A model generated the notes under the pieces. The model had not been told where the DNA came from and made no database searches. It saw only the letters and a list, made by a program, of their open reading frames with translations. Of a stretch of 64,000 nucleotides of DNA, positions 1-64,000 are shown one piece after another (the stretch's first letter is position 1; every line of letters begins with the position of its first letter). The stretch is from assembly GCF_029210365.1 (NCBI RefSeq), contig NZ_JARGES010000027.1, positions 1 through 64,000 of the forward strand. Reading direction: 5' to 3'. The position numbers and the translations under genes were made by a program. This DNA is from Mesorhizobium sp. YIM 152430 (GTDB taxonomy: Bacteria; Pseudomonadota; Alphaproteobacteria; Rhizobiales; Rhizobiaceae).

Positions 1-7
1 GAACGCA

Positions 8-301
8 ATGATCGATACTGCGCCGCAGCCGAGCCGGCCTTTCATTTGCAGGGGCGTTTATCTGTCGGAGAAGAATGGCGTCTCTCGGGAGGTCGTTCTT
101 GAGGAATTGGAGCCGCGCGGAGAAGCGCGGCCGGAGTTCCTTGTTCTGATGCTTTCCGAACCGCGTCTGCAATTCGAAGAATGGGGCGTCTACGACCTCG
201 CACTGACTGGATCGCCGAGGCTGCACGACTATGACTTGCTGGATGCTCGCTTCAAGGGCCGATGGGATCGGCCCCGCCACAATGACAGTGGGCAGGCATG
301 A
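8..301 (+). CDS. Hypothetical phage protein, 97 aa
   Basis: A short acidic protein with no signal peptide or membrane segment that I do not recognise. Its stop overlaps the ATG of the next ORF (298) in an ATGA junction, which supports both as real genes of one rightward phage operon. It lies upstream of a tail gene, so a role in head-tail or tail assembly is possible but unproven. Confidence 0.5.
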   Translation: MIDTAPQPSRPFICRGVYLSEKNGVSREVVLEELEPRGEARPEFLVLMLSEPRLQFEEWGVYDLALTGSPRLHDYDLLDARFKGRWDRPRHNDSGQA

Positions 302-534
302 GCAAGATGCAGATCGAAAGCCCCAACAGCTTAGCGCAGCCCGTCGCGGAAGTCCGCTGCATCGGCATCGCGGTCGAGCCCACCGAAGACGGCGGCGAGA
401 CGATCCGCGCCCGCTTCGTCAGCACCAACAGTGACAAGCCGGGCACGGTCGAGATCGCCGTCAGCGGTAGCCTCCGATCGGCGTTCGTCATCGGCGAAGA
501 ATACGACTTCGGCGCGGCGATCACCGCGCGATGA
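298..534 (+). CDS. Hypothetical phage protein, 78 aa
   Basis: A small beta-rich-looking protein of unknown function. The start is fixed by a 4-base ATGA overlap with the previous gene, and the stop overlaps a possible further ORF at 531. No motif is recognised. The context is a rightward phage structural operon. Confidence 0.5.
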   Translation: MSKMQIESPNSLAQPVAEVRCIGIAVEPTEDGGETIRARFVSTNSDKPGTVEIAVSGSLRSAFVIGEEYDFGAAITAR

Positions 535-704
535 CCGTCTCGCCGCAGAGCCCCGCGACCCACGCGCGGCCTCGCCCCGAGCAAGAATATTGCGCGAGCC
601 CCCCCTTTAGGGGCCGCATCCCCCTCCAAGGCTGGGCGAGGCCGCTGCATCCCGAGTTTCGAATGTATTTCCTCGATCGAAATTCGCGTTTTGGTTTCGT
701 TTAA
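531..704 (+). CDS. Possible small coupled ORF, 57 aa
   Basis: The ATG overlaps the stop of the preceding gene (ATGA) and the frame runs 57 codons to a TAA, just before the SD and ATG of the tail gene at 732. The product is rich in Pro and Arg with no recognisable motif. The only support is the coupled start and the fact that it fills an otherwise empty 197-base gap. It could equally be untranslated spacer. Confidence 0.35.
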   Translation: MTVSPQSPATHARPRPEQEYCASPPFRGRIPLQGWARPLHPEFRMYFLDRNSRFGFV

Positions 705-731
705 GACCCCCAATCCAAGGAGACTGCGATC

Positions 732-1322
732 ATGAGCGGAGTTCAGAAAGCATCCATTTCGGTCCGGCCGGCCGATGACGTGCTGAAGCGCTATGGCAAC
801 ATGCTCGGCAGTGTTTCAGGTCGCGAAGGCCACCGCGCGATGGCTCGCGCCATCAACCGCACTGTGGTCGGCGCACATGTTCAGGTCTCGCGGGCCGTGG
901 CGAAGCAGTCGAGCATTCCGCTCGCCGAGGTCCGCAGATCGATGAAGCGCAAGATGGTGAACCCTGGCTCCCGCGGCGCGCTGCAAGGCGCGCTCGAAGC
1001 CTCTTCGCCCGCGAAGCCGATCCGCGATTTCATGCCGAAGCAGTTTGCGTGGGGTGTCCGGGTCAAGGCTTGGGGCAAGATGCAGCGGTATCCTGGCGCG
1101 TTCATCTTCGCCGGCACGTTCAAGAGCGGAAAGCCCGTCGCGAAGTTTCATGCCTTGGTCAACAGGCGCACGGCGATCAATCCGCTCGAAATCATGTATG
1201 GACCTTCTGTGCCGCAGGAGATGGTGCGTCGGCCGAGCAGCGACGTGTTCGAAACGACCGCTTACCGCATTCTCCCGCAGCGCCTGCATCACGAACTCGG
1301 CCGTCTGTTCCGTTTGAAATGA
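732..1322 (+). CDS. Phage minor tail protein Z family
   Basis: A basic 196-aa protein resembling the prophage minor tail Z family (lambda GpZ group), a tail completion protein needed for head-tail joining. The family signs are an N-terminal helical region with the conserved MARAINRT-like stretch (about residues 36-43) and central RAVAKQ-type basic segments. An SD (ccaaggaga) precedes the ATG. The stop overlaps the next gene in an ATGA junction. Family assignment is by sequence resemblance only. Confidence 0.65.
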   Translation: MSGVQKASISVRPADDVLKRYGNMLGSVSGREGHRAMARAINRTVVGAHVQVSRAVAKQSSIPLAEVRRSMKRKMVNPGSRGALQGALEASSPAKPIRDFMPKQFAWGVRVKAWGKMQRYPGAFIFAGTFKSGKPVAKFHALVNRRTAINPLEIMYGPSVPQEMVRRPSSDVFETTAYRILPQRLHHELGRLFRLK

Positions 1323-1738
1323 GTGATCGCGCCCAACGCATCTGCCGCATCTGCGGAGGCGGCTTCTGGCCCCGGTATCGCACCGATCGGGACTGTTGCT
1401 ATTCCTGTCAGCCGGCGGGGAGAGCGCCCCCGAAGCAAAGGCCCTGCCGAGTTTGCGGAGCGTGGCTACGTGGCCACGCGCACTACTGCGCGCCCTGCTT
1501 TAAAGCCAAAGAGAAATCGCGACTGAAAGAGCGTGAGAAGACGCGGCATCGTATCCGCCGGCCGATCGCAGTTCCCGCCGAGAAGGCTTGCTCCCGCTGC
1601 CGGCAGGTGAAGCCGGCTTCTGCTTTCTATAGGCACAACGGCCGCGCAGACGGTCTGTCGCCCGACTGCGGCGAGTGCAGTCGGGCTCATCGCAAAAAGG
1701 CACGTCGGGAACGCGCGACTAATGCGGCTCAAACATAG
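1319..1738 (+). CDS. Cysteine-rich zinc-ribbon phage protein, 139 aa
   Basis: Start ATG at 1319 overlaps the stop of the tail gene (ATGA). The protein has three clusters of CxxC-type cysteines: near residues 9-12 and 26-29, then 44-47 and 56-59, and a C-terminal CSRC plus CGEC pair. The C-terminal part resembles the zinc-knuckle region seen with HNH-type nucleases, but no HNH core is visible. It probably binds zinc and nucleic acid. The function is unknown. Confidence 0.6.
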   Translation: MSDRAQRICRICGGGFWPRYRTDRDCCYSCQPAGRAPPKQRPCRVCGAWLRGHAHYCAPCFKAKEKSRLKEREKTRHRIRRPIAVPAEKACSRCRQVKPASAFYRHNGRADGLSPDCGECSRAHRKKARRERATNAAQT

Positions 1739-1815
1739 GATTATTGACTTACCGCAGCGGTCGGGGATGGTATTGTGAAAGCGAGCCTACCGCTTCCATT
1801 CGGAGGGCTCTCCGA

Positions 1816-1846
1816 AAGGCCCGCGGCTGTAGACGCGGGCCTTTTT
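1816..1846 (+). terminator. Rho-independent terminator
   Basis: A 10-bp G+C-rich stem (AAGGCCCGCG with CGCGGGCCTT, loop of about 8) is followed by five T. It lies about 80 bases after the zinc-ribbon gene and ends the rightward phage operon. The rest of the 1739-2035 gap shows nothing else I can support. Confidence 0.8.
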
Positions 1847-2035
1847 CGTGGCCTGGCGCGGGTCCGCTCAACGAGAAGGGGCGGGCTCCAAGCCCGCCCC
1901 CTGACCTGCCACAGGGCGTGGTCTGTCTAGGCCCGTTTCCCGCGTAGGTTGGAATTGTGAACGAAACAGGGCGTTAGCGAGTTGCAACCGGCAATGCTCT
2001 GAATAGGTGTGGACCCACCGCCTGGGAGCCGCGCC

Positions 2036-2278
2036 ATGCCTCGAAAGCCTGATCCGATCGATACCGCCACCATTGCCCGCGCCGTCCGCTTCGATGCCAC
2101 GATCTTCCTCGGGACGGGCCGCTATCACACCGCAGGCTTCGAGAAGCTCGAAGACGCCCGCGATGCCGCCCGGCAATTCGGCGAGGTCGTCAGGAATGGG
2201 CGGAAGGGCATGGTCTATGCGGTGAGCCCGGAGGGTCGATCGATCTTCGTGCCGGCCGATTACCGATGCGGCGCTTAG
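2036..2278 (+). CDS. Hypothetical protein, 80 aa
   Basis: Start ATG at 2036 is chosen over the in-frame ATG at 2009 because a gggag element sits about 8 bases upstream. The small protein contains a segment around ARDAARQF and no known domain. It is convergent with the membrane protein gene, with a 4-base overlap of the two stops. It lies in the cargo end of the left prophage. Confidence 0.5.
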   Translation: MPRKPDPIDTATIARAVRFDATIFLGTGRYHTAGFEKLEDARDAARQFGEVVRNGRKGMVYAVSPEGRSIFVPADYRCGA

Positions 2279-2667
2279 CCTGGCAACGCGCTCACGAACT
2301 GTAGCACTGACCCCAAGATGATGACGGCGAAACCGATGCCGAAGATCGTCCGTCGCCGATTAAGGCGCTCAACCGTGTCCAAGATCAAGATGTTGTGCAT
2401 GAAGGCATCGAACCGATCCTGATCGGATGCGATCTCCGCCCAGTCCACTTTCTTCAAGACCCTCATTGCCAGCGGCGACAACTCCAACTCGCGATGCGGT
2501 TCGTGACCGTTCGACACGGCCAAGAGCGACTGCTCCATCTCGGCACGGCTTAGACCGTCATACAGGGATACTCGCCATTCCAGGGCGACGATTGCCACGC
2601 CCAAAACGTTGAGCGCGATCCCGACAGCGGGAAGCCACGGCAGCATTGCTCCCCAAAGATCACCCAT
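2275..2667 (-). CDS. Small two-TM membrane protein, 130 aa
   Basis: There is a hydrophobic segment near the N-terminus (about residues 9-29) and another at the C-terminus (about 108-126), with a charged region of about 75 residues between them. This makes an inner-membrane protein with a soluble middle loop. No family is recognised. It is on the opposite strand to the phage structural genes and sits with other apparent cargo genes next to the attachment tRNA. A superinfection-exclusion or effector role is only conceivable from position. Confidence 0.55.
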   Translation of the reverse strand: MGDLWGAMLPWLPAVGIALNVLGVAIVALEWRVSLYDGLSRAEMEQSLLAVSNGHEPHRELELSPLAMRVLKKVDWAEIASDQDRFDAFMHNILILDTVERLNRRRTIFGIGFAVIILGSVLQFVSALPG

Positions 2668-2696
2668 GCCTATCTCCCTTCGCTGGGGGCGCGGCG

Positions 2697-2978
2697 TCAG
2701 CCGCGCGACGCCAGTACATTCGTGAGAGAAGCGCGTTCTGCGAGACGCATAGCGACCGGGCCGATGCGTTCGATTGCTTGCTGATTGAAAGACCCCGACC
2801 GGATGGCTGCGACCGCCGCCATGCGGTCTTTCGGATCAACGCCGGCCGCGATGATCGCGCGGACCATCCGCTCGCAAATGCGCCTGCGCATCGCTCGGAA
2901 CTCTGGCCTGGATGGATCGCGGATAATGACTTCATGGGGCGATCGATCGATGCGCTTATTGTTTGCATTCGTGTTCAT
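2697..2978 (-). CDS. Hypothetical cargo protein, 93 aa
   Basis: The start at 2978 is preferred over the longer in-frame start at 3056 because an aaggac SD lies about 6 bases upstream. The product is a basic, mostly helical small protein with no recognised motif. The upstream DNA (about 2960-3130) is clearly richer in A+T than the neighbouring phage genes, suggesting separate acquisition. Confidence 0.5.
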   Translation of the reverse strand: MNTNANNKRIDRSPHEVIIRDPSRPEFRAMRRRICERMVRAIIAAGVDPKDRMAAVAAIRSGSFNQQAIERIGPVAMRLAERASLTNVLASRG

Positions 2979-3126
2979 CAAATTGTCCTTTTTGCTGTCC
3001 GCTTCTTGACTGAACCGGAACGCGTCAAGGTTCGCGTGGTTTGTGACGTAAATCAAATTGGAAATGACGCAATTTACTCCAACTGTGACCGTTGGATTAT
3101 AGTTGGAAAATTGTGCGCTTTATTGA

Positions 3127-4101
3127 TCAGTGCGAGACGCGCAGCGGAATATCGGAATTGATGATCCGGTTCTCCGGGCTGTGAACGCCGGCCGCGGCCA
3201 TGCTGTCAATGAGCGCCTGCCTCACGATCGGGCCGTAATTCGACGGCCCGATAATCACCCGCTCGATCAAGCGATTTGGGGATGCGCCTACAAAGCCGCG
3301 TTCGGGATAATCCTTCAGCGGGATTTTGTATATGCGCTGCGGAATGCCGTTGAGCGTGACGATTTCGGGTTTGACCTCCGTCGATTGGTGGAGAGTTGAA
3401 TTGTGAATGATCCGCCACTCTAGCTCTTCTGCGAACCCCGGATGTTTGAGGCAGGTCAGCCCGAAAAGGAACATCGAGAAGCCCCAGTTCACAATCAACT
3501 GCGGGTCTTGGGTTGCCAGCCATTGGCGTTCGCTGTCGATGTTAGTGATGATCTGCTCGATATCGGCGGCTATCTCCGCATCGGTGAGATAGGACACCGG
3601 GCTCGAATAGACCCCGAGAACGTCCGTTTCAGATTTGAATGCCTCGGTGTTTAGCACGACGCCGACGCCGACAGAGCCCTGTGAGTAGGCCCGCCACATA
3701 GATAGCCGGCCGATCAAATCCTCACGCGGATCATGTTCGGAGACGCATGTGATGTAGGTGTCGTGAAGCATCGATCGTGCATGGCCGTCGACAAGCGAAA
3801 GAATTTCATCACTCGGCGTCAGGCCTGGGTGGATCGCGTTAAGCGCGGCGCGCAGGCGATCGATCCTGCCGTCCGAATAAAGCGCTGTCCGAATGCGGAC
3901 ATGTCCATTCGCGACCTCGCTTAGGTCGTTCATGCCGCGGGCGTTTCTCATCCAGATCGAACCCGACGAAAGCATTTTCGTGAAGCTATCCGCGGTCGTG
4001 TAATGCACGAACCGAATTTTTGGATTGGTCATGACCGCGATGAGCTTCTTGGTAGCGCGCGGCATGAAAATCGCGCGAAAGCGAAAGTCGTCTTGGTTCA
4101 T
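3127..4101 (-). CDS. DUF2971 family protein
   Basis: A 324-aa protein matching the DUF2971 pattern. The N-terminal FVHYTTADSFTKML segment, the following SGSIWMRNARGMND segment and the central SMWRAYS stretch are the recognisable parts. The biochemical activity of DUF2971 is not established, and family members often lie in accessory regions. The start at 4101 has a good SD (aggaga), better than the ORF start at 4152. The gene is the last before the tRNA-Pro attachment gene and is more A+T-rich than the chromosome, both typical of prophage cargo. A defence role is inference. Confidence 0.7.
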   Translation of the reverse strand: MNQDDFRFRAIFMPRATKKLIAVMTNPKIRFVHYTTADSFTKMLSSGSIWMRNARGMNDLSEVANGHVRIRTALYSDGRIDRLRAALNAIHPGLTPSDEILSLVDGHARSMLHDTYITCVSEHDPREDLIGRLSMWRAYSQGSVGVGVVLNTEAFKSETDVLGVYSSPVSYLTDAEIAADIEQIITNIDSERQWLATQDPQLIVNWGFSMFLFGLTCLKHPGFAEELEWRIIHNSTLHQSTEVKPEIVTLNGIPQRIYKIPLKDYPERGFVGASPNRLIERVIIGPSNYGPIVRQALIDSMAAAGVHSPENRIINSDIPLRVSH

Positions 4102-4288
4102 AGGCTTCTCCTGATGCCCGGCAGAATGCCAAGCGTCGCTGGCCGCAGCCATGGCGGATGTCGAGCGTCCACGGAAATATGGATCGCCCTGTGCTTATTA
4201 TGTGCTTACGAGGTTGAAAAACGAGCGCGCGCGGCGATGCGAGATTGAAGGCCAATCTCGCTAACATTCCGGTTTAATTGGGGAATTT

Positions 4289-4365
<77 letters not shown>

Positions 4366-4379
4366 AGCCGGGGCAAGCT

Positions 4380-5672
4380 CTAATTGGTCGGTCTTTGCAA
4401 GGCAAGCGCATAATTGCACGGCGCGATGGAATCGGTCGGTGACGCGGCGGAATGCATCGCGTGATGGCGGGCTTCGAGCCCAACGCAGCCCCAGATGATA
4501 CCCATCAACAGATAGAAATGGCGCCAGTGGTCCATGTCGATGACGGTGCCGAGCGCGATATGGCCGACGAATACGACCCATGCGCACAGCAGGAATGGCT
4601 GCCAGCTTCTCCGCCGGAACAGGATGCGAAAGCCCGCGGCGACGGTCAGCACGAGCAGCGTGAAATATGCGGCGAATCCGACCCACCCATAGTCCATCAG
4701 CGCCTTCAGCCAAACATTGTGAGTGTCCTCGCCAAAGATCGTGCCGAAGACCAGCGGCCCGATTCCCAGCGGATGCTCCATGGCGAGCGCGAAGCCGAGC
4801 CCGTAGCGGGCGAAGCGGCCGAGCCGTGCGCCGTCATAGTCCTGCACGAGCTGGGCGCGCGTCTCGAACAGTGTTGCGACCTGCGGAATTTGTAGCGCGA
4901 TCATGATTGCGACCGCGATCAGACCCATGCCGACAAGCGCCATGACGAGGATGCGCAGCCGCAGCTTGTTGCTCGACGAATTGAGGAAGACGGCCGCGCA
5001 GACGACGATTGCGGAAAGCGCATAAAGACCCCACGCGCCGCGCGAGAAGGACAGGAAGATGGCGAAGGACAGGACGAGAAGCCCGACCGCCTGGACCGGC
5101 ATCTTCAGGAGACGGCCCGTGACCAAGCCATGCAGAAGCCAGACCGCCGGCAGCACGAGAAAGGGACCGAACACGTTCGGATCCTTGAAGGCGCCGGCGG
5201 CGCGATCGTAGAGCGTGAACCGCTCGGCGCCGGGAAAGGCGCCGAAATAGCCGAGGATGCCAAGAAGGCCCGTCAGGCAGGCGGCGAGCGTCCAGCCGAC
5301 GAAGATCGCACCTAGGAGAGCGGCGCGTTTCTCGACGATGGCGGCGACGAACACCGCCGTCAGTGCGAGGAAGGCGGTGACGGCCAGATAGAGCGGCGTG
5401 TCCCTGAGGTCGCTCATCTGGGTCATCGAGATCATGCCGCCGATCAGATAGACGATCCATAGAACGAGGAGCGGCACCGTCGCGCGCGAGATGGTGAGTC
5501 CGAACAGCGCCCAGACGCCGATGAGCGCGACCATGTAGAGCTCATAGGGCGCGGGCTCGTTCTGGACGAAGCCGGCGAGCGCCACGCCGAAACCGACTGC
5601 GACGGAACTCACCAGCGCGACGATCCTGGCATCGATCGCCGCGCGGGAAAGGGGGGCGGACACGGCACTCAA
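4380..5672 (-). CDS. O-antigen ligase / exopolysaccharide polymerase family membrane protein
   Basis: A 430-aa polytopic inner-membrane protein with about ten to twelve hydrophobic segments. A larger periplasmic loop carries a DRAAGAFKDPNVFG motif (about residues 155-168) and later a HPLGIGP/EDTHN region, as in the Wzy_C (O-antigen ligase) family. It would polymerise or ligate lipid-linked repeat units of an extracellular polysaccharide in the periplasm. Its start overlaps the stop of the glycosylphosphotransferase gene by 4 bases, so the two are cotranscribed. Confidence 0.8.
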   Translation of the reverse strand: MSAVSAPLSRAAIDARIVALVSSVAVGFGVALAGFVQNEPAPYELYMVALIGVWALFGLTISRATVPLLVLWIVYLIGGMISMTQMSDLRDTPLYLAVTAFLALTAVFVAAIVEKRAALLGAIFVGWTLAACLTGLLGILGYFGAFPGAERFTLYDRAAGAFKDPNVFGPFLVLPAVWLLHGLVTGRLLKMPVQAVGLLVLSFAIFLSFSRGAWGLYALSAIVVCAAVFLNSSSNKLRLRILVMALVGMGLIAVAIMIALQIPQVATLFETRAQLVQDYDGARLGRFARYGLGFALAMEHPLGIGPLVFGTIFGEDTHNVWLKALMDYGWVGFAAYFTLLVLTVAAGFRILFRRRSWQPFLLCAWVVFVGHIALGTVIDMDHWRHFYLLMGIIWGCVGLEARHHAMHSAASPTDSIAPCNYALALQRPTN

Positions 5673-7210
5673 TACGCATTCTCCGTATTGAGAAGCCGCA
5701 ACGGCGTCAGGAACAGGATCTTGAGGTCGAGACCGAGCGACCAGTTCTCGATATAGTCGAGATCGTATTCGGTGCGGCGGCGGATCTTGTCGTCATGGTC
5801 GATCTCGCCGCGCAGGCCGTTGATCTGCGCCCAGCCGGTGACGCCGGGCTTGACCCGGTGACGCGCGAAATAACCGTCGACGACTTCCTCGAAGAGCCGA
5901 TTCTGCGAATGCCCCTTGATGGCGTGCGGACGCGGGCCGACGAGCGAGAGCGAGCCGAGAAGCGCATTGAAGAACTGTGGCAACTCGTCGATCGAGGTCT
6001 TGCGGATGATGCGCCCGACGCGGGTGACGCGCGGATCGCCCTTGCTGACGGCGCGGCGCGCGAGCGGGTCGCACTGATCGCTGTACATCGAGCGGAACTT
6101 GAAGACCTCGATGACTTCGTTGTTGAAGCCGTGCCGCTTCTGCCTGAAGAAAACCGGCCCCTTGCTGTCGAGCTTGATGGCGATGGCGGTGGCGATCATG
6201 ATCGGCGAAAAGACGATCAGGCCCGCGAGGCTGAAGACGATGTCGAACAGGCGCTTGGCGACCGAATCCCAGTCGTTGATCGGCTTGTCGAAGATGTCGA
6301 GCATCGGCACCGAGCCGACATAGGAATAGGCGCGCGGACGGAAGCGTAGCTGGCTCGAATGGGCCGAAAGGCGAATGTCGACGGGCAGGACCCACAGCCG
6401 CTTCAGAAGCGACAGCACGCGCGACTGCGCGCTCAGCGGCAGCGAGACAATCAGCATGTCGATCCGCGCAATGCGCGCGAACTCGACGAGTTCGGCCACC
6501 GAACCGAGTTTGGGATAGCCGGCGACGATCGGCGGCGAGCGCGTGTCGTCACGGTCGTCGAAGATGCCGCAGATGCGGATGTCGTTGTCCGGGTCCTGCT
6601 CGATCGTGCGGATCAGGGCTTCGGCGGGCTTGCCGCCCCCGACAATCAGCGCGCGGCGTTCCATCGTGCCGTTTCGTGCCCACCGGCGGATCAGGATGGA
6701 CAGCATGAAGCGGCCCGAAAGGACGAGGAGGAGCGCGCTGACGAGCCAGCCGGCGAACCAGACCCGCGAGAATTCGTCGGAAATCTTGAGGAAGAATCCC
6801 GCCATCGCGAGCAGTGCGAATGCCGCGGTCATGACGAGAACGATGCGCGGCAGATAGACGAAGGGCCGGCGCATGACGCCGAGTTGGTAGAGATTGGCGA
6901 CTTCAAGCAGGAGCACGCCGAGCCCCGAGCCGGCGAGGATGACGAGCGGATAGCCATAGGTCAGGCCGGTCACCCCGTTCGTGTAGGCGAAGAAGATCGA
7001 AAGGCCGGTCAAGGCGAGGATCAGGAACTCGCAAAGGCGCAGCAGGCCGCTGACCATGACCGGCGACATGGTGTCGGTTCGGTATTGCGATGCGACGGCG
7101 CGTGCGATTTCGCTGAGTTCGCCCGGACCGGCGGGCGCCGACTCCTCGGTAAAGTCGCGAACGGCTTTCGCAGTGAACTGATGGGTGGGCTGGCTGTGGT
7201 TCATGGGCAC
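5669..7210 (-). CDS. Polyprenyl glycosylphosphotransferase (undecaprenyl-phosphate sugar transferase)
   Basis: A 513-aa protein with four N-terminal TM segments, a CoA-binding-like nucleotide domain (about residues 185-300, ALIVGGGKPAEAL) and a C-terminal bacterial sugar-transferase domain. The latter has KRLFDIVFSL, KFRSMY, SIDELPQ and VGPRPH motifs. It starts repeat-unit synthesis by moving a sugar phosphate from a nucleotide sugar to undecaprenyl phosphate, in the ExoY/WcaJ manner. It is coupled to the polymerase gene downstream. The sugar (glucose or galactose) cannot be read from sequence. Confidence 0.87.
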   Translation of the reverse strand: MPMNHSQPTHQFTAKAVRDFTEESAPAGPGELSEIARAVASQYRTDTMSPVMVSGLLRLCEFLILALTGLSIFFAYTNGVTGLTYGYPLVILAGSGLGVLLLEVANLYQLGVMRRPFVYLPRIVLVMTAAFALLAMAGFFLKISDEFSRVWFAGWLVSALLLVLSGRFMLSILIRRWARNGTMERRALIVGGGKPAEALIRTIEQDPDNDIRICGIFDDRDDTRSPPIVAGYPKLGSVAELVEFARIARIDMLIVSLPLSAQSRVLSLLKRLWVLPVDIRLSAHSSQLRFRPRAYSYVGSVPMLDIFDKPINDWDSVAKRLFDIVFSLAGLIVFSPIMIATAIAIKLDSKGPVFFRQKRHGFNNEVIEVFKFRSMYSDQCDPLARRAVSKGDPRVTRVGRIIRKTSIDELPQFFNALLGSLSLVGPRPHAIKGHSQNRLFEEVVDGYFARHRVKPGVTGWAQINGLRGEIDHDDKIRRRTEYDLDYIENWSLGLDLKILFLTPLRLLNTENAY

Positions 7211-7281
7211 ACTCGCAATCTGCGAGAAAACCTTACGATGGCTGCCCTAAGAAACGCTTGAAACGAAGGGCGCGTCGCCCC

Positions 7282-8385
7282 TCAAGCACATTTACGGTAA
7301 ATGCTTTCGATACGTCCCGCCATGGCGGTGGCGCTGAAATGCTGTTGCAGGCGCTTCGCATCCGGCATGGTCGCGGCGAGCCATTCGCGATCTTCCAGAG
7401 CGCGGATCATGAGGGCGACAAGGCTGTCGGCGGTAGGTTCGGCAAGAGCAGGCGAGTTTGCCCCGAAAATCTCGGGAATGCCGCCGACGGCGGTTGCGAT
7501 CATCGGCCGCCTCGCGCCGAGTGCTTCGAGGACGATATAGGGCATCGCCTCCGCACGCGAGGGAACGACCATCACTTTCGCCATGCCGAACGCCTGTCGC
7601 GCCGGCATGGCCGAATGGAACGTGACGGCAAGTCCGAGCGCGGAGACGCGCGCGCGATAGCGCGGCAGGTCGTCGCCGTCGCCGACCATATGGGCGCTGA
7701 CGCCCGGAAATCGTTCGCGCGTCTTTGCCAGCGCCTCGATGAAGAGATCGGGACCCTTCAGGTCGCGCATCATGCCGATATACAGAAAATCGGCGGCATC
7801 GGTCCGCGTTTCCACCGGCTCGAATTCCGATGCCTGCAATCCGTTGTAGACCAGGCTGTGTGGCGCGCGCGGCGTGCCGATCTTGGCAAGGTAGGTTTGC
7901 CGCTCGAAATCGGAGACGAACAGGATGTGGTCGCTGAACCGCTCCAACTGCCGTTCGGCCAGGAAATAGCCGCGCCCTGCCGCCGAGCGTGGGTCGTAGT
8001 GGAGCACGCCGCCATGCGGTGAATAAAGACGTCCGAGCGATTTGCGACGGCGCTTGAGAAGCGTACCGAAGAAGCGGGCGTAGAAGCCGCCCTTGGCCCC
8101 ATGGCCGTGCAGGACGTCCGGCTCGAGGTCGCCGATGAGGTTGAACGCGCGTATCGCCGTCGTCAGGTCGCCGATCCCGACATGGCGCTGCATCGCGATC
8201 CGATGGATGCCGAGCGAAACGAAGGGCTCGACCGTCTTGAACAGCCGGTTCTCGTGATCGCCGCCGGTGGTCGAATCGCAGACGATCGCCACCTCGTGGC
8301 CGGCCGCATGTTGCGCCGATGCAAGGTCGCGGACATGCCGGAAAATTCCGCCGACCGGAGATCTGAACGTATGGACGATGCGCAT
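7282..8385 (-). CDS. Glycosyltransferase family 4 protein
   Basis: A 367-aa GT-B protein. It has an N-terminal acceptor domain (HTFRSPVGGI, DVLHGHGAKGG) and a C-terminal nucleotide-sugar domain with the MVVPSRAEAMPYIVLEALGA segment that carries the EX7E-type motif (about residues 280-300). It probably adds a sugar to the lipid-linked repeat unit on the cytoplasmic face. It lies between the export lipoprotein and priming transferase genes on the same strand. Confidence 0.85.
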   Translation of the reverse strand: MRIVHTFRSPVGGIFRHVRDLASAQHAAGHEVAIVCDSTTGGDHENRLFKTVEPFVSLGIHRIAMQRHVGIGDLTTAIRAFNLIGDLEPDVLHGHGAKGGFYARFFGTLLKRRRKSLGRLYSPHGGVLHYDPRSAAGRGYFLAERQLERFSDHILFVSDFERQTYLAKIGTPRAPHSLVYNGLQASEFEPVETRTDAADFLYIGMMRDLKGPDLFIEALAKTRERFPGVSAHMVGDGDDLPRYRARVSALGLAVTFHSAMPARQAFGMAKVMVVPSRAEAMPYIVLEALGARRPMIATAVGGIPEIFGANSPALAEPTADSLVALMIRALEDREWLAATMPDAKRLQQHFSATAMAGRIESIYRKCA

Positions 8386-8407
8386 ACGTCCTTATGCGCG
8401 CAAAACC

Positions 8408-8965
8408 CTAAAAGAAGCGTTCCCGCACATAGAGCGTATCGCCCGGCAGGACCGGGTCCGTCGTCGCCACGCGGCCTGTCATCACCTCGCCATTGATCTG
8501 GCGCGTGATGTCGACATCGCGCTGCTGGGCGCGGGGCGTATAGCCGCCTGCCGCCGCGACCGCCTTTTGCACGGTCATTCCGGGGACGTAGGAATACTGC
8601 CCTGCCGCGCCGACTTCACCCATGATGAAGACCGGACGGTAGCGGTCGATTTCGGCAGTCACATCGGGATTGCGGATATAGCCGTCGCGCAGCTTGGTCG
8701 CGATCTGGCTCTCGATCTGATGCAGCGTATAGCCACGTGCAGCCACCGCTCCGATCAGCGGAAAGGCGATGTAGCCGGACTGGTCGACGGAATAGCTGTT
8801 GGTCAGGGAAGCTTGTTCGAACACGGAGATTCGCACGCGATCCCCGGCATCGAGCACATAGGGCTGGTTGATGGCTTCGTGGAAGGCGTTGGGGGCGGGC
8901 TCGTAGCTGGTGCAGCCCGTCAGGAGCGCGAGGGCGAAGAGACCATAAAGAGCTTGGCGTTTCAT
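8408..8965 (-). CDS. Polysaccharide export lipoprotein (Wza/ExoF type)
   Basis: The start at 8965 gives a clean signal peptide with lipobox LLTGC, so the mature protein is lipidated and probably sits in the outer membrane. The Poly_export domain follows (YVLDAGDRVRISVFE), then one SLBB-like repeat (VFIMGEVGAAGQY). At about 185 aa it is shorter than Wza (about 380 aa), the usual length for the small rhizobial export proteins. It would form or gate the outer-membrane channel together with the GumC-type protein encoded divergently. Confidence 0.85.
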   Translation of the reverse strand: MKRQALYGLFALALLTGCTSYEPAPNAFHEAINQPYVLDAGDRVRISVFEQASLTNSYSVDQSGYIAFPLIGAVAARGYTLHQIESQIATKLRDGYIRNPDVTAEIDRYRPVFIMGEVGAAGQYSYVPGMTVQKAVAAAGGYTPRAQQRDVDITRQINGEVMTGRVATTDPVLPGDTLYVRERFF

Positions 8966-9150
8966 GACCTGGCGAGCGTCCATCCCTTGAGCCGCGAAGC
9001 AGCCCGATTGCAGATGGCATGTTATCGGCTCGTTAAGGTTAATGGCTGGTAAAGCGCAATCATCAGCGTCCTGATCGCTGCCTCAATCGTTAACTTCGTG
9101 GTTACCATGTATCTTTACTTCTGAGCCACCTTGGCCGGAGTGGATTCGCT

Positions 9151-11214
9151 ATGAGCGGTATGCAAATGGGTGGCAATGACGTCGATATCGACCTTCGTCG
9201 TCTCGCCTTGAGCGTGCGCGACAAGTGGAAGGCGATTCTGACCGTTGCGCTGGTCGTCACCATCGCGGCCTTTCTTCTCGCCTATTTCGCGACGCCGCTA
9301 TACCGTGCGGAAACGCGCATCCTGATCGAGGCGCGAGAATCCGCCTATACGCGCACGACGGGCGGCGGCGAGGGCGATCGTCCTGTCCTCGACGATGAGG
9401 GCGTGGCAAGCCAGGTCGAGGTGATCGCCTCGAGCGACATCCTGCGCCGCGTCGCCGCTGAATTGCAGCTTTCCGAGCGCAGCGAATTCCAGCGGAGCGG
9501 CATCCTTGCCTCATTCGGTTTCGGTGGGTCGGACGAATTGCTCCGCGCGCAGACGACGATCGACATTATGCGCGAGAAACTCTCCGTCTACCGCGTCGAG
9601 AACTCTCGCGTGATCGTCGTGCGCTTTTCATCGCAGGATCGCGAACTGGCGGCGGCAGTGCCGAACGCCATCGCCGACGCCTATCTCGACGAGCAGCGCG
9701 CCGCCAAGCTTCTTTCCAACGAGGATGCGACCGGCTGGCTCGCGCCCGAAATCGCCGATCTGCGCGAAAGGGTCCGCGAGGCCGAGGCGAATGTCGCCGC
9801 TTTCCGCGCCCGCTCGGGGCTTCTCGTCGGCCAGAACAATTCGACGCTGGCAAGCCAGCAACTCTCCGAACTGTCCTCCGAACTGTCGCGCGTGCGCGCC
9901 AGCCGCTCCGCTGCCGAAGCGCGGGCCGAAGGTGTTCGTCAGGCGCTGGAAAGCGGGCGGTCGCTCGATGCGGTGCCCGAAGTTCTCGCCTCGCCGGTCG
10001 TCCAGCGCCTTCGTGAAAGCGAAGTGCAGTTGAACGCCGAGATCGCCGAATTATCGACCACGCTGCTCGACAACCATCCGCGGCTGCGCGGCTTGCGCTC
10101 GCAACTGGCCGATCTGTCGACCCGCATCCGTGCCGAAGCGCGCAACGTTCTGGAGAGCCTGGAAAACGAAGCCCGCGCGGCCCAGCGCAGCGAAGCGCGC
10201 TTGCAGGGAGATCTCGACGCCTTGAAATCGACGTCTGCGGCGGCGGGCACACAGGAGGTGGAACTGCGCGCGCTGGAGCGCGAGGCGACGGCCCAGCGGG
10301 AACTGCTCGAATCCTACCTGACGCGCTTCCGCGAGGCGAGCGCGCGCGGCGACCGCAACTATCTGCCCGTCGACGCGCGGATTTTCGCCCGCGCCACGCC
10401 GCCGGTCGATTCCTACTATCCGAAATACGGACCGATTCTCGGCGCCGCCTTCATGGGCTCGCTGCTCCTGATGATCGTCGGGACGCTTCTGGGCGAACTT
10501 TTCAGCGGCCGCGCCATGCGTCCCGCCGCCGGAGGCCTGCGCGTTCAGCCTGTCCCGCATCTCGTCATGCCAGCGGCCGCATCCGCCAGCATTGGCGATG
10601 CCTCGGCGGGCGACGATGCGCTTTCGCTGGACGTTCCGGTCGAGACCGCTGCCCAAAGGCTGATCGCAGCCGGCGTTTCGCGCGCCGTGTTCGTCTCGCC
10701 GGAAGGGGAGGAGGCAACCACGGCATCCGTCATGGTGGCGCGCGAACTGGCCGATGCCGGGATGCGCGTCCTCTATCTCGATTTGACTTTCACCGGCACG
10801 CCGTCGAGCAACATGCTCGAAAGCCAAACCTATACGGGAATCACGAATCTTCTTGCCGCCGAGGCCCAGTTTACCGAGACGATCCACGGCGATCTCTATT
10901 CCGATGCTCACGTCATTCCCGTCGGAACGGCCGAAGCGCGGCGCGCGATGCGGGCCGCCGACCGGCTGCCGATCATCCTGACGTCGCTCACGACCGCTTA
11001 TGACATCGTGGTGATCGAATGCGGCCCGGCCGAAAGCGACAGCCTCCGCCGTGTGGTGGGCGATGCGAGCGAGGTCATGATCGGCACGATCGACGCGACC
11101 GATGCGCGTGTGCAGGCGGCTTCGGAGAGCCTTTTCGGGGCAGGTTACGGGGAAGCTTTTCGCGTCGTGGCGAGAATGCCGGAAGCGCGCAGTGAGGCAA
11201 GGACGGTCGCCTGA
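9151..11214 (+). CDS. GumC/Wzz-type polysaccharide co-polymerase with degenerate kinase-like domain
   Basis: A 687-aa inner-membrane protein. It has an N-terminal Wzz domain (TM near residues 30-50), a long periplasmic coiled coil (about 200-400), a second TM near 430-450 and a cytoplasmic C-terminal domain shaped like BY-kinases. In that domain the Walker A Lys is replaced (SPEGEEATTAS, Ala522) and the Walker B Asp is Glu (VVIECGPA). Catalysis therefore looks lost and the domain may be structural. It would control chain length and export with the Wza-like protein encoded divergently across a 185-base gap. Confidence 0.85.
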   Translation: MSGMQMGGNDVDIDLRRLALSVRDKWKAILTVALVVTIAAFLLAYFATPLYRAETRILIEARESAYTRTTGGGEGDRPVLDDEGVASQVEVIASSDILRRVAAELQLSERSEFQRSGILASFGFGGSDELLRAQTTIDIMREKLSVYRVENSRVIVVRFSSQDRELAAAVPNAIADAYLDEQRAAKLLSNEDATGWLAPEIADLRERVREAEANVAAFRARSGLLVGQNNSTLASQQLSELSSELSRVRASRSAAEARAEGVRQALESGRSLDAVPEVLASPVVQRLRESEVQLNAEIAELSTTLLDNHPRLRGLRSQLADLSTRIRAEARNVLESLENEARAAQRSEARLQGDLDALKSTSAAAGTQEVELRALEREATAQRELLESYLTRFREASARGDRNYLPVDARIFARATPPVDSYYPKYGPILGAAFMGSLLLMIVGTLLGELFSGRAMRPAAGGLRVQPVPHLVMPAAASASIGDASAGDDALSLDVPVETAAQRLIAAGVSRAVFVSPEGEEATTASVMVARELADAGMRVLYLDLTFTGTPSSNMLESQTYTGITNLLAAEAQFTETIHGDLYSDAHVIPVGTAEARRAMRAADRLPIILTSLTTAYDIVVIECGPAESDSLRRVVGDASEVMIGTIDATDARVQAASESLFGAGYGEAFRVVARMPEARSEARTVA

Positions 11215-12354
11215 CTATCTGAGGCGACGCATCGCTTTCGCCATGGCCCAGAGCTGCGGGTTGGCCTTGATCTGCTTCTTGGCGCGGCTGACGAGATTGG
11301 AGCCGAGCACGGCAAGGCGCGCTGCCGGCGTCAGTGGAATCACCACGTCGAAATGGGTGATCTCGACGTTGCACCAGGAGCGCTTGTACGCCTCGTCGCC
11401 GACGCTGAAATCATAGAGCCGCAGACCTTTTGCGCAGGCTTCCTCGAGATTGGAATAGGCGAGATATTCGCCCGGACTGATCGATGCCAGGTCGTCATCC
11501 TCGATCGCCCCGAACTCGCAAACGGTCCGATCGTGAAGATGCGACGAACCCGTAATCGCCCGCACCCGGTTACCCACGATCAGCGCTTCGAGGGTGAACG
11601 GCCTGTCGCCTTCATGCTGGCTGGCCTGGAGAAGCGCACGCCAGAAACTGCGGATATGCGGCTGCGAAAACACGTCGGCGATGCCGGCCTTTTCGAAACG
11701 CGCCGCCTTCAACCGGAAGAAGGCGTCGAGCACCGCATCGATCTCTGCGGGGCTTGCGGGCTTTTGCACGTCGCTTCCGCCGGCCTCTTCGAAACGGCGC
11801 GATTGCACACGGCGCTTCTTCGATTTCTTCTTCCCGTTGGCCCTTTCGAGGAGGCCGGCAAAGCCGCCGCCAAGGTCGGCGGCAAGCGCGATGTTCGGGC
11901 TCGTCCGCGAGGAGAGGCCGGCGAGGAGGTTTGCCTGCCCGCCAAGCCAACGGTGCTGGCGTTCGAGTGCGATAAGGGCGACATGTGGCAGCGCCCGTCC
12001 GATGGCATCTGCAAGCATGTCGGCCGGGACCATGATGTCGGGATCGGCGCACGGGCAGAAATTGCCGTTGGCGTGTGCTCCGCCCGCAAATGCGAGAGCG
12101 GAAAACCCGTTGATCCGCGTTTCGACCAGCGGAAGCGCGGCAACGGTCCTGGCTCCATTCTTCAACCAGACGATCCATCCGGTTTCGCCGCTCTCGCGGA
12201 GCCACTTTTCGACCCAGAGCGGATGTTGCGCGGCGCCCTTGATCCGCTGGGCCGCGAAATCACGGTAGCGGCCGAGGGCCCGGTGATCGGCGCCTTCGAC
12301 GGTGAGTGCAAGTCCATCATCTGCGCACCGCTTCATTTCCAGAGCGTCAACCAT
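11215..12354 (-). CDS. BioF2-like / CelD-type GNAT acetyltransferase
   Basis: A 379-aa protein of the Acetyltransf_6 (BioF2-like) group, often found in exopolysaccharide and cellulose clusters. The GNAT part lies around residues 190-340, with a DAVLDAFFRLKAARF helix and the SPGEYLAYSNLEEACAKG segment followed by YDFSVGDEAYKRSW. It would acylate a sugar or a lipid-linked intermediate. Its stop directly abuts the stop of the GumC-like gene (convergent). Confidence 0.75.
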   Translation of the reverse strand: MVDALEMKRCADDGLALTVEGADHRALGRYRDFAAQRIKGAAQHPLWVEKWLRESGETGWIVWLKNGARTVAALPLVETRINGFSALAFAGGAHANGNFCPCADPDIMVPADMLADAIGRALPHVALIALERQHRWLGGQANLLAGLSSRTSPNIALAADLGGGFAGLLERANGKKKSKKRRVQSRRFEEAGGSDVQKPASPAEIDAVLDAFFRLKAARFEKAGIADVFSQPHIRSFWRALLQASQHEGDRPFTLEALIVGNRVRAITGSSHLHDRTVCEFGAIEDDDLASISPGEYLAYSNLEEACAKGLRLYDFSVGDEAYKRSWCNVEITHFDVVIPLTPAARLAVLGSNLVSRAKKQIKANPQLWAMAKAMRRLR

Positions 12355-12431
12355 GCTTCAACTCTTCGCTCATATGGTCTTGTGCGTTTCTCTGCTGTCG
12401 GCGGAGGAGGTTAGGGCACAAAGGTTTCGAA

Positions 12432-13466
12432 ATGACCGACAACCGCGAGCGACTTCGCAGATTCGTGCTGAACGCATCGCGATGGTCGGGCGTCGCCAGA
12501 ATGGCCGGATCCCATCTTTCCGGGCTTGGCGCCATCCTGATGCTGCACAGCGTCACCGCCGTGCCGCGGGCGGGCCTCGGGCTGAACGATCATCTGTCGG
12601 TAACGCCCGATTTCCTCGACCGCGCGATCGCGGACATGAAGCGCGCCGGCTTCAGCTTCATTTCGCTCGATGAGATGGTCGAGCATCTGGCAACCGGGCG
12701 TCGCTGCAAGCTTGCGACCATCACGCTCGACGACGCCTATCTCGACAATTTCACCGAGGCGCTGCCGGTCTTCGAAAGCCATGACACGCCCTTTGCCATA
12801 TTCGTTGCGCCGGGCCTGATCGACGGCACGGTTCAAGCCTGGTGGGAAGTGGTCGAGCAACTCGTCATGATGCGCGACGAGGTGGCCCTGCCTCCAACCG
12901 TCGAGGGAGCACCGTTCGTCAGTTCGTCTCCGGCCGAAAAACTGGTCGCAGCCAGGCATCTTTGTGAACTGATGACGGCGCGGGTGCCTGAAACCATGCG
13001 GCAGGCCGTTCTCGACGAGATGGGGGGCAGGCAGGTCGATACGAGCGCGTTCATGTCATGGGACGACATTGCCGCCGTCTCGCGCCATGCGCTGGGCACG
13101 ATCGGCGCACATACGATCCACCATCACAATCTCGCGCGGCTCGATGAGGAACTCGCGCTCATCGAGATGCGCGGCTCGGCCGACGTCATTGCCGACATGA
13201 TTGGCATCCGGCCCCGACACTTCGCCTACCCATATGGTCATGCGCAGGCTGTCGGAGACCGGGAAATCCGGCTGGCAGGGGAGGCGGGCTTCGTGTCGGC
13301 GGTGACGACGCGGCACGGCACGCTTCACCCCGAACATCGCGAACATCTTCATGCACTGCCGCGTATCTCCCTCAACGGCCGCTATCAGGACATCGGCCAT
13401 CTGCGAACGATGCTGACCGGCTTCACGACCTTCGCGAATTCGCGGCGGCGGGTCGTGACCCTATAG
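12432..13466 (+). CDS. Polysaccharide deacetylase family protein (NodB-like, CE4)
   Basis: The start at 12432 (MTDNRERLRR) is chosen because an aaagg SD lies upstream and the longer frame (from 12306) overlaps the divergent acetyltransferase gene. The NodB-type metal site is seen as TITLDDAYLDN (about residues 96-106) and the AHTIHHHNLA stretch. YPYGHAQ further on is the usual third motif. No signal peptide is evident. It probably deacetylates a sugar of the exopolysaccharide. Confidence 0.8.
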   Translation: MTDNRERLRRFVLNASRWSGVARMAGSHLSGLGAILMLHSVTAVPRAGLGLNDHLSVTPDFLDRAIADMKRAGFSFISLDEMVEHLATGRRCKLATITLDDAYLDNFTEALPVFESHDTPFAIFVAPGLIDGTVQAWWEVVEQLVMMRDEVALPPTVEGAPFVSSSPAEKLVAARHLCELMTARVPETMRQAVLDEMGGRQVDTSAFMSWDDIAAVSRHALGTIGAHTIHHHNLARLDEELALIEMRGSADVIADMIGIRPRHFAYPYGHAQAVGDREIRLAGEAGFVSAVTTRHGTLHPEHREHLHALPRISLNGRYQDIGHLRTMLTGFTTFANSRRRVVTL

Positions 13467-13688
13467 GTTCCGCGCGAGGTCTCGTTTCGAGGGCTTCACC
13501 ATCCACGAAATGATGAACATCGCCGGGATGACCCACAAAAATCCCGTCAGGAAGAAATAGGCGAGGTGGACCCACACGCTGGATTCGGCGAGCTGCGCCA
13601 CCGCGATGATCGTGGCGACGATCGCATAGATGGCGACCAGCAGGACCAGAAGCACTGTTCCGATGAGTTTTTTGACGCGAACGGGCAT
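13461..13688 (-). CDS. DUF2842 small membrane protein
   Basis: A 75-aa protein with two TM segments (about residues 8-30 and 38-60) and the MPVRVKKLIGT N-terminus typical of DUF2842, a family seen mainly in alphaproteobacteria and of unknown function. The start at 13688 follows a ggaagg SD. It is convergent with the deacetylase gene (6-base overlap) and lies next to ctaA. Confidence 0.8.
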   Translation of the reverse strand: MPVRVKKLIGTVLLVLLVAIYAIVATIIAVAQLAESSVWVHLAYFFLTGFLWVIPAMFIISWMVKPSKRDLARNL

Positions 13689-13827
13689 GGGTTTTCCTTC
13701 CGGGCAATCGTGTAGTCCAGACAATCACCCAAGGCAAACGCGACGGCATGTCGCGCGGGGCAGACGCTTGAATTGACGCGTCCGATGCGGCACTTCTCCG
13801 CCACGCCAAACATCAAAGGACCACGCG

Positions 13828-14925
13828 ATGGCTGTGTCGGCAGCAACAGGCAGCCTTCCAATCGACGCCCGCGCCCGCGAAACGCGCGACCGGCGGCTGG
13901 TCCGCTATTGGCTTTATCTCGTCCTCCTCGTTCTTTTCGCGCTCTTCGTCGTCGGCGGCGCAACACGCCTGACCGGGTCCGGTCTGTCGATCACCGAATG
14001 GAAGCCGATCCACGGGGTCATCCCGCCGCTTAGTGAGGCGCAATGGCAGGAGGAACTGGAGAAATACCGCCAGATCCCGCAATATCAGCAGATCAATCGG
14101 GGTATGAGCCTCGACGAGTTCAAGACGATCTTCTGGTGGGAATGGGCGCATCGCCTTCTTGCGCGCGGCGTCGGGTTTCTCGTCGCCATACCGCTCGCGT
14201 TTTTCTGGCTGACGGGCCGGCTCGAAAGTCATCTGAAGCCGAAACTTCTCGGCCTGTTGGCATTGGGCGGGCTGCAAGGCTTCATCGGCTGGTGGATGGT
14301 CGCATCAGGGCTGTCGGAGCGCGTCAGCGTCAGCCAGTACCGTTTGGCGACGCATCTGATGCTGGCCTGCCTCATTTTCACCGCAACGATGGTGATCGCA
14401 CGCGGCCTCGCGCCGCATTCGGCCGGCCCGGCGCCCGACCGGACGCGCAGCCAGGCCGGCTGGCTCCTGATCCTCGTCCTCTTCCAGATCTATCTCGGCG
14501 CGCTCGTCGCCGGCCTTCACGCCGGCATGACGTTCAACACCTGGCCGCTGATGGACGGCGCATTCTGGCCGGGCGGCCTCCTCGTCGTCGAGCCGGTCTG
14601 GCGCAATTTCTTCGAGAACCCGAAGACCGTGCAGTTCGTCCACCGGATGGGCGCATACGTCCTGCTGGCGGTCGCGATCTGGCATGTCGTTTCGGCATGG
14701 CGCGCTTCGCCTGCCACCACGCATTCCCGCCGCGCAGGGGTTCTGCTGGCGATGATCGTCGCACAGGCGTTGATCGGCATCACGACGCTGGTTCTGGTGG
14801 TGCCGCTCGGCTGGGCGCTGGCGCATCACGCCTTCGCCATCGTCGTGCTCGGCTTCGCCGCCGCGCACTGGCGCGGCACGAAGGGGGCATATCGGCCGCA
14901 GGTTACGACCGTCTACGCCCGCTGA
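13828..14925 (+). CDS. ctaA: Heme A synthase (COX15/CtaA)
   Basis: A 365-aa protein with eight TM segments that oxidises heme O to heme A for aa3-type cytochrome oxidase. Diagnostic features are [18 protein letters not shown] (about residues 43-60), [11 protein letters not shown] with a heme-ligand His, [17 protein letters not shown] and a late QFVHRMGAY with another conserved His. Length and order match the alphaproteobacterial type 2 family. Confidence 0.96.
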
Positions 14926-14931
14926 CAGGCA

Positions 14932-15873
14932 TCACGCAGCCCGTCGCGACAGCATCAGATCCATGTTCTGGACGGCGGCGCCAGAGGCGCCCTTGCCCAG
15001 ATTGTCGAGCACCGCGACGAGATTGACCTGTCCGGCGTCGTCGTTGCCAAAGACGAAGAGCTTCATCCGGTTGGTGTCGTTGAGTTCGGTGGGGTCGATC
15101 CGCGCGAGCCTGGCGCTCGTCTCCAAAGGCACCACCTCGACGACTTCCTGCCCGGCATAGTGCGCAGCCAGCGCGGCGTATATGTCACCGACACCTGGCG
15201 CGCCGTTCATATCCGCCGTATGCAGCGGCACCTGCACGATCATGCCCTGCGCGAAGCGGCCGACGCTCGGCGAGAAGATCGGCCGGCGGTCCAGCAAACC
15301 ATGCTGCATCATTTCCGGCACATGCTTGTGCGCAAGCGTGAGGCCGTAGAGGAAGTGCGGCGCGGCGATATGATCGGGCGTGTCGGTGTTTTCCATCTGC
15401 GCGATCATCTGCTTGCCGCCGCCCGTATAACCGGAGATCGCATTGACGCTGACGGGATAGTCGGACGGCAGGATGCCCGCCCTGACTAGTGGCCGGATGA
15501 GGCCGATCGCGCCGGTCGGATAGCAGCCCGGATTGGCGACGAGCCGCGCGGTTGCGATCCTCTCGGCCTGGTCCTCGTCGAGTTCGGCAAAGCCATAGGC
15601 CCAGTCGGGATGGATGCGGTGCGCCGTCGAGGTGTCGATGATGCGGGTCGAATTCGTGCCTTCGAGCATGGCGACGGCCTGTTTCGCCGCATCGTCCGGT
15701 AGGCAGAGAATCGCGACGTTGGCCGCCTTCAGCATGTCCTCGCGCAGCGCATCATTGCGCCGCTCCGCTTCCGGGATCGACAGCATGTCGAGGTCGTCGC
15801 GACCGGCAAGCCGCGTGCGGATTTGCAGGCCGGTGGTGCCATGCTCGCCGTCGATGAAGATTTTCGGTTTCAT
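14932..15873 (-). CDS. argC: N-acetyl-gamma-glutamyl-phosphate reductase
   Basis: A 313-aa enzyme of arginine biosynthesis reducing N-acetylglutamyl phosphate with NADPH. The N-terminal [15 protein letters not shown], the catalytic cysteine in NPGCYPTGA (about residues 115-123) and GYTGGGKQM identify the shorter type 2 AGPR family. The start at 15873 (MKPKIF) is chosen; the longer frame runs into the speB gene. It is transcribed in the same direction as rplM-rpsI and speB. Confidence 0.95.
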
Positions 15874-15946
15874 GCTCGTCACTTCGAATTCGTTTTGAAA
15901 CAATCGCTTGGGCCGGCTTTCGGACTCGATCCGGCAGCCGCTTGAT

Positions 15947-16903
15947 TCACTTCGCCAACCGCGATCGTCGCTCCGCCAGAAGACCAACATAGTGCATCGC
16001 GACGGACGCGCCGGCAATCGCGGTGATGTCCGCATGGTCGTAGGCCGGCGCGACCTCGACGATGTCGGCGCCGACGATGTTGAGCGAGCCGAGCTTGCGA
16101 AGGACGGACAGCATCTTGGCGGAAGAGGGACCGCCGGCGACGGGAGTTCCCGTTCCCGGCGCATAGGCCGGGTCGAGGCAGTCGATGTCGAAGGTGATGT
16201 AGGCCCTGGCGTCGCCGACGCGGGCCTTGATCGCGGCGGCGATCTCGTCGGCCCGCATCTCCTCGAGGTCGTAGCCGTAGAGCATCTGGATGTCGCAGTC
16301 TTCCGGTGCGTGCGTGCGGATGCCGATCTGGATCGAACGCGATGCGTCGATCACGCCGTCGCGCACCGCGCGACCGACGAAGGAGCCGTGGTCGATCCGC
16401 TTGCCGTCGTCGAACCAGGTGTCCTGATGGGCGTCGAACTGGATCAGCGCCAGCGGGCCATGTTTTTCGGCGTGCGCCCTCAAAAGCGGCCAGGTCACGA
16501 AATGATCGCCGCCCATCGAGATGACGGACGCGCCGGAGGCGACGAGCTTGGCCGCCTCGCGTTGGATCGTCGCCGGCGTCTTCTGGTGATTGCCGTAGTC
16601 GAGAAGGCAATCGCCATAGTCGATGACGGCGAGGCTCTCGAAGAGGTCGGCGTCGAACGGATATTGCGGGTCATTGTCGAAGATCGCGGAGGCGCGCCGG
16701 ATCGCCTGCGGCCCGAACCGCGCACCCGGCCGGTTGGAGACGGCCGCGTCGAACGGAATGCCCCAGACGACCACATCCGCGCCCTTCAGCGACTTCGTAT
16801 ATTTACGCCGCATGAAGGAGAGGGCGCCGGCATGGGTCGGGTCCGTCGCCGCGCCTGTGAGTTGGCGTGCTGTGAAGGCGTGGTCGATCGTCTTTGCGGG
16901 CAT
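15947..16903 (-). CDS. speB: Agmatinase
   Basis: A 318-aa member of the arginase/ureohydrolase family with all manganese-binding motifs: GGDH (about residue 130), DAHQDTW, and [16 protein letters not shown]. It would hydrolyse agmatine to putrescine and urea. The start at 16903 has a strong SD (ggaagg). A close guanidino hydrolase with another substrate cannot be excluded. It is followed by argC on the same strand. Confidence 0.88.
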
Positions 16904-16948
16904 GAGGGGGCTCCTTCCAGACCATGGCAAATAGCACAGTTGTGGAAC

Positions 16949-16978
16949 GAAAAAAGCGGACCCGAAGGCCCGCTTTTC
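16949..16978 (-). terminator. Terminator of the rplM-rpsI operon
   Basis: On the minus strand a G+C stem (AAAAGCGGGCC, loop TTCG, GGTCCGCTTTT) ends in six T. It starts about 20 bases after the rpsI stop and separates it from speB. Confidence 0.85.
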
Positions 16979-16999
16979 GAAGTTCCGAATGCGAAACGC

Positions 17000-17476
17000 C
17001 TAGCGCTTCGAGAACTGGAACGAACGACGGGCCTTGGCCTTGCCGTACTTCTTGCGCTCGACCGTACGCGAATCGCGGGTCAGGAAGCCGCCCTTCTTGA
17101 GCACGGCGCGAAGGCCCGGCTCGTAATAGGTCAGGGCCTTGGAGATGCCGTGACGAACGGCGCCGGCCTGGCCCGAAAGGCCGCCGCCGGCGACGGTGGC
17201 GATGATGTCGTACTGGCCGTTGCGGTCAGCGGCGACGATCGGCTGCTGGAGCACCATCTGGAGGACCGGGCGCGCGAAATAGGCGCCGAATTCCTTTTCG
17301 TTGACGATGATCTTGCCCGAGCCTGGCTTGACCCAGACGCGCGCGATGGCGTCCTTGCGCTTGCCGGTGGCATAGGCGCGGCCCTGCTTGTCGAGCTTCT
17401 GGACGTGAACCGGAGCGGCCTGCTCGGTCGAGCCGGTCGCCTGGCCCAGGTCCTGGAGAGAATTGAGTTCAGCCAT
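17000..17476 (-). CDS. rpsI: 30S ribosomal protein S9
   Basis: A 158-aa protein with the alphaproteobacterial N-terminal extension, then [29 protein letters not shown] and the basic C-terminus ending [14 protein letters not shown], whose last residues contact P-site tRNA. Its ATG overlaps the rplM stop (TAATG), so the two genes are coupled. Confidence 0.98.
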
Positions 17477-17943
17477 TATTTGAAGACCCTCGTGTTCTTC
17501 TTGTTCAGGCCGGCGACGTCGAGCGTCTCGGGCGTCTGAGCGGTGTGGGGATGTTCGGAGCCGGCATAGACGCGCAGGTTCTTCATCTGGCGACGGCCGA
17601 GCGGGCCGCGCGGAATCATGCGCTCAACGGCTTTTTCGATGACGCGCTCGGGAAAGCGGCCTTCGAGAATCTGGCGCGCGGTGCGCTCCTTGATGCCGCC
17701 GGGATGTCCGGTGTGCCAGTAGTACACCTTGTCGGTGAACTTCTTGCCGGTGAACACGGCCTTGTCGGCATTGATGATGATGACGTTGTCGCCATCATCG
17801 ACATGCGGCGTGAAAGTCGGCTTGTGCTTGCCGCGCAAACGGTTGGCGACGATGGAGGCCAGACGGCCGACGACGAGATGCTCGGCGTCGATCACGACCC
17901 ACTTCTTCACCACGTCCGCAGGCTTCTGCGAAAAGGTCTTCAT
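17476..17943 (-). CDS. rplM: 50S ribosomal protein L13
   Basis: A 155-aa protein with the L13 motifs [29 protein letters not shown] and HTGHPGGIK. It is the first gene of the rplM-rpsI operon and is served by the sigma70-type promoter at 18058-18086. Confidence 0.98.
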
Positions 17944-18057
17944 GGTTTCTGTCTTTCGTTGGGTCCTTCACGAAGGAAGGCATTTCTTGTTGCTTGCGTT
18001 GGCGTCCGAAGCCGCCAACAAAAACGGCCTCCGGGATCGGAGGCGCGTTGGGATCGG

Positions 18058-18086
18058 CTTATACGTTCGAGGTTCCGCGTCGTCAA
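18058..18086 (-). promoter_or_regulatory. Sigma70-type promoter of rplM-rpsI
   Basis: On the minus strand TTGACG (18086-18081), a 17-base spacer and TATAAG (18063-18058) lie about 115 bases before the rplM ATG. The near-consensus boxes and exact spacing fit a strong ribosomal-protein promoter. Confidence 0.75.
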
Positions 18087-18161
18087 GCAGCAGAGTGAGT
18101 CATGCCGCAAAAAATAACGATATAAAACAATAAGTTAGTGATGCGGTATTATTTTACCGCG

Positions 18162-18623
18162 TCATTTCGGACGCTTCGGCGGGATCGAATAGGTTCCGGT
18201 GGCGTGCGCGACGACCTGCCGGTCGGGTCCGCTGACCATTTCGATATCGAAGACCATCAGGCTGCGCCCGAGCTTCAGGATGCGGCAATTGCCGTCGATG
18301 GGGCCTGCTTGGGCCTTGCGCATGAAGTTGATGTTGAGATTGGTGGTGACGGACAGCGCATCCGGGCCGGCATGGGAAAGCACGCACACATAGCCGCCGA
18401 TGTCGGCGAGCGTGAAGAGGGAAGGGCCGGAGACGGTGTTGCCGGGGCGCAGGTGCCGATGGTCGGCGTCGAGCCGCACCGTGCAGCCGCCCGGAAAGAC
18501 GTCCGTCGCATAATAGGCGGCGAAATCCTCGTTGAGCTGCGGGTAGACTTGCCTGAGCAACGAGTTCACCTCGTCCGCATTCATCACCGGCGTAGGAACG
18601 TTCGACGGCTTCGATCCGTGCAT
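18162..18623 (-). CDS. PaaI-family hotdog thioesterase
   Basis: A 153-aa single hotdog domain with the pattern RPGNTVSGPSLFTLADIGGY (about residues 58-77), as in PaaI/YbgC-type acyl-CoA thioesterases, and a following TTNLNINFMRKA strand. The start at 18623 follows a ggaagg SD. The physiological acyl-CoA is unknown. A small hairpin (18142-18157) follows the stop but lacks a T run. Confidence 0.8.
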   Translation of the reverse strand: MHGSKPSNVPTPVMNADEVNSLLRQVYPQLNEDFAAYYATDVFPGGCTVRLDADHRHLRPGNTVSGPSLFTLADIGGYVCVLSHAGPDALSVTTNLNINFMRKAQAGPIDGNCRILKLGRSLMVFDIEMVSGPDRQVVAHATGTYSIPPKRPK

Positions 18624-18752
18624 GTCTTCTCCTTCCATCCTCGTCGCGCCAAGGAACATGCAACGCCAGGCAAACGCAAGTGCGCTTCAGGGGGCATGAA
18701 ACGCTTCTTCTTTGATGCTAAGGGTCGGCAAGGACGTCAGGGAGATTTGGCA

Positions 18753-19568
18753 ATGAATGTGACTGCCCTTGCATCGGTCAGGACCGAGCCGGCGCGCGCC
18801 GAGCGTGAAGGTCCGGTCTTGCGCATCGTGCTCGATGCGCCGCCGGCAAACGCGCTGTCGATGGAGATGATCGCGACGCTGCGCCGCCATCTGGCCGCAG
18901 CGAAGGACGACGCAGCCGTGCGGGTGGTCGTCATCGCTGCCGTGGGCAAGGTCTTTTCCGCTGGTCACGACCTGAAGGAGATCACGGCGCACCGCTCCGA
19001 CGCCGATGGCGGCCGCGTCTGGTTCGAGGAACTGATGACGGCGTGCGGCTCGCTCATGCAGGAGATCGTGCGCCATCCCAAGCCCGTCATCGCCGTCGTG
19101 GCCGGCGTCGCGTCGGCAGCCGGTTGCCAGATCGTCGCAAGCTGCGACCTCGCCATAGCGACGACCGAAGCGACCTTCGCCACGCCCGGCGTCAATATAG
19201 GTCTCTTCTGCTCGACGCCCATGGTGGCGCTGTCGCGCAATATCTCGCACAAGCACGCGATGGAGATGCTTCTGACGGGTGAGATGATCGAGGCGACGAC
19301 GGCGCGCGAATTCGGCCTGGTCAACCGCGTGGTGCCGCCCGAATATCTCGACCAGATCGTCGGCAAATACGCCCAGACCATCGCGTCGAAATCCGCCCTC
19401 ACGCTGAAGATCGGCAAGGAAGCCTTCTATGCGCAAGCCGAGATGAGCCTCTCGGGAGCCTACGACTATGCAGGCCGGGTGATGGTGGAGAACATGCTCG
19501 CGCGCGACGCCGCCGAGGGAATCGGCGCGTTCGTCGAGAAGCGCAAGCCGGAGTGGACCGACGAATGA
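18753..19568 (+). CDS. Enoyl-CoA hydratase/isomerase family (ECHDC3-like)
   Basis: A 271-aa crotonase-fold protein. The oxyanion-hole segments are KVFSAGHDLKEI and GVASAAGCQIVASCDLA, and TPGVNIGLFCSTPMVAL is typical of the ECHDC3 subgroup rather than classical fatty-acid hydratases. The start at 18753 has a gggaga SD; the long upstream frame is a shadow of the divergent thioesterase. It is first in a three-gene operon joined by ATGA overlaps. The substrate is not predictable. Confidence 0.82.
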   Translation: MNVTALASVRTEPARAEREGPVLRIVLDAPPANALSMEMIATLRRHLAAAKDDAAVRVVVIAAVGKVFSAGHDLKEITAHRSDADGGRVWFEELMTACGSLMQEIVRHPKPVIAVVAGVASAAGCQIVASCDLAIATTEATFATPGVNIGLFCSTPMVALSRNISHKHAMEMLLTGEMIEATTAREFGLVNRVVPPEYLDQIVGKYAQTIASKSALTLKIGKEAFYAQAEMSLSGAYDYAGRVMVENMLARDAAEGIGAFVEKRKPEWTDE

Positions 19569-19993
19569 TGGAGCCGCGCATCTCCATCGTCACGCTCGGC
19601 GTGGACGACCTCGACCGCGCGGTCCGCTTCTATCAGGAGATGGGCCTGACGCGGCATCGGGGCATTACCGACGGCGTCGCCTTCTTTCAGATGGGGGGCA
19701 TGATCCTGTCGCTGTTCCCACGGGCCGACCTCGCGAAGGACGCGGGAATCGAAAATCGTCCGACAGGCTTTGCCGGTATCGCGCTCGCCTACAACACGCG
19801 TTCGGATGCCGAGGTCGACGAGGTGATTGCAGCGGCGAAGGCGGCGGGCGGTCGCATCGTTAAAAAGCCCGAGCGCGCCTTCTGGGGCGGTTATGCGGGC
19901 TATTTTGCCGATACCGAGGGGCACTTGTGGGAAGTCGCGCACAATCCCGGCTTTCCGATCGACGGGGAGGGGCGCATCGCGCTGCCGCAATGA
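19565..19993 (+). CDS. VOC (glyoxalase/bleomycin-resistance) family protein
   Basis: A 142-aa double beta-alpha-beta-beta-beta protein. ISIVTLGVDDLDRAVRFYQ at the N-terminus and GYFADTEGHLWEVAHNP at the C-terminus are the two halves of the VOC fold, the second carrying a probable metal-ligand Glu. The start is fixed by an ATGA overlap with the hydratase gene. The substrate is unknown. Confidence 0.85.
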   Translation: MMEPRISIVTLGVDDLDRAVRFYQEMGLTRHRGITDGVAFFQMGGMILSLFPRADLAKDAGIENRPTGFAGIALAYNTRSDAEVDEVIAAAKAAGGRIVKKPERAFWGGYAGYFADTEGHLWEVAHNPGFPIDGEGRIALPQ

Positions 19994-20511
19994 ACCACGA
20001 TTCCTACGATCATTCCTACATCACGGGCATTCTCAACAAGGTGAAGACCATCGCCATCGTCGGCGCCTCGGCGAACGACGTGCGCCCGTCCTTCTTCGTC
20101 GCGAAATATCTGATCGACAAGGGCTACGCCGTGTTTCCGGTCAATCCGGGCCATGCCGGCAGGGACATCCTCGGCCGCATGACCTATGCGAAGCTCGCCG
20201 ACATCCCCGAGCCGATCGACATGGTCGACATCTTCCGCGCCTCGAATGCCGTGCCGGCCATCGTCGAGGAGGTGCTGGCGCTCGACCCGTTGCCGAAGGT
20301 CGTCTGGATGCAGCTTGGCGTGCGCGACGACGTTGCGGCCAAGCGGCTGGAAACCGCCGGCATCGAAGTCGTCATGAACCGCTGCCCCAAGATCGAATAT
20401 GCCAGGCTTGCGGGCGAAATCGGCTGGAACGGCGTCAACAGCGGCGTCATCTCGTCGAAAAAGCCGATCATGCGCTCCGGCTTCCAGAGCTTCGGTATCC
20501 GGCAGAAATAG
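19990..20511 (+). CDS. CoA-binding domain protein (YccU-like)
   Basis: A 173-aa Rossmann-fold protein with the CoA_binding_2 pattern: KTIAIVGASANDVRPSFFV (about residues 18-36), FPVNPGHAG, and VMNRCPKIEYARL near the C-terminus. Such proteins bind CoA or acyl-CoA. A role linked to the neighbouring enoyl-CoA hydratase is reasonable but unproven. It is coupled to the VOC gene by an ATGA overlap. Confidence 0.85.
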   Translation: MNHDSYDHSYITGILNKVKTIAIVGASANDVRPSFFVAKYLIDKGYAVFPVNPGHAGRDILGRMTYAKLADIPEPIDMVDIFRASNAVPAIVEEVLALDPLPKVVWMQLGVRDDVAAKRLETAGIEVVMNRCPKIEYARLAGEIGWNGVNSGVISSKKPIMRSGFQSFGIRQK

Positions 20512-20617
20512 TTGCCACCGGACCGCCCCGGCGCGCAACATTCGTCTTTGCTTTTGGCCCGGCGCTTTGCGATGACTGTGCCGGCCTGACAATTTGCATT
20601 CATCTGGAGGACGTACG

Positions 20618-21901
20618 ATGGCGCAGCGCGCACCCGGCTTCAACACCTTGGCGGTTCACGCGGGCGCGCAGCCCGATCCGGCGACCGGCGCCCGTGCGAC
20701 GCCGATCTATCAGACGACGTCCTTCGTCTTCGACGACGCCGACCATGCCGCCTCGCTCTTCGGTCTGAAGGCGTTCGGCAACATCTACACCCGCATCATG
20801 AACCCGACGCAGGCCGTGCTCGAAGAACGCCTGGCCGCGCTCGAGGGCGGCACGGCAGCGCTGGCGACGGCTTCCGGCCACGCGGCGCAGCTCCTGATCT
20901 TCCACACGATCATGCGCCCGGGCGACAATTTCGTCGCCGCGCGCCGGCTTTATGGCGGTTCGATCAATCAGTTCGGCCACGCCTTCAAGAATTTTGGCTG
21001 GGAGGTGCGCTGGGGCGATACCAATGATTTGTCGACCTTCGAGAACCAGATCGACGACAGGACGCGCGGCATCTTCATCGAAAGCCTCGCTAATCCCGGC
21101 GGCACCTTCGTCGATATCGCCGCGATCGCCGAGATCGCGCACAGACACGGCCTGCCGCTGATCGTCGACAACACAATGGCCTCGCCCTACCTCCTGCGCC
21201 CGATCGAGCACGGCGCGGACATCGTCGTCCACTCGCTGACCAAGTTCATCGGCGGTCACGGCAATTCCATGGGCGGCGTCATCGTCGATGGCGGCACGTT
21301 CGACTGGTCGAAATCCGGCAACTATCCGATGCTGTCGGAGCCACGCCCGGAATATGGCGGCATCGTCCTGCACGAAACCTTCGGCAATTTCGCGTTCGCC
21401 ATCGCCTGCCGCGTGCTCGGCCTGCGCGATTTCGGCCCGTCCATTTCGCCCTTCAACGCCTTCATGATCCTGACGGGCCTGGAAACCCTGCCGCTCAGGA
21501 TGCAGCGCCATTGCGACAATGCGCTGAAGGTCGCCGAATGGCTGAAGACGCATGACAAGGTCGAGTGGGTTTCCTATCCCGGCCTCGCCGACGACCCGAA
21601 CAACGCCTTGCAGAAGAAATATGCCCCGCAGGGCGCGGGGGCCGTCTTCACCTTCGGCCTGAAGGGCGGTTACGAGGCGGGCGTCAAGGTCGTCGAGGGC
21701 GTCGAGCTCTTCTCGCACCTTGCCAATATCGGCGACACCAAGTCGCTGATCATCCACCCGGCTTCGACCACGCACCGCCAATTGTCGGACGAGCAGCAGA
21801 CGGCGGCCGGTGCTGGCCCCGACGTCATCCGCCTGTCGGTCGGCATCGAGGACGTCGCCGACATAATCGCCGACCTCGAACAGGCGCTGGCGAAAGCCTG
21901 A
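20618..21901 (+). CDS. metY: O-acetylhomoserine sulfhydrylase (PLP enzyme)
   Basis: A 427-aa Cys/Met metabolism PLP enzyme. The PLP lysine lies in HSLTKFIGGHGNSMGG (about residues 200-215), with YTRIMNPTQAVLEERLAALE near the N-terminus, as in the OAH/OAS sulfhydrylase group. It makes homocysteine from O-acetylhomoserine and sulfide. The start at 20618 has a ctggagg SD. I looked for a SAM-II riboswitch in the 106-base leader and did not see one. Confidence 0.9.
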   Translation: MAQRAPGFNTLAVHAGAQPDPATGARATPIYQTTSFVFDDADHAASLFGLKAFGNIYTRIMNPTQAVLEERLAALEGGTAALATASGHAAQLLIFHTIMRPGDNFVAARRLYGGSINQFGHAFKNFGWEVRWGDTNDLSTFENQIDDRTRGIFIESLANPGGTFVDIAAIAEIAHRHGLPLIVDNTMASPYLLRPIEHGADIVVHSLTKFIGGHGNSMGGVIVDGGTFDWSKSGNYPMLSEPRPEYGGIVLHETFGNFAFAIACRVLGLRDFGPSISPFNAFMILTGLETLPLRMQRHCDNALKVAEWLKTHDKVEWVSYPGLADDPNNALQKKYAPQGAGAVFTFGLKGGYEAGVKVVEGVELFSHLANIGDTKSLIIHPASTTHRQLSDEQQTAAGAGPDVIRLSVGIEDVADIIADLEQALAKA

Positions 21902-21919
21902 TCATCACGGGAGGACGCC

Positions 21920-22270
21920 ATGTATGTCAGCCATATCGTCGGTCTCGGCATTTCGGGAATAGACCCCGAGGCGGGGCAACCGGCCGAAGGGCGCGTGATC
22001 GAAGGCAATCCGCAGTTCCGCACCTGGAACATCGAGGAGGCCGGCAACGGCCTGTTCGCCGGCATCTGGGAATCGACACCCGGCAAGTGGCGCATCGAAT
22101 ATGACGAGTGGGAATATTGCCGCATCCTCTCCGGCGTCTCCGTCATCACCGAGGACGGCGGCGCCGCGCGCACGGTGAAGGCCGGCGACAGCTTCGTGCT
22201 CCGCCCGGGTTTCAAGGGAAGCTGGGAAGTCGTCGAGACGACGCGCAAGGAATATGTGGTGCGGGTTTAG
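21920..22270 (+). CDS. Cupin-domain protein (cupin_3 type)
   Basis: A 116-aa single cupin with the ETTPGKW-like first motif (WESTPGKWRIEYDEWEYCRIL, shown in part) and a second motif around VKAGDSFVLRPGFKGSWEV, as in the DUF861 ethanolamine-utilisation-like cupins. Few metal-ligand His residues are present. It lies 18 bases after metY and is probably cotranscribed. The function is unknown. Confidence 0.78.
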   Translation: MYVSHIVGLGISGIDPEAGQPAEGRVIEGNPQFRTWNIEEAGNGLFAGIWESTPGKWRIEYDEWEYCRILSGVSVITEDGGAARTVKAGDSFVLRPGFKGSWEVVETTRKEYVVRV

Positions 22271-22303
22271 GGTCGAAAGGCAGCGCTCCGTCGCGCGCCC
22301 TCA

Positions 22304-23545
22304 TCACTCCACGACCAATCGCTCCAATCCATGAAAATGATAGGTGTCGCGATAGCGCGGCTCCTCGGCCAGCCTCAGCCCCGGCAACCTCTCGAACAGC
22401 ATTTTCAGCGACGCCTGCATTTCCAGCCGCGCCAGCGGCGCGCCAATGCAGAAATGAATGCCGGCGCCGAAGGAGACGTTCTTCTGGTCCGCGCGGCCGG
22501 GTTGGAAGACGAGGGGATCGGCGAAGGCAGCCGCATCCGTGTTCGCTGCTCCCAGCATCAGCCAGATGCGCTCGCCGGCCTTGACGGAGACGCCCGGCGC
22601 GATCTCGCAATCCGTCGCCGCAAAACGGTTGAACATGTGCAGCGGCGCGTCGAAGCGCAGGCATTCCTCGACCGTGGCGGCCGTCATCGCTGCGTCGGTG
22701 AAGAACCGGCGCGGGTCGCCGCCCTGTTTCAGGATCGTGCGGATGGCATTGCCGGTCTGATGCACCGTCGCCTCGTGCCCGGCATTGAGAAGCAGGATCG
22801 CGGAGGCGACGAGTTCGTCCTCGGTCAGCTTCTCGCCGTTTTCATGCGCCGAATTGAGGAGGCTGAGGAGATCGTCCGCCGGCGCGGCGCGCTTCGCGCG
22901 GGCATGATCGCGAATGAAGGCGGAAAATTCGGCCGTGGCACGATTGGCGTCGGCCTCGATCTCGCGTGTCAGTCCGTGCATGTACATGGCGACCATGCGG
23001 TGCGACCAGTCGAGGAGCTGCGGCCCGGCTTCCACCGGAACGCCCAGCATCTCGCAGATGACGACGATCGGCACCGGCGTCGCGAAGGCTGGGATGAGAT
23101 CGACGGGCCTTTTCGCCTCAAAACCGTCGATCAGCTCATGCGCCAGTTCCTCGACGCGCGGGCGCAGCCGCTCGACCTGACGCGAGACGAAGGCGCGGTT
23201 GACGAGCGTGCGCAGCCGCGTGTGGACGGGCGGCTCCAACTCCAGCATCGAGCGCGCCTCGACGGCGTCGAAATCAGCCAGATGCGAGCGGTCGCCCGAC
23301 CGTGAGACATAATCGACATAGCCGCCCGGCTTTTCGCGGCCGAAATTGCGGTCGCGCAAGGCTCGGTTGACGCCTTCGTAGGAGGCGACGCACCACGTGC
23401 CGAAATCTTCCCAATAAAAAACCGGAGTTTGCGCCTGAAGCCGGGCATAGGTCGGATACGGATCCTGAAAGAAAGCCGCATCGTGCGGGTCGAGGCGGAG
23501 CTGAAGCGTGGCGGGATCGAACTGGAGGGTCGCGGGCAGGGTCAT
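22304..23545 (-). CDS. Cytochrome P450
   Basis: A 413-aa soluble bacterial P450. The I-helix oxygen-activation motif is LLNAGHEATVHQ (about residues 243-254), the K-helix ExxR lies in EECLRFDAP, and the heme-thiolate loop is FGAGIHFCIGAPLARLE with the Cys ligand near residue 359. It is convergent with the cupin gene. No ferredoxin partner gene is adjacent and the substrate is unknown. Confidence 0.93.
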   Translation of the reverse strand: MTLPATLQFDPATLQLRLDPHDAAFFQDPYPTYARLQAQTPVFYWEDFGTWCVASYEGVNRALRDRNFGREKPGGYVDYVSRSGDRSHLADFDAVEARSMLELEPPVHTRLRTLVNRAFVSRQVERLRPRVEELAHELIDGFEAKRPVDLIPAFATPVPIVVICEMLGVPVEAGPQLLDWSHRMVAMYMHGLTREIEADANRATAEFSAFIRDHARAKRAAPADDLLSLLNSAHENGEKLTEDELVASAILLLNAGHEATVHQTGNAIRTILKQGGDPRRFFTDAAMTAATVEECLRFDAPLHMFNRFAATDCEIAPGVSVKAGERIWLMLGAANTDAAAFADPLVFQPGRADQKNVSFGAGIHFCIGAPLARLEMQASLKMLFERLPGLRLAEEPRYRDTYHFHGLERLVVE

Positions 23546-23628
23546 GCTTGAGCGTCTAGCGCGACTTGTCTGTCCGGTTCCAGTCCTTATGGTAGGCCAG
23601 CGGACAGGGTACGAGGGATACAGGGACG

Positions 23629-24744
23629 ATGAAGACCATTGTGGTCGGCGCCGGCATTTCGGGCCTTTCGACGGCGTGGGCTCTGACGAAGCGCGGGCAT
23701 GACGTGACGCTGATCGAGCAGGGACCGATCCCCAATCCGCTCGCCGCGTCCGGCGATCATCACCGCATCATCCGCCGCGCCTATGGCGCGCATCTGGGCT
23801 ATGCGGCACAGATCGACGAGGCGTTCTCGGCCTGGAACGCGCTCTGGCAGGATCTCGGGCAGAAGCATTACGACCATCGCGGCTGCCTGTGCCTTTCCTA
23901 TGAAAAAGGCGACGCGGCGGACGTGCATCGCGAGGGCCTTGCGGATGGCGGCCATCCGTTCGAGATCGTCGAGGCGGGCGAGGCCGTCGCCCGCTGGCCG
24001 TTCATCGAGGAGAGGGGCCTGCGCTACGCGCTCTATTCGGATGAAGGCGGTGCGCTGCACTGCCGCCGCATCGCGACCGGCATCGCCGAATGGCTGCGGG
24101 CCAACGGAGCCGATGTGCGAGAGAACACGAAGGTTGTCGGCGTCGATGTCGACGGCGCGACGCTGACGCTTGCAGACGGGTCGCTGCTTGCCGCCGACAG
24201 TCTCGTCGTCACGGCCGGAGGCTGGGTGCTCAATCTTTTTCCCGACCTTGCCGTCGACCTCCAGCCCTATCGCACCGCGGTCGCCTATCTCGACCCGCCG
24301 GCCGATCTGCGGGAGGCGTGGGCGGCAGCTCCCACGCTGCTCGACGTCGGCACGGAAGACGAGGGCTACATCATCCCGCCTTCCGGGGATGGCGGCTTGA
24401 AATTCGGCACCGGACTGCACCGTCAGGTGACGGCCGATGCCGACGGCGATCGCGAAATGGCGCCGGAGGAGGGGGACCGGATCGTTCGCCATTTCGCACC
24501 GTCCATCGCCCGGCTCGACGAGTACCGGATCGCGTCGACGGCAAGCTGCGTCTACACCTTCACGCATGACGAGACCTTCTACAGCGCACATATCGGCCAC
24601 GCGCTCGTCGTCTCTGCCTGTTCGGGCCACGGGTACAAGTTCGGCGCCGCCATTGGCCGGCGTGTCGCCGATGCGGTGGAGACCGGCGATCTGGCGACGT
24701 TGCGTCACTGGATGCGAGCCGATCAAGCCAATGAAACGGCCTGA
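23629..24744 (+). CDS. FAD-dependent oxidoreductase (DAO / sarcosine-oxidase-like)
   Basis: A 371-aa DAO-family protein starting directly with the dinucleotide-binding fold (VVGAGISGLSTAWALTKRGH). SGDHHRIIRRAYG resembles the sarcosine oxidase and N-methyltryptophan oxidase segment around the covalent-flavin region, and VSACSGHGYKFGAAIG near the C-terminus matches the family's conserved FAD-attachment area. It likely oxidises a secondary amine or N-methyl amino acid. It is divergent from the P450 gene. Confidence 0.82.
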   Translation: MKTIVVGAGISGLSTAWALTKRGHDVTLIEQGPIPNPLAASGDHHRIIRRAYGAHLGYAAQIDEAFSAWNALWQDLGQKHYDHRGCLCLSYEKGDAADVHREGLADGGHPFEIVEAGEAVARWPFIEERGLRYALYSDEGGALHCRRIATGIAEWLRANGADVRENTKVVGVDVDGATLTLADGSLLAADSLVVTAGGWVLNLFPDLAVDLQPYRTAVAYLDPPADLREAWAAAPTLLDVGTEDEGYIIPPSGDGGLKFGTGLHRQVTADADGDREMAPEEGDRIVRHFAPSIARLDEYRIASTASCVYTFTHDETFYSAHIGHALVVSACSGHGYKFGAAIGRRVADAVETGDLATLRHWMRADQANETA

Positions 24745-24764
24745 TACGACACCATTCGGCCGCT

Positions 24765-24794
24765 CTTGCGCAGGCCGAACCGGCCATCCTATTT
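24765..24794 (+). promoter_or_regulatory. RpoH (heat-shock) type promoter of clpP
   Basis: CTTGCG (24765-24770), a 17-base spacer and CCTATTT (24788-24794) match the alphaproteobacterial sigma32 pattern. It lies about 65 bases upstream of clpP, a classical RpoH target. Assignment is by pattern only. Confidence 0.6.
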
Positions 24795-24858
24795 AAGGGC
24801 CAGCAGCGACCATTCAGATTCGGTCCGTCCGGGCCGACAATCCCTTGAAGGAAGAGAC

Positions 24859-25494
24859 ATGAGAGATCCCGTCGAAACCTATATGAGCCTCGTGCCGATG
24901 GTGGTCGAGCAGACCAATCGCGGCGAGCGCGCCTACGACATCTTCTCGCGCCTTCTGAAAGAACGGATCATCTTCATCACCGGCCCGGTGGAGGACGGGA
25001 TGGCGACGCTGGTCTGCGCGCAGCTTCTCTTTCTCGAGGCCGAGAATCCGAAAAAGGAAATCAACCTCTACATCAACTCGCCAGGCGGCGTGGTGACCTC
25101 GGGCATGGCGATCTACGACACGATGCAGTTCATCAAGCCGGCCGTTTCGACGCTGTGCATCGGTCAGGCCGCTTCGATGGGATCGCTCCTGCTTTGCGCC
25201 GGCCACAAGGACATGCGCTTCGCCACGCCGAACGCGCGCATCATGGTGCATCAGCCCTCTGGCGGCTTCTCCGGCCAGGCGTCGGACATCGAGCGCCACG
25301 CACAGGACATCATCAAGCTCAAGCGCCGCTTGAACGAGGTCTATGTCAAGCACACCGGCCAGGATTACGAGACGATCGAAAAGACGCTCGACCGCGATCA
25401 CTTCATGACGTCGGAAGAGGCGAAGGCCTGGGGCCTGATCGATCGCGTCATTTCCGAGCGCGAGGCGACCGAGGGCGACAAGCCGGCCGGATGA
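24859..25494 (+). CDS. clpP: ATP-dependent Clp protease proteolytic subunit
   Basis: A 211-aa serine protease subunit. Catalytic Ser is in [11 protein letters not shown], His in MVHQPSGG and Asp in the following helix region; INSPGG is the oxyanion strand. It forms the tetradecameric chamber fed by ClpX, encoded downstream. The start at 24859 has a gaagga SD and lies behind an RpoH-type promoter. Confidence 0.97.
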
Positions 25495-25698
25495 TGCCTT
25501 TTGAACGGCCGATGACGCGGTTTTGACGCGAAACGCGGCAATTCCGTCACAATAGGCTGTTTCCACCGGGACATCGGGCTTCTAGGTTAAGCCGATGTTC
25601 AATGATAGCAGGCTTAGCTTTTAGCTGGGGATTTGCAGACAGGGGGCCAATTCGCGTTTTGCATCTCGGAGCGAATTGGGTTCACTGATGCGACATTC

Positions 25699-25727
25699 TT
25701 GGCAGGGCGGGTCGCCCGCCTTAGAAT
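25699..25727 (+). promoter_or_regulatory. Sigma70-type promoter of clpX
   Basis: TTGGCA (25699-25704), a 17-base spacer and TAGAAT (25722-25727) lie about 60 bases before the clpX ATG. The spacer contains an inverted repeat (GGGCG-GGT-CGCCC) that could be a regulator site. The rest of the clpP-clpX gap holds no gene I can support. Confidence 0.6.
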
Positions 25728-25785
25728 TTAGATTCGGCGCCGTGTTGGGGCGGTGCCGGAGAGCGGTGCCGAAAGGACGTACCAA

Positions 25786-27060
<1,275 letters not shown>

Positions 27061-27305
27061 TTGCAATTCGGGCGTGGGCTTGCCTCACGCCCGCCATGCG
27101 TTTCGGGCATGGCGACGTTGCGGCAGCCTGCGTCTTGATCTGCCTGGAGTCAGACGCCACCTAAGTGCTATTCGGGTGCCAGGTCTTCCGTGCTGCTCAA
27201 TTCGTGTCCTTGTCTCTCAGGGCAATAGGCGGAAGGCCTTGACGCCGCTAATATGAGATTCGCGGCTGGCTGCTTCACGGCGGTCGCGGACAGAAAGGTT
27301 GGAAT

Positions 27306-29714
<2,409 letters not shown>

Positions 29715-29745
29715 CCGGGTTGCAACAAACCGTCTGATAATTGCG

Positions 29746-29772
29746 AAAGCCGGGCCTCGCGCCCGGCTTTTC
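29746..29772 (+). terminator. Rho-independent terminator after lon
   Basis: A 9-bp stem (AAGCCGGGC, loop CTCGC, GCCCGGCTT) is followed by TTTT, about 30 bases after the lon stop. Confidence 0.8.
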
Positions 29773-29914
29773 GATTGAAAAACCGCGGAAAAGCTGGGAT
29801 TTTGCGCCCCCAAGGCCAGCTTTTCGCTTGGTTGCAGGCGCGCTGTGTGACTACACTCCGCCCGCTGCCGGCAGAACCCAGTTTTCCGGCCTTTCAAATG
29901 AAAGGAAGTTTTTA

Positions 29915-30187
29915 ATGAACAAGAACGAGCTCATCGCCGCGGTTGCCGAGGAAGCGAACCTTTCCAAAGCCGATGCGCAGTCTGCAGTGGATGCCGTGTT
30001 TTCCACGATCTCCGGCGAACTGAAGAAGGGCGGCGACGTGCGTCTGGTCGGCTTCGGAAATTTCTCGGTCTCGCGCCGTGAAGCCTCGACCGGCCGCAAC
30101 CCGCAGACGGGCGCCGAAGTCCAGATTCCGGCCCGCAACGTGCCGAAATTCTCGGCCGGCAAGGGCCTCAAGGACAATGTGAACTGA
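29915..30187 (+). CDS. hup: DNA-binding protein HU
   Basis: A 90-aa histone-like protein with the HU pattern: MNKNELIAAVAEEA, GFGNFSVSRREASTGRNPQT (the DNA-binding arm) and the C-terminal FSAGKGLKDNVN. It compacts and bends DNA in the nucleoid. The start follows an aaagga SD. Confidence 0.97.
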   Translation: MNKNELIAAVAEEANLSKADAQSAVDAVFSTISGELKKGGDVRLVGFGNFSVSRREASTGRNPQTGAEVQIPARNVPKFSAGKGLKDNVN

Positions 30188-30213
30188 ATTCACTTCTTCC
30201 TGTAGGTGAAACG

Positions 30214-30245
30214 AAAAAGAGCCGGCGAAAACCGGCTCTTTTTTT
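30214..30245. terminator. Bidirectional terminator between hup and the Flp pilin gene
   Basis: An 8-bp stem (AGAGCCGG, loop CGAAAA, CCGGCTCT) has an A run on its left and a T run on its right. It can stop hup transcription rightward and the convergent pilin gene leftward. Confidence 0.85.
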
Positions 30246-30262
30246 GGAAGGGTGATCAGGTC

Positions 30263-30439
30263 TTAGTTGCCTGCGGTTCCGACGCTTGTCGCGATGCCTT
30301 GGAACTTCGTGTTCAGGGCCGTGCCGACCTGGCCGGCGCCGACGATGATCACGACGCCGATGAGGGCGGCGATCAGGCCATATTCGATGGCGGTTGCGCC
30401 GGACTCGTCGTTCTGGAAACGCTTCAGAAGGTTCTTCAT
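30263..30439 (-). CDS. Flp family type IVb pilin
   Basis: A 58-aa prepilin with a short basic leader (MKNLLKRFQNDESG), the G/A-T-A-I-E-Y cleavage/start motif of Flp pilins and a hydrophobic helix. TadV-type prepilin peptidase would cut after the Gly. No other tad/cpa gene is in the window, so it is an orphan copy here. It is too short for many ORF finders, but the motif is unambiguous. Confidence 0.93.
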   Translation of the reverse strand: MKNLLKRFQNDESGATAIEYGLIAALIGVVIIVGAGQVGTALNTKFQGIATSVGTAGN

Positions 30440-30971
30440 TGGAATTGGGCTCCTTGTCCCCGCTTTGTGACAAGGCTCAATCTAGAGGGGGCATATTGCA
30501 ATCTGCTTAAGCGGGAAGGTTAACCAACCGCTACGTTTCGCGTAGTTAAAGTCGTATGAAACTTAAAACTTGAATTACTTGGACGAAGCGAGCCGCGGGG
30601 CGGTGTCGCGCGGCCCGTCTCCAAGGATGAAACGCGTGAAAACCACCTGGCCCCAGAGCGCGGATGGAACGTCACGAAGCATGGCCGGTTCTGTCCCAAA
30701 GCGGACAGGAGACCAACATGCCTGGCCTGCTGCCGGTTTCGTGGACACCGAGATATGGCCTGCTGCATGGCAGGATCGGGAAGTGCTCCTCGAAGCCTGC
30801 CTCCCGCCTGCTGCGGCAAGGATCCCTGTGACGACGGGAACGCGGTCTCCCCGCTGTCCGCAGAAAAGACGTTACACCCGAAAAAGCATTATGGCGGGCG
30901 TGAAAAATGCCTCCGCGCAAGCGGCTTTTCGTGGCGGTCAAGGGCTGGAACGATGAGTTCCTTGGAAAACA
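30440..30971. other. Intergenic stretch without a supported gene
   Basis: About 530 bases between the pilin gene and the tRNA-Val scar. The first part should hold the pilin leader and promoter. ORFs of up to about 150 codons occur on both strands but lack SDs, known motifs or conserved-looking composition. The stretch may contain remnants of older insertions, but I recognise none. Confidence 0.5.
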
Positions 30972-31017
30972 TGGTGGGCGATGACGGGCTCGAACCGCCG
31001 ACATCTTCGGTGTAAAC
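30972..31017 (-). other. 3' fragment of tRNA-Val(TAC): left prophage attachment site (att)
   Basis: The minus strand shows the 3' 46 bases of a tRNA: anticodon loop TTTACAC, stem CGAAG, T arm GGCGG-TTCGAGC-CCGTC, acceptor ATCGCCC and an encoded ACCA. The 5' half is missing. On the phage side the sequence diverges right after the anticodon loop. This is the classic scar of a tyrosine-recombinase insertion. The intact tRNA-Val should lie at the other end of the prophage, outside the window. Confidence 0.85.
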
Positions 31018-31061
31018 TTCGTGGGCTTACCTGAACCATGCGGAACTCTGGGAACCGCACC

Positions 31062-31145
31062 CTTCGTAAATGGGTCGTTTCCGGCATGGTTTCGCGTTTC
31101 GTTCTCAAAAGTCAGGTTCGCCGTGTCAAAGCGCACTTCGTAAAT
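31062..31145. repeat. Direct repeat CTTCGTAAAT near integrase: possible arm-type sites
   Basis: The 10-base word CTTCGTAAAT occurs at 31062-31071 and 31136-31145, with a partial copy CTTCGT at the scar edge (31017-31022). The position between att and int is where arm-type integrase sites usually lie. The functional role is inferred. Confidence 0.4.
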
Positions 31146-32134
31146 CAGAACTCCAGCGACGACGCGAGCTTGCGCAGGTGGCCTGGCGAATAGCGGGCAT
31201 AGACGCGATAGGTGATGCGCGGATTGTCGTGCCCAAGGAATTGCGCGATTTCATCCATGGAGTGGCCGTCCTCGGCCAGCCAGACCGCAGCCGAATGCCG
31301 GAGCATGTGCGGTGACACGTCGGGCCTGCCGATCGCCTCGCCTGCGGTCTTGATGCCCTTCCGAATGGACTTTACTGGCCCGCCTGCCCATTCGATCACG
31401 TAGGGCGACAACGCGCCCTTGTGGGCTACGTCGAGCGCAGCGCGCAGCTTGCCGTTAATCGGCACCGAGGCGCGGCCCTTGCGCTTCGCCTTGTCGAACG
31501 GATTGCGCAGGTGGATGATTCCTCGCGCGAAATCCACCCGATCCCACGTCAGTTGCAGCGCCGCCTCGCTTCGTGCGCCAGTGCCGATCATCAGCATGAT
31601 CGCCAGGGCAACATGCGGCGCGTTCGTCGCGTCCATGAGCTTTGCGGCTTCATCCTTCGTGATATAGCCGTCCTTCGGGTTCGGCTTGGTCGGCCGCTCG
31701 ATATGCGGCGCGTGTGGTATCATCCGCTGCTTCCATGCCCAGACCAGCACGGATCGAAGATGGCCGAGTTCGGTGTGAATCGAGCCATCGCTCTTCCCGG
31801 CCTGCCTTCGCGCTTCGACATAGGCGCGGCAATCGGCCGTGGTGACCTCAACGGCCTCGACGCTGGCGAACCAAGGCGCCAGCGCCTTCCATGTGTATTT
31901 CATGGTTTCGGCGATCGACCTACCGGCCTTGTCCAGCCGATAGCCCGCCCAGATGTCCTCTACCGTCGTCCCGCGCGGACGCGTGAGTTCGGCATATCGA
32001 GCCGGGGCGAGGCGACGCGCCTCTTTTGGATCTGATGTTCCAAGTCGATAACGCCGTCGTCCGCTGGCGACGGTGGGGTCGTCCCAGGTGACGCAGAGTT
32101 CGTCTCCGAGCTTGGTGATGCGCCATTCTGGCAT
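31145..32134 (-). CDS. int: Tyrosine-recombinase phage integrase
   Basis: A 329-aa integrase with an N-terminal arm/core-binding region and a catalytic domain. Arg188 lies in GTGARSEAAL, His276-x-x-Arg279 in SPHMLRHS, His302 in FLGHDNP, and the Tyr312 nucleophile in RVYARYS. It inserts the phage into tRNA-Val next door. It is the last gene of the leftward operon. Its 5' end overlaps the excisionase frame by about 175 bases, which is unusually long. Confidence 0.95.
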   Translation of the reverse strand: MPEWRITKLGDELCVTWDDPTVASGRRRYRLGTSDPKEARRLAPARYAELTRPRGTTVEDIWAGYRLDKAGRSIAETMKYTWKALAPWFASVEAVEVTTADCRAYVEARRQAGKSDGSIHTELGHLRSVLVWAWKQRMIPHAPHIERPTKPNPKDGYITKDEAAKLMDATNAPHVALAIMLMIGTGARSEAALQLTWDRVDFARGIIHLRNPFDKAKRKGRASVPINGKLRAALDVAHKGALSPYVIEWAGGPVKSIRKGIKTAGEAIGRPDVSPHMLRHSAAVWLAEDGHSMDEIAQFLGHDNPRITYRVYARYSPGHLRKLASSLEF

Positions 32135-32292
32135 TCGATCTTCTCCACGTCCTCGCCCCTGATCCGCAGCAGTTTGCCGCCCAGGCGGAAGGCTGGCAAT
32201 TCCCCATCCGCGATCATGTTGCGGATATGGCGTTCCGAGCAGTCCCAGCGCTCAGCAAGGGTGCGAGGGGTATATGCTGTGGCACGGCTCAT
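31960..32292 (-). CDS. Excisionase-like helix-turn-helix protein
   Basis: A 110-aa protein with a MerR/excisionase-type winged helix in residues 1-55 (YTPRTLAERWDCSERHIR, then FRLGGKLLRIRGEDVEK), followed by a low-complexity tail read across the integrase start. The start at 32292 overlaps the upstream stop (ATGA). The DNA-binding head next to int is what an Xis would look like. The tail may not be conserved. Confidence 0.7.
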   Translation of the reverse strand: MSRATAYTPRTLAERWDCSERHIRNMIADGELPAFRLGGKLLRIRGEDVEKIECQNGASPSSETNSASPGTTPPSPADDGVIDLEHQIQKRRVASPRLDMPNSRVRAGRR

Positions 32293-32594
32293 TCTGTCTT
32301 CCCCTCCCTTGTAGAGCGGGCGCGGACGGCAGAGGTTTCCCATGCCTTATCGATATCGGTCACGTCGCAGACGGTGCCGTAGGTCACCCCATCGCGGAAC
32401 GCTTGCTCGACAAGCCCTGTCTCCACGATGCTGAACCCCTCGGCAGCGAGAGCGGCGATAGCCACGTCTGCGCATCCGAGACTGCCCTTCCATTCGGGGT
32501 GATGGGTGCCGTCCTGCCATGGGTCCGGTTCGCCCATCTGCGCTGCCTGCTCACGGTCGTAGGCCCGCGCGATTATCTCCCTTGGCGTCTTCAT
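32289..32594 (-). CDS. Hypothetical phage early protein, 101 aa
   Basis: The start at 32594 follows a caggag SD. The product begins MKTPREIIARAYDREQA and contains a DPWQDGTHHPEWKGSLGCAD stretch. I do not recognise a characterised domain. It overlaps both neighbours by 4 bases in a chain of coupled genes. Confidence 0.6.
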   Translation of the reverse strand: MKTPREIIARAYDREQAAQMGEPDPWQDGTHHPEWKGSLGCADVAIAALAAEGFSIVETGLVEQAFRDGVTYGTVCDVTDIDKAWETSAVRARSTREGKTE

Positions 32595-32935
32595 GGCTGG
32601 CGCTCCTGAAGGGCCTTCCACGACGGCATAGCTGATTGCAGGCGGGACTTGTGCGGCTCTGGACAAATCCACCAACCAAGAGATGAAAGCCGCTTAAACA
32701 GCCACCACCGCAAGCCGCTTGCTCTTTCCTGTTTTGCACCTTTGTATGGCGCGTCGGATGGTTCAAGCATCCGATAGGCGGAAAGAAGCCTTCTCTTGCT
32801 TGACGGGTCTGTAACGCCTTGGATTGCCGCCCAAATCATATCGTCGCGGCGCTGGTGAAAATCGAGGGCTTCTAGGCATTGCTTGTTGTGCGCCAGAAGC
32901 TCCATCAAGTCGGCATCGAACTGTTTCATGCTCAT
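32591..32935 (-). CDS. Hypothetical phage early protein, 114 aa
   Basis: The start at 32935 overlaps the Lar-like gene stop (ATGA). The protein is basic with Trp-rich segments around residues 74-86 and no known domain. It belongs to the leftward early operon. Confidence 0.55.
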   Translation of the reverse strand: MSMKQFDADLMELLAHNKQCLEALDFHQRRDDMIWAAIQGVTDPSSKRRLLSAYRMLEPSDAPYKGAKQERASGLRWWLFKRLSSLGWWICPEPHKSRLQSAMPSWKALQERQP

Positions 32936-33630
32936 GGCTTCCCTTCCTCCCCTGCCGCCGATTGGGGACGGAGGGCGGCTTCGAGGACCGCGCGCGCAGC
33001 CTGGTAAATCACCGGTTCCGGAGCGTTGAGGCCATGCTGCATGAGAATATCGCCGGCCCGTCGCACGGCGTCGTCTGTCACCGCTGGCCCGCCCTCGGCT
33101 TGTGCGAGACGGGCTTCGGCAGGCAGGGCTGTTATTTCTGCAATACACCCTGCCACAATGTCGGCTATCGGCTGATCTGACCCACCATCAGACGTAGCTT
33201 TCACTTCGGCCATCGCTTCGACAAGAATATCGAAATGTCTCTGGCTTGGTGCTTGCTTGAGTGCGAATGCCATACGGATATTTTCAGCCTCCAACTCCGC
33301 CACCCGCTCCCGCAGCCGTGCTTCGGCTTCTGGAGAGGCGAGGGGCGCGGCGTAGAGTGGTTGTCGGTGCTCCCGACGAACCGGTTCAAATCCTTCGACA
33401 TAGTGCCATATGCCGCTACCTTCATCCTTGTATCGCCAGACGACAGGTTCCGCCCCCACCCCATCTACGGGAAGGGAGGGGGAAGCGCGGCGGTTCCAAG
33501 CTTCGCCCCCATGCGGATGGGCCGCGCCACACGAAAGGCACGCAGCATCAAATGCGGAGAGCGATACGTTATCGCTACCACAAAACGGGCAGGGCTTGAG
33601 CGCTTCCCGCGCCTGTTCGATGGGGGTCAT
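32932..33630 (-). CDS. Lar-like restriction-alleviation zinc protein with coiled-coil extension
   Basis: A 232-aa protein. Residues 1-50 show the Lar-type zinc ribbon, CPFCGSDNVSL then CLSCGA, ending in the typical EAWNRR. A region near 85-95 and a coiled coil around 100-130 (EARLRERVAELEAE) follow. Lar proteins of Rac-type phages modulate type I restriction. The extension is not part of that family, so the function of the whole protein is uncertain. Confidence 0.65.
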   Translation of the reverse strand: MTPIEQAREALKPCPFCGSDNVSLSAFDAACLSCGAAHPHGGEAWNRRASPSLPVDGVGAEPVVWRYKDEGSGIWHYVEGFEPVRREHRQPLYAAPLASPEAEARLRERVAELEAENIRMAFALKQAPSQRHFDILVEAMAEVKATSDGGSDQPIADIVAGCIAEITALPAEARLAQAEGGPAVTDDAVRRAGDILMQHGLNAPEPVIYQAARAVLEAALRPQSAAGEEGKP

Positions 33631-33631
33631 G

Positions 33632-33919
33632 TCAGGCTCCTTTCAGGGCGGTGCGCTTGGCGTCTTTCACGCACTGGTTCACGCGAAAACGAAGCTCTTG
33701 ATGTGGGGTGAGGTCGTCCACGAAAGGCGGCTCAATCCATGAAATCGCGGCGCGCAGAGCATCATTCGCCGATCTCAACGCCTCTATCTCTTTGGCTTGA
33801 GCTTCGAGCGCTGCGACGGCTCGCTCGCACAATTCCCGTGTCGGGCGATTCGCATGATTCTTCGCGCGCATTCGCAATTCGCGCACCAGGTCGTCATTCG
33901 GGGCGGGCGTGGTGGTCAT
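33632..33919 (-). CDS. Hypothetical phage protein with coiled coil, 95 aa
   Basis: A helical protein with a heptad-like segment (AVAALEAQAKEIEALRSAND, residues about 34-53). The stop lies one base before the start of the Lar-like gene, and the start overlaps the HNH gene stop by 4 bases. The function is unknown. Confidence 0.6.
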   Translation of the reverse strand: MTTTPAPNDDLVRELRMRAKNHANRPTRELCERAVAALEAQAKEIEALRSANDALRAAISWIEPPFVDDLTPHQELRFRVNQCVKDAKRTALKGA

Positions 33920-34308
33920 CGTGCGGCTCTATAAAGCGGGCGCTGTCGAGCGGGCAGGGGCAGCTTGTCGGCTGCCTTGGCCTTCTTCTCGGCGCGGGTT
34001 TTCGTGGTGGCAAAGGGCTGGCCCTGCATCTTCGGGCCGTCGTCGACGATGCGCAGATGCTTTTTGGCGACGGCATCGGTCTTGGCCTTGTGGAACTCGG
34101 CAAGCGCCGGCGCCAGATTGGATTCGCGGTGCTCGCCTCCGAGAATGAGCGCGACCTTGTGCTCGAGTTCCCATGGCTCGCCTGGCGCGATCGGCCGGCC
34201 CGAAAGGTAGCAGCAGCCGTCATAGGCTCGCAGGATGCGCAGGCGGACGCGCGGCGGGACTTTGCTGTCTGGTGTCTTTCCGATCCACTCCTTGACTGCT
34301 CGTGGCAT
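33916..34308 (-). CDS. HNH endonuclease family protein
   Basis: A 130-aa protein with the HNH core: YDGCCYLSGRPI, WELEHKVALILGG (the EH pair) and the late SNLAPALAEFHKAKT. The start at 34308 has a gggagg SD and overlaps the upstream stop (TGATG). Such small HNH nucleases are frequent in phage early operons. The target is unknown. Confidence 0.75.
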   Translation of the reverse strand: MPRAVKEWIGKTPDSKVPPRVRLRILRAYDGCCYLSGRPIAPGEPWELEHKVALILGGEHRESNLAPALAEFHKAKTDAVAKKHLRIVDDGPKMQGQPFATTKTRAEKKAKAADKLPLPARQRPLYRAAR

Positions 34309-34775
34309 CACGCACCTCCCTTCGGCGCCGGGAGCAGCGGCTGCATTGATCCAGTCTCATAGGCGCTGGCGATGCGCGGCCGCACATGCTCCGAAACGGA
34401 ATGACCGTCGGGCATCTGGATATGGGCGAGGAATGCGTCCTCGAACGTCTCGATGCCGCTTTCGATGCTCTCCAGCTTCGCCTTGATGCAGAGGAAGAGC
34501 GCGCGCCAGCGGGACCGACAAGCCTGCTCCCATGCGGCCATTGCGGAATCGGCCGAACGGGTCTTGCCTCGCTCCGTCATGATGAACTGCTTGTCCATCT
34601 GGTTCGGCAGTGGAAGGTGGAAGACGATGCGCCGGCTCGACATCTCGAACACGAGCATGGCGCGGGTCTGCTCTTCGAAGATGCCGAAGCCAGCGGCGCG
34701 GTGTTTGCGCAGGAGGCCATCGATCTCGCCCTTCGTCTTAGAGACGGCGACGTTCGTCGTGGCAGCGTAGGCCAT
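34308..34775 (-). CDS. Conserved-looking phage protein, 155 aa
   Basis: The start at 34775 (MAYAATTNVAVSKTK) overlaps the upstream stop in TGATG. The protein has a VFEMSSRRIVFHLPLP segment and a long central helix, which suggests a single-domain cytoplasmic protein. The frame and coupling are clear; the function is unknown. It lies between the HNH gene and the RecT region. Confidence 0.65.
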   Translation of the reverse strand: MAYAATTNVAVSKTKGEIDGLLRKHRAAGFGIFEEQTRAMLVFEMSSRRIVFHLPLPNQMDKQFIMTERGKTRSADSAMAAWEQACRSRWRALFLCIKAKLESIESGIETFEDAFLAHIQMPDGHSVSEHVRPRIASAYETGSMQPLLPAPKGGA

Positions 34776-34990
34776 CAAACACCTGCCTTTCGGCGCATGA
34801 CGATCTCGCACTCAAGCATTGTGCGGCGGCAAGAGGCCAATTCGCCCTCAAGGAACTTCCATGCGCGGCGCGCAGCCTTGCGGGCCTCGATCTGCCCGGC
34901 GATCACATGATAGCGCCTGACGGCCTCCGCATAGCGGCGTGCGGCCTTCCTGCGGTCGATGATGATGAAGAACCATGCCAGCGGGTTCAT
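34775..34990 (-). CDS. Small basic phage protein, 71 aa
   Basis: Begins MNPLAWFFIIIDRRKAARRY, a short hydrophobic patch followed by a strongly basic helix, so it may attach to the membrane or to nucleic acid. ATGA overlap with RecT upstream and TGATG with the next gene support it as real. Confidence 0.6.
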   Translation of the reverse strand: MNPLAWFFIIIDRRKAARRYAEAVRRYHVIAGQIEARKAARRAWKFLEGELASCRRTMLECEIVMRRKAGV

Positions 34991-36099
34991 GCTGCCAACT
35001 CCCCAGCCTCGACGCCCGCAATCCCGGCGATGATGTCGACCGCGTCGTCCCGCTCGATCTCCTTCCGCGCGACCTGCCGGCAATAGTCGACGATCTTCCG
35101 GGCCCGAGCGCGCTGGTCGTCTGTCAGGCCATCCTTGAACAGGCCTTTCGACACCTGGACGATATCGCCTTCGTCGGGACCGATCGCCGCAACCATGACC
35201 TTGGCGAAGGTTGAGAGCCATGTCGGATCGGCAGGCTCGGAGGCCGGCGCATTGTCGCCACCGGCCTCCGAGCTCTGGCCGCTCTCCTGGGAGGAGGATT
35301 CGCCGGCCGCGGCGTCTTGAGGGGCGGGATCGCCGCTGCCGTTCTCGTCGGACGAGGGGGCGCCCGACGAGGTCTGTTGTTCGATTGCCGGGCCACCAGA
35401 GAGCGTATCCGTCTCGCGGGTCACGTGGTCCGCGCTGAAGCCTTCGCGCGCGCCCGCGTCCTCCTGTGGTGAATTCTGCCGTTCCTGAAGGCGCTGCATG
35501 ATGGAGGGCGTGATGTCCTTCGCGTTGTCGGGGCCTTGGAACTGCTGGGCCTCGTCGCGGTCGTAGACGCCTAGGATCACCTCGGGGCAGTGCCGCCGCG
35601 CCCATGACCGCGCGGAGAAGTAGCCGAGCTGCTGCTGCGGGTCGGATTTCCAGAGCGGCGAGTTCTTCGTCGGGATCGTCCCGATCGGGGGCGAGGTGTA
35701 CGAGCATTCCTCGCCGTCGAGCGTGCCGACGACGGTACAGGTCATTTCGGCCCCGCTGCCCTCGAACGAGTATTTCAGCCGGCCTTTGATGCCCGAGCGC
35801 GTGTTGACGACTGCGGCGATCAACTGCGCCTCGTAGGCAATTGCGCCGTTCACGGCATAGGACTTGGAAGCGACGGCGAACGGGCTCATCTGCCATTCGA
35901 GGGCCTGCATCGCGACGGCCATGCACGCGCCGGCATTCCCGCGAAGGTGCTTGGGCAGCGCAATGTCGGCGCGGCACATGACCTCTGCAAAACGCACGAC
36001 GTCAGCGAGGCTCTGTGGGGCGAGGCTCGATCCATTCGCGCCGGTCGAGATTGCGACCGAGTTCATGGTCGATCGGTCGGTGGTGGCGATCTGGTTCAT
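34987..36099 (-). CDS. RecT-family single-strand annealing protein
   Basis: A 370-aa protein. The RecT domain covers about residues 25-215 (ALEWQMSPFAVASKSYAVNG, then QQQLGYFSARSWARRHCPEV). A low-complexity Ser/Glu/Pro-rich linker (about 225-305) and a C-terminal helical domain follow. It would anneal single strands made by the RecE-like nuclease encoded two genes upstream. The start at 36099 lies just after the ExoX-like stop. Confidence 0.85.
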   Translation of the reverse strand: MNQIATTDRSTMNSVAISTGANGSSLAPQSLADVVRFAEVMCRADIALPKHLRGNAGACMAVAMQALEWQMSPFAVASKSYAVNGAIAYEAQLIAAVVNTRSGIKGRLKYSFEGSGAEMTCTVVGTLDGEECSYTSPPIGTIPTKNSPLWKSDPQQQLGYFSARSWARRHCPEVILGVYDRDEAQQFQGPDNAKDITPSIMQRLQERQNSPQEDAGAREGFSADHVTRETDTLSGGPAIEQQTSSGAPSSDENGSGDPAPQDAAAGESSSQESGQSSEAGGDNAPASEPADPTWLSTFAKVMVAAIGPDEGDIVQVSKGLFKDGLTDDQRARARKIVDYCRQVARKEIERDDAVDIIAGIAGVEAGELAA

Positions 36100-36100
36100 A

Positions 36101-36787
36101 TCAGTTGGCTCCGAGAATGTGACGCGCGGTGTGTTTCTCGTCCGGCCCAAGATCGGACTTGAACGCGACCCACTGCAGGTAGTCGTGTGGCAGGGCGGCC
36201 CACTTGGCCCCGCGATGCTTGCCGAACGTGACATTGCGCAGCACGACAGGCTCGCTCGTCAGTTCGATCAAGCGCTGCACGCTGGACGCGAAGATCAGTC
36301 GGTGAAGGATGTAGGCCGTGACGAGTGTGTCAGGGCCTGCCCGGTGCGGTGGCATTGCCGCATCGAAGTCCATCCCGTCGCTGTCGATATCGAGATGATA
36401 CCGGAGCACCTGATTGGAATGGCCCGGCGCCTCGGGGAAAAGATGCCGTGCGCACTGAAGCGTGCAGATCCATGGAAACGCCCCACCACCAAAGAATGCG
36501 CGTTCGAACTTGGCATTGTGCGCGGCGAAGGCATCGCCTGGCTCCATGCCTGCCATCAAATGGCGAAACGCCACATCCGGGGAAACAGCATTCGCAACGT
36601 CAGCGTCGCAGATGTGGTGAATCGCGCGTGTGACGGCCGGAATGGGGTGGCCGGGGTTGACGAACATCGCGTGAGGCCCGTTCATCCGCCAGTCGTCGGA
36701 AAGGTCAGTCCAACCAATCTCGCAGACGCCTTTGACCTGATCCTCGGGAACGCCAGTGGTCTCGAAATCGATGACACGGATCTTCAT
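36101..36787 (-). CDS. ExoX-like DEDDh 3'-5' exonuclease
   Basis: A 228-aa exonuclease: ExoI motif VIDFETTGV (residues 4-12), ExoII FAAHNAKFERAFF, ExoIII HRAGPDTLVTAYIL. The C-terminal TFGKHRGAKWAALPHDYLQW segment is the extra domain seen in ExoX. It could process ends during recombination. It sits between the RecE-like and RecT genes as part of one operon. Confidence 0.87.
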   Translation of the reverse strand: MKIRVIDFETTGVPEDQVKGVCEIGWTDLSDDWRMNGPHAMFVNPGHPIPAVTRAIHHICDADVANAVSPDVAFRHLMAGMEPGDAFAAHNAKFERAFFGGGAFPWICTLQCARHLFPEAPGHSNQVLRYHLDIDSDGMDFDAAMPPHRAGPDTLVTAYILHRLIFASSVQRLIELTSEPVVLRNVTFGKHRGAKWAALPHDYLQWVAFKSDLGPDEKHTARHILGAN

Positions 36788-36789
36788 GG

Positions 36790-37797
36790 CTATGCGGCCT
36801 CCGCGTTAAGCTGCGTGTCGATGCGCGTCCGCGCCCAACCCGGCATTTCCGTGAATGAGATGTGCTGGTCGAACCCGTCGTAACCGGGCCACTCCTGGCG
36901 GCGCAGGCACTCGCGCAGAACCTTGATGCCCTGCAGCGCCTGGCGCTCGCCGAGATCGATGTCGCTGTCCTTCAACTGCATCACGCGGACGTCGTAAGGC
37001 GCGGTCTTCTCTACGAAGACGAAGGTGAAGGACGTGAACGCGTCGGCACCAAGCACCTCGCGGACGATCAGGCGCATCAAGCCAGCCTGGACGTGGTAGC
37101 CGTGGCTGTAGATCGCCTTGGCGATGCTCTCGTCGTCGACCGACGCCGCGGTCTTGAGGTCGACGAAGTCGCCGCCGTCCATCGGGATGACGTCGGGCCG
37201 GGCCTTGAGCCAGATGTCGCCGGCGCGATGGAAGATAGACCGCTCGATCTTGCCGTTCAGGATGCCGATGCGAACGGCTTCCTTTTTCGACAGAGCGTCG
37301 CGCATGTGGCGGATATGGCCGATCTCGGTTTCGGTGATGACGGTCTTGCCAGCGGTCGCCTGCTTCGCCAGCCATTCCTTGCAGGCGTTGGCGTTAGCGT
37401 TCCAAGGCTTCCAGGCGCCCTTGTCGTCCTCGTACTTCGCCGGCCGCAGAGCATAATGCTCCGCGAAGCCTTCCTCACCGAGCAGGAGCATGTGAGCGGC
37501 TTTGCCGAAGTTCAGGGCCGGCTTCTCGTCCTGCTCCTCGGCGTCCGCATTGTACGGGCTCGACCACCAGTATTCGGACGGGCGGCGCAGGACGGCACGA
37601 AGTCCGCTCGAAGAGATCGAAAACCCGTCGAACAGATCGGTGTCGCGGTGATAGGTGTCGATCGGCACCATGGCGTAGACGCCATCGGCCGTGATTTGCT
37701 TGCCGTCCCACCGGCGCTCCTTGCCGAGGTTCTGGACGACGCGCGCCGCAGCATTGCCGGCGAGCTCGAATGCTTCGTCGTTCGCGTGCTTGTTCAT
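36790..37797 (-). CDS. RecE-like PD-(D/E)XK exonuclease
   Basis: A 335-aa protein of the exonuclease-VIII-like group (PDDEXK type). SSSGLRAVLRRPSEYWW is the N-terminal conserved segment, LNFGKAAHMLLL follows, and the active site is KARPDVIPMDGGDFVDLKTA (Asp and D-x-K). With the downstream RecT it makes a RecET-type recombination pair. Confidence 0.87.
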   Translation of the reverse strand: MNKHANDEAFELAGNAAARVVQNLGKERRWDGKQITADGVYAMVPIDTYHRDTDLFDGFSISSSGLRAVLRRPSEYWWSSPYNADAEEQDEKPALNFGKAAHMLLLGEEGFAEHYALRPAKYEDDKGAWKPWNANANACKEWLAKQATAGKTVITETEIGHIRHMRDALSKKEAVRIGILNGKIERSIFHRAGDIWLKARPDVIPMDGGDFVDLKTAASVDDESIAKAIYSHGYHVQAGLMRLIVREVLGADAFTSFTFVFVEKTAPYDVRVMQLKDSDIDLGERQALQGIKVLRECLRRQEWPGYDGFDQHISFTEMPGWARTRIDTQLNAEAA

Positions 37798-37961
37798 CGC
37801 AGTTCCCTTTCGTCCAAATCGTTCTGGATGCGCTCGAGGAGCTCCTTGGTGCCGCCGGTGCCGAACTCGGCGCGCAACTGACGCAAGAGCTGGCGGGCGC
37901 GGTATTCGAGAAAGCCGAGAGCGTGAATGTCGGGCTCGACCGGCTGCTTCTTGGCGCTCAT
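37794..37961 (-). CDS. Small phage protein, 55 aa
   Basis: Begins MSAKKQPVEPDIHALG and ends in a charged helix. It has ATGA overlaps at both ends. No function is assigned. Confidence 0.55.
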   Translation of the reverse strand: MSAKKQPVEPDIHALGFLEYRARQLLRQLRAEFGTGGTKELLERIQNDLDERELR

Positions 37962-38056
37962 GCCCACGGCCCCTTGTCGACGATGGAGACGAGAAGGATC
38001 GCAGCGGCGATCAAGCGGAAGGGATGGACGATGGCGAAGTGAGTGAAGCCGGTCAT
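37958..38056 (-). CDS. Very small hydrophobic phage protein, 32 aa
   Basis: ATG at 38056 reads MTGFTHFAIVHPF then a hydrophobic helix (LIAAAILLVSIV). ATGA overlaps at both ends make it a likely real microprotein in the membrane. The function is unknown. Confidence 0.5.
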   Translation of the reverse strand: MTGFTHFAIVHPFRLIAAAILLVSIVDKGPWA

Positions 38057-38256
38057 TGCACAGCGCTCCGATTGTCGAATTCGCTGTTAGGACCAAAGAC
38101 CGCCTCTGCCCGCAGGTTGACGAGATAGCCGGCAGCCAACTCTTGGCGGGCGACCTCAAGCGCGACATCGACCGACCGGATGAACCGTGCCACCCAATCT
38201 TGACTATTCTCTCCACCCCACACATCGCAGACGACTAGTTTCTCATGTTCGCTCAT
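38053..38256 (-). CDS. Small phage protein, 67 aa
   Basis: The start at 38256 (MSEHEKLVVCDVWGG) overlaps the upstream stop in TGATG. The stop overlaps the 32-aa ORF. It is an acidic soluble protein of unknown function. Confidence 0.55.
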   Translation of the reverse strand: MSEHEKLVVCDVWGGENSQDWVARFIRSVDVALEVARQELAAGYLVNLRAEAVFGPNSEFDNRSAVQ

Positions 38257-38339
38257 CACAGAATGGCTCCAGTGTAGGCGGCAACCAGAAGGCAGCCGGC
38301 GAGAAAGGCGAGGAAAAGGGCGGAGGCGGTGCGGATCAT
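38256..38339 (-). CDS. Very small hydrophobic phage protein, 27 aa
   Basis: Reads MIRTASALFLAFLAGCLLVA and a few more residues, essentially one TM helix or a signal-like peptide with an internal Cys. It is coupled on both sides (ATGA and TGATG), which is the main support. Confidence 0.45.
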   Translation of the reverse strand: MIRTASALFLAFLAGCLLVAAYTGAIL

Positions 38340-38479
38340 GCGGCCGCCTCGCGGACGATCTTGATTTTGCGGATGACCGCTCCCGGCCGGCGGGCAGCGG
38401 CTTCCTTGCGGGCCTGCGCTGGCGTTTCAGCGGAGACGTCGATGGGCTCGGAGCCGTCGAAGTGGACGCGGAAAACCAT
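38336..38479 (-). CDS. Small basic phage protein, 47 aa
   Basis: Starts MVFRVHFDGSEPIDVSAETP and ends in a basic stretch. It is coupled to both neighbours by overlaps. A strand-strand-helix layout is possible. The function is unknown. Confidence 0.5.
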   Translation of the reverse strand: MVFRVHFDGSEPIDVSAETPAQARKEAAARRPGAVIRKIKIVREAAA

Positions 38480-38730
38480 CACGCGCCTCCCAGCAAATGG
38501 CCGCGACCGGCTGCGATCATGTCGCGGCGATAGGCGCTGTCGTCAGGCCCGCCGCTTTCCATCAGGCGCTCTTGTCGGTCCTGCCATGCGGCCTCGGCGC
38601 GGTTGTCGGACATCGCAGCGCATTCACCGGGAATGTTCTTGGCGAGGTTCGCGATCTGGTCAGGGGTCAAATCCCACTCATCCAGAAGCTGGCGGCAGAT
38701 GTCGGTGAGAGCTTCGTTGGGGTAGGTCAT
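38479..38730 (-). CDS. Small phage protein, 83 aa
   Basis: Helical, acidic N-terminal half (EALTDICRQLLDEWDLTPDQ) and a charged C-terminal half. ATGA overlap with the first gene of the operon. No known domain. Confidence 0.55.
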   Translation of the reverse strand: MTYPNEALTDICRQLLDEWDLTPDQIANLAKNIPGECAAMSDNRAEAAWQDRQERLMESGGPDDSAYRRDMIAAGRGHLLGGA

Positions 38731-39179
38731 GCCGCCTCCGCCATCTGCCTTTCGGCGACTTCGTATTCCATGACCGCAGCGTCATAGGCGCGCTGGGCCA
38801 CCGCCAAATCGTCGGGCCGGCGCACGGTCCGCGCTTCCTCGATCGCGAGCTGCGTCTTGGCCGTGTCGCGGATCATGCGCAGATCGCGGAGGGGCTGGGG
38901 CAGGGCGGCAAGCTCGGCAGCGCGCCTCGCGTCGATTTCGGCATACTTGCGCTGGCGCAGGACGGCACTCTCGATCCGGGCAAGGCAGTCGTCGATCGAC
39001 CGGCCGTAGCCTTCCTCACTGCCAGCGCGCCATTCCCAGCCGTCTCCATGCACGCGGACCCAGCCGACGCGCTCGCCGGTGTCCTCGTCCTCGACCCAGC
39101 GGACAGCCGGTGTCGCGCCAAACGTCGCCGATACCAGCGCCGTGGTCAGGTCTTCTGCAGTGGTGCGAAGTGCGGACAT
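38727..39179 (-). CDS. First gene of the leftward early operon, hypothetical, 150 aa
   Basis: The leader from the putative early promoter (39234-39262) runs straight into this gene. The protein has a beta-like half (VRVHGDGWEWRAGSEEGYG) and a long C-terminal helix (AVAQRAYDAAVMEYEVAERQ). The function is unknown. Confidence 0.6.
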   Translation of the reverse strand: MSALRTTAEDLTTALVSATFGATPAVRWVEDEDTGERVGWVRVHGDGWEWRAGSEEGYGRSIDDCLARIESAVLRQRKYAEIDARRAAELAALPQPLRDLRMIRDTAKTQLAIEEARTVRRPDDLAVAQRAYDAAVMEYEVAERQMAEAA

Positions 39180-39233
39180 CGCTGCTCTCCATCTGTGCCA
39201 GCCTTGCCGGGGTGGCGGGTGGCTGATGGAGGG

Positions 39234-39262
39234 AATATCGCAGAAAATGCGATGCGCTACAA
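39234..39262 (-). promoter_or_regulatory. Leftward early promoter (PL-like)
   Basis: On the minus strand TTGTAG (39262-39257), a 17-base spacer and GATATT (39239-39234). The palindromic operator at 39237-39253 fills the spacer and part of the -10 box, so repressor binding would block it. It drives the operon that starts at 39179. Confidence 0.65.
39237..39253. promoter_or_regulatory. Repressor operator copy, perfect palindrome
   Basis: ATCGCA-GAAAA-TGCGAT, a 6+5+6 inverted repeat. The same half-sites occur at 42528-42593 next to the S24 repressor gene. Confidence 0.75.
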
Positions 39263-39270
39263 GAGGGCTT

Positions 39271-39287
39271 ATCGAAAAAAATGCGAT
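39271..39287. promoter_or_regulatory. Repressor operator copy, one mismatch
   Basis: ATCGAA-AAAAA-TGCGAT, one base off the palindrome. It is centred 34 bases from the copy at 39237, so two repressor dimers could bind on nearly the same face of the helix. Confidence 0.65.
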
Positions 39288-39315
39288 ATGAGATTGACCG
39301 CGCCAGATCGATGCG

Positions 39316-39358
39316 CGAAAAAGAAAGCCCGCCGAAGCGGTTCAGGCTTTCGGCGGGC
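39316..39358 (-). terminator. Leftward terminator before the early promoter
   Basis: A perfect 10-bp stem (GCCCGCCGAA/TTCGGCGGGC, 39327-39358) is followed on the minus strand by TTTCTTTTT. It would stop leftward transcripts from the toxin/antitoxin-like side from reading into the recombination operon. Confidence 0.7.
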
Positions 39359-39827
39359 GTTGGTAGCGGTTTTGACCGTGGGACGTTTTATCCGCTGCCA
39401 AATCTCGGCTTAGTTATAACATAACGCGCCGAGGCATCAATTGAAAAACCTCCCAACGGGTTCCGGAACCTCCCAAAATCCGGGGCTTACGTGCCGAGAT
39501 GCTTCGAGAGATCGGGCTAACCGGCATATGGACAGCATGAGGTTAGTAAGCGCGGGCTCTGAGACGGCCTTCCTCGTCTGCCAAGGCGAGAATAAACGAC
39601 GAAAGCGGTGAGGTTCTGGCGCGAATGCCGGTTCACAGCCGGGAGTGCAGGCCCCCAAGACGCCACCGGGAGCATCCGGAAGTCAGCCTGGTCGATAAAG
39701 CGCTGGACCCCTGACAGGCTCAGGTTGGAATGGGATCGGATAGGTTGAGGGCCATACCTCACCCTCCGTCTTAATTGATAGCTATGCCTGAAGATCGGGT
39801 GAAGTCTGAAACCAGAAGGAAGGTGCT
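39359..39827. other. Non-coding stretch of the immunity region
   Basis: About 470 bases with only short ORFs and no convincing SD. It should contain the leader of the SLOG gene at 39828. I see no tRNA, IS or array. A small regulatory RNA is possible but I cannot support one. Confidence 0.4.
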
Positions 39828-40250
39828 ATGCGGGTTCTGATTTGCGGTGGCCGAGACTTCGGAACGTCCACCGATGAGAAACACTGGATGCTCGACCAGC
39901 TCACGCGATTGAATGCCCAGCACGGGTTCTCCGCGATCATCGAGGGCGGCGCTCCTGGCGCTGATACGGGCGCTCGCATCTTCGGTGAGATTTCGAGCAT
40001 TCCAGTCGAGACGTTCCGGGCGGACTGGCGGAAGCATGGCCCGGCCGCCGGCCCGATCCGCAATCAGCGCATGATCGATGAGGGCAAGCCCGATGTCGTC
40101 ATCGCATTCCCGGGCGGTCGCGGCACGGCAGACATGGTGCGGCGTGCTCGTACGGCGGGTCTCCGGGTCATAGAGGCGTCAGCAAAAGAAAACCCCGCCG
40201 AAGCGGGGCCGTCGTGTCCAATTTCTACGAAAATTGGTCAGCCTGCTTGA
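39828..40250 (+). CDS. SLOG-family protein (DUF2493, YspA/cpYpsA-related)
   Basis: A 140-aa Rossmann-like SLOG domain: RVLICGGRDFGTSTDE at the N-terminus, IIEGGAPGADTGARIF in the middle, and FPGGRGTADMVRRARTAGL (about residues 93-111). The family is predicted to bind nucleotides or ribosylated ligands. The start follows an agaagga SD. The last 20 or so codons run through a terminator hairpin of the convergent gene, so that tail is probably not conserved. Confidence 0.82.
   Translation: MRVLICGGRDFGTSTDEKHWMLDQLTRLNAQHGFSAIIEGGAPGADTGARIFGEISSIPVETFRADWRKHGPAAGPIRNQRMIDEGKPDVVIAFPGGRGTADMVRRARTAGLRVIEASAKENPAEAGPSCPISTKIGQPA
40184..40208 (-). terminator. Terminator of the leftward toxin/antitoxin-like operon
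   Basis: On the minus strand CCCCGC-TTCG-GCGGGG is followed by TTTTCTTTT, about 30 bases after the stop at 40238. It lies inside the 3' end of the convergent SLOG gene. Confidence 0.75.
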
Positions 40251-40627
40251 GGCGGGGCAAGTACCCGGATTTTCCCAGCTTCGATCGTCGGCCCACCATC
40301 AAATGCATACGTTACAGTTATTTCACCAGCGGACGGCACCTCAACAGGCAGCCCGGCCATGGCAAACACTGCCGGGGCATCACTTGAGGTAATATCCGTG
40401 TCGCCTGTAGCCTCAAATTTCGAGCGACCGGTTGGACCGGAAAGGACCATGTGAAAATGATGTTTTCCCTTCGCGAGCCCATACACGCGAGTCCAGAGCG
40501 AAATACCAAGATTTGCAGGCATGACGCCAGGGACAATATCTGAGCCATACACTCCGATCAAAATATGCTTGCCTGTATTCTCTAAGCGGACATCATCGCA
40601 AAACACTGTTTCTGCGCGGATTTTCAA
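40238..40627 (-). CDS. DUF6941-like protein with TTG start
   Basis: A 129-aa, mostly beta protein starting with TTG, whose T overlaps the stop of the HTH gene (TTGA); a ggag SD lies 8 bases upstream. TVFCDDVRLENTGKHILIGV at the N-terminus resembles the DUF6941 family, whose function is unknown. It is the third gene of a leftward three-gene unit with a toxin-like and an XRE gene. Confidence 0.6.
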   Translation of the reverse strand: MKIRAETVFCDDVRLENTGKHILIGVYGSDIVPGVMPANLGISLWTRVYGLAKGKHHFHMVLSGPTGRSKFEATGDTDITSSDAPAVFAMAGLPVEVPSAGEITVTYAFDGGPTIEAGKIRVLAPPQAG

Positions 40628-41067
40628 TTTGTAGTCTCCAGCCGGTTTGTCCGGGCAGTGGTCACAGCACCTACTCGAACAAACGTATTGGAACCCGTTG
40701 TCCCCGAGCTTGAGCGATTTGCAGCTGGGTAATCGCTGTGTTGTTCGGCCGTCGGCAAATTATTGCAGCCACGATCAGCGGGACGATCCAAGTCGATCGA
40801 AAAGTTTGGATTCCCGCGGAGAGCCCAAACCAATTCCGCGACGCTTTCGAGCGTTAGGTTGCTATAGCCAGACAGGCATCGGTGAATACGCGAGCGATCT
40901 ACGTCAAGCAGTGCCGCCAACTGCTGCTGAGTGAGGTGATCAGTAGCCTTCCTCGCCAGAAAGGCATTTTGCAGCTGACTGCCAACATGAGAGACAAATC
41001 TCGCGACGGATTCACTCTTCTCGTCGAGCAAGAAGAAGTGGCCGTCTTCCAATTCATTCTGAGACAA
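40624..41067 (-). CDS. XRE-type HTH protein, antitoxin-like, TTG start
   Basis: A 147-aa protein with an HTH around residues 43-75 (LTQQQLAALLDVDRSRIHRC, then LTLESVAELVWAL) as in HigA-like antitoxins. The start is TTG at 41067, since a perfect AAAGGAGG sits 6 bases upstream; no ATG is available after the toxin stop. The C-terminal half is low in complexity. It is coupled to the toxin-like gene (14-base overlap). Confidence 0.7.
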   Translation of the reverse strand: MSQNELEDGHFFLLDEKSESVARFVSHVGSQLQNAFLARKATDHLTQQQLAALLDVDRSRIHRCLSGYSNLTLESVAELVWALRGNPNFSIDLDRPADRGCNNLPTAEQHSDYPAANRSSSGTTGSNTFVRVGAVTTARTNRLETTN

Positions 41068-41539
41068 TGTCGGCCTCCTTTGCTCCAGCTTGATATTTTG
41101 GTTCGTCAAGATCGGTGTCGGCTCGGTGTAACTTGGCATCGATGCGGTGCCGCTCATAGAGCGACTTGTCATTTTTGAGGTTCTCGAAAAGGTCACCCTT
41201 CACAGCAATGAAGCAATCTCTGGTTGGAACCCATCCGAAAAATCTCAGGTCGGGTGTCCTCATTTCCCAGATATCATCGGACGAGGGGCTCATTCTTTGG
41301 AACATCCTCGAACCGATGAAGGCATGCCCCGCATTGTAAGATTGAAGGATTGCCAACGCTTGCTGGGCCGGGGCGATATGGTCTCGATAAAACGATCTTG
41401 CCGCCTTAACATCAGTGTTCAACCATCCAAGAAACCCCGGATCTGCATAAAAGCGACGGTCTTCAAATTCCGTCCGCTTCAACCGCACACGTACGCGGAC
41501 AAGCACTCCGGTAGCTGCTAGCTCATCAAGTGTTGCCAT
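41054..41539 (-). CDS. RelE/HigB-like toxin with N-terminal extension
   Basis: A 161-aa protein. The C-terminal half has DDIWEMRTPDLRFFGWVPTR and DKSLYERHRIDAKLH, resembling the RelE/HigB (Gp49-like) mRNA-interferase core. The first 75 residues are an extra domain. Followed immediately by an XRE gene, the usual toxin-first HigBA order. The start at 41539 (ATG) is preferred; TTG at 41551 is possible. Toxin activity is inferred. Confidence 0.6.
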   Translation of the reverse strand: MATLDELAATGVLVRVRVRLKRTEFEDRRFYADPGFLGWLNTDVKAARSFYRDHIAPAQQALAILQSYNAGHAFIGSRMFQRMSPSSDDIWEMRTPDLRFFGWVPTRDCFIAVKGDLFENLKNDKSLYERHRIDAKLHRADTDLDEPKYQAGAKEADIVSE

Positions 41540-41606
41540 ATAAGTCAACAAATCCCAAGCGGCAATAACCCATTATGATTAACGATTGGCAATTGGCGGC
41601 AGCCCA

Positions 41607-41846
41607 TCATGCCTCGCCTTCCTCGCGCACCTTCCGGCCCTTCTCTGTCAGCCGGAACCAGAACTGCATCCCGCGGCCCGGCACGAGTTCGACCAAGCCC
41701 ATATCGACCAAGCTATCGACGGTCCGCTGTTCGTGGCCGATGAAATAGTTCAGTTCCCGCCCCACGCTGTCCTCATGATCGAACCCGTCGTCCAGCTTGA
41801 TCATCATGCGGATTTGCGCGGTGGAGAGGTCGGACAGGCGGGTCAT
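41607..41846 (-). CDS. Small winged-helix-like protein, 79 aa
   Basis: The start at 41846 overlaps the repressor stop (ATGA). The pattern (LSTAQIRMMIKLDDGF, then SLVDMGLVELVPGRGMQFWF) looks like a compact winged helix for DNA binding. It is cotranscribed with the repressor and may adjust its action. No family is recognised. Confidence 0.6.
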   Translation of the reverse strand: MTRLSDLSTAQIRMMIKLDDGFDHEDSVGRELNYFIGHEQRTVDSLVDMGLVELVPGRGMQFWFRLTEKGRKVREEGEA

Positions 41847-42508
41847 GCCGTTTTCAGCTTCAACTGACCCTGCACGCCGCCTTGGCGCTCGATCTGGTTC
41901 GTCATGCGGCGAAGCTGGTTTGCGCGGATCGTCACGTAGATCTCGCCCACCCATTCAAGCTCTTGATCCTCGATCGGATGGTCGTTCCAAGATTCGAGCG
42001 TGTAGCCCCGCGCGCCGCGCCGGATCGTCTTGAGGAAGCGCCGGCCGTCGCGCGTCCGTACCGCCGCTTCCTCGCCAAGGAATGAATCGGTCCCGCGCTT
42101 CTGCTCGCGCCAAACGATAATCACGTCGCCCTCGTCATAGCGGGGCAGCATCGAAATACCTTTGACCTGGAACGCGATCATGTCGCCTGGCAGCGGAATG
42201 CGCAGCGTGATCTGGTCGAGGCCCTCCGGCGGCGTCTGCTCGAAGTCGGGATCGATCTGCGCGCCCGCTCCGACGAAGCCCATCAGCGCGACGGTGCTGG
42301 TCGGCTCTTCGATGTCCTCGGGATCGCGGTAGAGATCATCGGGCGTAACGCCGAGAGCGTCGGCAATCGGCATCTCCCTCTTCGGCATGATCCGCGTGTG
42401 GCTGTTTTCGATACGGCTGATCGTCTGCCACTGGACGCCGATAGCGTCGCCAAGGTCGGTCTGGGTCCAGCCCTTGGCCTCTCGGAGTTCTTTGACGCGG
42501 TTCTTCAT
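41843..42508 (-). CDS. S24/LexA-like phage repressor (CI-type)
   Basis: A 221-aa repressor. The XRE HTH lies in residues 5-60 (GWTQTDLGDAIGVQWQTISR). The self-cleavage module has an Ala-Gly site in FVGAGAQI (about 78-85), Ser119 in GISMLPRYDEGDVI and Lys160 in RRFLKTI. RecA-assisted cleavage would induce the prophage. Start at 42508 is preferred; an upstream ATG at 42529 lies inside an operator. It should bind the five ATCGCA-N5-TGCGAT sites. Confidence 0.9.
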   Translation of the reverse strand: MKNRVKELREAKGWTQTDLGDAIGVQWQTISRIENSHTRIMPKREMPIADALGVTPDDLYRDPEDIEEPTSTVALMGFVGAGAQIDPDFEQTPPEGLDQITLRIPLPGDMIAFQVKGISMLPRYDEGDVIIVWREQKRGTDSFLGEEAAVRTRDGRRFLKTIRRGARGYTLESWNDHPIEDQELEWVGEIYVTIRANQLRRMTNQIERQGGVQGQLKLKTA

Positions 42509-42527
42509 GCCGCAATCGATATCAAAC

Positions 42528-42544
42528 ATCGCAAAAAATGCGTA
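42528..42544. promoter_or_regulatory. Repressor operator copy OR-a
   Basis: ATCGCA-AAAAA-TGCGTA, one half-site imperfect. It shares its last base with the next copy, so this pair is end to end, directly in front of the repressor gene. Confidence 0.7.
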
Positions 42545-42560
42545 TCGCACGAAATGCGAT
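42544..42560. promoter_or_regulatory. Repressor operator copy OR-b, perfect palindrome
   Basis: ATCGCA-CGAAA-TGCGAT, with both half-sites exact, 17 bases. It is centred 16 bases from OR-a and 33 bases from OR-c. Confidence 0.75.
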
Positions 42561-42568
42561 CTTAGAGG

Positions 42569-42598
42569 TTGACGATATCGCAAAAACTGCGATATAAG
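42569..42598 (+). promoter_or_regulatory. Rightward early promoter (PR-like)
   Basis: TTGACG (42569-42574), an 18-base spacer and TATAAG (42593-42598). The operator at 42577-42593 fills the spacer. It is placed to drive the Cro-like gene and the rightward replication operon. Confidence 0.7.
42577..42593. promoter_or_regulatory. Repressor operator copy OR-c, perfect palindrome
   Basis: ATCGCA-AAAAC-TGCGAT with flanking symmetric AT pairs (42575-42595), the longest dyad of the set. It lies between the -35 and -10 boxes of the rightward promoter. Confidence 0.75.
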
Positions 42599-42621
42599 GC
42601 TTGAAAGAACGGAGCCTGTTG

Positions 42622-42879
42622 ATGTCCCTCAAAGATTGGCGCGAAGCGAACGGATGCAGCACCCAGCAGCTCGCAAAGGAGCTTGGTCTGGATGAGAAGT
42701 CCGGACCGGGCACTGTCTGGCGCTGGGAGACTGGCCGCAGCCGCCCCGACGCCGATGTGATTGCCAAGATCACCGAAATCACGAGCGGCGCAGTCACCGC
42801 CAACGACATGCACGAGACGCGCCTCGCGTTCCTCCGCTCGAAAGAAGACGAGAGCGCCAGCGAAGAGGCGGCCGCATGA
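42622..42879 (+). CDS. Cro-like / YdaS-like HTH protein
   Basis: An 85-aa protein with one HTH (NGCSTQQLAKELGLDEKSGP, then TVWRWETGRSRPDADVI). The start at 42622 has a ggagc SD. It is divergent from the S24 repressor, with three operators between them, so a Cro role is likely. The C-terminus is acidic. Confidence 0.8.
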   Translation: MSLKDWREANGCSTQQLAKELGLDEKSGPGTVWRWETGRSRPDADVIAKITEITSGAVTANDMHETRLAFLRSKEDESASEEAAA

Positions 42880-43574
42880 GCGTGATCTTCCTCAGGGCTG
42901 ATCCATACTGGATCGACATGATGGTGCCGATCGCTGCATCTGATGCCGCGAACCTCTACTGGTGCTCTGACATACCAGCCGCCGAAATCATCGACGCGTA
43001 CGCTCCCGACCTTCATCCCAACCAAATTGCGTCGTTGGCCGGCGCCGCGTTCAGCCCGTTCGTTTGCGAGGAATGCGATTCCGCTGTCATCGTAGCCTCG
43101 CGAACTAAGGCGCAGGAGCTTTTCAGTCAGGAACGGCGTCGAGCGCGTCGACCCGGACGCTGGGATCGATGGAGCCGGCTGCTTTGCTCCGATTGCCGCC
43201 AAGCCCGCCGCGATCGGGAAATTGCCCCTCTTCTCAGAGAACAGCACAGTCGTCAGCGTCGCGAGACGGAACTCCGCACGATGCCATATCAAGAGTATCT
43301 GCGGACGCCAGAATGGGCCGCCCGTCGAAAGGATGCGCTCCGCCGAGCACGGTTTCATTGCCAGACATGCGCAGGCGGCGGGCAGCTTCACGTTCACCAT
43401 CGGACATATGTTCGTCGCGGCGCTGAACATTCGAGCGACCTGATCGTCTTGTGCGCCGACTGCCACGACCTTTTCCATAAGCACGGCAAGTTGGCCAACG
43501 GTGGCCGCGCGTTCGCCTCCAAAGTGGAGAACGCCACCCGCCGCACCCCCGCTACGGGAGAAGCGCAGCCATGA
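42876..43574 (+). CDS. HNH endonuclease
   Basis: A 232-aa protein. The C-terminal HNH with zinc knuckles is CQTCAGGGQLHVHHRTYVRR followed by LIVLCADCHDLFHKHGK (about residues 169-206). The N-terminal part has two further Cys pairs (CEEC, CSDC). The start overlaps the Cro-like stop (ATGA). A nicking or packaging-related role is possible; the target is unknown. Confidence 0.82.
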   Translation: MSVIFLRADPYWIDMMVPIAASDAANLYWCSDIPAAEIIDAYAPDLHPNQIASLAGAAFSPFVCEECDSAVIVASRTKAQELFSQERRRARRPGRWDRWSRLLCSDCRQARRDREIAPLLREQHSRQRRETELRTMPYQEYLRTPEWAARRKDALRRARFHCQTCAGGGQLHVHHRTYVRRGAEHSSDLIVLCADCHDLFHKHGKLANGGRAFASKVENATRRTPATGEAQP

Positions 43575-43837
43575 CCCCTAACAAGCTGGAAATCATCATC
43601 AGCGACGTGCGCGGGGTAGGGCGTTTCCTTCGCCAAGTCGTCGCGATCTTCGCCTTGCTCGTCATACCGGTATCGATCGGCATCGCTGTCGAGAGTGCGC
43701 CCATGCAGTGGGTCGGCTTCGTCTGCGGGATCATCCTGCTCTTGTCGTTCGCGCACAAAAGCAACGGGCAGCACAAGTTCAAGACGACCGACGAGGCTCG
43801 CGCCTTCCTCGACAAGATCGATCGCGGGGAGGCGTGA
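43571..43837 (+). CDS. Small two-TM phage protein, 88 aa
   Basis: There are two hydrophobic segments (about residues 22-40 and 46-62) and a charged C-terminus (TTDEARAFLDKIDRGEA). Membrane protein of unknown role. The start overlaps the HNH stop by 4 bases. Confidence 0.6.
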   Translation: MTPNKLEIIISDVRGVGRFLRQVVAIFALLVIPVSIGIAVESAPMQWVGFVCGIILLLSFAHKSNGQHKFKTTDEARAFLDKIDRGEA

Positions 43838-44350
43838 ATGACCGTCTCTCTCACCCACGCCGTTGCGGTTGCCGTCGAGAAGTTCGCAGACTGCGGACCT
43901 GGCAAGTGGTGGTTCGTCCATCACCCTGACGGCTTCCTTATCGAGTGCGCCCTTCAACAGCGCGCCGAACAGATCGCGGCCGAGATCAACGCCGGCCGTT
44001 CCACTTCGCCTGACAAGTTTTGCGTACAGGCGAGCGCCGACCGTGACGCTGGCCACATGCCAACATGCGCGCTCACCCCGCGAGATGACCTCACGGTCGG
44101 CACCGATTCCCCAGAGCGCGAACCGGGCAACCCCGAAGTATGCGCGATCTCCCCCATGCGTTCCCATTCTGGGGATAGCCGGCCGGCGGCGCATGACCCC
44201 CTCAAATCCTACGCGACTAGCCCGGCCGGCGAATCTATTCAGCGCGAGCGCAAGCCCATGCGGCCTCTTTGCCAGCGCCCAGGCATGTGCGGCGGCTACG
44301 GCCGGAAGCATTGCGGACCCTGCGAACGTGCGGCGGGAGTGGCGGCGTAA
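43838..44350 (+). CDS. Hypothetical phage protein, 170 aa
   Basis: The frame starts at the base after the previous stop and ends in a TAATG junction with the next gene. The N-terminal half may be a small domain (FVHHPDGFLIECALQQRAEQ). The middle is low in complexity and the C-terminus has a Cys-rich cluster (CQRPGMCGGYGRKHCGPCE), perhaps a zinc knuckle. Confidence 0.5.
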   Translation: MTVSLTHAVAVAVEKFADCGPGKWWFVHHPDGFLIECALQQRAEQIAAEINAGRSTSPDKFCVQASADRDAGHMPTCALTPRDDLTVGTDSPEREPGNPEVCAISPMRSHSGDSRPAAHDPLKSYATSPAGESIQRERKPMRPLCQRPGMCGGYGRKHCGPCERAAGVAA

Positions 44351-44535
44351 TGGCGTACATCCCGAACCGCACCTGGACCGTGGCCGATGTCGATAGGGTG
44401 ACTGATCTCGGCTTCAACCACTATTCGATCTCCGACATTGCCATGCTGGTCGGGCGCTCCGTCGAGGACGTGCGCAAGCTGGTCGTTGAGAACGGGATTT
44501 TCGTGCGGCCGGATGACAAGGCGGGGTCGCGATGA
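44350..44535 (+). CDS. Small HTH-like phage protein, 61 aa
   Basis: A single helix-turn-helix-like unit (FNHYSISDIAMLVGRSVEDV) makes up most of the protein. The TAATG start overlap and ATGA end overlap support it. It may be a DNA-binding regulator of the rightward operon. Confidence 0.6.
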   Translation: MAYIPNRTWTVADVDRVTDLGFNHYSISDIAMLVGRSVEDVRKLVVENGIFVRPDDKAGSR

Positions 44536-44864
44536 GCTACCTCCACTGGCATGTCGGCATGAAGGTCGTTTGCGTCGAAGGCGCCAACCGAGAACACGGC
44601 TACGGCGATGAGAAACTGCCGGAGACAGGGCGGGTCTACACGATCCGCGAGATCAAGCCGTGCATGGGGTCGGGCGTTGTTTGCATAACGCTCCGAGAGA
44701 TCGTCAACGAGAAGCGGACCTACTTCCAAGTCGACCTCCGTCGTGAGGTGTTCGGTGAGTGTGCGTGGCCCGCCCATACCTTCCGCCCGATCCAGGACCG
44801 CAAGACCGACATCAGCGTCTTCACGGCCCTCCTGAACGATCAGAAGCAGAAGGAGCCGGCATGA
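44532..44864 (+). CDS. Hypothetical phage protein, 110 aa
   Basis: A beta-rich protein with segments VGMKVVCVEGANRE and RVYTIREIKPC that resemble an SH3-like barrel. It is coupled at both ends by 4-base overlaps. The function is unknown. Confidence 0.6.
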   Translation: MSYLHWHVGMKVVCVEGANREHGYGDEKLPETGRVYTIREIKPCMGSGVVCITLREIVNEKRTYFQVDLRREVFGECAWPAHTFRPIQDRKTDISVFTALLNDQKQKEPA

Positions 44865-45037
44865 CCTGGTGGCTCTCATCATTCGTAATCGTTCTGGTTG
44901 TCGGCGCCATAGCCGCAGCGCGCGTCATGATCGGCAAGGCTCAAGCTGTTGCTCGAGACGAGTACGAGTTTGCGCGCGCGCCCATCGTCGACCACGAGCC
45001 GATCGTTTCTGAACTCCGGCGCGGCGGGGCGATCTGA
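44861..45037 (+). CDS. Small single-TM phage protein, 58 aa
   Basis: An N-terminal TM helix (WLSSFVIVLVVGAIAAARVM) is followed by a charged tail. It has an ATGA overlap at the start and a TGATG at the end. The function is unknown. Confidence 0.55.
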   Translation: MTWWLSSFVIVLVVGAIAAARVMIGKAQAVARDEYEFARAPIVDHEPIVSELRRGGAI

Positions 45038-45252
45038 TGCCCCGTATGCCGGTCCAAACAACTCGAGTTGCACTGCCGTACGATCTTGGCGGGTCCTCTG
45101 GCCGTGCATTCGTCATTCCCTTTCTGCCTTTCGCCATCGAGCCGTTCAGGCCCGGTGCCGATGTCTCCAACGCTTCAAATCGTAGCGATGGAGACAGGGC
45201 ATGTGTGACCGCAGACGGTGCGAATCCGCACCCAATGAGGGCGAGTTCATGA
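45037..45252 (+). CDS. Uncertain small ORF, 71 aa
   Basis: The frame is linked to both neighbours (TGATG at the start, ATGA at the end), which favours translation. The amino-acid composition (Pro, Ser, Asn) looks weak and no motif is visible. Confidence 0.4.
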   Translation: MPRMPVQTTRVALPYDLGGSSGRAFVIPFLPFAIEPFRPGADVSNASNRSDGDRACVTADGANPHPMRASS

Positions 45253-45617
45253 GCGAGAGTGCAGCAGCACATGAGGCGTTCGAAATGCTGAACGCCGCAA
45301 CGCGACAGGAGTATCGCGGCTGGGGAGATACCCAGACCGCGGCGCGCGACAGGGCAGCAAGTAAGGCTGGGGTAACGCCGGCCCAAGCTGAACGGCTCTG
45401 GAAGCACTGGCGATCGATGAAGTCGATGAACGCCGACGTCTACCGGGGCCTGCGCAACAAGTACGGGCACCTGTGCTCGATCATCGAAAACGCCGCCGAT
45501 GCGGTCGAGGCCAAGCGGCACGAAATCGAGGGAAATCATGCGTCTTTGGAACGCAGTCAAACGGCTGGCGGTCGAGCTGTGTCGGCTCGCCAGATCCACC
45601 ATCAGGCAGATCGGTAG
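45249..45617 (+). CDS. Hypothetical phage protein, 122 aa
   Basis: Starts MSESAAAHEAFEMLNAATRQ and has a helical body (GVTPAQAERLWKHWRSMKSM) with the look of an HTH. It could bind DNA. The start has no strong SD but overlaps the previous stop (ATGA). Confidence 0.6.
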   Translation: MSESAAAHEAFEMLNAATRQEYRGWGDTQTAARDRAASKAGVTPAQAERLWKHWRSMKSMNADVYRGLRNKYGHLCSIIENAADAVEAKRHEIEGNHASLERSQTAGGRAVSARQIHHQADR

Positions 45618-45750
45618 GCGGCAGATGAGCTATGCTTTCGCCGCCGCAGCCGCCGCTGCCATTGTCATCGCTCTGATCGTCTTCGATGCGAGCGCTCTTG
45701 GCATGTCGGAGCCTTCGGGCGTTCAGCGCGCGAATGCGTGGGGGTGGTGA
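45538..45750 (+). CDS. Small single-TM phage protein, 70 aa
   Basis: A basic N-terminus and one TM helix (AFAAAAAAAIVIALIVF). Start at 45538 has a gaggg SD but overlaps the previous gene by 80 bases; the alternative ATG at 45625 has an aggcgg SD and avoids the overlap, giving 41 aa. The end overlaps the next gene in TGATG. Confidence 0.5.
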   Translation: MRLWNAVKRLAVELCRLARSTIRQIGRRQMSYAFAAAAAAAIVIALIVFDASALGMSEPSGVQRANAWGW

Positions 45751-46961
45751 TGCGCCAGCCAACCCTCTTCGAAGGTTCTAAGCGTCTCGTATATGACGAT
45801 GCGGTCGACCTGACAGTTCAATCCTTGCAGGCCTACGGACCGTCGCATGATCACTGGGCAATCGCGTGGTCGGGCGGGAAGGACAGTTCAGCCCTGCTCA
45901 CCCTGGTCGTCCACCTGATCGACGTCGGCCGGATAACAGCGCCAAAGACACTGACCGTCTTTTATGCCGACACCCGACAGGAGTTGCCGCCGCTCGCGAT
46001 CGCCGCGCAGGCGATAATGGCGCAACTCGCTGCGCGCGGCATCCGGTGTGAGGTAGTGACGGCGCCGCTCGACAAGCGGTTCCTCGTCTACATCCTCGGC
46101 CGGGGCGTGCCGCCGCCCAACAACAACACGCTCCGGTGGTGCACTCGGCAGATCAAGATCGATCCGATGGCGGGCGCGCTGGAGGCTCGCCTCGACACGC
46201 TCGACGGCAACATCCTGATGCTGACCGGTGTGCGGCAGGGCGAAAGCGCCATCCGCGACAATCGTATCGCGATGTCCTGTGGCAAGGACGGTGCTGAATG
46301 CGGGCAGGGCTGGTATCAGGAGGTCTTGCCGAACGCTAAGGGCATCCGCGGTCGGATAGCGACCCTGGCGCCGCTGCTCCATTGGCGCGTCTGCAATGTC
46401 TGGGACTGGCTGCGCATCTACGCTCCGATCAAGGACTATGGCGGATGGTCGACGGCCGCGATCGCCGATGCCTATGGCGGTGACGAGGCCGAGGAGAAAA
46501 ATGCGCGCACAGGCTGTGCAGGCTGCCCGCTCGCTTCGAAGGACCTGGCGCTGGATACCATCGTCGCAATGCCCGATTGGTCGTATCTGGCGCCGCTCAA
46601 GGGATTGAAGCCGCTCTATCGCGAACTGCGGCTTCCGACCAACCGGCTGCGCAAAGCAGGCATCGAAACTCTCAAGGACGGCTCGATTGCTGCCAACCCA
46701 CAGCGCATGGGCCCGCTCACGTTCGATGCGCGGCTGATGGGACTTGATCGCGTCCTGTCCATCCAGTCGGACTGCAACAACGGCGCTCGGCAGCAAAACC
46801 GACCGACTATCGATCTCCTCAATCGAGAGGAAGAAGCCCGCATCCGCGAACTGATCGCGGCCGAGACGTGGCCGCAAGGCTGGGACGGCGACGAGCCGAC
46901 GGCCGACACTCCCATGGCATCGATCTTCGCCGACGGCTCCATGCAGCCGCTGCTGGTTTGA
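45750..46961 (+). CDS. DndC/PAPS-reductase-like PP-loop protein
   Basis: A 403-aa protein. PP-loop SGGKDSS (residues 41-47), followed by TLRWCTRQIKIDP and a later cysteine pair in TGCAGCPLASKD. This is the PAPS-reductase/DndC arrangement of an ATP-pyrophosphatase with Fe-S-type cysteines. DndC supplies sulfur chemistry for DNA phosphorothioation, but no other dnd gene is present. A role in nucleic-acid thio-modification or sulfur metabolism is inference. A DNA methyltransferase gene follows almost directly. Confidence 0.78.
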   Translation: MRQPTLFEGSKRLVYDDAVDLTVQSLQAYGPSHDHWAIAWSGGKDSSALLTLVVHLIDVGRITAPKTLTVFYADTRQELPPLAIAAQAIMAQLAARGIRCEVVTAPLDKRFLVYILGRGVPPPNNNTLRWCTRQIKIDPMAGALEARLDTLDGNILMLTGVRQGESAIRDNRIAMSCGKDGAECGQGWYQEVLPNAKGIRGRIATLAPLLHWRVCNVWDWLRIYAPIKDYGGWSTAAIADAYGGDEAEEKNARTGCAGCPLASKDLALDTIVAMPDWSYLAPLKGLKPLYRELRLPTNRLRKAGIETLKDGSIAANPQRMGPLTFDARLMGLDRVLSIQSDCNNGARQQNRPTIDLLNREEEARIRELIAAETWPQGWDGDEPTADTPMASIFADGSMQPLLV

Positions 46962-46974
46962 GGGAGCGCCCCGA

Positions 46975-47061
46975 ATGACCTCCTCCCTCCGCCTTTTCAT
47001 CATCCTCTCTCTCCTTTCCTCGGCAGGCATAGCCGGGCTCGCATGGAGTGGGATGCGATGA
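46975..47061 (+). CDS. Very small hydrophobic protein, 28 aa
   Basis: After a gaggg SD the frame reads MTSSLRLFIIILSLLSS-like residues (Leu/Ile/Ser-rich) and ends in an ATGA overlap with the methyltransferase start. It is probably one membrane helix. It may mainly serve translational coupling. Confidence 0.45.
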   Translation: MTSSLRLFIILSLLSSAGIAGLAWSGMR

Positions 47062-47825
47062 TCCAGCGCGAGGAGGTCATTGGCGACTGCCGTTTGATCC
47101 TTGGCGATGCCATGTCGGTCATGCGCGACCTGCCGAAGGCCGATCTGATCGTGTCAGACGTGCCCTATTCTCTGACGACCGGCGGCGTCTCAAAATCGTC
47201 GAAAACGATGTCGGGCATCTTCGCCGCGCACAACTACCGGAACGACGGGCAGCTCATCATGGCGACCGTTCCGTTCCCTGAAATGATGGCCGCTTTCAAT
47301 GACGCACTTGGCCCCGATGCCGACTGCTACGTCATGTCGAACGACAAAAACCTGCGGCCGATCATGAACGCCGCCGCTGCCGCCGGCTTCGGCCTCCACA
47401 ATGTGCTCGTCTGGGATAAGGTCACCCCGACCGCGAACCGCTGGTACATGAAGAACCTCGAGTTCACGATCTACCTTTGGAAGGGCAGAGCGCGGACCAT
47501 TAACGACCCGTCCTCAAAGCAGCTTCTGCGAGGCGGGATCGACAAGGCGACCGGCCACCCGACCGAGAAGCCAGTTCCCCTCATGGCCGAATATGTCCGC
47601 AACTCGTCGGCTCGTGGCGACCTGGTGCTCGACCCCTTCATGGGCAGCGGAACGACCGGAGTCGCGTGCGCCAATTTGGGCCGTAAGTTCATCGGCATCG
47701 AGATCCACGAACCGTTCTTCGACATGGCCTGCGAGCGCATTCGCGCGGCCTACGAGCGCCCCGACATGTTTATCGAGCGGGCATCGACGCAGGTCCAGCA
47801 GCCCCTTTTCGGAGGTGCCGCATGA
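47058..47825 (+). CDS. Site-specific DNA methyltransferase (beta class, N4/N6)
   Basis: A 255-aa enzyme. Catalytic motif IV near the N-terminus is SDVPYS (Asp34 to Tyr37, a DVPY variant of DPPY). The SAM-binding motif I comes late, in LDPFMGSGTTGVACANLG. This order is the beta class. TEKPVPLMAEYV is the usual segment before motif I. It would methylate phage DNA as an orphan enzyme, since no restriction gene is adjacent. Confidence 0.88.
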   Translation: MIQREEVIGDCRLILGDAMSVMRDLPKADLIVSDVPYSLTTGGVSKSSKTMSGIFAAHNYRNDGQLIMATVPFPEMMAAFNDALGPDADCYVMSNDKNLRPIMNAAAAAGFGLHNVLVWDKVTPTANRWYMKNLEFTIYLWKGRARTINDPSSKQLLRGGIDKATGHPTEKPVPLMAEYVRNSSARGDLVLDPFMGSGTTGVACANLGRKFIGIEIHEPFFDMACERIRAAYERPDMFIERASTQVQQPLFGGAA

Positions 47826-47866
47826 CCCCTCAATCAATCGATCGATCCAATGGAAGGAGCACTGGC

Positions 47867-48409
47867 ATGTCTGACGTAGGTCACAACTCGGAACAGACGC
47901 CCGCCGAGCGCAAGGCGGTCTTCATGGGCCACTTCAAGCCGATCGCCGCGCAACTGTCGGTCGTCCAGGAGGCGCAGGCGGAATACAAGCGGCTCCGCAA
48001 GCTGGCGAAGGCCGAAAAGATCAAGCTCGCCGATATCGATTTCGCGCTGCGCTGCGCGGAGGTCGAAGACGAGAACGTGATCGTCGACGACCTGAAGCGC
48101 AGGGCAGAGATCGCGGCGTGGTTTGCGCTGCCCGTCGAGTTCCAGTCCGACATGTTCGGCGACTTCACCCGCGAGCCGGGCGTCGACCGCGCCCGCCGCG
48201 AAGGGCGTAAGGCTGGTGCGCTTGGTGTCGGCGGTAACCCGTATGACGAGAACAGCGAGAACGGCAAGGCATGGGCCGAAGAATGGTCCGCAGAGCAGAA
48301 GAAGGCTCTGGAGGCCATGCAGTCCGCGATGGAGAAGCGGAACGCCGAACTGATCAAGGGGCAGGAAGAAGCCGACGGCGATCCCTTCGAAGAAGACGAG
48401 GCTGCCTGA
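47867..48409 (+). CDS. Hypothetical phage protein with charged helices, 180 aa
   Basis: The start at 47867 (MSDVGHNSEQTPAERKAV) has a ggaagga SD and is preferred over 47822. Helical regions (YKRLRKLAKAEKIKLADIDF, then KKALEAMQSAMEKRNAELIK) point to coiled coils. The function is unknown. It precedes a RuvC-like gene and overlaps it by TGATG. Confidence 0.65.
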   Translation: MSDVGHNSEQTPAERKAVFMGHFKPIAAQLSVVQEAQAEYKRLRKLAKAEKIKLADIDFALRCAEVEDENVIVDDLKRRAEIAAWFALPVEFQSDMFGDFTREPGVDRARREGRKAGALGVGGNPYDENSENGKAWAEEWSAEQKKALEAMQSAMEKRNAELIKGQEEADGDPFEEDEAA

Positions 48410-48966
48410 TGCTGATCCTCGGCCTCGACATCGCGACGACAACAGGGTTCGCCTGGTACGATACCGAGGCGAGCCTATCGGCCATCAAAGCGGGCTCTTT
48501 CCGCATCGGCGGAGAGGGATTCGAGAACCGCGCCGGTGAGATGGGCGCCACCATGATCCGCATGCTCAAGGAGCAGCGTCCGGACTTCGTCGCGATGGAA
48601 CAGCCAACGCGAAACGTCATGCAGCATCGCAAGCAAACTCACGATCTCGCCGGCGAACACGACGAACTCACCATCAATGCCGGGACATCGCTGTTGCTGA
48701 ACCAACTGACGGGCGCGGCGGCGGCAATCATTCGCGGCTATCGAATCCCGTTCGATGTCATCGCGCCAACATCCTGGCGCAAGCAGTTCCTCGGATTTGG
48801 GAAGCGGCCGGGCTGGCAGCGCAAGGATTGGAAGAAGGCGGCACGGGACCGCTGCGCGCAGCTCAGGATCACTGTGACCAATGACGACATGGCAGATGCC
48901 GTTGGTGTCGCCTTCGCAGGCGCTTCGCTCCAGACCTTCAAGCATATGCAGGCGAGGGCGGCATGA
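48409..48966 (+). CDS. RuvC-like Holliday junction resolvase, phage type
   Basis: A 185-aa RNase-H-fold nuclease. The N-terminal Asp is in LGLDIATTTGFAWY (residue 6), a Glu follows in FVAMEQP, and a late acidic pair in NDDMADAVGVAF. It would cut branched DNA during replication or packaging. It is coupled to the DnaB-like gene by an ATGA overlap. Confidence 0.82.
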   Translation: MLILGLDIATTTGFAWYDTEASLSAIKAGSFRIGGEGFENRAGEMGATMIRMLKEQRPDFVAMEQPTRNVMQHRKQTHDLAGEHDELTINAGTSLLLNQLTGAAAAIIRGYRIPFDVIAPTSWRKQFLGFGKRPGWQRKDWKKAARDRCAQLRITVTNDDMADAVGVAFAGASLQTFKHMQARAA

Positions 48967-50414
48967 ACGCATTTGCTCGCGATCTCAAGCCAGCTCTTCC
49001 CGATGCCGTCGATGCAGAGTGTGCGCTGCTCGGCGCCATCATGCTGAACGCCGACGCTTACTGGCGCGTCGCGGGCTTTCTCAAGGGCCAGCACTTCAAG
49101 GAAGACGTGCACCGGCTGATCTACGAGACGATGGGCACGCTGATATCGAGCGGGCGTTCGGCGAACCCGGTCACGCTCAACCCATACATGCCCGCTGGCC
49201 TGATGATTGGCGACATCACGATCACGGCCTACCTCGCGCGGCTGGCCGCAGGCGCGATCAACGTCATCAACGCCTACGACTATGCCCGCGCCATCATCGA
49301 AATGTGGTCGCGGCACCAGATCATCGCCCGCATGGAAGACGTCATCGAAATGGCACGGTCCATGCCGGCCGACATGACGCCAGAGAGGATCATCGGCCAT
49401 GCCGCCGGCGAGCTCACCCGGATCGCCCAAGAGGGCAATGAGCGCGCGGGCTCGACCAAGTATGGTGTCGTTCTCCCGGCCGCCGTCGACAAGGCGGCGA
49501 AGGACAGCGACAACAGCGCGTCGCGCATCCCGTGGTTTCTGCCGGAGATCGGCCAGGCGCTCGGCGACATCCGCCGCGGCAATCTGATCGGCCTGATGTC
49601 GGATTCGGGCGGCGGCAAAACTTCATTCAGCCTGCAGCAGTGCCGTTTCGTGGCAGGACGGGGCTTCAAGTCGGCGTTCTTCTCGATCGAGGTCACGGAA
49701 GAGGAGGCGGCTCTCCAGGCCGCGGCGCAGCACAGCAAGATCAGTCTCGGGCGGATCGACAACTTCACGCTCAACTCGAAGGAAAAGGCCGACCTCGAGG
49801 CGGAGATGATGGCCTCGACCGATCTGCCATTCTATATCGTCGGCTTTGGCGAGTGCACGCTCTCGGACATCCGGATCAAGGCGGAGGCGATGGTCAAGAG
49901 CCATGGGCTCGACCTCATCGTCATCGACCACGCGAAGATGATCACACTGCCGAATCCCAAGGACATGTTCGCCGAGCGGATCAATGCGCTCTACCGCGGC
50001 CTCAAGGCGCTGGCGAAGACGCTGAACGTCGCCATCGTGATCCTGATCCAGCGGAACGACGACTGGAAGAATCGTTGGCGCTCTGGCAGCTCCATCCGTC
50101 CCGTCATGGGCGACGCATATGGCGGCGGCTCGATCAAGCAGAGCCTGGATGTCTGGTTCTCGCTCTACCGCCCGGAACCGCTCTATCGCGAGTTGATCCC
50201 CACCATGCCGCCGGAACGCGCCCGCGACGGAGAGAAGACCAAACGCGAGGTGATGATCGAAAAGCTCGAGATGAGCCGAGGCAAGGCGTGGGTCATCAAT
50301 CACAAGCGCCGGCGCGGCGAGCCCGGCCAATCACCTGAAATCCGGTTCGACGGCGAGTTCACCATGTTCTCATCGTCGTCCGACGAGATGCCACCTGCAT
50401 TCGAGGGCTTCTGA
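48963..50414 (+). CDS. DnaB-like replicative helicase
   Basis: A 483-aa protein with the DnaB N-terminal domain (residues about 10-110, DAECALLGAIMLNADAYW), a linker, and a RecA-like ATPase: Walker A SDSGGGKTSF (about residue 212-221), Walker B LDLIVIDHAKM, and QRNDDWKN further on. It unwinds DNA at the phage fork. Together with the DnaA-like protein downstream it forms the replication module. Confidence 0.9.
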   Translation: MNAFARDLKPALPDAVDAECALLGAIMLNADAYWRVAGFLKGQHFKEDVHRLIYETMGTLISSGRSANPVTLNPYMPAGLMIGDITITAYLARLAAGAINVINAYDYARAIIEMWSRHQIIARMEDVIEMARSMPADMTPERIIGHAAGELTRIAQEGNERAGSTKYGVVLPAAVDKAAKDSDNSASRIPWFLPEIGQALGDIRRGNLIGLMSDSGGGKTSFSLQQCRFVAGRGFKSAFFSIEVTEEEAALQAAAQHSKISLGRIDNFTLNSKEKADLEAEMMASTDLPFYIVGFGECTLSDIRIKAEAMVKSHGLDLIVIDHAKMITLPNPKDMFAERINALYRGLKALAKTLNVAIVILIQRNDDWKNRWRSGSSIRPVMGDAYGGGSIKQSLDVWFSLYRPEPLYRELIPTMPPERARDGEKTKREVMIEKLEMSRGKAWVINHKRRRGEPGQSPEIRFDGEFTMFSSSSDEMPPAFEGF

Positions 50415-50770
50415 TGACCAAGGACTTCCTGCCCGAATACAGCCAGATGCCCTACGGCTCGCGCTACCGGCCCTTGTTCAAGCTCTTCGCCGGTGAGAAC
50501 TGGCGCTTCGTGCGCAAGGACGGTCAGCCCGTCGAGTGCGACACCGCCACCCAGGCGATCGACGCGGCCAAGGCTTGCGTCAAGGCTATCTTGAACCCGG
50601 TCATCCGCGCTGAGGTGATCGAGCCCGACGCCATGCTCGACGAGGTCGCCGAGTGGCGCCAGCGCAAGGAAGCTGAGGCCGCAGAGGAGCGCGCCCGGGC
50701 ATTCCTCGGTCCCGAGACGCTGTTCAGCAAGGGTCGTCAGGTCGTTGTCGAGCGGAGGAGAGCGCGATGA
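50414..50770 (+). CDS. Hypothetical phage protein, 118 aa
   Basis: The start overlaps the helicase stop (TGATG). The N-terminal half has aromatic residues (SRYRPLFKLFAGENWRFVRK), the C-terminal half is a charged helix. A helicase accessory role is possible only by position. Confidence 0.6.
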   Translation: MTKDFLPEYSQMPYGSRYRPLFKLFAGENWRFVRKDGQPVECDTATQAIDAAKACVKAILNPVIRAEVIEPDAMLDEVAEWRQRKEAEAAEERARAFLGPETLFSKGRQVVVERRRAR

Positions 50771-51009
50771 CACCACGAGACATGGCAAACGCAATCATTG
50801 CCGAGACCGCAGCTGCGCACCGGGCAACTCCTGCCGAAGTGATGGGGCGTAACCTGTCACGTCGCGTCGTGGCGGCGCGGTACGCCTGCATCCGCGCGAT
50901 TGACGCCGCGTTTGACTGGACACCTTCTCATCTTGGCCGCCTCTTCGGCCGTGACCATTCGACGGTGCTGTATGCGCTTGGCAAGCTCAAGAAGAAGCCA
51001 ACGGTATGA
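50767..51009 (+). CDS. Stand-alone DnaA domain IV-like protein
   Basis: An 80-aa protein that consists of a DnaA C-terminal DNA-binding domain: RRVVAARYACIRAIDAAFDW, then LGRLFGRDHSTVLYALGKL, where GRDHSTVLYA is the DnaA box-binding signature. No ATPase domain is present. It may bind DnaA boxes at the phage origin or compete with host DnaA. It has ATGA overlaps at both ends. Confidence 0.8.
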   Translation: MTPRDMANAIIAETAAAHRATPAEVMGRNLSRRVVAARYACIRAIDAAFDWTPSHLGRLFGRDHSTVLYALGKLKKKPTV

Positions 51010-51218
51010 AGCTCAACGCGCGGATCGAGCAGCAGAAGGCGAGGGATGCAGGAGCGCGCGGCGGCGCCAGAGCGGCTTATATCCAGGCGACCGACCGTCT
51101 GTTGGATGAATACGAGCAGGGCAGGGCAGCGAGCGCGGTGCTGGCAGACATGAAGCGGGAGCGAGATGCCTATCGCGCCCGACTCCCCGGCAACCAGAAC
51201 AGGCCGCGCCATGGCTGA
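51006..51218 (+). CDS. Small phage protein, 70 aa
   Basis: A very charged helical protein (AYIQATDRLLDEYEQGRAAS) with an 8-base overlap with the next gene and a 4-base overlap with the DnaA-like gene. The function is unknown. Confidence 0.55.
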   Translation: MKLNARIEQQKARDAGARGGARAAYIQATDRLLDEYEQGRAASAVLADMKRERDAYRARLPGNQNRPRHG

Positions 51219-51648
51219 CATCTATCGCGTCGCCCGACAGTGCGGCGTCATCCTAAGAGAAGGTCATGAGCATCCGGGGGCGTTTCGACGTCCCCGTGAG
51301 TGTTTCTGCAAGCCGACGCTGCGCGAGATCGGCCGAGAGCATGGCGAGGATCATCTTCGCCTTGTGCTCATGCTCATGACCGGCACGAAGACGAACGCTG
51401 CCGAGCTCTACGCCGACATGATCAAGGCCGTCTCGTCGGTGCTGGCGCGCAACCCGGATCTCATCAAGCGCCCGTCGCTGGTGCACGATTTCAACGCGAT
51501 CGATCTCGGCTCGCTCAGGAAGAAGGCCAAGGGCATGAACAGCGGCGTACCCACGACCCATGTCCTTCGTGTTCTGATCGGTCTGAAGTTCTACAGCCCC
51601 ATCCAGGGCGATCTCATCGAAATGCTCACAGGAGAGGCGGCGGCGTGA
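51211..51648 (+). CDS. Hypothetical phage protein, 145 aa
   Basis: The start at 51211 is chosen within the previous gene's last codons. The protein is helical, with a REIGREHGEDHLRLVLMLMT segment and a C-terminal hydrophobic pattern. A regulatory protein of the late genes is possible. The stop overlaps the next GTG start. Confidence 0.6.
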   Translation: MADIYRVARQCGVILREGHEHPGAFRRPRECFCKPTLREIGREHGEDHLRLVLMLMTGTKTNAAELYADMIKAVSSVLARNPDLIKRPSLVHDFNAIDLGSLRKKAKGMNSGVPTTHVLRVLIGLKFYSPIQGDLIEMLTGEAAA

Positions 51649-52229
51649 CCTACGAGGCTTGGACGTACGATGCGGTTCGTGACCGCGTATTGGAAGCGGC
51701 AGAAACCCTGATGGCATCGCCGGCAGCGCTCGGACCGCGCATGCTCGGCAGCATGTCCGACATCTTCAGCGAGTATGTCGACGACTACCGCAGAGGCGAG
51801 ACGACGCGCATCCGGCGCATCCCAGCACCCGGCGCGCTCACCCGCATGGAAGAGACCTGGACATGGATCAACACCATGCTCGAGGAGAAGGAACGCAAGC
51901 TCCTCTACGATTACAGCTTCCTCAAGAGCCGAAAAGGCATGTACCTTGCCCGGTATCTGGAGCAAAACGGCGTCATTCGCCGAACTTTCGAGCGCCGTGT
52001 AAACAAGGCGTGTCAACGCATTGCGAACAATCTCAACCGGCAGCTATCAGTTCGGTTGACAATGCCGCTGGACGGCGTGTCGCAAATCAGGACAGAAGTC
52101 GATCCAACAACGGTATCTTCGGTGTCGTACGCCAAATGGGAACGCGGCGCCGATGCGAAGCCCCAGCACCTCCCTGATCATCCCGATCACAGGAACCTCG
52201 TGAGGCAGCTTGCCAGGCGAGCGGGGTGA
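51645..52229 (+). CDS. DUF6362-like HTH protein (late regulator candidate), GTG start
   Basis: A 194-aa protein starting with GTG (GTGA overlap). The middle resembles DUF6362: a helical segment (MEETWTWINTMLEEKERKLL) followed by an HTH-like region (KGMYLARYLEQNGVIRRTFE). It sits just before the head genes where late-gene regulators or small terminases are often placed. It ends one base before the SLATT gene on the other strand. Confidence 0.65.
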   Translation: MTYEAWTYDAVRDRVLEAAETLMASPAALGPRMLGSMSDIFSEYVDDYRRGETTRIRRIPAPGALTRMEETWTWINTMLEEKERKLLYDYSFLKSRKGMYLARYLEQNGVIRRTFERRVNKACQRIANNLNRQLSVRLTMPLDGVSQIRTEVDPTTVSSVSYAKWERGADAKPQHLPDHPDHRNLVRQLARRAG

Positions 52230-52751
52230 TTAGCTCGCGGGCTGTTCGTCCACGTCACTGGTGTAGTGGCCCGCCTTGATCTTCGACTGCGCTTCCTTGA
52301 AACACCAATCTGGGGCGGGGGGTGCGGACCCGCGGGCCGCGTCTAACCGATCCATCAAGGCTTCAAACTCTGCTTGAAACTCTTCGAAAGGGCCAGATCT
52401 GCGGATTATAGATATCTGTCGGAACCGGTCGCGTAGATTGGTGAATTCCGCAGCAGAACGACTGATCTCAGACACGCGCATGTCCATGTTCAGCGCGATG
52501 TAGATGGAAGGGAAAAAGCCGGCGGTGAGGCTCATGAGAGCGGCGACTGCTTGGGCCCAGTCGCTACGAAGCGTCGTCCCCAAAATTTGGGACGTGGCCA
52601 CACCGGCTAGCAGGATCGGAGCAATCAGGAAGCCGGCCCGCCACCGCTGAGCGCTCTTTTGCCAAGTGTAAAGGCTAGCCCCCGTATATCGGCAATTGTC
52701 CTCTTGGCGGCTGCATTCGTCGACCAGGCTCTGGATGCGAGTGTCCGTCAT
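52230..52751 (-). CDS. SLATT-domain two-TM effector of a CBASS-like pair
   Basis: A 173-aa protein of the SLATT type: an N-terminal helix (YTGASLYTWQKSAQRWR), two adjacent TM helices (about residues 41-60 and 67-88, short loop), and a C-terminal helical region. SLATT proteins are predicted pore-forming effectors that respond to nucleotide second messengers. The start at 52751 overlaps the CD-NTase stop (ATGA); a longer frame would overlap by 43 bases. It would depolarise the membrane when triggered by the CD-NTase product. Confidence 0.75.
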   Translation of the reverse strand: MTDTRIQSLVDECSRQEDNCRYTGASLYTWQKSAQRWRAGFLIAPILLAGVATSQILGTTLRSDWAQAVAALMSLTAGFFPSIYIALNMDMRVSEISRSAAEFTNLRDRFRQISIIRRSGPFEEFQAEFEALMDRLDAARGSAPPAPDWCFKEAQSKIKAGHYTSDVDEQPAS

Positions 52752-53626
52752 GGGATCAACGGGATGTCCGTCCCGAATATCTTCTGCCATTCTTCACCCG
52801 CTGAAATCGGACGGCTACCTGCCTCGTGTTCGCATGCATTGATAGCGCGATCCCGTGCCGTTCGCGCCTTCGATGTCCAGGCTGAACCCAAACTCATGGC
52901 TTCCCAAGTTCCCGGCGCGAACACATAAGAGTTCTCCTTGCCGACAAGGTAAACTAGGAAGTCGCGCACCATCCAGTCATACCAGGTTCGGCTCTTGCCG
53001 GCATGTTCCCAGCTGTTGATGAAGTCCACTGCTAGGATTTCAAACCAAAACGACTTAATCGGAACAGCGCAGTGAGTTTGCCAGCGCTTCATCATCTTGA
53101 CGAGTTCGCGGGTATTGCCATTCGACCGTGTTGTTGAGCTGGATATAGCAACTCGTTCAGCCTCGTAATCCGCCGCCTTATAGCTTCCCCCGCCAGCCGT
53201 AATGCATACCCAATATTTTCCATCTTCGAGCTTGAAAGCGGGAATGACCTCGACGTTATAGGAAGAGAATGGAACCACGACAGCCGGGCCGTCCCCGCGT
53301 ATTGCGGTGTAGGGATAACTCTTGAGAAGTACGCCGCGAATCTCCTGCAAGAGTTGTGACTGCTTGTTGCCTTCGCGTCGCTGGTACTGTTCGTAGACTG
53401 AATAGGGCAACTGGAAAAGAACGTCGACATCGCGAGGCGGCCGCATACGAGTGCGTTTCGCCCATGAGCCGATGAAGATCGAGTTGGCCGTGCCGCTGGA
53501 TGACGCCCAATAGTACAGGTTGAGCGGCTTGATGGCGCTCTCGCGACGATCTCGACCGTTCTGCATCTGGATGTCCGTGAGGGTTAGCCTCTCGAGGAAT
53601 ATGCGGAAGCGTTCCGAGACAGACAT
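52748..53626 (-). CDS. CD-NTase-like nucleotidyltransferase (SMODS, CBASS synthase)
   Basis: A 292-aa protein with the pol-beta-type active site: FIGSWAKRTRMRPPRDVDVL (Gly53-Ser54, Asp66-x-Asp68) and the third acidic residue Glu126 in SSYNVEVIPAF. This layout, with GS at the start and D-x-D about 12 residues on, is that of cGAS/DncV-like enzymes. The C-terminal helical half fits the second domain. It would make a cyclic di- or trinucleotide on phage infection. It is coupled by ATGA to the SLATT gene, on the strand opposite to the phage late genes. Confidence 0.78.
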   Translation of the reverse strand: MSVSERFRIFLERLTLTDIQMQNGRDRRESAIKPLNLYYWASSSGTANSIFIGSWAKRTRMRPPRDVDVLFQLPYSVYEQYQRREGNKQSQLLQEIRGVLLKSYPYTAIRGDGPAVVVPFSSYNVEVIPAFKLEDGKYWVCITAGGGSYKAADYEAERVAISSSTTRSNGNTRELVKMMKRWQTHCAVPIKSFWFEILAVDFINSWEHAGKSRTWYDWMVRDFLVYLVGKENSYVFAPGTWEAMSLGSAWTSKARTARDRAINACEHEAGSRPISAGEEWQKIFGTDIPLIP

Positions 53627-53684
53627 GCTTGTGCTCACCGTTTGGCTTTGAAAAACAATCAAAACGTGCATCAGGAAATCAAGC

Positions 53685-54056
53685 ATGGCTAGGGGCGGCA
53701 GTCGAACTAATGCCGGCCGCAAGCCCGGCGTCCCCAACAAAGCGTCTGTCGAGCGCCAGAAGAAGGTCGCAGCGACCGGCGCGACCCCGCTCGAATACAT
53801 GCTGAAGGTGATGCGCAACCCGAAGGCGAGTGACCAGAGGCGGGACGACATGGCGAAATCGGCTGCCCCCTATGTGCATCCCAAGCTCGCGAGCATGCAG
53901 CACACCGGGCGCAATGGCGGCCCCATCCAGACCGTCGACCTGACCAAACTGAGTGGCGATGAACTCGATCAGCTCGAAAGCATCTTCGGTCCGCTTGCCG
54001 GATCCGGCGACGATGATGCGCCTGATCCGGCAGGAGAGGGCGCGGCGGCAGGATGA
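53685..54056 (+). CDS. Terminase small subunit-like protein
   Basis: A 123-aa protein beginning MARGGSRTNAGRKPGVPNKA, the pattern of phage small terminases and related packaging proteins. A helical middle (GATPLEYMLKVMRNPKASDQ) and an acidic tail follow. It recognises phage DNA for packaging. It overlaps the large subunit gene by 44 bases. Confidence 0.72.
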   Translation: MARGGSRTNAGRKPGVPNKASVERQKKVAATGATPLEYMLKVMRNPKASDQRRDDMAKSAAPYVHPKLASMQHTGRNGGPIQTVDLTKLSGDELDQLESIFGPLAGSGDDDAPDPAGEGAAAG

Positions 54057-55482
54057 GGCCGAACGCAACCGCGTTGCCCGCGACGCCGAACGGATTCGGG
54101 AGCGGTGCCAGACGCTGTCCGGGTTCGTCCGTGAGGCCTGGCATGTACTGGAGCCGACGGCAAAGCTGGTCTGGAACTGGCACCTCGACGCGATCTGCGA
54201 ACACCTCGAGGCGGTGACCGACGGCCGGATAACCCGGCTGCTGGTCAACGTGCCTCCCGGCTCGTCCAAGTCGATGCTGGTCGCGGTGATGTGGCAGGCA
54301 TGGGAGTGGGGTCCGAAAGACCTCCGCTCGATGCGGTATCTGACGACGTCGTTCAACGATGGGCCGGTCAAGCGCGACACGCGCAAGTGCCGCGACCTGA
54401 TGCTTTCGGACTGGTACCGGGCTCTATGGCCCGAAGTGGTACTGACCCGCACGGGTGAGACGTCTTTCGCCAACAGTTCGACCGGAACCCGTGAGGGTGT
54501 CGCCTTCGGGTCGCTGACGTCGCAACGTGGCGATCGTCTGGTCATCGATGATCCGCACTCCACCGAAACGGCAGAGAGCGCGACCGAGCGCCTGGCGACG
54601 ACCCGCAAGTTCCGTGAGGGCGCCCAGAACCGTCTGAACGATCAGGAGAAGTCGGCGATCGTCATCATCATGCAGCGCTTGCATGAGGAGGATGTGTCGG
54701 GCGTTATCGAGGAAATCGGGATGGACTATGTCCACCTGATGCTCCCGATGGAATTTGAGCCGGAGCGGGCGTGCCAGACCGAAATCGGGTTTCGCGATCC
54801 GCGCACCTATGAAGGCGAATTGCTCGACCCTGCGCGCTTCCCTGCGGAGGCGGTGGCCAAGCTCAAGCGCGACATGGGCAGCTATGCTTATGCCGGGCAA
54901 TACCAGCAGCGCCCGGCGCCCCGATCGGGCGGCATGTTCCAGCGCAGCGACTTTGAGGTCGTCGACGCGGTTCCCGCTGGCGCGCGGCGGTGCAGGGCGT
55001 GGGACTTCGCGGCATCGAAGGAAAAGCCCGGCCGGCAGCCGGACTGGACCGTCGGGCTGCTCATGGCGCACCACAAGGGCACATTCTACGTCGAGGACGT
55101 CGAGCGTGGCCGCTGGTCTGCCGGCGAAGTCGAGACGAAGCTGAAGAACATCGCGACACAGGACGGATTGAGCGTCACCATCCGAATGCCGCAAGACCCG
55201 GGATCGGCCGGCAAGGCGGATGCCGCGACGAAGACGAAGCTGCTTGCCGGACACGCCGTAAAGGTGTTGCCGGTAACGGGCGACAAGGCCACCCGCGCCA
55301 AGGGCGCATCTGCCCAGGCTGAAGCCGGCAATGTAAAGGTGGTGCGCGGCCGCTGGAATGAACTGTTTCTGGACGAGGTCTGCTCGTTCCCGAACGCACA
55401 ATTCGACGACCATGTCGATGCCTTCGCGGACGCTCTGAACGAGCTCGCGCTGGGATCGACCTTCACTCTCGACAATCTCTAG
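54013..55482 (+). CDS. Phage terminase large subunit
   Basis: A 489-aa packaging motor. Walker A-like VNVPPGSSKSML (about residues 74-85), Walker B RLVIDDPHS (about 175-183), and a C-terminal RNase-H-like nuclease domain with AWDFAASKEK and a late DDHVDAFADAL acidic pair. Start ATG at 54013 or 54016 (two in a row). It packs DNA into proheads through the portal encoded next. Confidence 0.92.
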   Translation: MMRLIRQERARRQDEAERNRVARDAERIRERCQTLSGFVREAWHVLEPTAKLVWNWHLDAICEHLEAVTDGRITRLLVNVPPGSSKSMLVAVMWQAWEWGPKDLRSMRYLTTSFNDGPVKRDTRKCRDLMLSDWYRALWPEVVLTRTGETSFANSSTGTREGVAFGSLTSQRGDRLVIDDPHSTETAESATERLATTRKFREGAQNRLNDQEKSAIVIIMQRLHEEDVSGVIEEIGMDYVHLMLPMEFEPERACQTEIGFRDPRTYEGELLDPARFPAEAVAKLKRDMGSYAYAGQYQQRPAPRSGGMFQRSDFEVVDAVPAGARRCRAWDFAASKEKPGRQPDWTVGLLMAHHKGTFYVEDVERGRWSAGEVETKLKNIATQDGLSVTIRMPQDPGSAGKADAATKTKLLAGHAVKVLPVTGDKATRAKGASAQAEAGNVKVVRGRWNELFLDEVCSFPNAQFDDHVDAFADALNELALGSTFTLDNL

Positions 55483-55490
55483 GAGCCGAC

Positions 55491-57329
55491 ATGGGAGCCG
55501 TGATCGACATCGCGCGCCGGTTCGGCGACAGCCTGACGAACCTTGTGTCGAGGATGGGCACGGAGCGGGACAAGGCATCGCACTCGTTCTACGGCGCCGT
55601 GCTGCTCGATGACGCTCAACTCGTCAACTCCTATCGCGGCGCCTGGCTGCCAAGGAAGATCGTCGATATCCCTGCGCTGGACAGCTGCCGCAACTGGCGC
55701 AACTGGCAAGGCGATGAGGATCAGATCGAAGCCATCGAGGCCGAAGAGAGCCGGCTGAACCTGCGCGGCAAGGTGCTTGAGGCGCGCACCAAGGCCCGTC
55801 TTCTCGGAGGCGCGGCCATTCTGATTGGCACTGGCGAGGCGAACCTGCTTGAACCGCTGGACGACGCCCGTATCGGGCTCGGCGGCATCAAGTATCTGAC
55901 CGTCTTCACCCGCAAGCATTTGACGGCGGGCGAGATTGATCGCGACCCCGCATCGGAGTTCTATGGCCGCCCGGCGTTCTATCGTCTGACGGGCAAGGAC
56001 GGCCGGCAAGTGGAGGTGCACCCCTCGCGCCTTGCTGCCTTCCAGGGCAATGCTGTGCCAGATGAGGATTTCGCGCAGTATCAGGGCTGGGGCGACAGTG
56101 TGCTCGTCGCGGTCATGGACGCGATCAGGAACGCTGACAGCACGGCCGGCAACATCGCCTCGCTGGTGTTCGAGGCCAAGATCGACATCATCCGCCTGCC
56201 CAACTTCATGGCGAACCTGGGCGACGAGAGCTACAAGCAGAAGATCCTCGAGCGCTACACCCTCGCCAACACGGCCAAGGGCATCAACGGCACGCTGATG
56301 CTCGACAAGGAAGAGGAATACGAGAGCAAGTCGGCGAACTTCTCGAACTTGCCTGACGTTCTCGACCGATTCCTGCAGATCGTTTCCGGCGCGGCCGATA
56401 TCCCGGCAACGCGCCTCTTGGGGCAGTCGCCAGCGGGCCTGAACTCCACCGGTGAGGCAGACCTGCGGAACTACTACGACCGCATCTCCGCCATGCAGGA
56501 AATCGAGATGACGCCGGCCCTGCACCGGCTGGACGAATGTCTGATCCGTTCTGCTGTTGGTTCGCGTGACCCCGGCATCCACTATCGCTGGGCCCCGCTC
56601 TGGCAGATGACCGACAAGGAACGGGCCGACATATTCAAGACCAAGGCCGACGCGGCGCGCGCCATTGCGGGCTCTGGCGGCATGTCTCCGCAGCTCATGC
56701 CGATCGATGCGCTGTCGGATGCGCTGGTCAATGCCTTCGTCGAGGACGGCAGCCTGCCGGGCCTGGAGAAGGCGATCGAAGAGTACGGCAAGCTGTCCGA
56801 GCAGGAAGAGGACGAGGACGACGTGGCGGCCGCGCTGCCGGCACCTGCGAACACCAATGAGCAGATGCGCCTTGCTGCGAACGATGCCGCGCCGCGCACG
56901 CTGTATGTCCGCCGCGATGTCCTCAACAAGCGCGATATCGAGCGCTGGGCGAGGGCGCAGGGCTTCACCGACATCGTGCCCGATCTGCACGTCACGATCG
57001 CCTACAGCCGGACGGCGGTCGATTGGTTCTCAGTCGGTACGTCATGGTCGGAAAAACTGGACATCGCCGCCGGTGGTCCGCGCCAGATGGAACGCCTTGG
57101 CGATGACGGCCGATACATCGCGCTCCTGATCACGGCGAACGAGCTCGTCTGGCGTCATCGCGAGATCGTCGATGCCGGCGCGTCGTGGGATTGGCCGGAC
57201 TATCAGCCGCACATCAGTATCCAGATCGGCGGCGACATCGATCTGGCGCAGGTCGAGCCGTACCAGGGCAGGATCGTGCTGGGGCCAGAGGTTTTCGAAG
57301 AGGTTCACGGGGTCGACGTACGAAACTGA
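55491..57329 (+). CDS. Portal protein (DUF1073) fused to an Acb1-like 2H phosphoesterase domain
   Basis: A 612-aa protein. Residues 1-450 are the DUF1073-type portal: LVSRMGTERDKASHSFYG at the N-terminus, LVFEAKIDIIRLPNFMANL, and LLGQSPAGLNSTGEADLRNY. Residues about 470-605 form a separate domain with HVT (His500-x-Thr502) and HIS (His574-x-Ser576), the paired signature of 2H phosphoesterases. Acb1, the phage anti-CBASS enzyme that cleaves cyclic nucleotides, belongs to this family. The join is in frame, through an acidic linker. Enzyme activity is inferred. Confidence 0.82.
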   Translation: MGAVIDIARRFGDSLTNLVSRMGTERDKASHSFYGAVLLDDAQLVNSYRGAWLPRKIVDIPALDSCRNWRNWQGDEDQIEAIEAEESRLNLRGKVLEARTKARLLGGAAILIGTGEANLLEPLDDARIGLGGIKYLTVFTRKHLTAGEIDRDPASEFYGRPAFYRLTGKDGRQVEVHPSRLAAFQGNAVPDEDFAQYQGWGDSVLVAVMDAIRNADSTAGNIASLVFEAKIDIIRLPNFMANLGDESYKQKILERYTLANTAKGINGTLMLDKEEEYESKSANFSNLPDVLDRFLQIVSGAADIPATRLLGQSPAGLNSTGEADLRNYYDRISAMQEIEMTPALHRLDECLIRSAVGSRDPGIHYRWAPLWQMTDKERADIFKTKADAARAIAGSGGMSPQLMPIDALSDALVNAFVEDGSLPGLEKAIEEYGKLSEQEEDEDDVAAALPAPANTNEQMRLAANDAAPRTLYVRRDVLNKRDIERWARAQGFTDIVPDLHVTIAYSRTAVDWFSVGTSWSEKLDIAAGGPRQMERLGDDGRYIALLITANELVWRHREIVDAGASWDWPDYQPHISIQIGGDIDLAQVEPYQGRIVLGPEVFEEVHGVDVRN

Positions 57330-57350
57330 TCGACCGGAATTCGTCGACTC

Positions 57351-57659
57351 CTACTTCTCCCGCCGATAGACGTCAGAATTGAAGCGGGGTTCCGAATACT
57401 CAACGAGAATGTGCTTTTCGACCGTGATCGAGCTTTTCAGCGCTTTTTCGGCAATGGACTTGATCTCATTGAACGCCTTCTCGGCGCTTTGCAGATCGTA
57501 GAACGCGCCGACGATTGTCGCGTTCGGCAACCGGTGCCAGGCCCCTTCCGAACTCAACATCCATGTTGCCCAGCCAAGCTTGATCGCAGCGTCTCGAAAC
57601 GCAGGGTAAGGGCTGGGGTTGGCGTCTGCGAGGTCGTATGTCGCTAGAAATCTTGGCAA
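57351..57659 (-). CDS. Cas2/SinR-like ferredoxin-fold protein, moron candidate
   Basis: A 102-aa protein on the opposite strand to all its neighbours. LATYDLADANPSPYPAFRDA at the N-terminus, then WHRLPNATIVGAFYDLQSAE, resembles the Cas2/SinR/VapD-type ferredoxin fold (Asp after the first strand). No CRISPR genes are near. The flanking DNA looks more A+T-rich. It is likely an independently acquired gene (moron) with unknown activity, perhaps nuclease or toxin. Confidence 0.55.
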   Translation of the reverse strand: MPRFLATYDLADANPSPYPAFRDAAIKLGWATWMLSSEGAWHRLPNATIVGAFYDLQSAEKAFNEIKSIAEKALKSSITVEKHILVEYSEPRFNSDVYRREK

Positions 57660-57735
57660 TTCTTCCTCCCTCTTGCTGCGCTCGCAGACTGTTGTGAATG
57701 CAGCCAGGAGTCGACATCCGACGAGGGTCTTTTAC

Positions 57736-58872
57736 ATGCAATTCACAGACGCTGTAACCGTCGCGGGGACGCGCCGGACCGGTGACGGCTATCTTGTCGC
57801 CGACGCCAAGGCCGTCCGCACGGGCATCCAGCTCTATGCGGGCTCCGAAGTCGGCCGACCTGACCTTGCTATCGTTCGGGTCTACCGATCCGAGGACGAG
57901 GTTCGCAATACGGACAGCCTGCGCTCTTTCAGCCATGCGCCGATCACCGTCGAGCATCCCGCCGTCTCGGTTAACGCCAAGAACTGGAAAGACTTCGCCG
58001 TCGGTGAGGTCAGCACGGCGGCGACATGGGACGGCAACCGCATTTCCCTGCCGCTGATCCTGAAGGACGCCAAAGCCATTGAGGCGGTGACAGGCGGCAA
58101 GCGCGAGCTTTCGGCCGGGTACACCTGCGACCTGGACTGGACCGCCGGCACGACCAAGGACGGCCAGGCCTTCGACGCTCAACAGAAGAACATCCGCGCC
58201 AACCACGTCGCCATCGTCGACCGTGGCCGGGCCGGTTCCGAATGCAGGATCGGTGATGCCGAACCGCATAAGTGGGGCGTGAGCCCTGTCAACCTCCAGA
58301 CTGCAGATGAAAGGACCATCCAAATGGATCTGCGAAAAGTGCTGGTCGATGGGCTCACGGTCGAAACGACCGATCAGGGTGCCCAAGCAATCGACAAGCT
58401 TCAGAACGCCCTCAAGGATTCGGCCGCTCGCGTCGAAACCCTGACGGCTGATCACGCCAAGGCCATCGCCGCCAAGGATGGCGAACTGGCAAAGAAGGAT
58501 GCCGAGATCGACGCCCTCAAGGGCAAAGTTCTCGACGCCGCCGCGCTCGACAATCTCGTGCAGGCCCGATCGGCACTCGTCGACACGGCCCGCAAGATCG
58601 CGAAGGACGTCAAGATCGACGGCCTGACCGATGCCGAAATCCGCAAGGCGGTCGTCACCGCCAAGCTCGGCGATGATGCGGTCAAGGACAAGGCCGAGGC
58701 GTACATCGATGCACGCTTCGACATCCTTGCCGAGGACGCCGCCAAGGCCGCCGACCCGGTGCGCCAGGTTCTCCGTTCCGGCGTCCAGTCGAACGACGCC
58801 GCCACTGCCGACGAGGACAAGGCCTATGCCGCGTCCCTGGCTGATCTCAACCGCAAGACGGAGGCCGCATAA
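57736..58872 (+). CDS. DUF2213 phage protein (protease/scaffold candidate)
   Basis: A 378-aa protein. The N-terminal domain (about 1-190) has RPDLAIVRVYRSEDEV, SHAPITVEHP, and TGGKRELSAGYTCDLDW, as in DUF2213. The C-terminal half is a long coiled coil (AAKDGELAKKDAEIDALKGK) like a scaffold. Just before the capsid genes such an order suggests a prohead protease fused to scaffold, but this is inferred. The start at 57736 has a weak gaggg SD. Confidence 0.8.
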   Translation: MQFTDAVTVAGTRRTGDGYLVADAKAVRTGIQLYAGSEVGRPDLAIVRVYRSEDEVRNTDSLRSFSHAPITVEHPAVSVNAKNWKDFAVGEVSTAATWDGNRISLPLILKDAKAIEAVTGGKRELSAGYTCDLDWTAGTTKDGQAFDAQQKNIRANHVAIVDRGRAGSECRIGDAEPHKWGVSPVNLQTADERTIQMDLRKVLVDGLTVETTDQGAQAIDKLQNALKDSAARVETLTADHAKAIAAKDGELAKKDAEIDALKGKVLDAAALDNLVQARSALVDTARKIAKDVKIDGLTDAEIRKAVVTAKLGDDAVKDKAEAYIDARFDILAEDAAKAADPVRQVLRSGVQSNDAATADEDKAYAASLADLNRKTEAA

Positions 58873-59306
58873 TGGACCCGCTGCAGACTTCTTATCCCGA
58901 TCGGCAGGCGCGCTGGGTCGAGGGCATGATCCCCGACATGCGCACGCCGGGCCAGGACATCTCCATGAACGTGGAGACCGCCGCCGGTATCGGCTTCGGC
59001 AAGGTGGCCGTGCAGGGCACCGCGGACAACCAGATCCGCGTCTCCGCTGCATCGCGAGCTTTCCGAGGCGTGACCGTGCTCGACACGACGCAGCTGCAGG
59101 ACAGCTACCCGCAGTATGCGACGGCCCGCGTCCGCACCAAGGGCCCGATCGTCGTCACGGCGGCTGTCGCCGTCGCTGCGGGCGCTCCGGCCTACTACGT
59201 GCCGGCATCGGGTGCATTCACCAACGTCGAGACCGACAACACGCTGGTTGGCACGTGGGAAACCACGACCTCCGGCGCCGGTCTCGCCGTGCTCAACCTG
59301 AGCTAA
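58872..59306 (+). CDS. Capsid decoration / structural cement protein
   Basis: A 144-aa protein rich in Ala, Gly, Thr and Val, with IGFGKVAVQGTADNQIRVSA and a late GTWETTTSGAGLAVLNLS. The pattern fits small beta-barrel cement proteins between scaffold and capsid genes. The ATG overlaps the previous stop (TAATG). Confidence 0.75.
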   Translation: MDPLQTSYPDRQARWVEGMIPDMRTPGQDISMNVETAAGIGFGKVAVQGTADNQIRVSAASRAFRGVTVLDTTQLQDSYPQYATARVRTKGPIVVTAAVAVAAGAPAYYVPASGAFTNVETDNTLVGTWETTTSGAGLAVLNLS

Positions 59307-59325
59307 TCCTGAAAGGAACGAGGAA

Positions 59326-60273
59326 ATGAAGCACTTCCAGATGGATGCTCAGGTCGCGATGAGCTTCGCGGTCTCGCAGGCATCCCGCATCAACGCCACG
59401 GTCTACCAGACCCGCTATCCGGCGATTCGGTACCGTGGCCTCGTGCCGGTCGATACGACCGGGCCGGAATGGGTGAAGTCGATCACCTATTTCTCGCTCG
59501 ACGGCGTCGGCCAGGCGGAATGGATGAACGCGGGCGCGGACGATGTGCCGCGCGCCGAGCTCATCCGCGCCAAGACCGAAACGACCGTCTCCATGGCGGC
59601 TATCGGCTACGGCTGGAATCTCGAGGAACTGGCACAGGCCCAGATGCTTGGCGTCGACCTTGCCCCGCGCAAGGGTCAGGCTGCGCGTCGCGCTTCCGAG
59701 GAGTTCATCGATCAGGTTGCCTTCTTCGGCGACGTGGCGAAGGGCTTCTACGGCGTCACCAACCAGCCCGGCGTTACAGCCGGCGACGTTGCTGCGGTTG
59801 GGACGGGCTCTTCGACGGAGTGGGCGAACAAGACGCCGGGCCAGATCCTCGCCGACGTCAATGCCATCCTGTCGGGCGTGTTCGTCGACAGCAACACGGT
59901 CGAACTCGCAGGCGTCCTGCTTCTGCCCTACACGCAGATGCACTACCTCGGCACGACCCTGCTCAACGACAATGGCGCCGAGCGCACCATCCTGTCGTGG
60001 CTGCGCGAGAACAACGTCTACACCATGGAGACAGGCCAGCCGCTCACGATCCGCGCCGTTCGCGGGCTGGAGACTGCCGGCGACGGCGGTACGGCGCGCA
60101 TGGTGGCCTACCGGAACGATGAGGAAGTGCTGCGGCTCAACATGCCGATGCCCTTCCGCTTCTTCCCGGTCTGGCAGACGGGTCCGTTCCGCTACGAGGT
60201 GCCCGGTGCATTCCGTATCGGCGGCGTCGATGTCTCTCTGCCTGGCGCGATGCGCTACGCGGACGGCATCTAA
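59326..60273 (+). CDS. Major capsid protein (DUF2184)
   Basis: A 315-aa protein of the DUF2184 group: IRYRGLVPVDTTGPEWVKSI near the N-terminus, a long-helix region (GQAARRASEEFIDQVAFFGD) and a C-terminal PFRYEVPGAFRIGGVDVSLP. It forms the HK97-fold shell. The start follows a gaggaa SD. Confidence 0.87.
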   Translation: MKHFQMDAQVAMSFAVSQASRINATVYQTRYPAIRYRGLVPVDTTGPEWVKSITYFSLDGVGQAEWMNAGADDVPRAELIRAKTETTVSMAAIGYGWNLEELAQAQMLGVDLAPRKGQAARRASEEFIDQVAFFGDVAKGFYGVTNQPGVTAGDVAAVGTGSSTEWANKTPGQILADVNAILSGVFVDSNTVELAGVLLLPYTQMHYLGTTLLNDNGAERTILSWLRENNVYTMETGQPLTIRAVRGLETAGDGGTARMVAYRNDEEVLRLNMPMPFRFFPVWQTGPFRYEVPGAFRIGGVDVSLPGAMRYADGI

Positions 60274-60285
60274 GGAGGATCGGAT

Positions 60286-60639
60286 ATGACGAAGATCACC
60301 AACAACGCTGCCGGCGTTCGCGTCGTCAATGCCAAGGTCGACGGCAAGGTCACTCAGGTTTCGCTCCGTCCGGGCGAAACCAAGGATCTCGACCTTATCG
60401 AGACGAAGGCCATGAAGGCCCGGATCGGATCCGGCGACATCGTCGTCGGCAAGTCTGCGGCGAAGGCAAAGGAGTCGGATACCGGCTTTAAGGCCGAGCA
60501 TCACGGCGGCGGCAAGTTCAACGTCACCGAGGGTGAGACGGTGCATCTGTCCGGTCTCTCCAAGGCTGACGCGGACGCCTTCAACGCGATGAGCCCAGCC
60601 GACCAGAAGGCCTATGTCGACGCCGAGAAGGCCAAATAA
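60286..60639 (+). CDS. Hypothetical structural protein, 117 aa
   Basis: A beta-rich protein; LRPGETKDLDLIETKAMKAR is the best-defined region. It lies between capsid and connector genes, so a head role is likely. The SD aggagg is strong. Confidence 0.65.
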   Translation: MTKITNNAAGVRVVNAKVDGKVTQVSLRPGETKDLDLIETKAMKARIGSGDIVVGKSAAKAKESDTGFKAEHHGGGKFNVTEGETVHLSGLSKADADAFNAMSPADQKAYVDAEKAK

Positions 60640-60707
60640 AGCACAACGGGCCCGGTTTTGCGTAATGCGGGAATCGGGCCCCGGTCTTTTGCGTTAAGCG
60701 AGGCGTC

Positions 60708-61172
60708 ATGACCCCTTACGGCACCGAAGCAGGCTTCACCGAGTACGCCGCCGCCATGGGTTACACCGTGCCCACTGGTGACGTTCTGCCGGCGATTGTG
60801 CGCGGCTCGGTCTATGTCGATGGTGTCTATGGCGAGCGCTTCACTGGCGTTCAAGCCGACATGATGCAGGAGCGTGCCTGGCCGCGTATCGGTGCCACCG
60901 CGTTCGGCACGTCAATCGCGCCGTCCATCACACCAAAGCGGGTCGAGCACGCGGCATATGAGGCCGCTCTGGCTGAATTGCGCGCGCCCGGCTCGCTTTC
61001 GATCGTGGTGACGCCGAGCAAGCGCATCGTGGAGGTTAAGGCTGGCTCCGCAGGCGTGCGCTATTCGGACCAGGGCGACGCGATCGACGGCGCCATTCCG
61101 GTGCTGACGGTCGTCGAGGGGCTGCTCGCGCCGCTCCTGACCCAGCCCATGCCCAGCATCATGGTGGTGTGA
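60708..61172 (+). CDS. DnaT-like connector protein (head-tail)
   Basis: A 154-aa helical protein with RGSVYVDGVYGERFTGVQAD and the late VRYSDQGDAIDGAIPVLTVV region, matching the family named DnaT-like ssDNA-binding, which in phages lies with head-tail connector genes. The stop overlaps the next ATG (TGATG). A connector role is likelier than a replication role here. Confidence 0.7.
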   Translation: MTPYGTEAGFTEYAAAMGYTVPTGDVLPAIVRGSVYVDGVYGERFTGVQADMMQERAWPRIGATAFGTSIAPSITPKRVEHAAYEAALAELRAPGSLSIVVTPSKRIVEVKAGSAGVRYSDQGDAIDGAIPVLTVVEGLLAPLLTQPMPSIMVV

Positions 61173-61537
61173 TGTCTCTGCTTGAAGGCGAACTCGCCAA
61201 TATCATTGGTGACGCGCTGGTGTCGGCCGACATCCCCTATGACGTGACGATCATTCGGCTCACATCGGGCGAGAGCGATCCGTCGACGCCATGGATACCG
61301 GGCGAGCCGACGCTGACGGAATACACGGGCAAGGGCTTTGTCGACAGCTACAGCGTGTTCGAACGCGCAGCGTCATCGATCGAGACGGGCGATATCAAGA
61401 TCGTGCTGGTTGCGAACACGTTCAGCATCGTGCCGAACCCTGCCGATGAAATCCGGGCGCGGGGCGTGATCTACAACGTGATCGACGTGCAGCCGGACCC
61501 GGCGCGGGCGACATATGCTGTGCAGGCCCGCCGCTGA
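61172..61537 (+). CDS. Head-closure / head-tail adaptor protein, 121 aa
   Basis: The start at 61172 is in TGATG overlap with the upstream gene; an earlier GTG at 61169 is possible. The protein is beta-rich with YDVTIIRLTSGESDPSTP and PADEIRARGVIYNVIDVQPD, the look of SPP1-gp16-type stoppers. It ends in TGATG with the next gene. Confidence 0.7.
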   Translation: MSLLEGELANIIGDALVSADIPYDVTIIRLTSGESDPSTPWIPGEPTLTEYTGKGFVDSYSVFERAASSIETGDIKIVLVANTFSIVPNPADEIRARGVIYNVIDVQPDPARATYAVQARR

Positions 61538-62559
61538 TGGCCCGTCGCCAGACAGCACGGCAGCGCCTCGCAGCGCTATCGGCCAAGTTCGAGCCAGCCT
61601 TGCAGGCCGCGTTCCTCGCCGCCATTGATGACCTCCGCAATGGGGTGCAGACCGCCCGCGTGGCAGAGCGCCTTGAACGGGGCGATGTGGATGGGGCACT
61701 TCGGGCTTTGAACGTCGATCCGGCTGCCTTCCGGCTTTTCGAGGAAGGGATACGCGAAGCCTTCATCGGTGGCGGCATTGCTTCCAGCGGCGCGGTGTCC
61801 GGTCTTCGCGATCCGAGCGGCGGGCAACTGCTTGTGCGGTTCGATGCGCGGGCGCCGGTTGCCGAGCGGTTCATGCAGGACGTGGCGCTGCGCAATGTGC
61901 GCCTGGCCGACGATGTGATTGCAGCCTCGCGCCAGCATATGGTTCAAGGCTTGATCGACGGCCGCAACCCACGTTCTGTCGCGCTAGACATGGCTGGCCG
62001 CATCAATCGCGCCACTGGCAGGCGGGAAGGCGGCATCCTCGGGCTTTCGTCCGTGCAGGAGCGATATGTCGCCACGGCACGGCAAGACCTGCTCTCGGGC
62101 GATCCTGAACGGCTTCGGCACTATCTGAAGCTTGGCCGCCGCAATAAGAGCTACGACCGCACCATCACCGCCGCCATTCGGGACGGCAAGTCGATCCCGG
62201 CCACCAAGGTGCAGGAGATCGTCGGCAAGCTATCGGATAGCTATCTGCTTCTGCGGGCCGAAACGATCGCGCGCACAGAGACCATCGGGGCGCTGAACGC
62301 ATCCCACTCGGCGACGTTTGATCAGCTCGTGGCAGACGGCAAGGTCACGGCCAACCAGGTCAGGAAGATATGGCGCGCGACGAGGGATTCGCGGACGCGG
62401 GACAGTCACGCTGCGCTGGACGGGGAGAGCGTCGGCAAGGACGAGCGGTTCTCGAACGGGCTGATGTTCCCTTGCGAGCCGGGCGGCAATCCATCCGAAA
62501 TTTGTAACTGCAGATGCTCGCTCGATTATCGTGTCGACTGGTTTGCGAACCTGACGTGA
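61537..62559 (+). CDS. Phage head morphogenesis protein (SPP1 gp7 / Mu gpF-like)
   Basis: A 340-aa minor head protein. The C-terminal MuF domain includes RAETIARTETIGALNASHSA (about residues 240-259), KIWRATRDSRTRDSHAALDG and the Cys-rich ending ICNCRCSLDYR. It is usually packed inside the head. Its place after the connector genes rather than next to the portal is slightly unusual. Confidence 0.85.
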   Translation: MARRQTARQRLAALSAKFEPALQAAFLAAIDDLRNGVQTARVAERLERGDVDGALRALNVDPAAFRLFEEGIREAFIGGGIASSGAVSGLRDPSGGQLLVRFDARAPVAERFMQDVALRNVRLADDVIAASRQHMVQGLIDGRNPRSVALDMAGRINRATGRREGGILGLSSVQERYVATARQDLLSGDPERLRHYLKLGRRNKSYDRTITAAIRDGKSIPATKVQEIVGKLSDSYLLLRAETIARTETIGALNASHSATFDQLVADGKVTANQVRKIWRATRDSRTRDSHAALDGESVGKDERFSNGLMFPCEPGGNPSEICNCRCSLDYRVDWFANLT

Positions 62560-62563
62560 TGTA

Positions 62564-62983
62564 ATGGCCGGTCAACAATCCTTCCAAGCGCAAATAGACC
62601 GATGGGTTGCGGAAACCCAAGCGCGGATGGTCGCGGTGTTTCGGGCGAGTGCGCAATTCGTCATTGAGGATGTCCGGGCTCGCACGCCGCGCGATACGGG
62701 CTATCTCGTGAACTCCCTCACGACCTCTCTCGACGGCCCGCTTCCAATGCGCGGGACGCAGGGCGATGGATACACCGCGCCGCCGTTCATAGCCGTCATC
62801 GCCGGCGCGGACTTGGGCGACGTGATCACGGCAAGCTTCGTCGCGGAATACGCGGCCGCCATCGAGTACGGCGCACGGGGCAGGGAAGGCCGGGGGATGG
62901 TCAGGCTCGCCGCGCAGAACTGGCAGGCGCATGTCGACCGCGCCACGGCAGAGGCTAAGGCTGCGGTTCGCTCGCGCGGATAA
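62564..62983 (+). CDS. HK97 gp10-like tail completion protein
   Basis: A 139-aa protein with the gp10 pattern: VIEDVRARTPRDTGYLVNSL and AAIEYGARGREGRGMVRLAA. It would connect the tail tube to the head. It starts 4 bases after the minor head gene. Confidence 0.8.
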   Translation: MAGQQSFQAQIDRWVAETQARMVAVFRASAQFVIEDVRARTPRDTGYLVNSLTTSLDGPLPMRGTQGDGYTAPPFIAVIAGADLGDVITASFVAEYAAAIEYGARGREGRGMVRLAAQNWQAHVDRATAEAKAAVRSRG

Positions 62984-63137
62984 GCCCCGCCATCGTCATC
63001 ATCAAAGCGGCCCGGCTCGTCTTGAGAGCGGTATCGCCGCGCAACGTCTCGCCTTTCAGATGCTCAAGCTCGAACGCCATCCGGTGGAGGCGGTCAACGA
63101 TATCGTCGTCATTCAAGGGCTTTGGTGTCTGGTTCAC
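62955..63137 (-). CDS. Uncertain small minus-strand ORF, 60 aa
   Basis: The frame starts with GTG, has no clear SD, and overlaps the tail completion gene by 29 bases. The composition is protein-like (DRLHRMAFELEHLKGETLRG). It fills the 173-base gap between two rightward genes, which is the main support. Confidence 0.35.
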   Translation of the reverse strand: MNQTPKPLNDDDIVDRLHRMAFELEHLKGETLRGDTALKTSRAALMMTMAGLIRASEPQP

Positions 63138-63155
63138 GCGCAGAAGGTAGCAGCT

Positions 63156-63404
63156 ATGCGAGTTTCTTCAAATCCCGACGATCCAGGCTATCGCCAGTTC
63201 ATGGTCGCCATAGAGAACGGCAAAGCCGTGCACCCCTTCCTTGATGGCGTCGAGGTAAAAGGGTGCACGACAGCCGATGAGGAAAAGGGCTTCGTCATCC
63301 GGTGCGTGCTCGATAGCGACGGCAAGGCCCAGATCGACCCGAACGACCCTGAGCGCGTATGGGAAGAGCGCGTCGAGGGCCGTGTCGAGATCAAGATCGT
63401 CTGA
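63156..63404 (+). CDS. Small phage protein, 82 aa
   Basis: The start at 63156 has an agaagg SD. A beta-rich acidic protein (VKGCTTADEEKGFVIRCVLD). It lies among tail genes. The function is unknown. Confidence 0.6.
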   Translation: MRVSSNPDDPGYRQFMVAIENGKAVHPFLDGVEVKGCTTADEEKGFVIRCVLDSDGKAQIDPNDPERVWEERVEGRVEIKIV

Positions 63405-63406
63405 CC

Positions 63407-63820
63407 ATGCCATCGATCCCCGAGGATATCGAGACGGCGCTCTTCACGCGCGCCGCTGGACTGGCTGCGCTGACGGGTCTGCCCCTGGCCTGGCCTAACG
63501 TTTCATTTTCTGCGCCGCCGAGCGGCCGCTATCTGCGCGTGTCGCACCTGCCGAACCAGACGCAGCGCCTGTTCATCAACTCCGCCGCCCATCGCCGGCC
63601 CGGTATCCTCCAGATCAGCGTCGTCGTTCCGCTCAACGTGGGCGCCAGCGCTGCCACACGCATCGCAGGGCAGGTCGCAGAGCATTTCCCGATGGATCTG
63701 CGCATGACCTCTGGCGGCGTGTCCGTGCGGGTCACTAAGGCCCCAGACATCGCGCCAGCGATCAAGGAAGACGCGGCGTGGATTGTCCCTGTTTCCGTCT
63801 CGTTCGAGGCGCTCGCCTAA
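63407..63820 (+). CDS. Tail terminator-like protein (DUF4128)
   Basis: A 137-aa protein matching the DUF4128/tail-terminator layout: PEDIETALFTRAAGLAALTG at the N-terminus, then ISVVVPLNVGASAATRIAGQ and a late VRVTKAPDIAPAIKEDAAW. It caps the tail tube and sets the joining ring. It precedes the tail-tube gene, which is the usual order. Confidence 0.78.
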   Translation: MPSIPEDIETALFTRAAGLAALTGLPLAWPNVSFSAPPSGRYLRVSHLPNQTQRLFINSAAHRRPGILQISVVVPLNVGASAATRIAGQVAEHFPMDLRMTSGGVSVRVTKAPDIAPAIKEDAAWIVPVSVSFEALA

Positions 63821-63862
63821 ACCGCCCCTTCGGCAAGGGCTTTCACAGCACAGGAGGCCGAC

Positions 63863-64000
63863 ATGGCCCTTTATCCAGTTGCCGGAAGCAAGCTGTTCAT
63901 CGGCGGCGTTCTGGCAGACAAGAGCACCGATTTCGTCGAGGCGGACTTCACCACCGAAACGTGGCAAGAGATCGATGGCTGGTCGACCATGGGCTCATCC
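63863..64000 (+). CDS. Phage tail tube protein, cut by window end
   Basis: The 46 visible residues begin MALYPVAGSKLFIGGVLADK after a perfect aggagg SD. The beta-rich start and the place after the tail-terminator gene fit a major tail (tube) protein. The gene is only partial here because the window ends. Confidence 0.7.
   Translation, partial: MALYPVAGSKLFIGGVLADKSTDFVEADFTTETWQEIDGWSTMGSS

Follow-up and report, generated by a model that had tools for sequence, protein, structure and literature searches.

The CBASS operon and the prophage around it

The window (the whole stretch analysed, 64,000 nucleotides of contig NZ_JARGES010000027.1 from Mesorhizobium sp. YIM 152430) contains a prophage bounded by a 58-bp direct repeat, found at window position 30960 and again at contig position 81051. 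The features used below are the following:

30960..31017, no strand: left-hand copy of the 58-bp direct repeat, interpreted as att; the right copy lies beyond the window
31145..32134, minus strand: tyrosine integrase
41843..42583, minus strand: CI-like repressor
51651..52229, plus strand: gene with a DUF6362 match slightly under the cut-off, its stop codon directly next to that of SLATT
52230..52751, minus strand: SLATT/2TM effector (PADLOC and NCBIfam matches), with an ATGA overlap with the CD-NTase
52748..53626, minus strand: CD-NTase, about 292 aa (SMODS and PADLOC matches)
53685..54056, plus strand: terminase small subunit (phrog_641, E=1.4e-6), divergent from the CD-NTase across a 58-bp gap
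53953..55482, plus strand: terminase large subunit
55491..57329, plus strand: portal gene, 612 aa, with a Phage_portal_3 core (residues 43-389), a linker and a C-terminal Acb1 domain
56895..57326, plus strand: Acb1-like 2H phosphoesterase domain (portal residues 469-612; H500, T502, H574, S576)
57351..57659, minus strand: small ORF after the portal, 102 aa, no family match

A first-pass annotation had placed a CBASS-like system and a portal with an Acb1-like domain about 2 kb apart in a single prophage, and this was borne out: the repeat stands at both ends with the integrase just inside it, and the start of the CD-NTase lies 1.9 kb from that of the portal and 3.3 kb from the Acb1 domain.

The CD-NTase was recognized by Pfam SMODS (E=5.6e-27) and by the PADLOC cyclase model (E=1.7e-112), and the SLATT protein by the PADLOC 2TM effector model (E=3.4e-59); the match of the latter to SLATT_4 was below the cut-off in Pfam and barely above it in NCBIfam (56.2 vs 55). 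The most likely start of the CD-NTase is 53626, because its homologues begin there, and a start at 53851 (a 367-aa ORF) was dropped for the same reason; for the SLATT gene, the ATGA overlap with the CD-NTase stop makes 52751 the most likely start. Residues G53-S54, D66, D68 and E126, which we take to be those of the active site, are invariant across the 21 aligned relatives of the CD-NTase (L014, with an internal stop, and the partial L022 and L023 were dropped). The structure closest to the CD-NTase model was CdnD from P. aeruginosa (6P82, TM of about 0.8), at 23% identity too distant for naming the product from the fold. A SLATT match lies downstream of 22 of the 23 related CD-NTases found at genome loci. 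With its active-site residues kept and its effector in the same operon, as type I calls for, the pair is, as predicted from its proteins, an ordinary two-gene CBASS operon.

The operon runs opposite to the early and packaging genes on either side. The G+C content of the CD-NTase (0.546) is the lowest among the 30 prophage genes measured, that of the SLATT gene being 0.584, and the codon scores of the two genes are the second and fourth lowest of this set, which fits a later insertion; further prophage genes have low codon scores too, and the 2-kb bin at 40-42 kb is likewise low in G+C (0.551). An Rfam scan of positions 44000-64000 gave no match. PADLOC was run on 25 ORFs, namely the window SLATT, the ORF at 57351 and 23 of the 32 minus-strand ORFs listed for the same slot in relatives (predicted with a rough codon-score caller), and gave a match to the window SLATT alone.

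The portal and its C-terminal domain

The core of the portal matches Pfam Phage_portal_3 over residues 43-389 (E=9.4e-113, 377 bits for a cut-off of 33.8), and the gene follows the terminase large subunit, as is the order for Phage_portal_3 portals. Over residues 469-606 the protein matches Pfam Acb1 (PF23474, E=4e-33, 114.6 bits for a cut-off of 27). The Pam3 portal 8HDS aligns with residues 12-609 (E=8.4e-163), and PHROGs treats residues 12-604 as a single portal family, phrog_146. RefSeq presumably carries a product name of the portal-Acb1 sort, a phrase that was not found in the papers searched. Among the matches listed, mostly open-access papers without supplements, no description of a portal-Acb1 fusion was found; the available parts of PMC11249213, PMC11780129, PMC10419184, PMC11410667 and PMC11722364 hold the terms and do not mention the fusion.

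The model of the C-terminal domain has a mean pLDDT of 89, and its top Foldseek matches are the FBB1 Acb1 structures 7T26 and 7T27 (prob 1.00), with a TM of 0.67/0.73 and 28% identity to 7T26; LigT and a phosphodiesterase of a Burkholderia phage are among the other matches. Since the top fold match is FBB1 Acb1, the HxT motifs are not merely a chance pair. Outside portals, Acb1 itself is the best match in both sequence and fold, and the domain is, by profile and predicted fold, a member of the Acb1 sequence family. The portal was thus correctly described at first pass as ending in a 2H phosphoesterase domain with His500-x-Thr502 and His574-x-Ser576: we find H500-V-T502 and H574-I-S576, so that the HxT/HxT tetrad of Acb1 appears here as HVT and HIS. 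The 8HDS portal is absent among the best 50 of 87 fold matches listed for the domain model, so the virion structure may leave its Acb1 domain unmodelled.

Conservation was followed in an alignment of 99 rows, 87 of them distinct, which drew on 67 of the 69 distinct virus domains listed (L081 and L085 were omitted). H500, T502 and H574 are kept in all 99 rows, and position 576 is threonine or serine in 98 (T in 74, S in 24, G in 1); elsewhere, Y472 is kept in 98, E600 in 99 and E603 in 91. In T4 Acb1, the available text of PMC9117128 gives Y12, W74 and F107 as the base-stacking aromatic residues and E141 as the glutamate contacting the adenine. By our own mapping through the FBB1 row, Y472, W568 and E603 of the window align with T4 Y12, F107 and E141, and the position of W74 has no clear alignment. 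The lid tryptophan (T4 W147) is missing from the window domain, which has no W after the GPE motif; it is found in 37 of the 99 rows.

Exchange of the Acb1 domain and its distribution

Identities to the window of the portal cores and of their Acb1 domains are barely correlated (r=0.18, n=89). In the core tree the window and L128 are sisters, a grouping rejected by the Acb1 data (AU p=3.65e-5), while the grouping of the window with L027 is rejected by the core data (AU p=7.5e-5); both clades were picked for the AU test after the identities and trees had been inspected. The two halves of the core nearly agree with each other (0.66-0.85 lnL per column difference), whereas Acb1 differs from each core half by 5.7-7.2, about as strongly as the separate head genes DUF2213 and MCP differ from the core (3.7-7.6). 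The trees were of the quick kind, built on 44 representatives chosen at 90% identity, with L124 omitted and with 35 and 29 rows for the DUF2213 and MCP controls. The trees thus show, as a new finding, that the Acb1 domain was swapped between portals inside one gene, presumably by recombination near the linker. Median dN/dS was 0.26 for Acb1 and 0.34 for the core (2765 pairs, 89 loci), rough values that include distant pairs near saturation. Unfused Acb1 copies occur near portals in two phages, and in L124 Acb1 is fused to PF04860. Acb1 matches labelled "prohead protease" (Roseobacter phage DSS3P8, Edwardsiella phage ZHS) were rejected as further head-protein fusions: these are short ORFs consisting mostly of the Acb1 match.

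The portal-Acb1 fusion is widespread, and SMODS-type CBASS was not seen to travel with it. SMODS cyclases were found in none of 80 related portal-Acb1 virus records (the best 80 of 91 matches), many of which are fragments, SMODS being one cyclase family. Acb1 was found in none of the 8 virus records with related cyclases, a zero that is weak alone as no profile matched anything there, and neither portal nor Acb1 was found in the available flanks of the 23 genome loci with related CD-NTases. In one of those eight records (L144), the ORF beside the cyclase resembles an integrase by eye. The window CD-NTase matches 2 of 50,697 phage records, neither of them Pam3 or RHph_TM3_3_3, and portals bearing Acb1 domains 70-85% identical to that of the window are in records without SMODS. 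Of 396 relatives, 15 have an Acb1 match, 13 of them above the cut-off, as have 5 of 385 genomes of the class, 2 of them above it; among the 19 Acb1-bearing genomes of the two samples, SMODS lies close by only in that of the window, and this single adjacent case leaves room for a rare true pairing. Any SMODS match was present in 4 of the 15 Acb1-bearing relatives, one of them weak, versus about 1.8 expected (15 x 48 / 396). On the three zeros we reject Acb1 and CBASS as a recurrent unit: in the records and loci covered outside the window, defence and candidate self-immunity were not found together, as inheritance in the BstA/aba manner would require. It had been asked at first pass whether other phages with this portal type carry CD-NTases, and for the SMODS family the 80 virus records answer in the negative. 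The proposal that the lysogen protects itself by CBASS and silences it through the portal keeps its parts: both exist, share one prophage and retain their active-site residues. The pairing of attack and antidote is not supported, given the zeros and the separate exchange history of the Acb1 domain.

Interpretation and comparison with known systems

Our preferred reading, which we hold to be probable, is a chance meeting in one temperate phage of a ready-made anti-CBASS module and a later CBASS cargo. The portal Acb1 domain would most likely hydrolyse the short cyclic oligonucleotides that serve as alarm signals, acting late in the lytic cycle as portal subunits are produced, and so shield the phage from host CBASS. 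Acb1 is an exchangeable module, closely related portal cores bearing different Acb1 domains in the trees. The CD-NTase and SLATT genes would have been inserted beside the terminase small subunit, in the orientation opposite to the lytic genes, and would most likely be expressed by the lysogen, aborting infection by competitors. We propose that this cargo was tolerable because the phage already carried Acb1: if the CD-NTase makes a ring of two or three bases that includes an adenine, Acb1 would also weaken this CBASS when the prophage is induced, and any such effect may be an incidental pre-adaptation, not an evolved pair. An unlikely but bolder version would make the portal C-terminus a platform onto which counter-defence cartridges can be exchanged, Acb1 domains of differing specificity carried on the very protein that triggers some defences, with the antidote dose tied to assembly; such a cartridge would have freed the phage to carry its own CBASS, with enzymatic self-immunity.

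Three other explanations were weighed. A cognate pair, with CBASS serving superinfection exclusion and the portal Acb1 evolved as self-immunity on induction, would follow the precedent of BstA/aba (available text of PMC8585504) and suits the 1.9 kb spacing within the repeat-bounded prophage, the intact catalytic residues and the late timing, which is appropriate for CBASS; the unconserved association, the close Acb1 relatives in SMODS-free records and the history of the domain, independent of the portal core, make it quite improbable. That the domain is unrelated to CBASS, and acts on something else such as other cyclic nucleotides or RNA ends or plays a structural part in head assembly, is doubtful: the missing lid tryptophan, the single PHROGs family and the LigT and phosphodiesterase fold matches point that way, but Acb1 is the best match outside portals and the catalytic His and Thr are invariant, while the unfused copies near portals argue against a needed structural role and the exchange between portals, with the PF04860 fusion in L124, argues for a portable function. 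Finally, antisense read-through of lytic transcription could silence the operon on induction without Acb1, as its orientation, the abutting stops at 52229/52230 and the lack of a terminator-like site at this junction in a scan of 51600-54100 would allow. The same scan gave four terminator-like sites versus 1.7 expected by chance, and one of them, on the plus strand at 52760-52775 inside the operon, would halt read-through part-way; no sigma-70 promoter-like site was found on either strand, the presence of Acb1 is left unexplained, and we regard this route as rather unlikely.

Should the Acb1 domain of these portals prove active, a large phage group would have anti-CBASS activity as part of a structural protein of the virion, exchanged by recombination within one gene, where it would be missed by surveys counting stand-alone anti-defence genes only. 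With CBASS and Acb1 in one prophage, genetics could show directly whether such an enzyme enables a phage to house a defence that would otherwise stop its own burst. The ordinary reading, too, shows how a defence cargo and a counter-defence may end up in one element without forming a pair.

The window domain resembles Acb1 (phage T4 57B, FBB1; PF23474) in its 2H fold, its HxT-HxT/S tetrad and, by alignment, the positions equivalent to Y12, F107 and E141; it differs in being fused to a portal, in lacking the lid tryptophan and in being presumably made late with the portal, and its activity is a predicted one. The portals of Pseudanabaena phage Pam3 (8HDS) and Rhizobium phage RHph_TM3_3_3 are the same two-part protein, with the lid tryptophan present in the former and absent in the latter. 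The overlapping CD-NTase and SLATT genes are like type I CBASS with a 2TM/SLATT effector; the difference is that the operon here sits in a prophage with an Acb1-family domain of its own. Both kinds of genes also meet in one mobile element in the defence and anti-defence islands described in the available text of PMC12629846, which are however from Pseudomonas, with mainly anti-CRISPRs named as anti-defence genes. In BstA/aba, too, a prophage with an abortive defence must still replicate; there, as far as the available text of PMC8585504 describes it, aba is a cognate DNA element within the defence locus, whereas the candidate antidote of the window is an enzyme domain with a separate history.

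Features of the prophage and its portal

A pair of 58-bp repeats encloses the portal gene, the CD-NTase/SLATT operon, a CI-like repressor and an integrase.

Features of the prophage, in window positions unless stated
30960, and contig position 81051: 58-bp repeat, two copies about 50 kb apart
39828-40250 (+): YspA-like SLOG-family protein (PF10686)
45738-46961 (+): PAPS-reductase-like gene
52230-52751, strand opposite to the portal: SLATT/2TM effector, with an ATGA overlap with the CD-NTase
52748-53626, strand opposite to the portal and upstream of it: CD-NTase, SMODS type
55491-57329 (+): portal gene, 612 aa; Phage_portal_3 core at residues 43-389, followed by a linker and, by profile match at residues 469-606, an Acb1 domain (PF23474, E=4e-33)
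57351-57659 (-): small ORF 3' of the portal, no family match

Outside the window, the stretch of contig C19 at 74529-78282 (10529-14282 of locus L136), situated between the right repeat and the tail genes, carries glycosyltransferase 2, DUF2304, weak EamA-like and methyltransferase genes. These may be a lysogenic cargo for surface modification.

The Pam3 portal 8HDS matches the window portal over residues 12-609 (E=8.4e-163), and crystallised FBB1 Acb1 (7T26) matches its C-terminus (E=5e-6). Among solved structures, FBB1 Acb1 is also the best match to the predicted fold of residues 463-612 (mean pLDDT 89), in agreement with the 2H phosphoesterase domain that the first-pass annotation had read here, and alignment placed the motif residues exactly at its positions. 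In an alignment of 99 rows, 87 of them distinct (80 virus loci, 12 relatives, 6 named phages and the window), H500, T502 and H574 are conserved throughout, 98 rows have T or S at residue 576, and Y472 (T4 Y12) and E603 (aligned with T4 E141) are kept in 98 and 91; numbering was mapped to T4 through the FBB1 row, and roles of the T4 residues are given in passages of PMC9117128. The lid tryptophan (T4 W147) is present in 37/99 rows and missing from the window domain. Since the catalytic residues are kept and this tryptophan is not, the catalytic core is intact and the substrate-closing part different, which counts against full equivalence to T4 Acb1.

Spread and exchange of the Acb1 domain

The fusion is not special to the window prophage. 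Among the virus loci with the domain (the best 80 of 91 matches), 79 have at least 300 residues N-terminal to it, with a portal-core match, and the remaining one ends at a contig edge. Matches annotated as portals come from phages of Rhizobium, Pseudomonas, Synechococcus and Pseudanabaena, and a single fused reading frame was confirmed in RHph_TM3_3_3 and Pam3. Unfused Acb1 ORFs occur in Synechococcus phage Yong-M3-232, overlapping the end of the portal, and in Edwardsiella phage ZHS, ahead of the portal with one short gene in between. In L124, a locus from a relative, the portal that carries the fused domain belongs to a different Pfam family (PF04860); fusions in two portal families suggest more than one origin. 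Upstream of this portal, L124 also has an 84%-identity match to the PAPS-reductase-like gene of the window. We found no description of the fusion in the literature searched, some of it represented by passages only. Hobbs et al. (PMC9117128) counted an Acb1 gene as prophage-borne when a structural or packaging protein was encoded no more than three genes away, and they list 112 such cases, so some portal-fused proteins may already be in their tree.

Other Acb1-like genes were also noted. Locus L129 of the relative G240 (2429-4409) has a stand-alone Acb1-family ORF (173 aa) directly 3' of a gene with a telomere-resolvase (ResT/TelK) domain, an arrangement suggestive of a linear plasmid-prophage that carries an Acb1 of its own. 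The relatives G279 (L118) and G220 (L119), small genomes (1.6 Mb) from a single genus, gave weak matches below the curated cut-off, in open reading frames of 184 and 182 aa respectively; three genomes of another genus gave similar ones.

Mosaicism is common in these phages; the notable point is that here the boundary falls within a gene. Across 89 fused portals, identities to the window of core and Acb1 domain are barely correlated (r=0.18): L128 is 80% identical in the core and 55% in the Acb1 domain, L031 47% and 83%. In trees of 44 representative fused portals, the core groups the window and L128 as sisters (SH-aLRT 99), a grouping rejected by the Acb1 data (AU p=3.65e-5), while that of the window with L027 is rejected by the core data (p=7.5e-5); because these clades were picked with identities and trees already in view, the test was not blind and its p-values must be read accordingly. 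In whole-tree AU tests, the core and Acb1 data sets also reject one another's topologies (p=1.4e-42 and 4.6e-5), and the lid tryptophan requires at least nine changes on the core tree and at least five on the Acb1 tree. As a control, the two core halves set against each other differ by 0.66-0.85 lnL per column (Robinson-Foulds 46/82), whereas Acb1 against each half gives 5.7-7.2 (72 and 74 of 82). The separate neighbour genes DUF2213 and MCP conflict with the core by 3.7-7.6 lnL per column, and Acb1 on these smaller row sets by 3.4-5.4. With the core halves near agreement, the Acb1 domain is thus about as mobile as a separate gene, despite sharing one ORF with the portal.

The CBASS operon and its association with portal-Acb1

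The CD-NTase/SLATT operon is flanked by an early gene and by the terminase genes, and is antiparallel to both. The G+C of the CD-NTase (0.546) is the lowest of 30 prophage genes measured, that of SLATT is 0.584, and the two have the second and fourth lowest codon scores, with two other genes equally low. The operon thus has the look of a later arrival. In relatives, other minus-strand ORFs occur at this site or 3' of the portal (rough ORF calls); a Pfam scan left 6 of 9 without a match, and PADLOC profiles matched none of 23. Small ones in L126 and L130 resemble, by eye, the small ORF 3' of the window portal.

The first-pass annotation had proposed an attack/antidote pair and a survey of phages with this portal type. 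The pairing was not borne out: SMODS was matched in none of 80 portal-Acb1 virus records (0/50 and 0/30), many of them fragmentary, and the window CD-NTase partially matched 2 of 50,697 phage records. Around 23 related CD-NTase loci in genomes, 22 with a SLATT match, neither portal nor Acb1 appeared in flanks of at most 10 kb and often shorter; nor did Acb1 in eight virus records with related CD-NTases, a scan in which the profile was silent throughout, though it detects targets in other scans. In 396 relatives, Acb1 was matched in 15 and SMODS in 48; both occur in four (the window genome, G072 weakly, G116 and G145) against 1.8 expected, somewhat commoner but on different contigs, with one shared contig only in the window genome. 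In the class sample of 385, the counts are 5, 18 and 3 (the window genome, G549 and G838), the two matches lying some 780 kb apart in G549 and some 500 kb in G838. On these counts, the association is not conserved. The earlier observation is confirmed and its interpretation partly supported: its parts, residues and fold stand, and a conserved pair does not.

Possible roles and known systems

Portal-Acb1 would most likely clear cyclic oligonucleotide signals in late growth, and CBASS would most likely be a lysogen cargo directed at other phages; if the CD-NTase product were a 2- or 3-base ring with adenine, Acb1 would also shield the phage from its own CBASS. The phage protein YonE is a portal protein. 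As portals trigger defences, in Avs (passages of PMC11249213) and for SpbK with YonE (PMC12847820), a counter-defence carried on the portal would be an attractive idea. Passages of PMC9117128 place T4 Acb1 activity from about 15 min, as CBASS sets in, so by this comparison a late-made portal would not be too late. In staphylococcal CBASS the trigger is an RNA from the terminase genes (passages of PMC10686824); purely by analogy, induction of the window prophage could plausibly set off its CBASS.

The window prophage is a testable natural combination of CBASS and portal-Acb1, and what is new is the evidence of Acb1 domains exchanged as modules on phage portals. Acb1 and CBASS are previously in print, as are, in the portions of the literature consulted, prophage defence with self-immunity of the BstA/aba type and islands carrying both defence and anti-defence.
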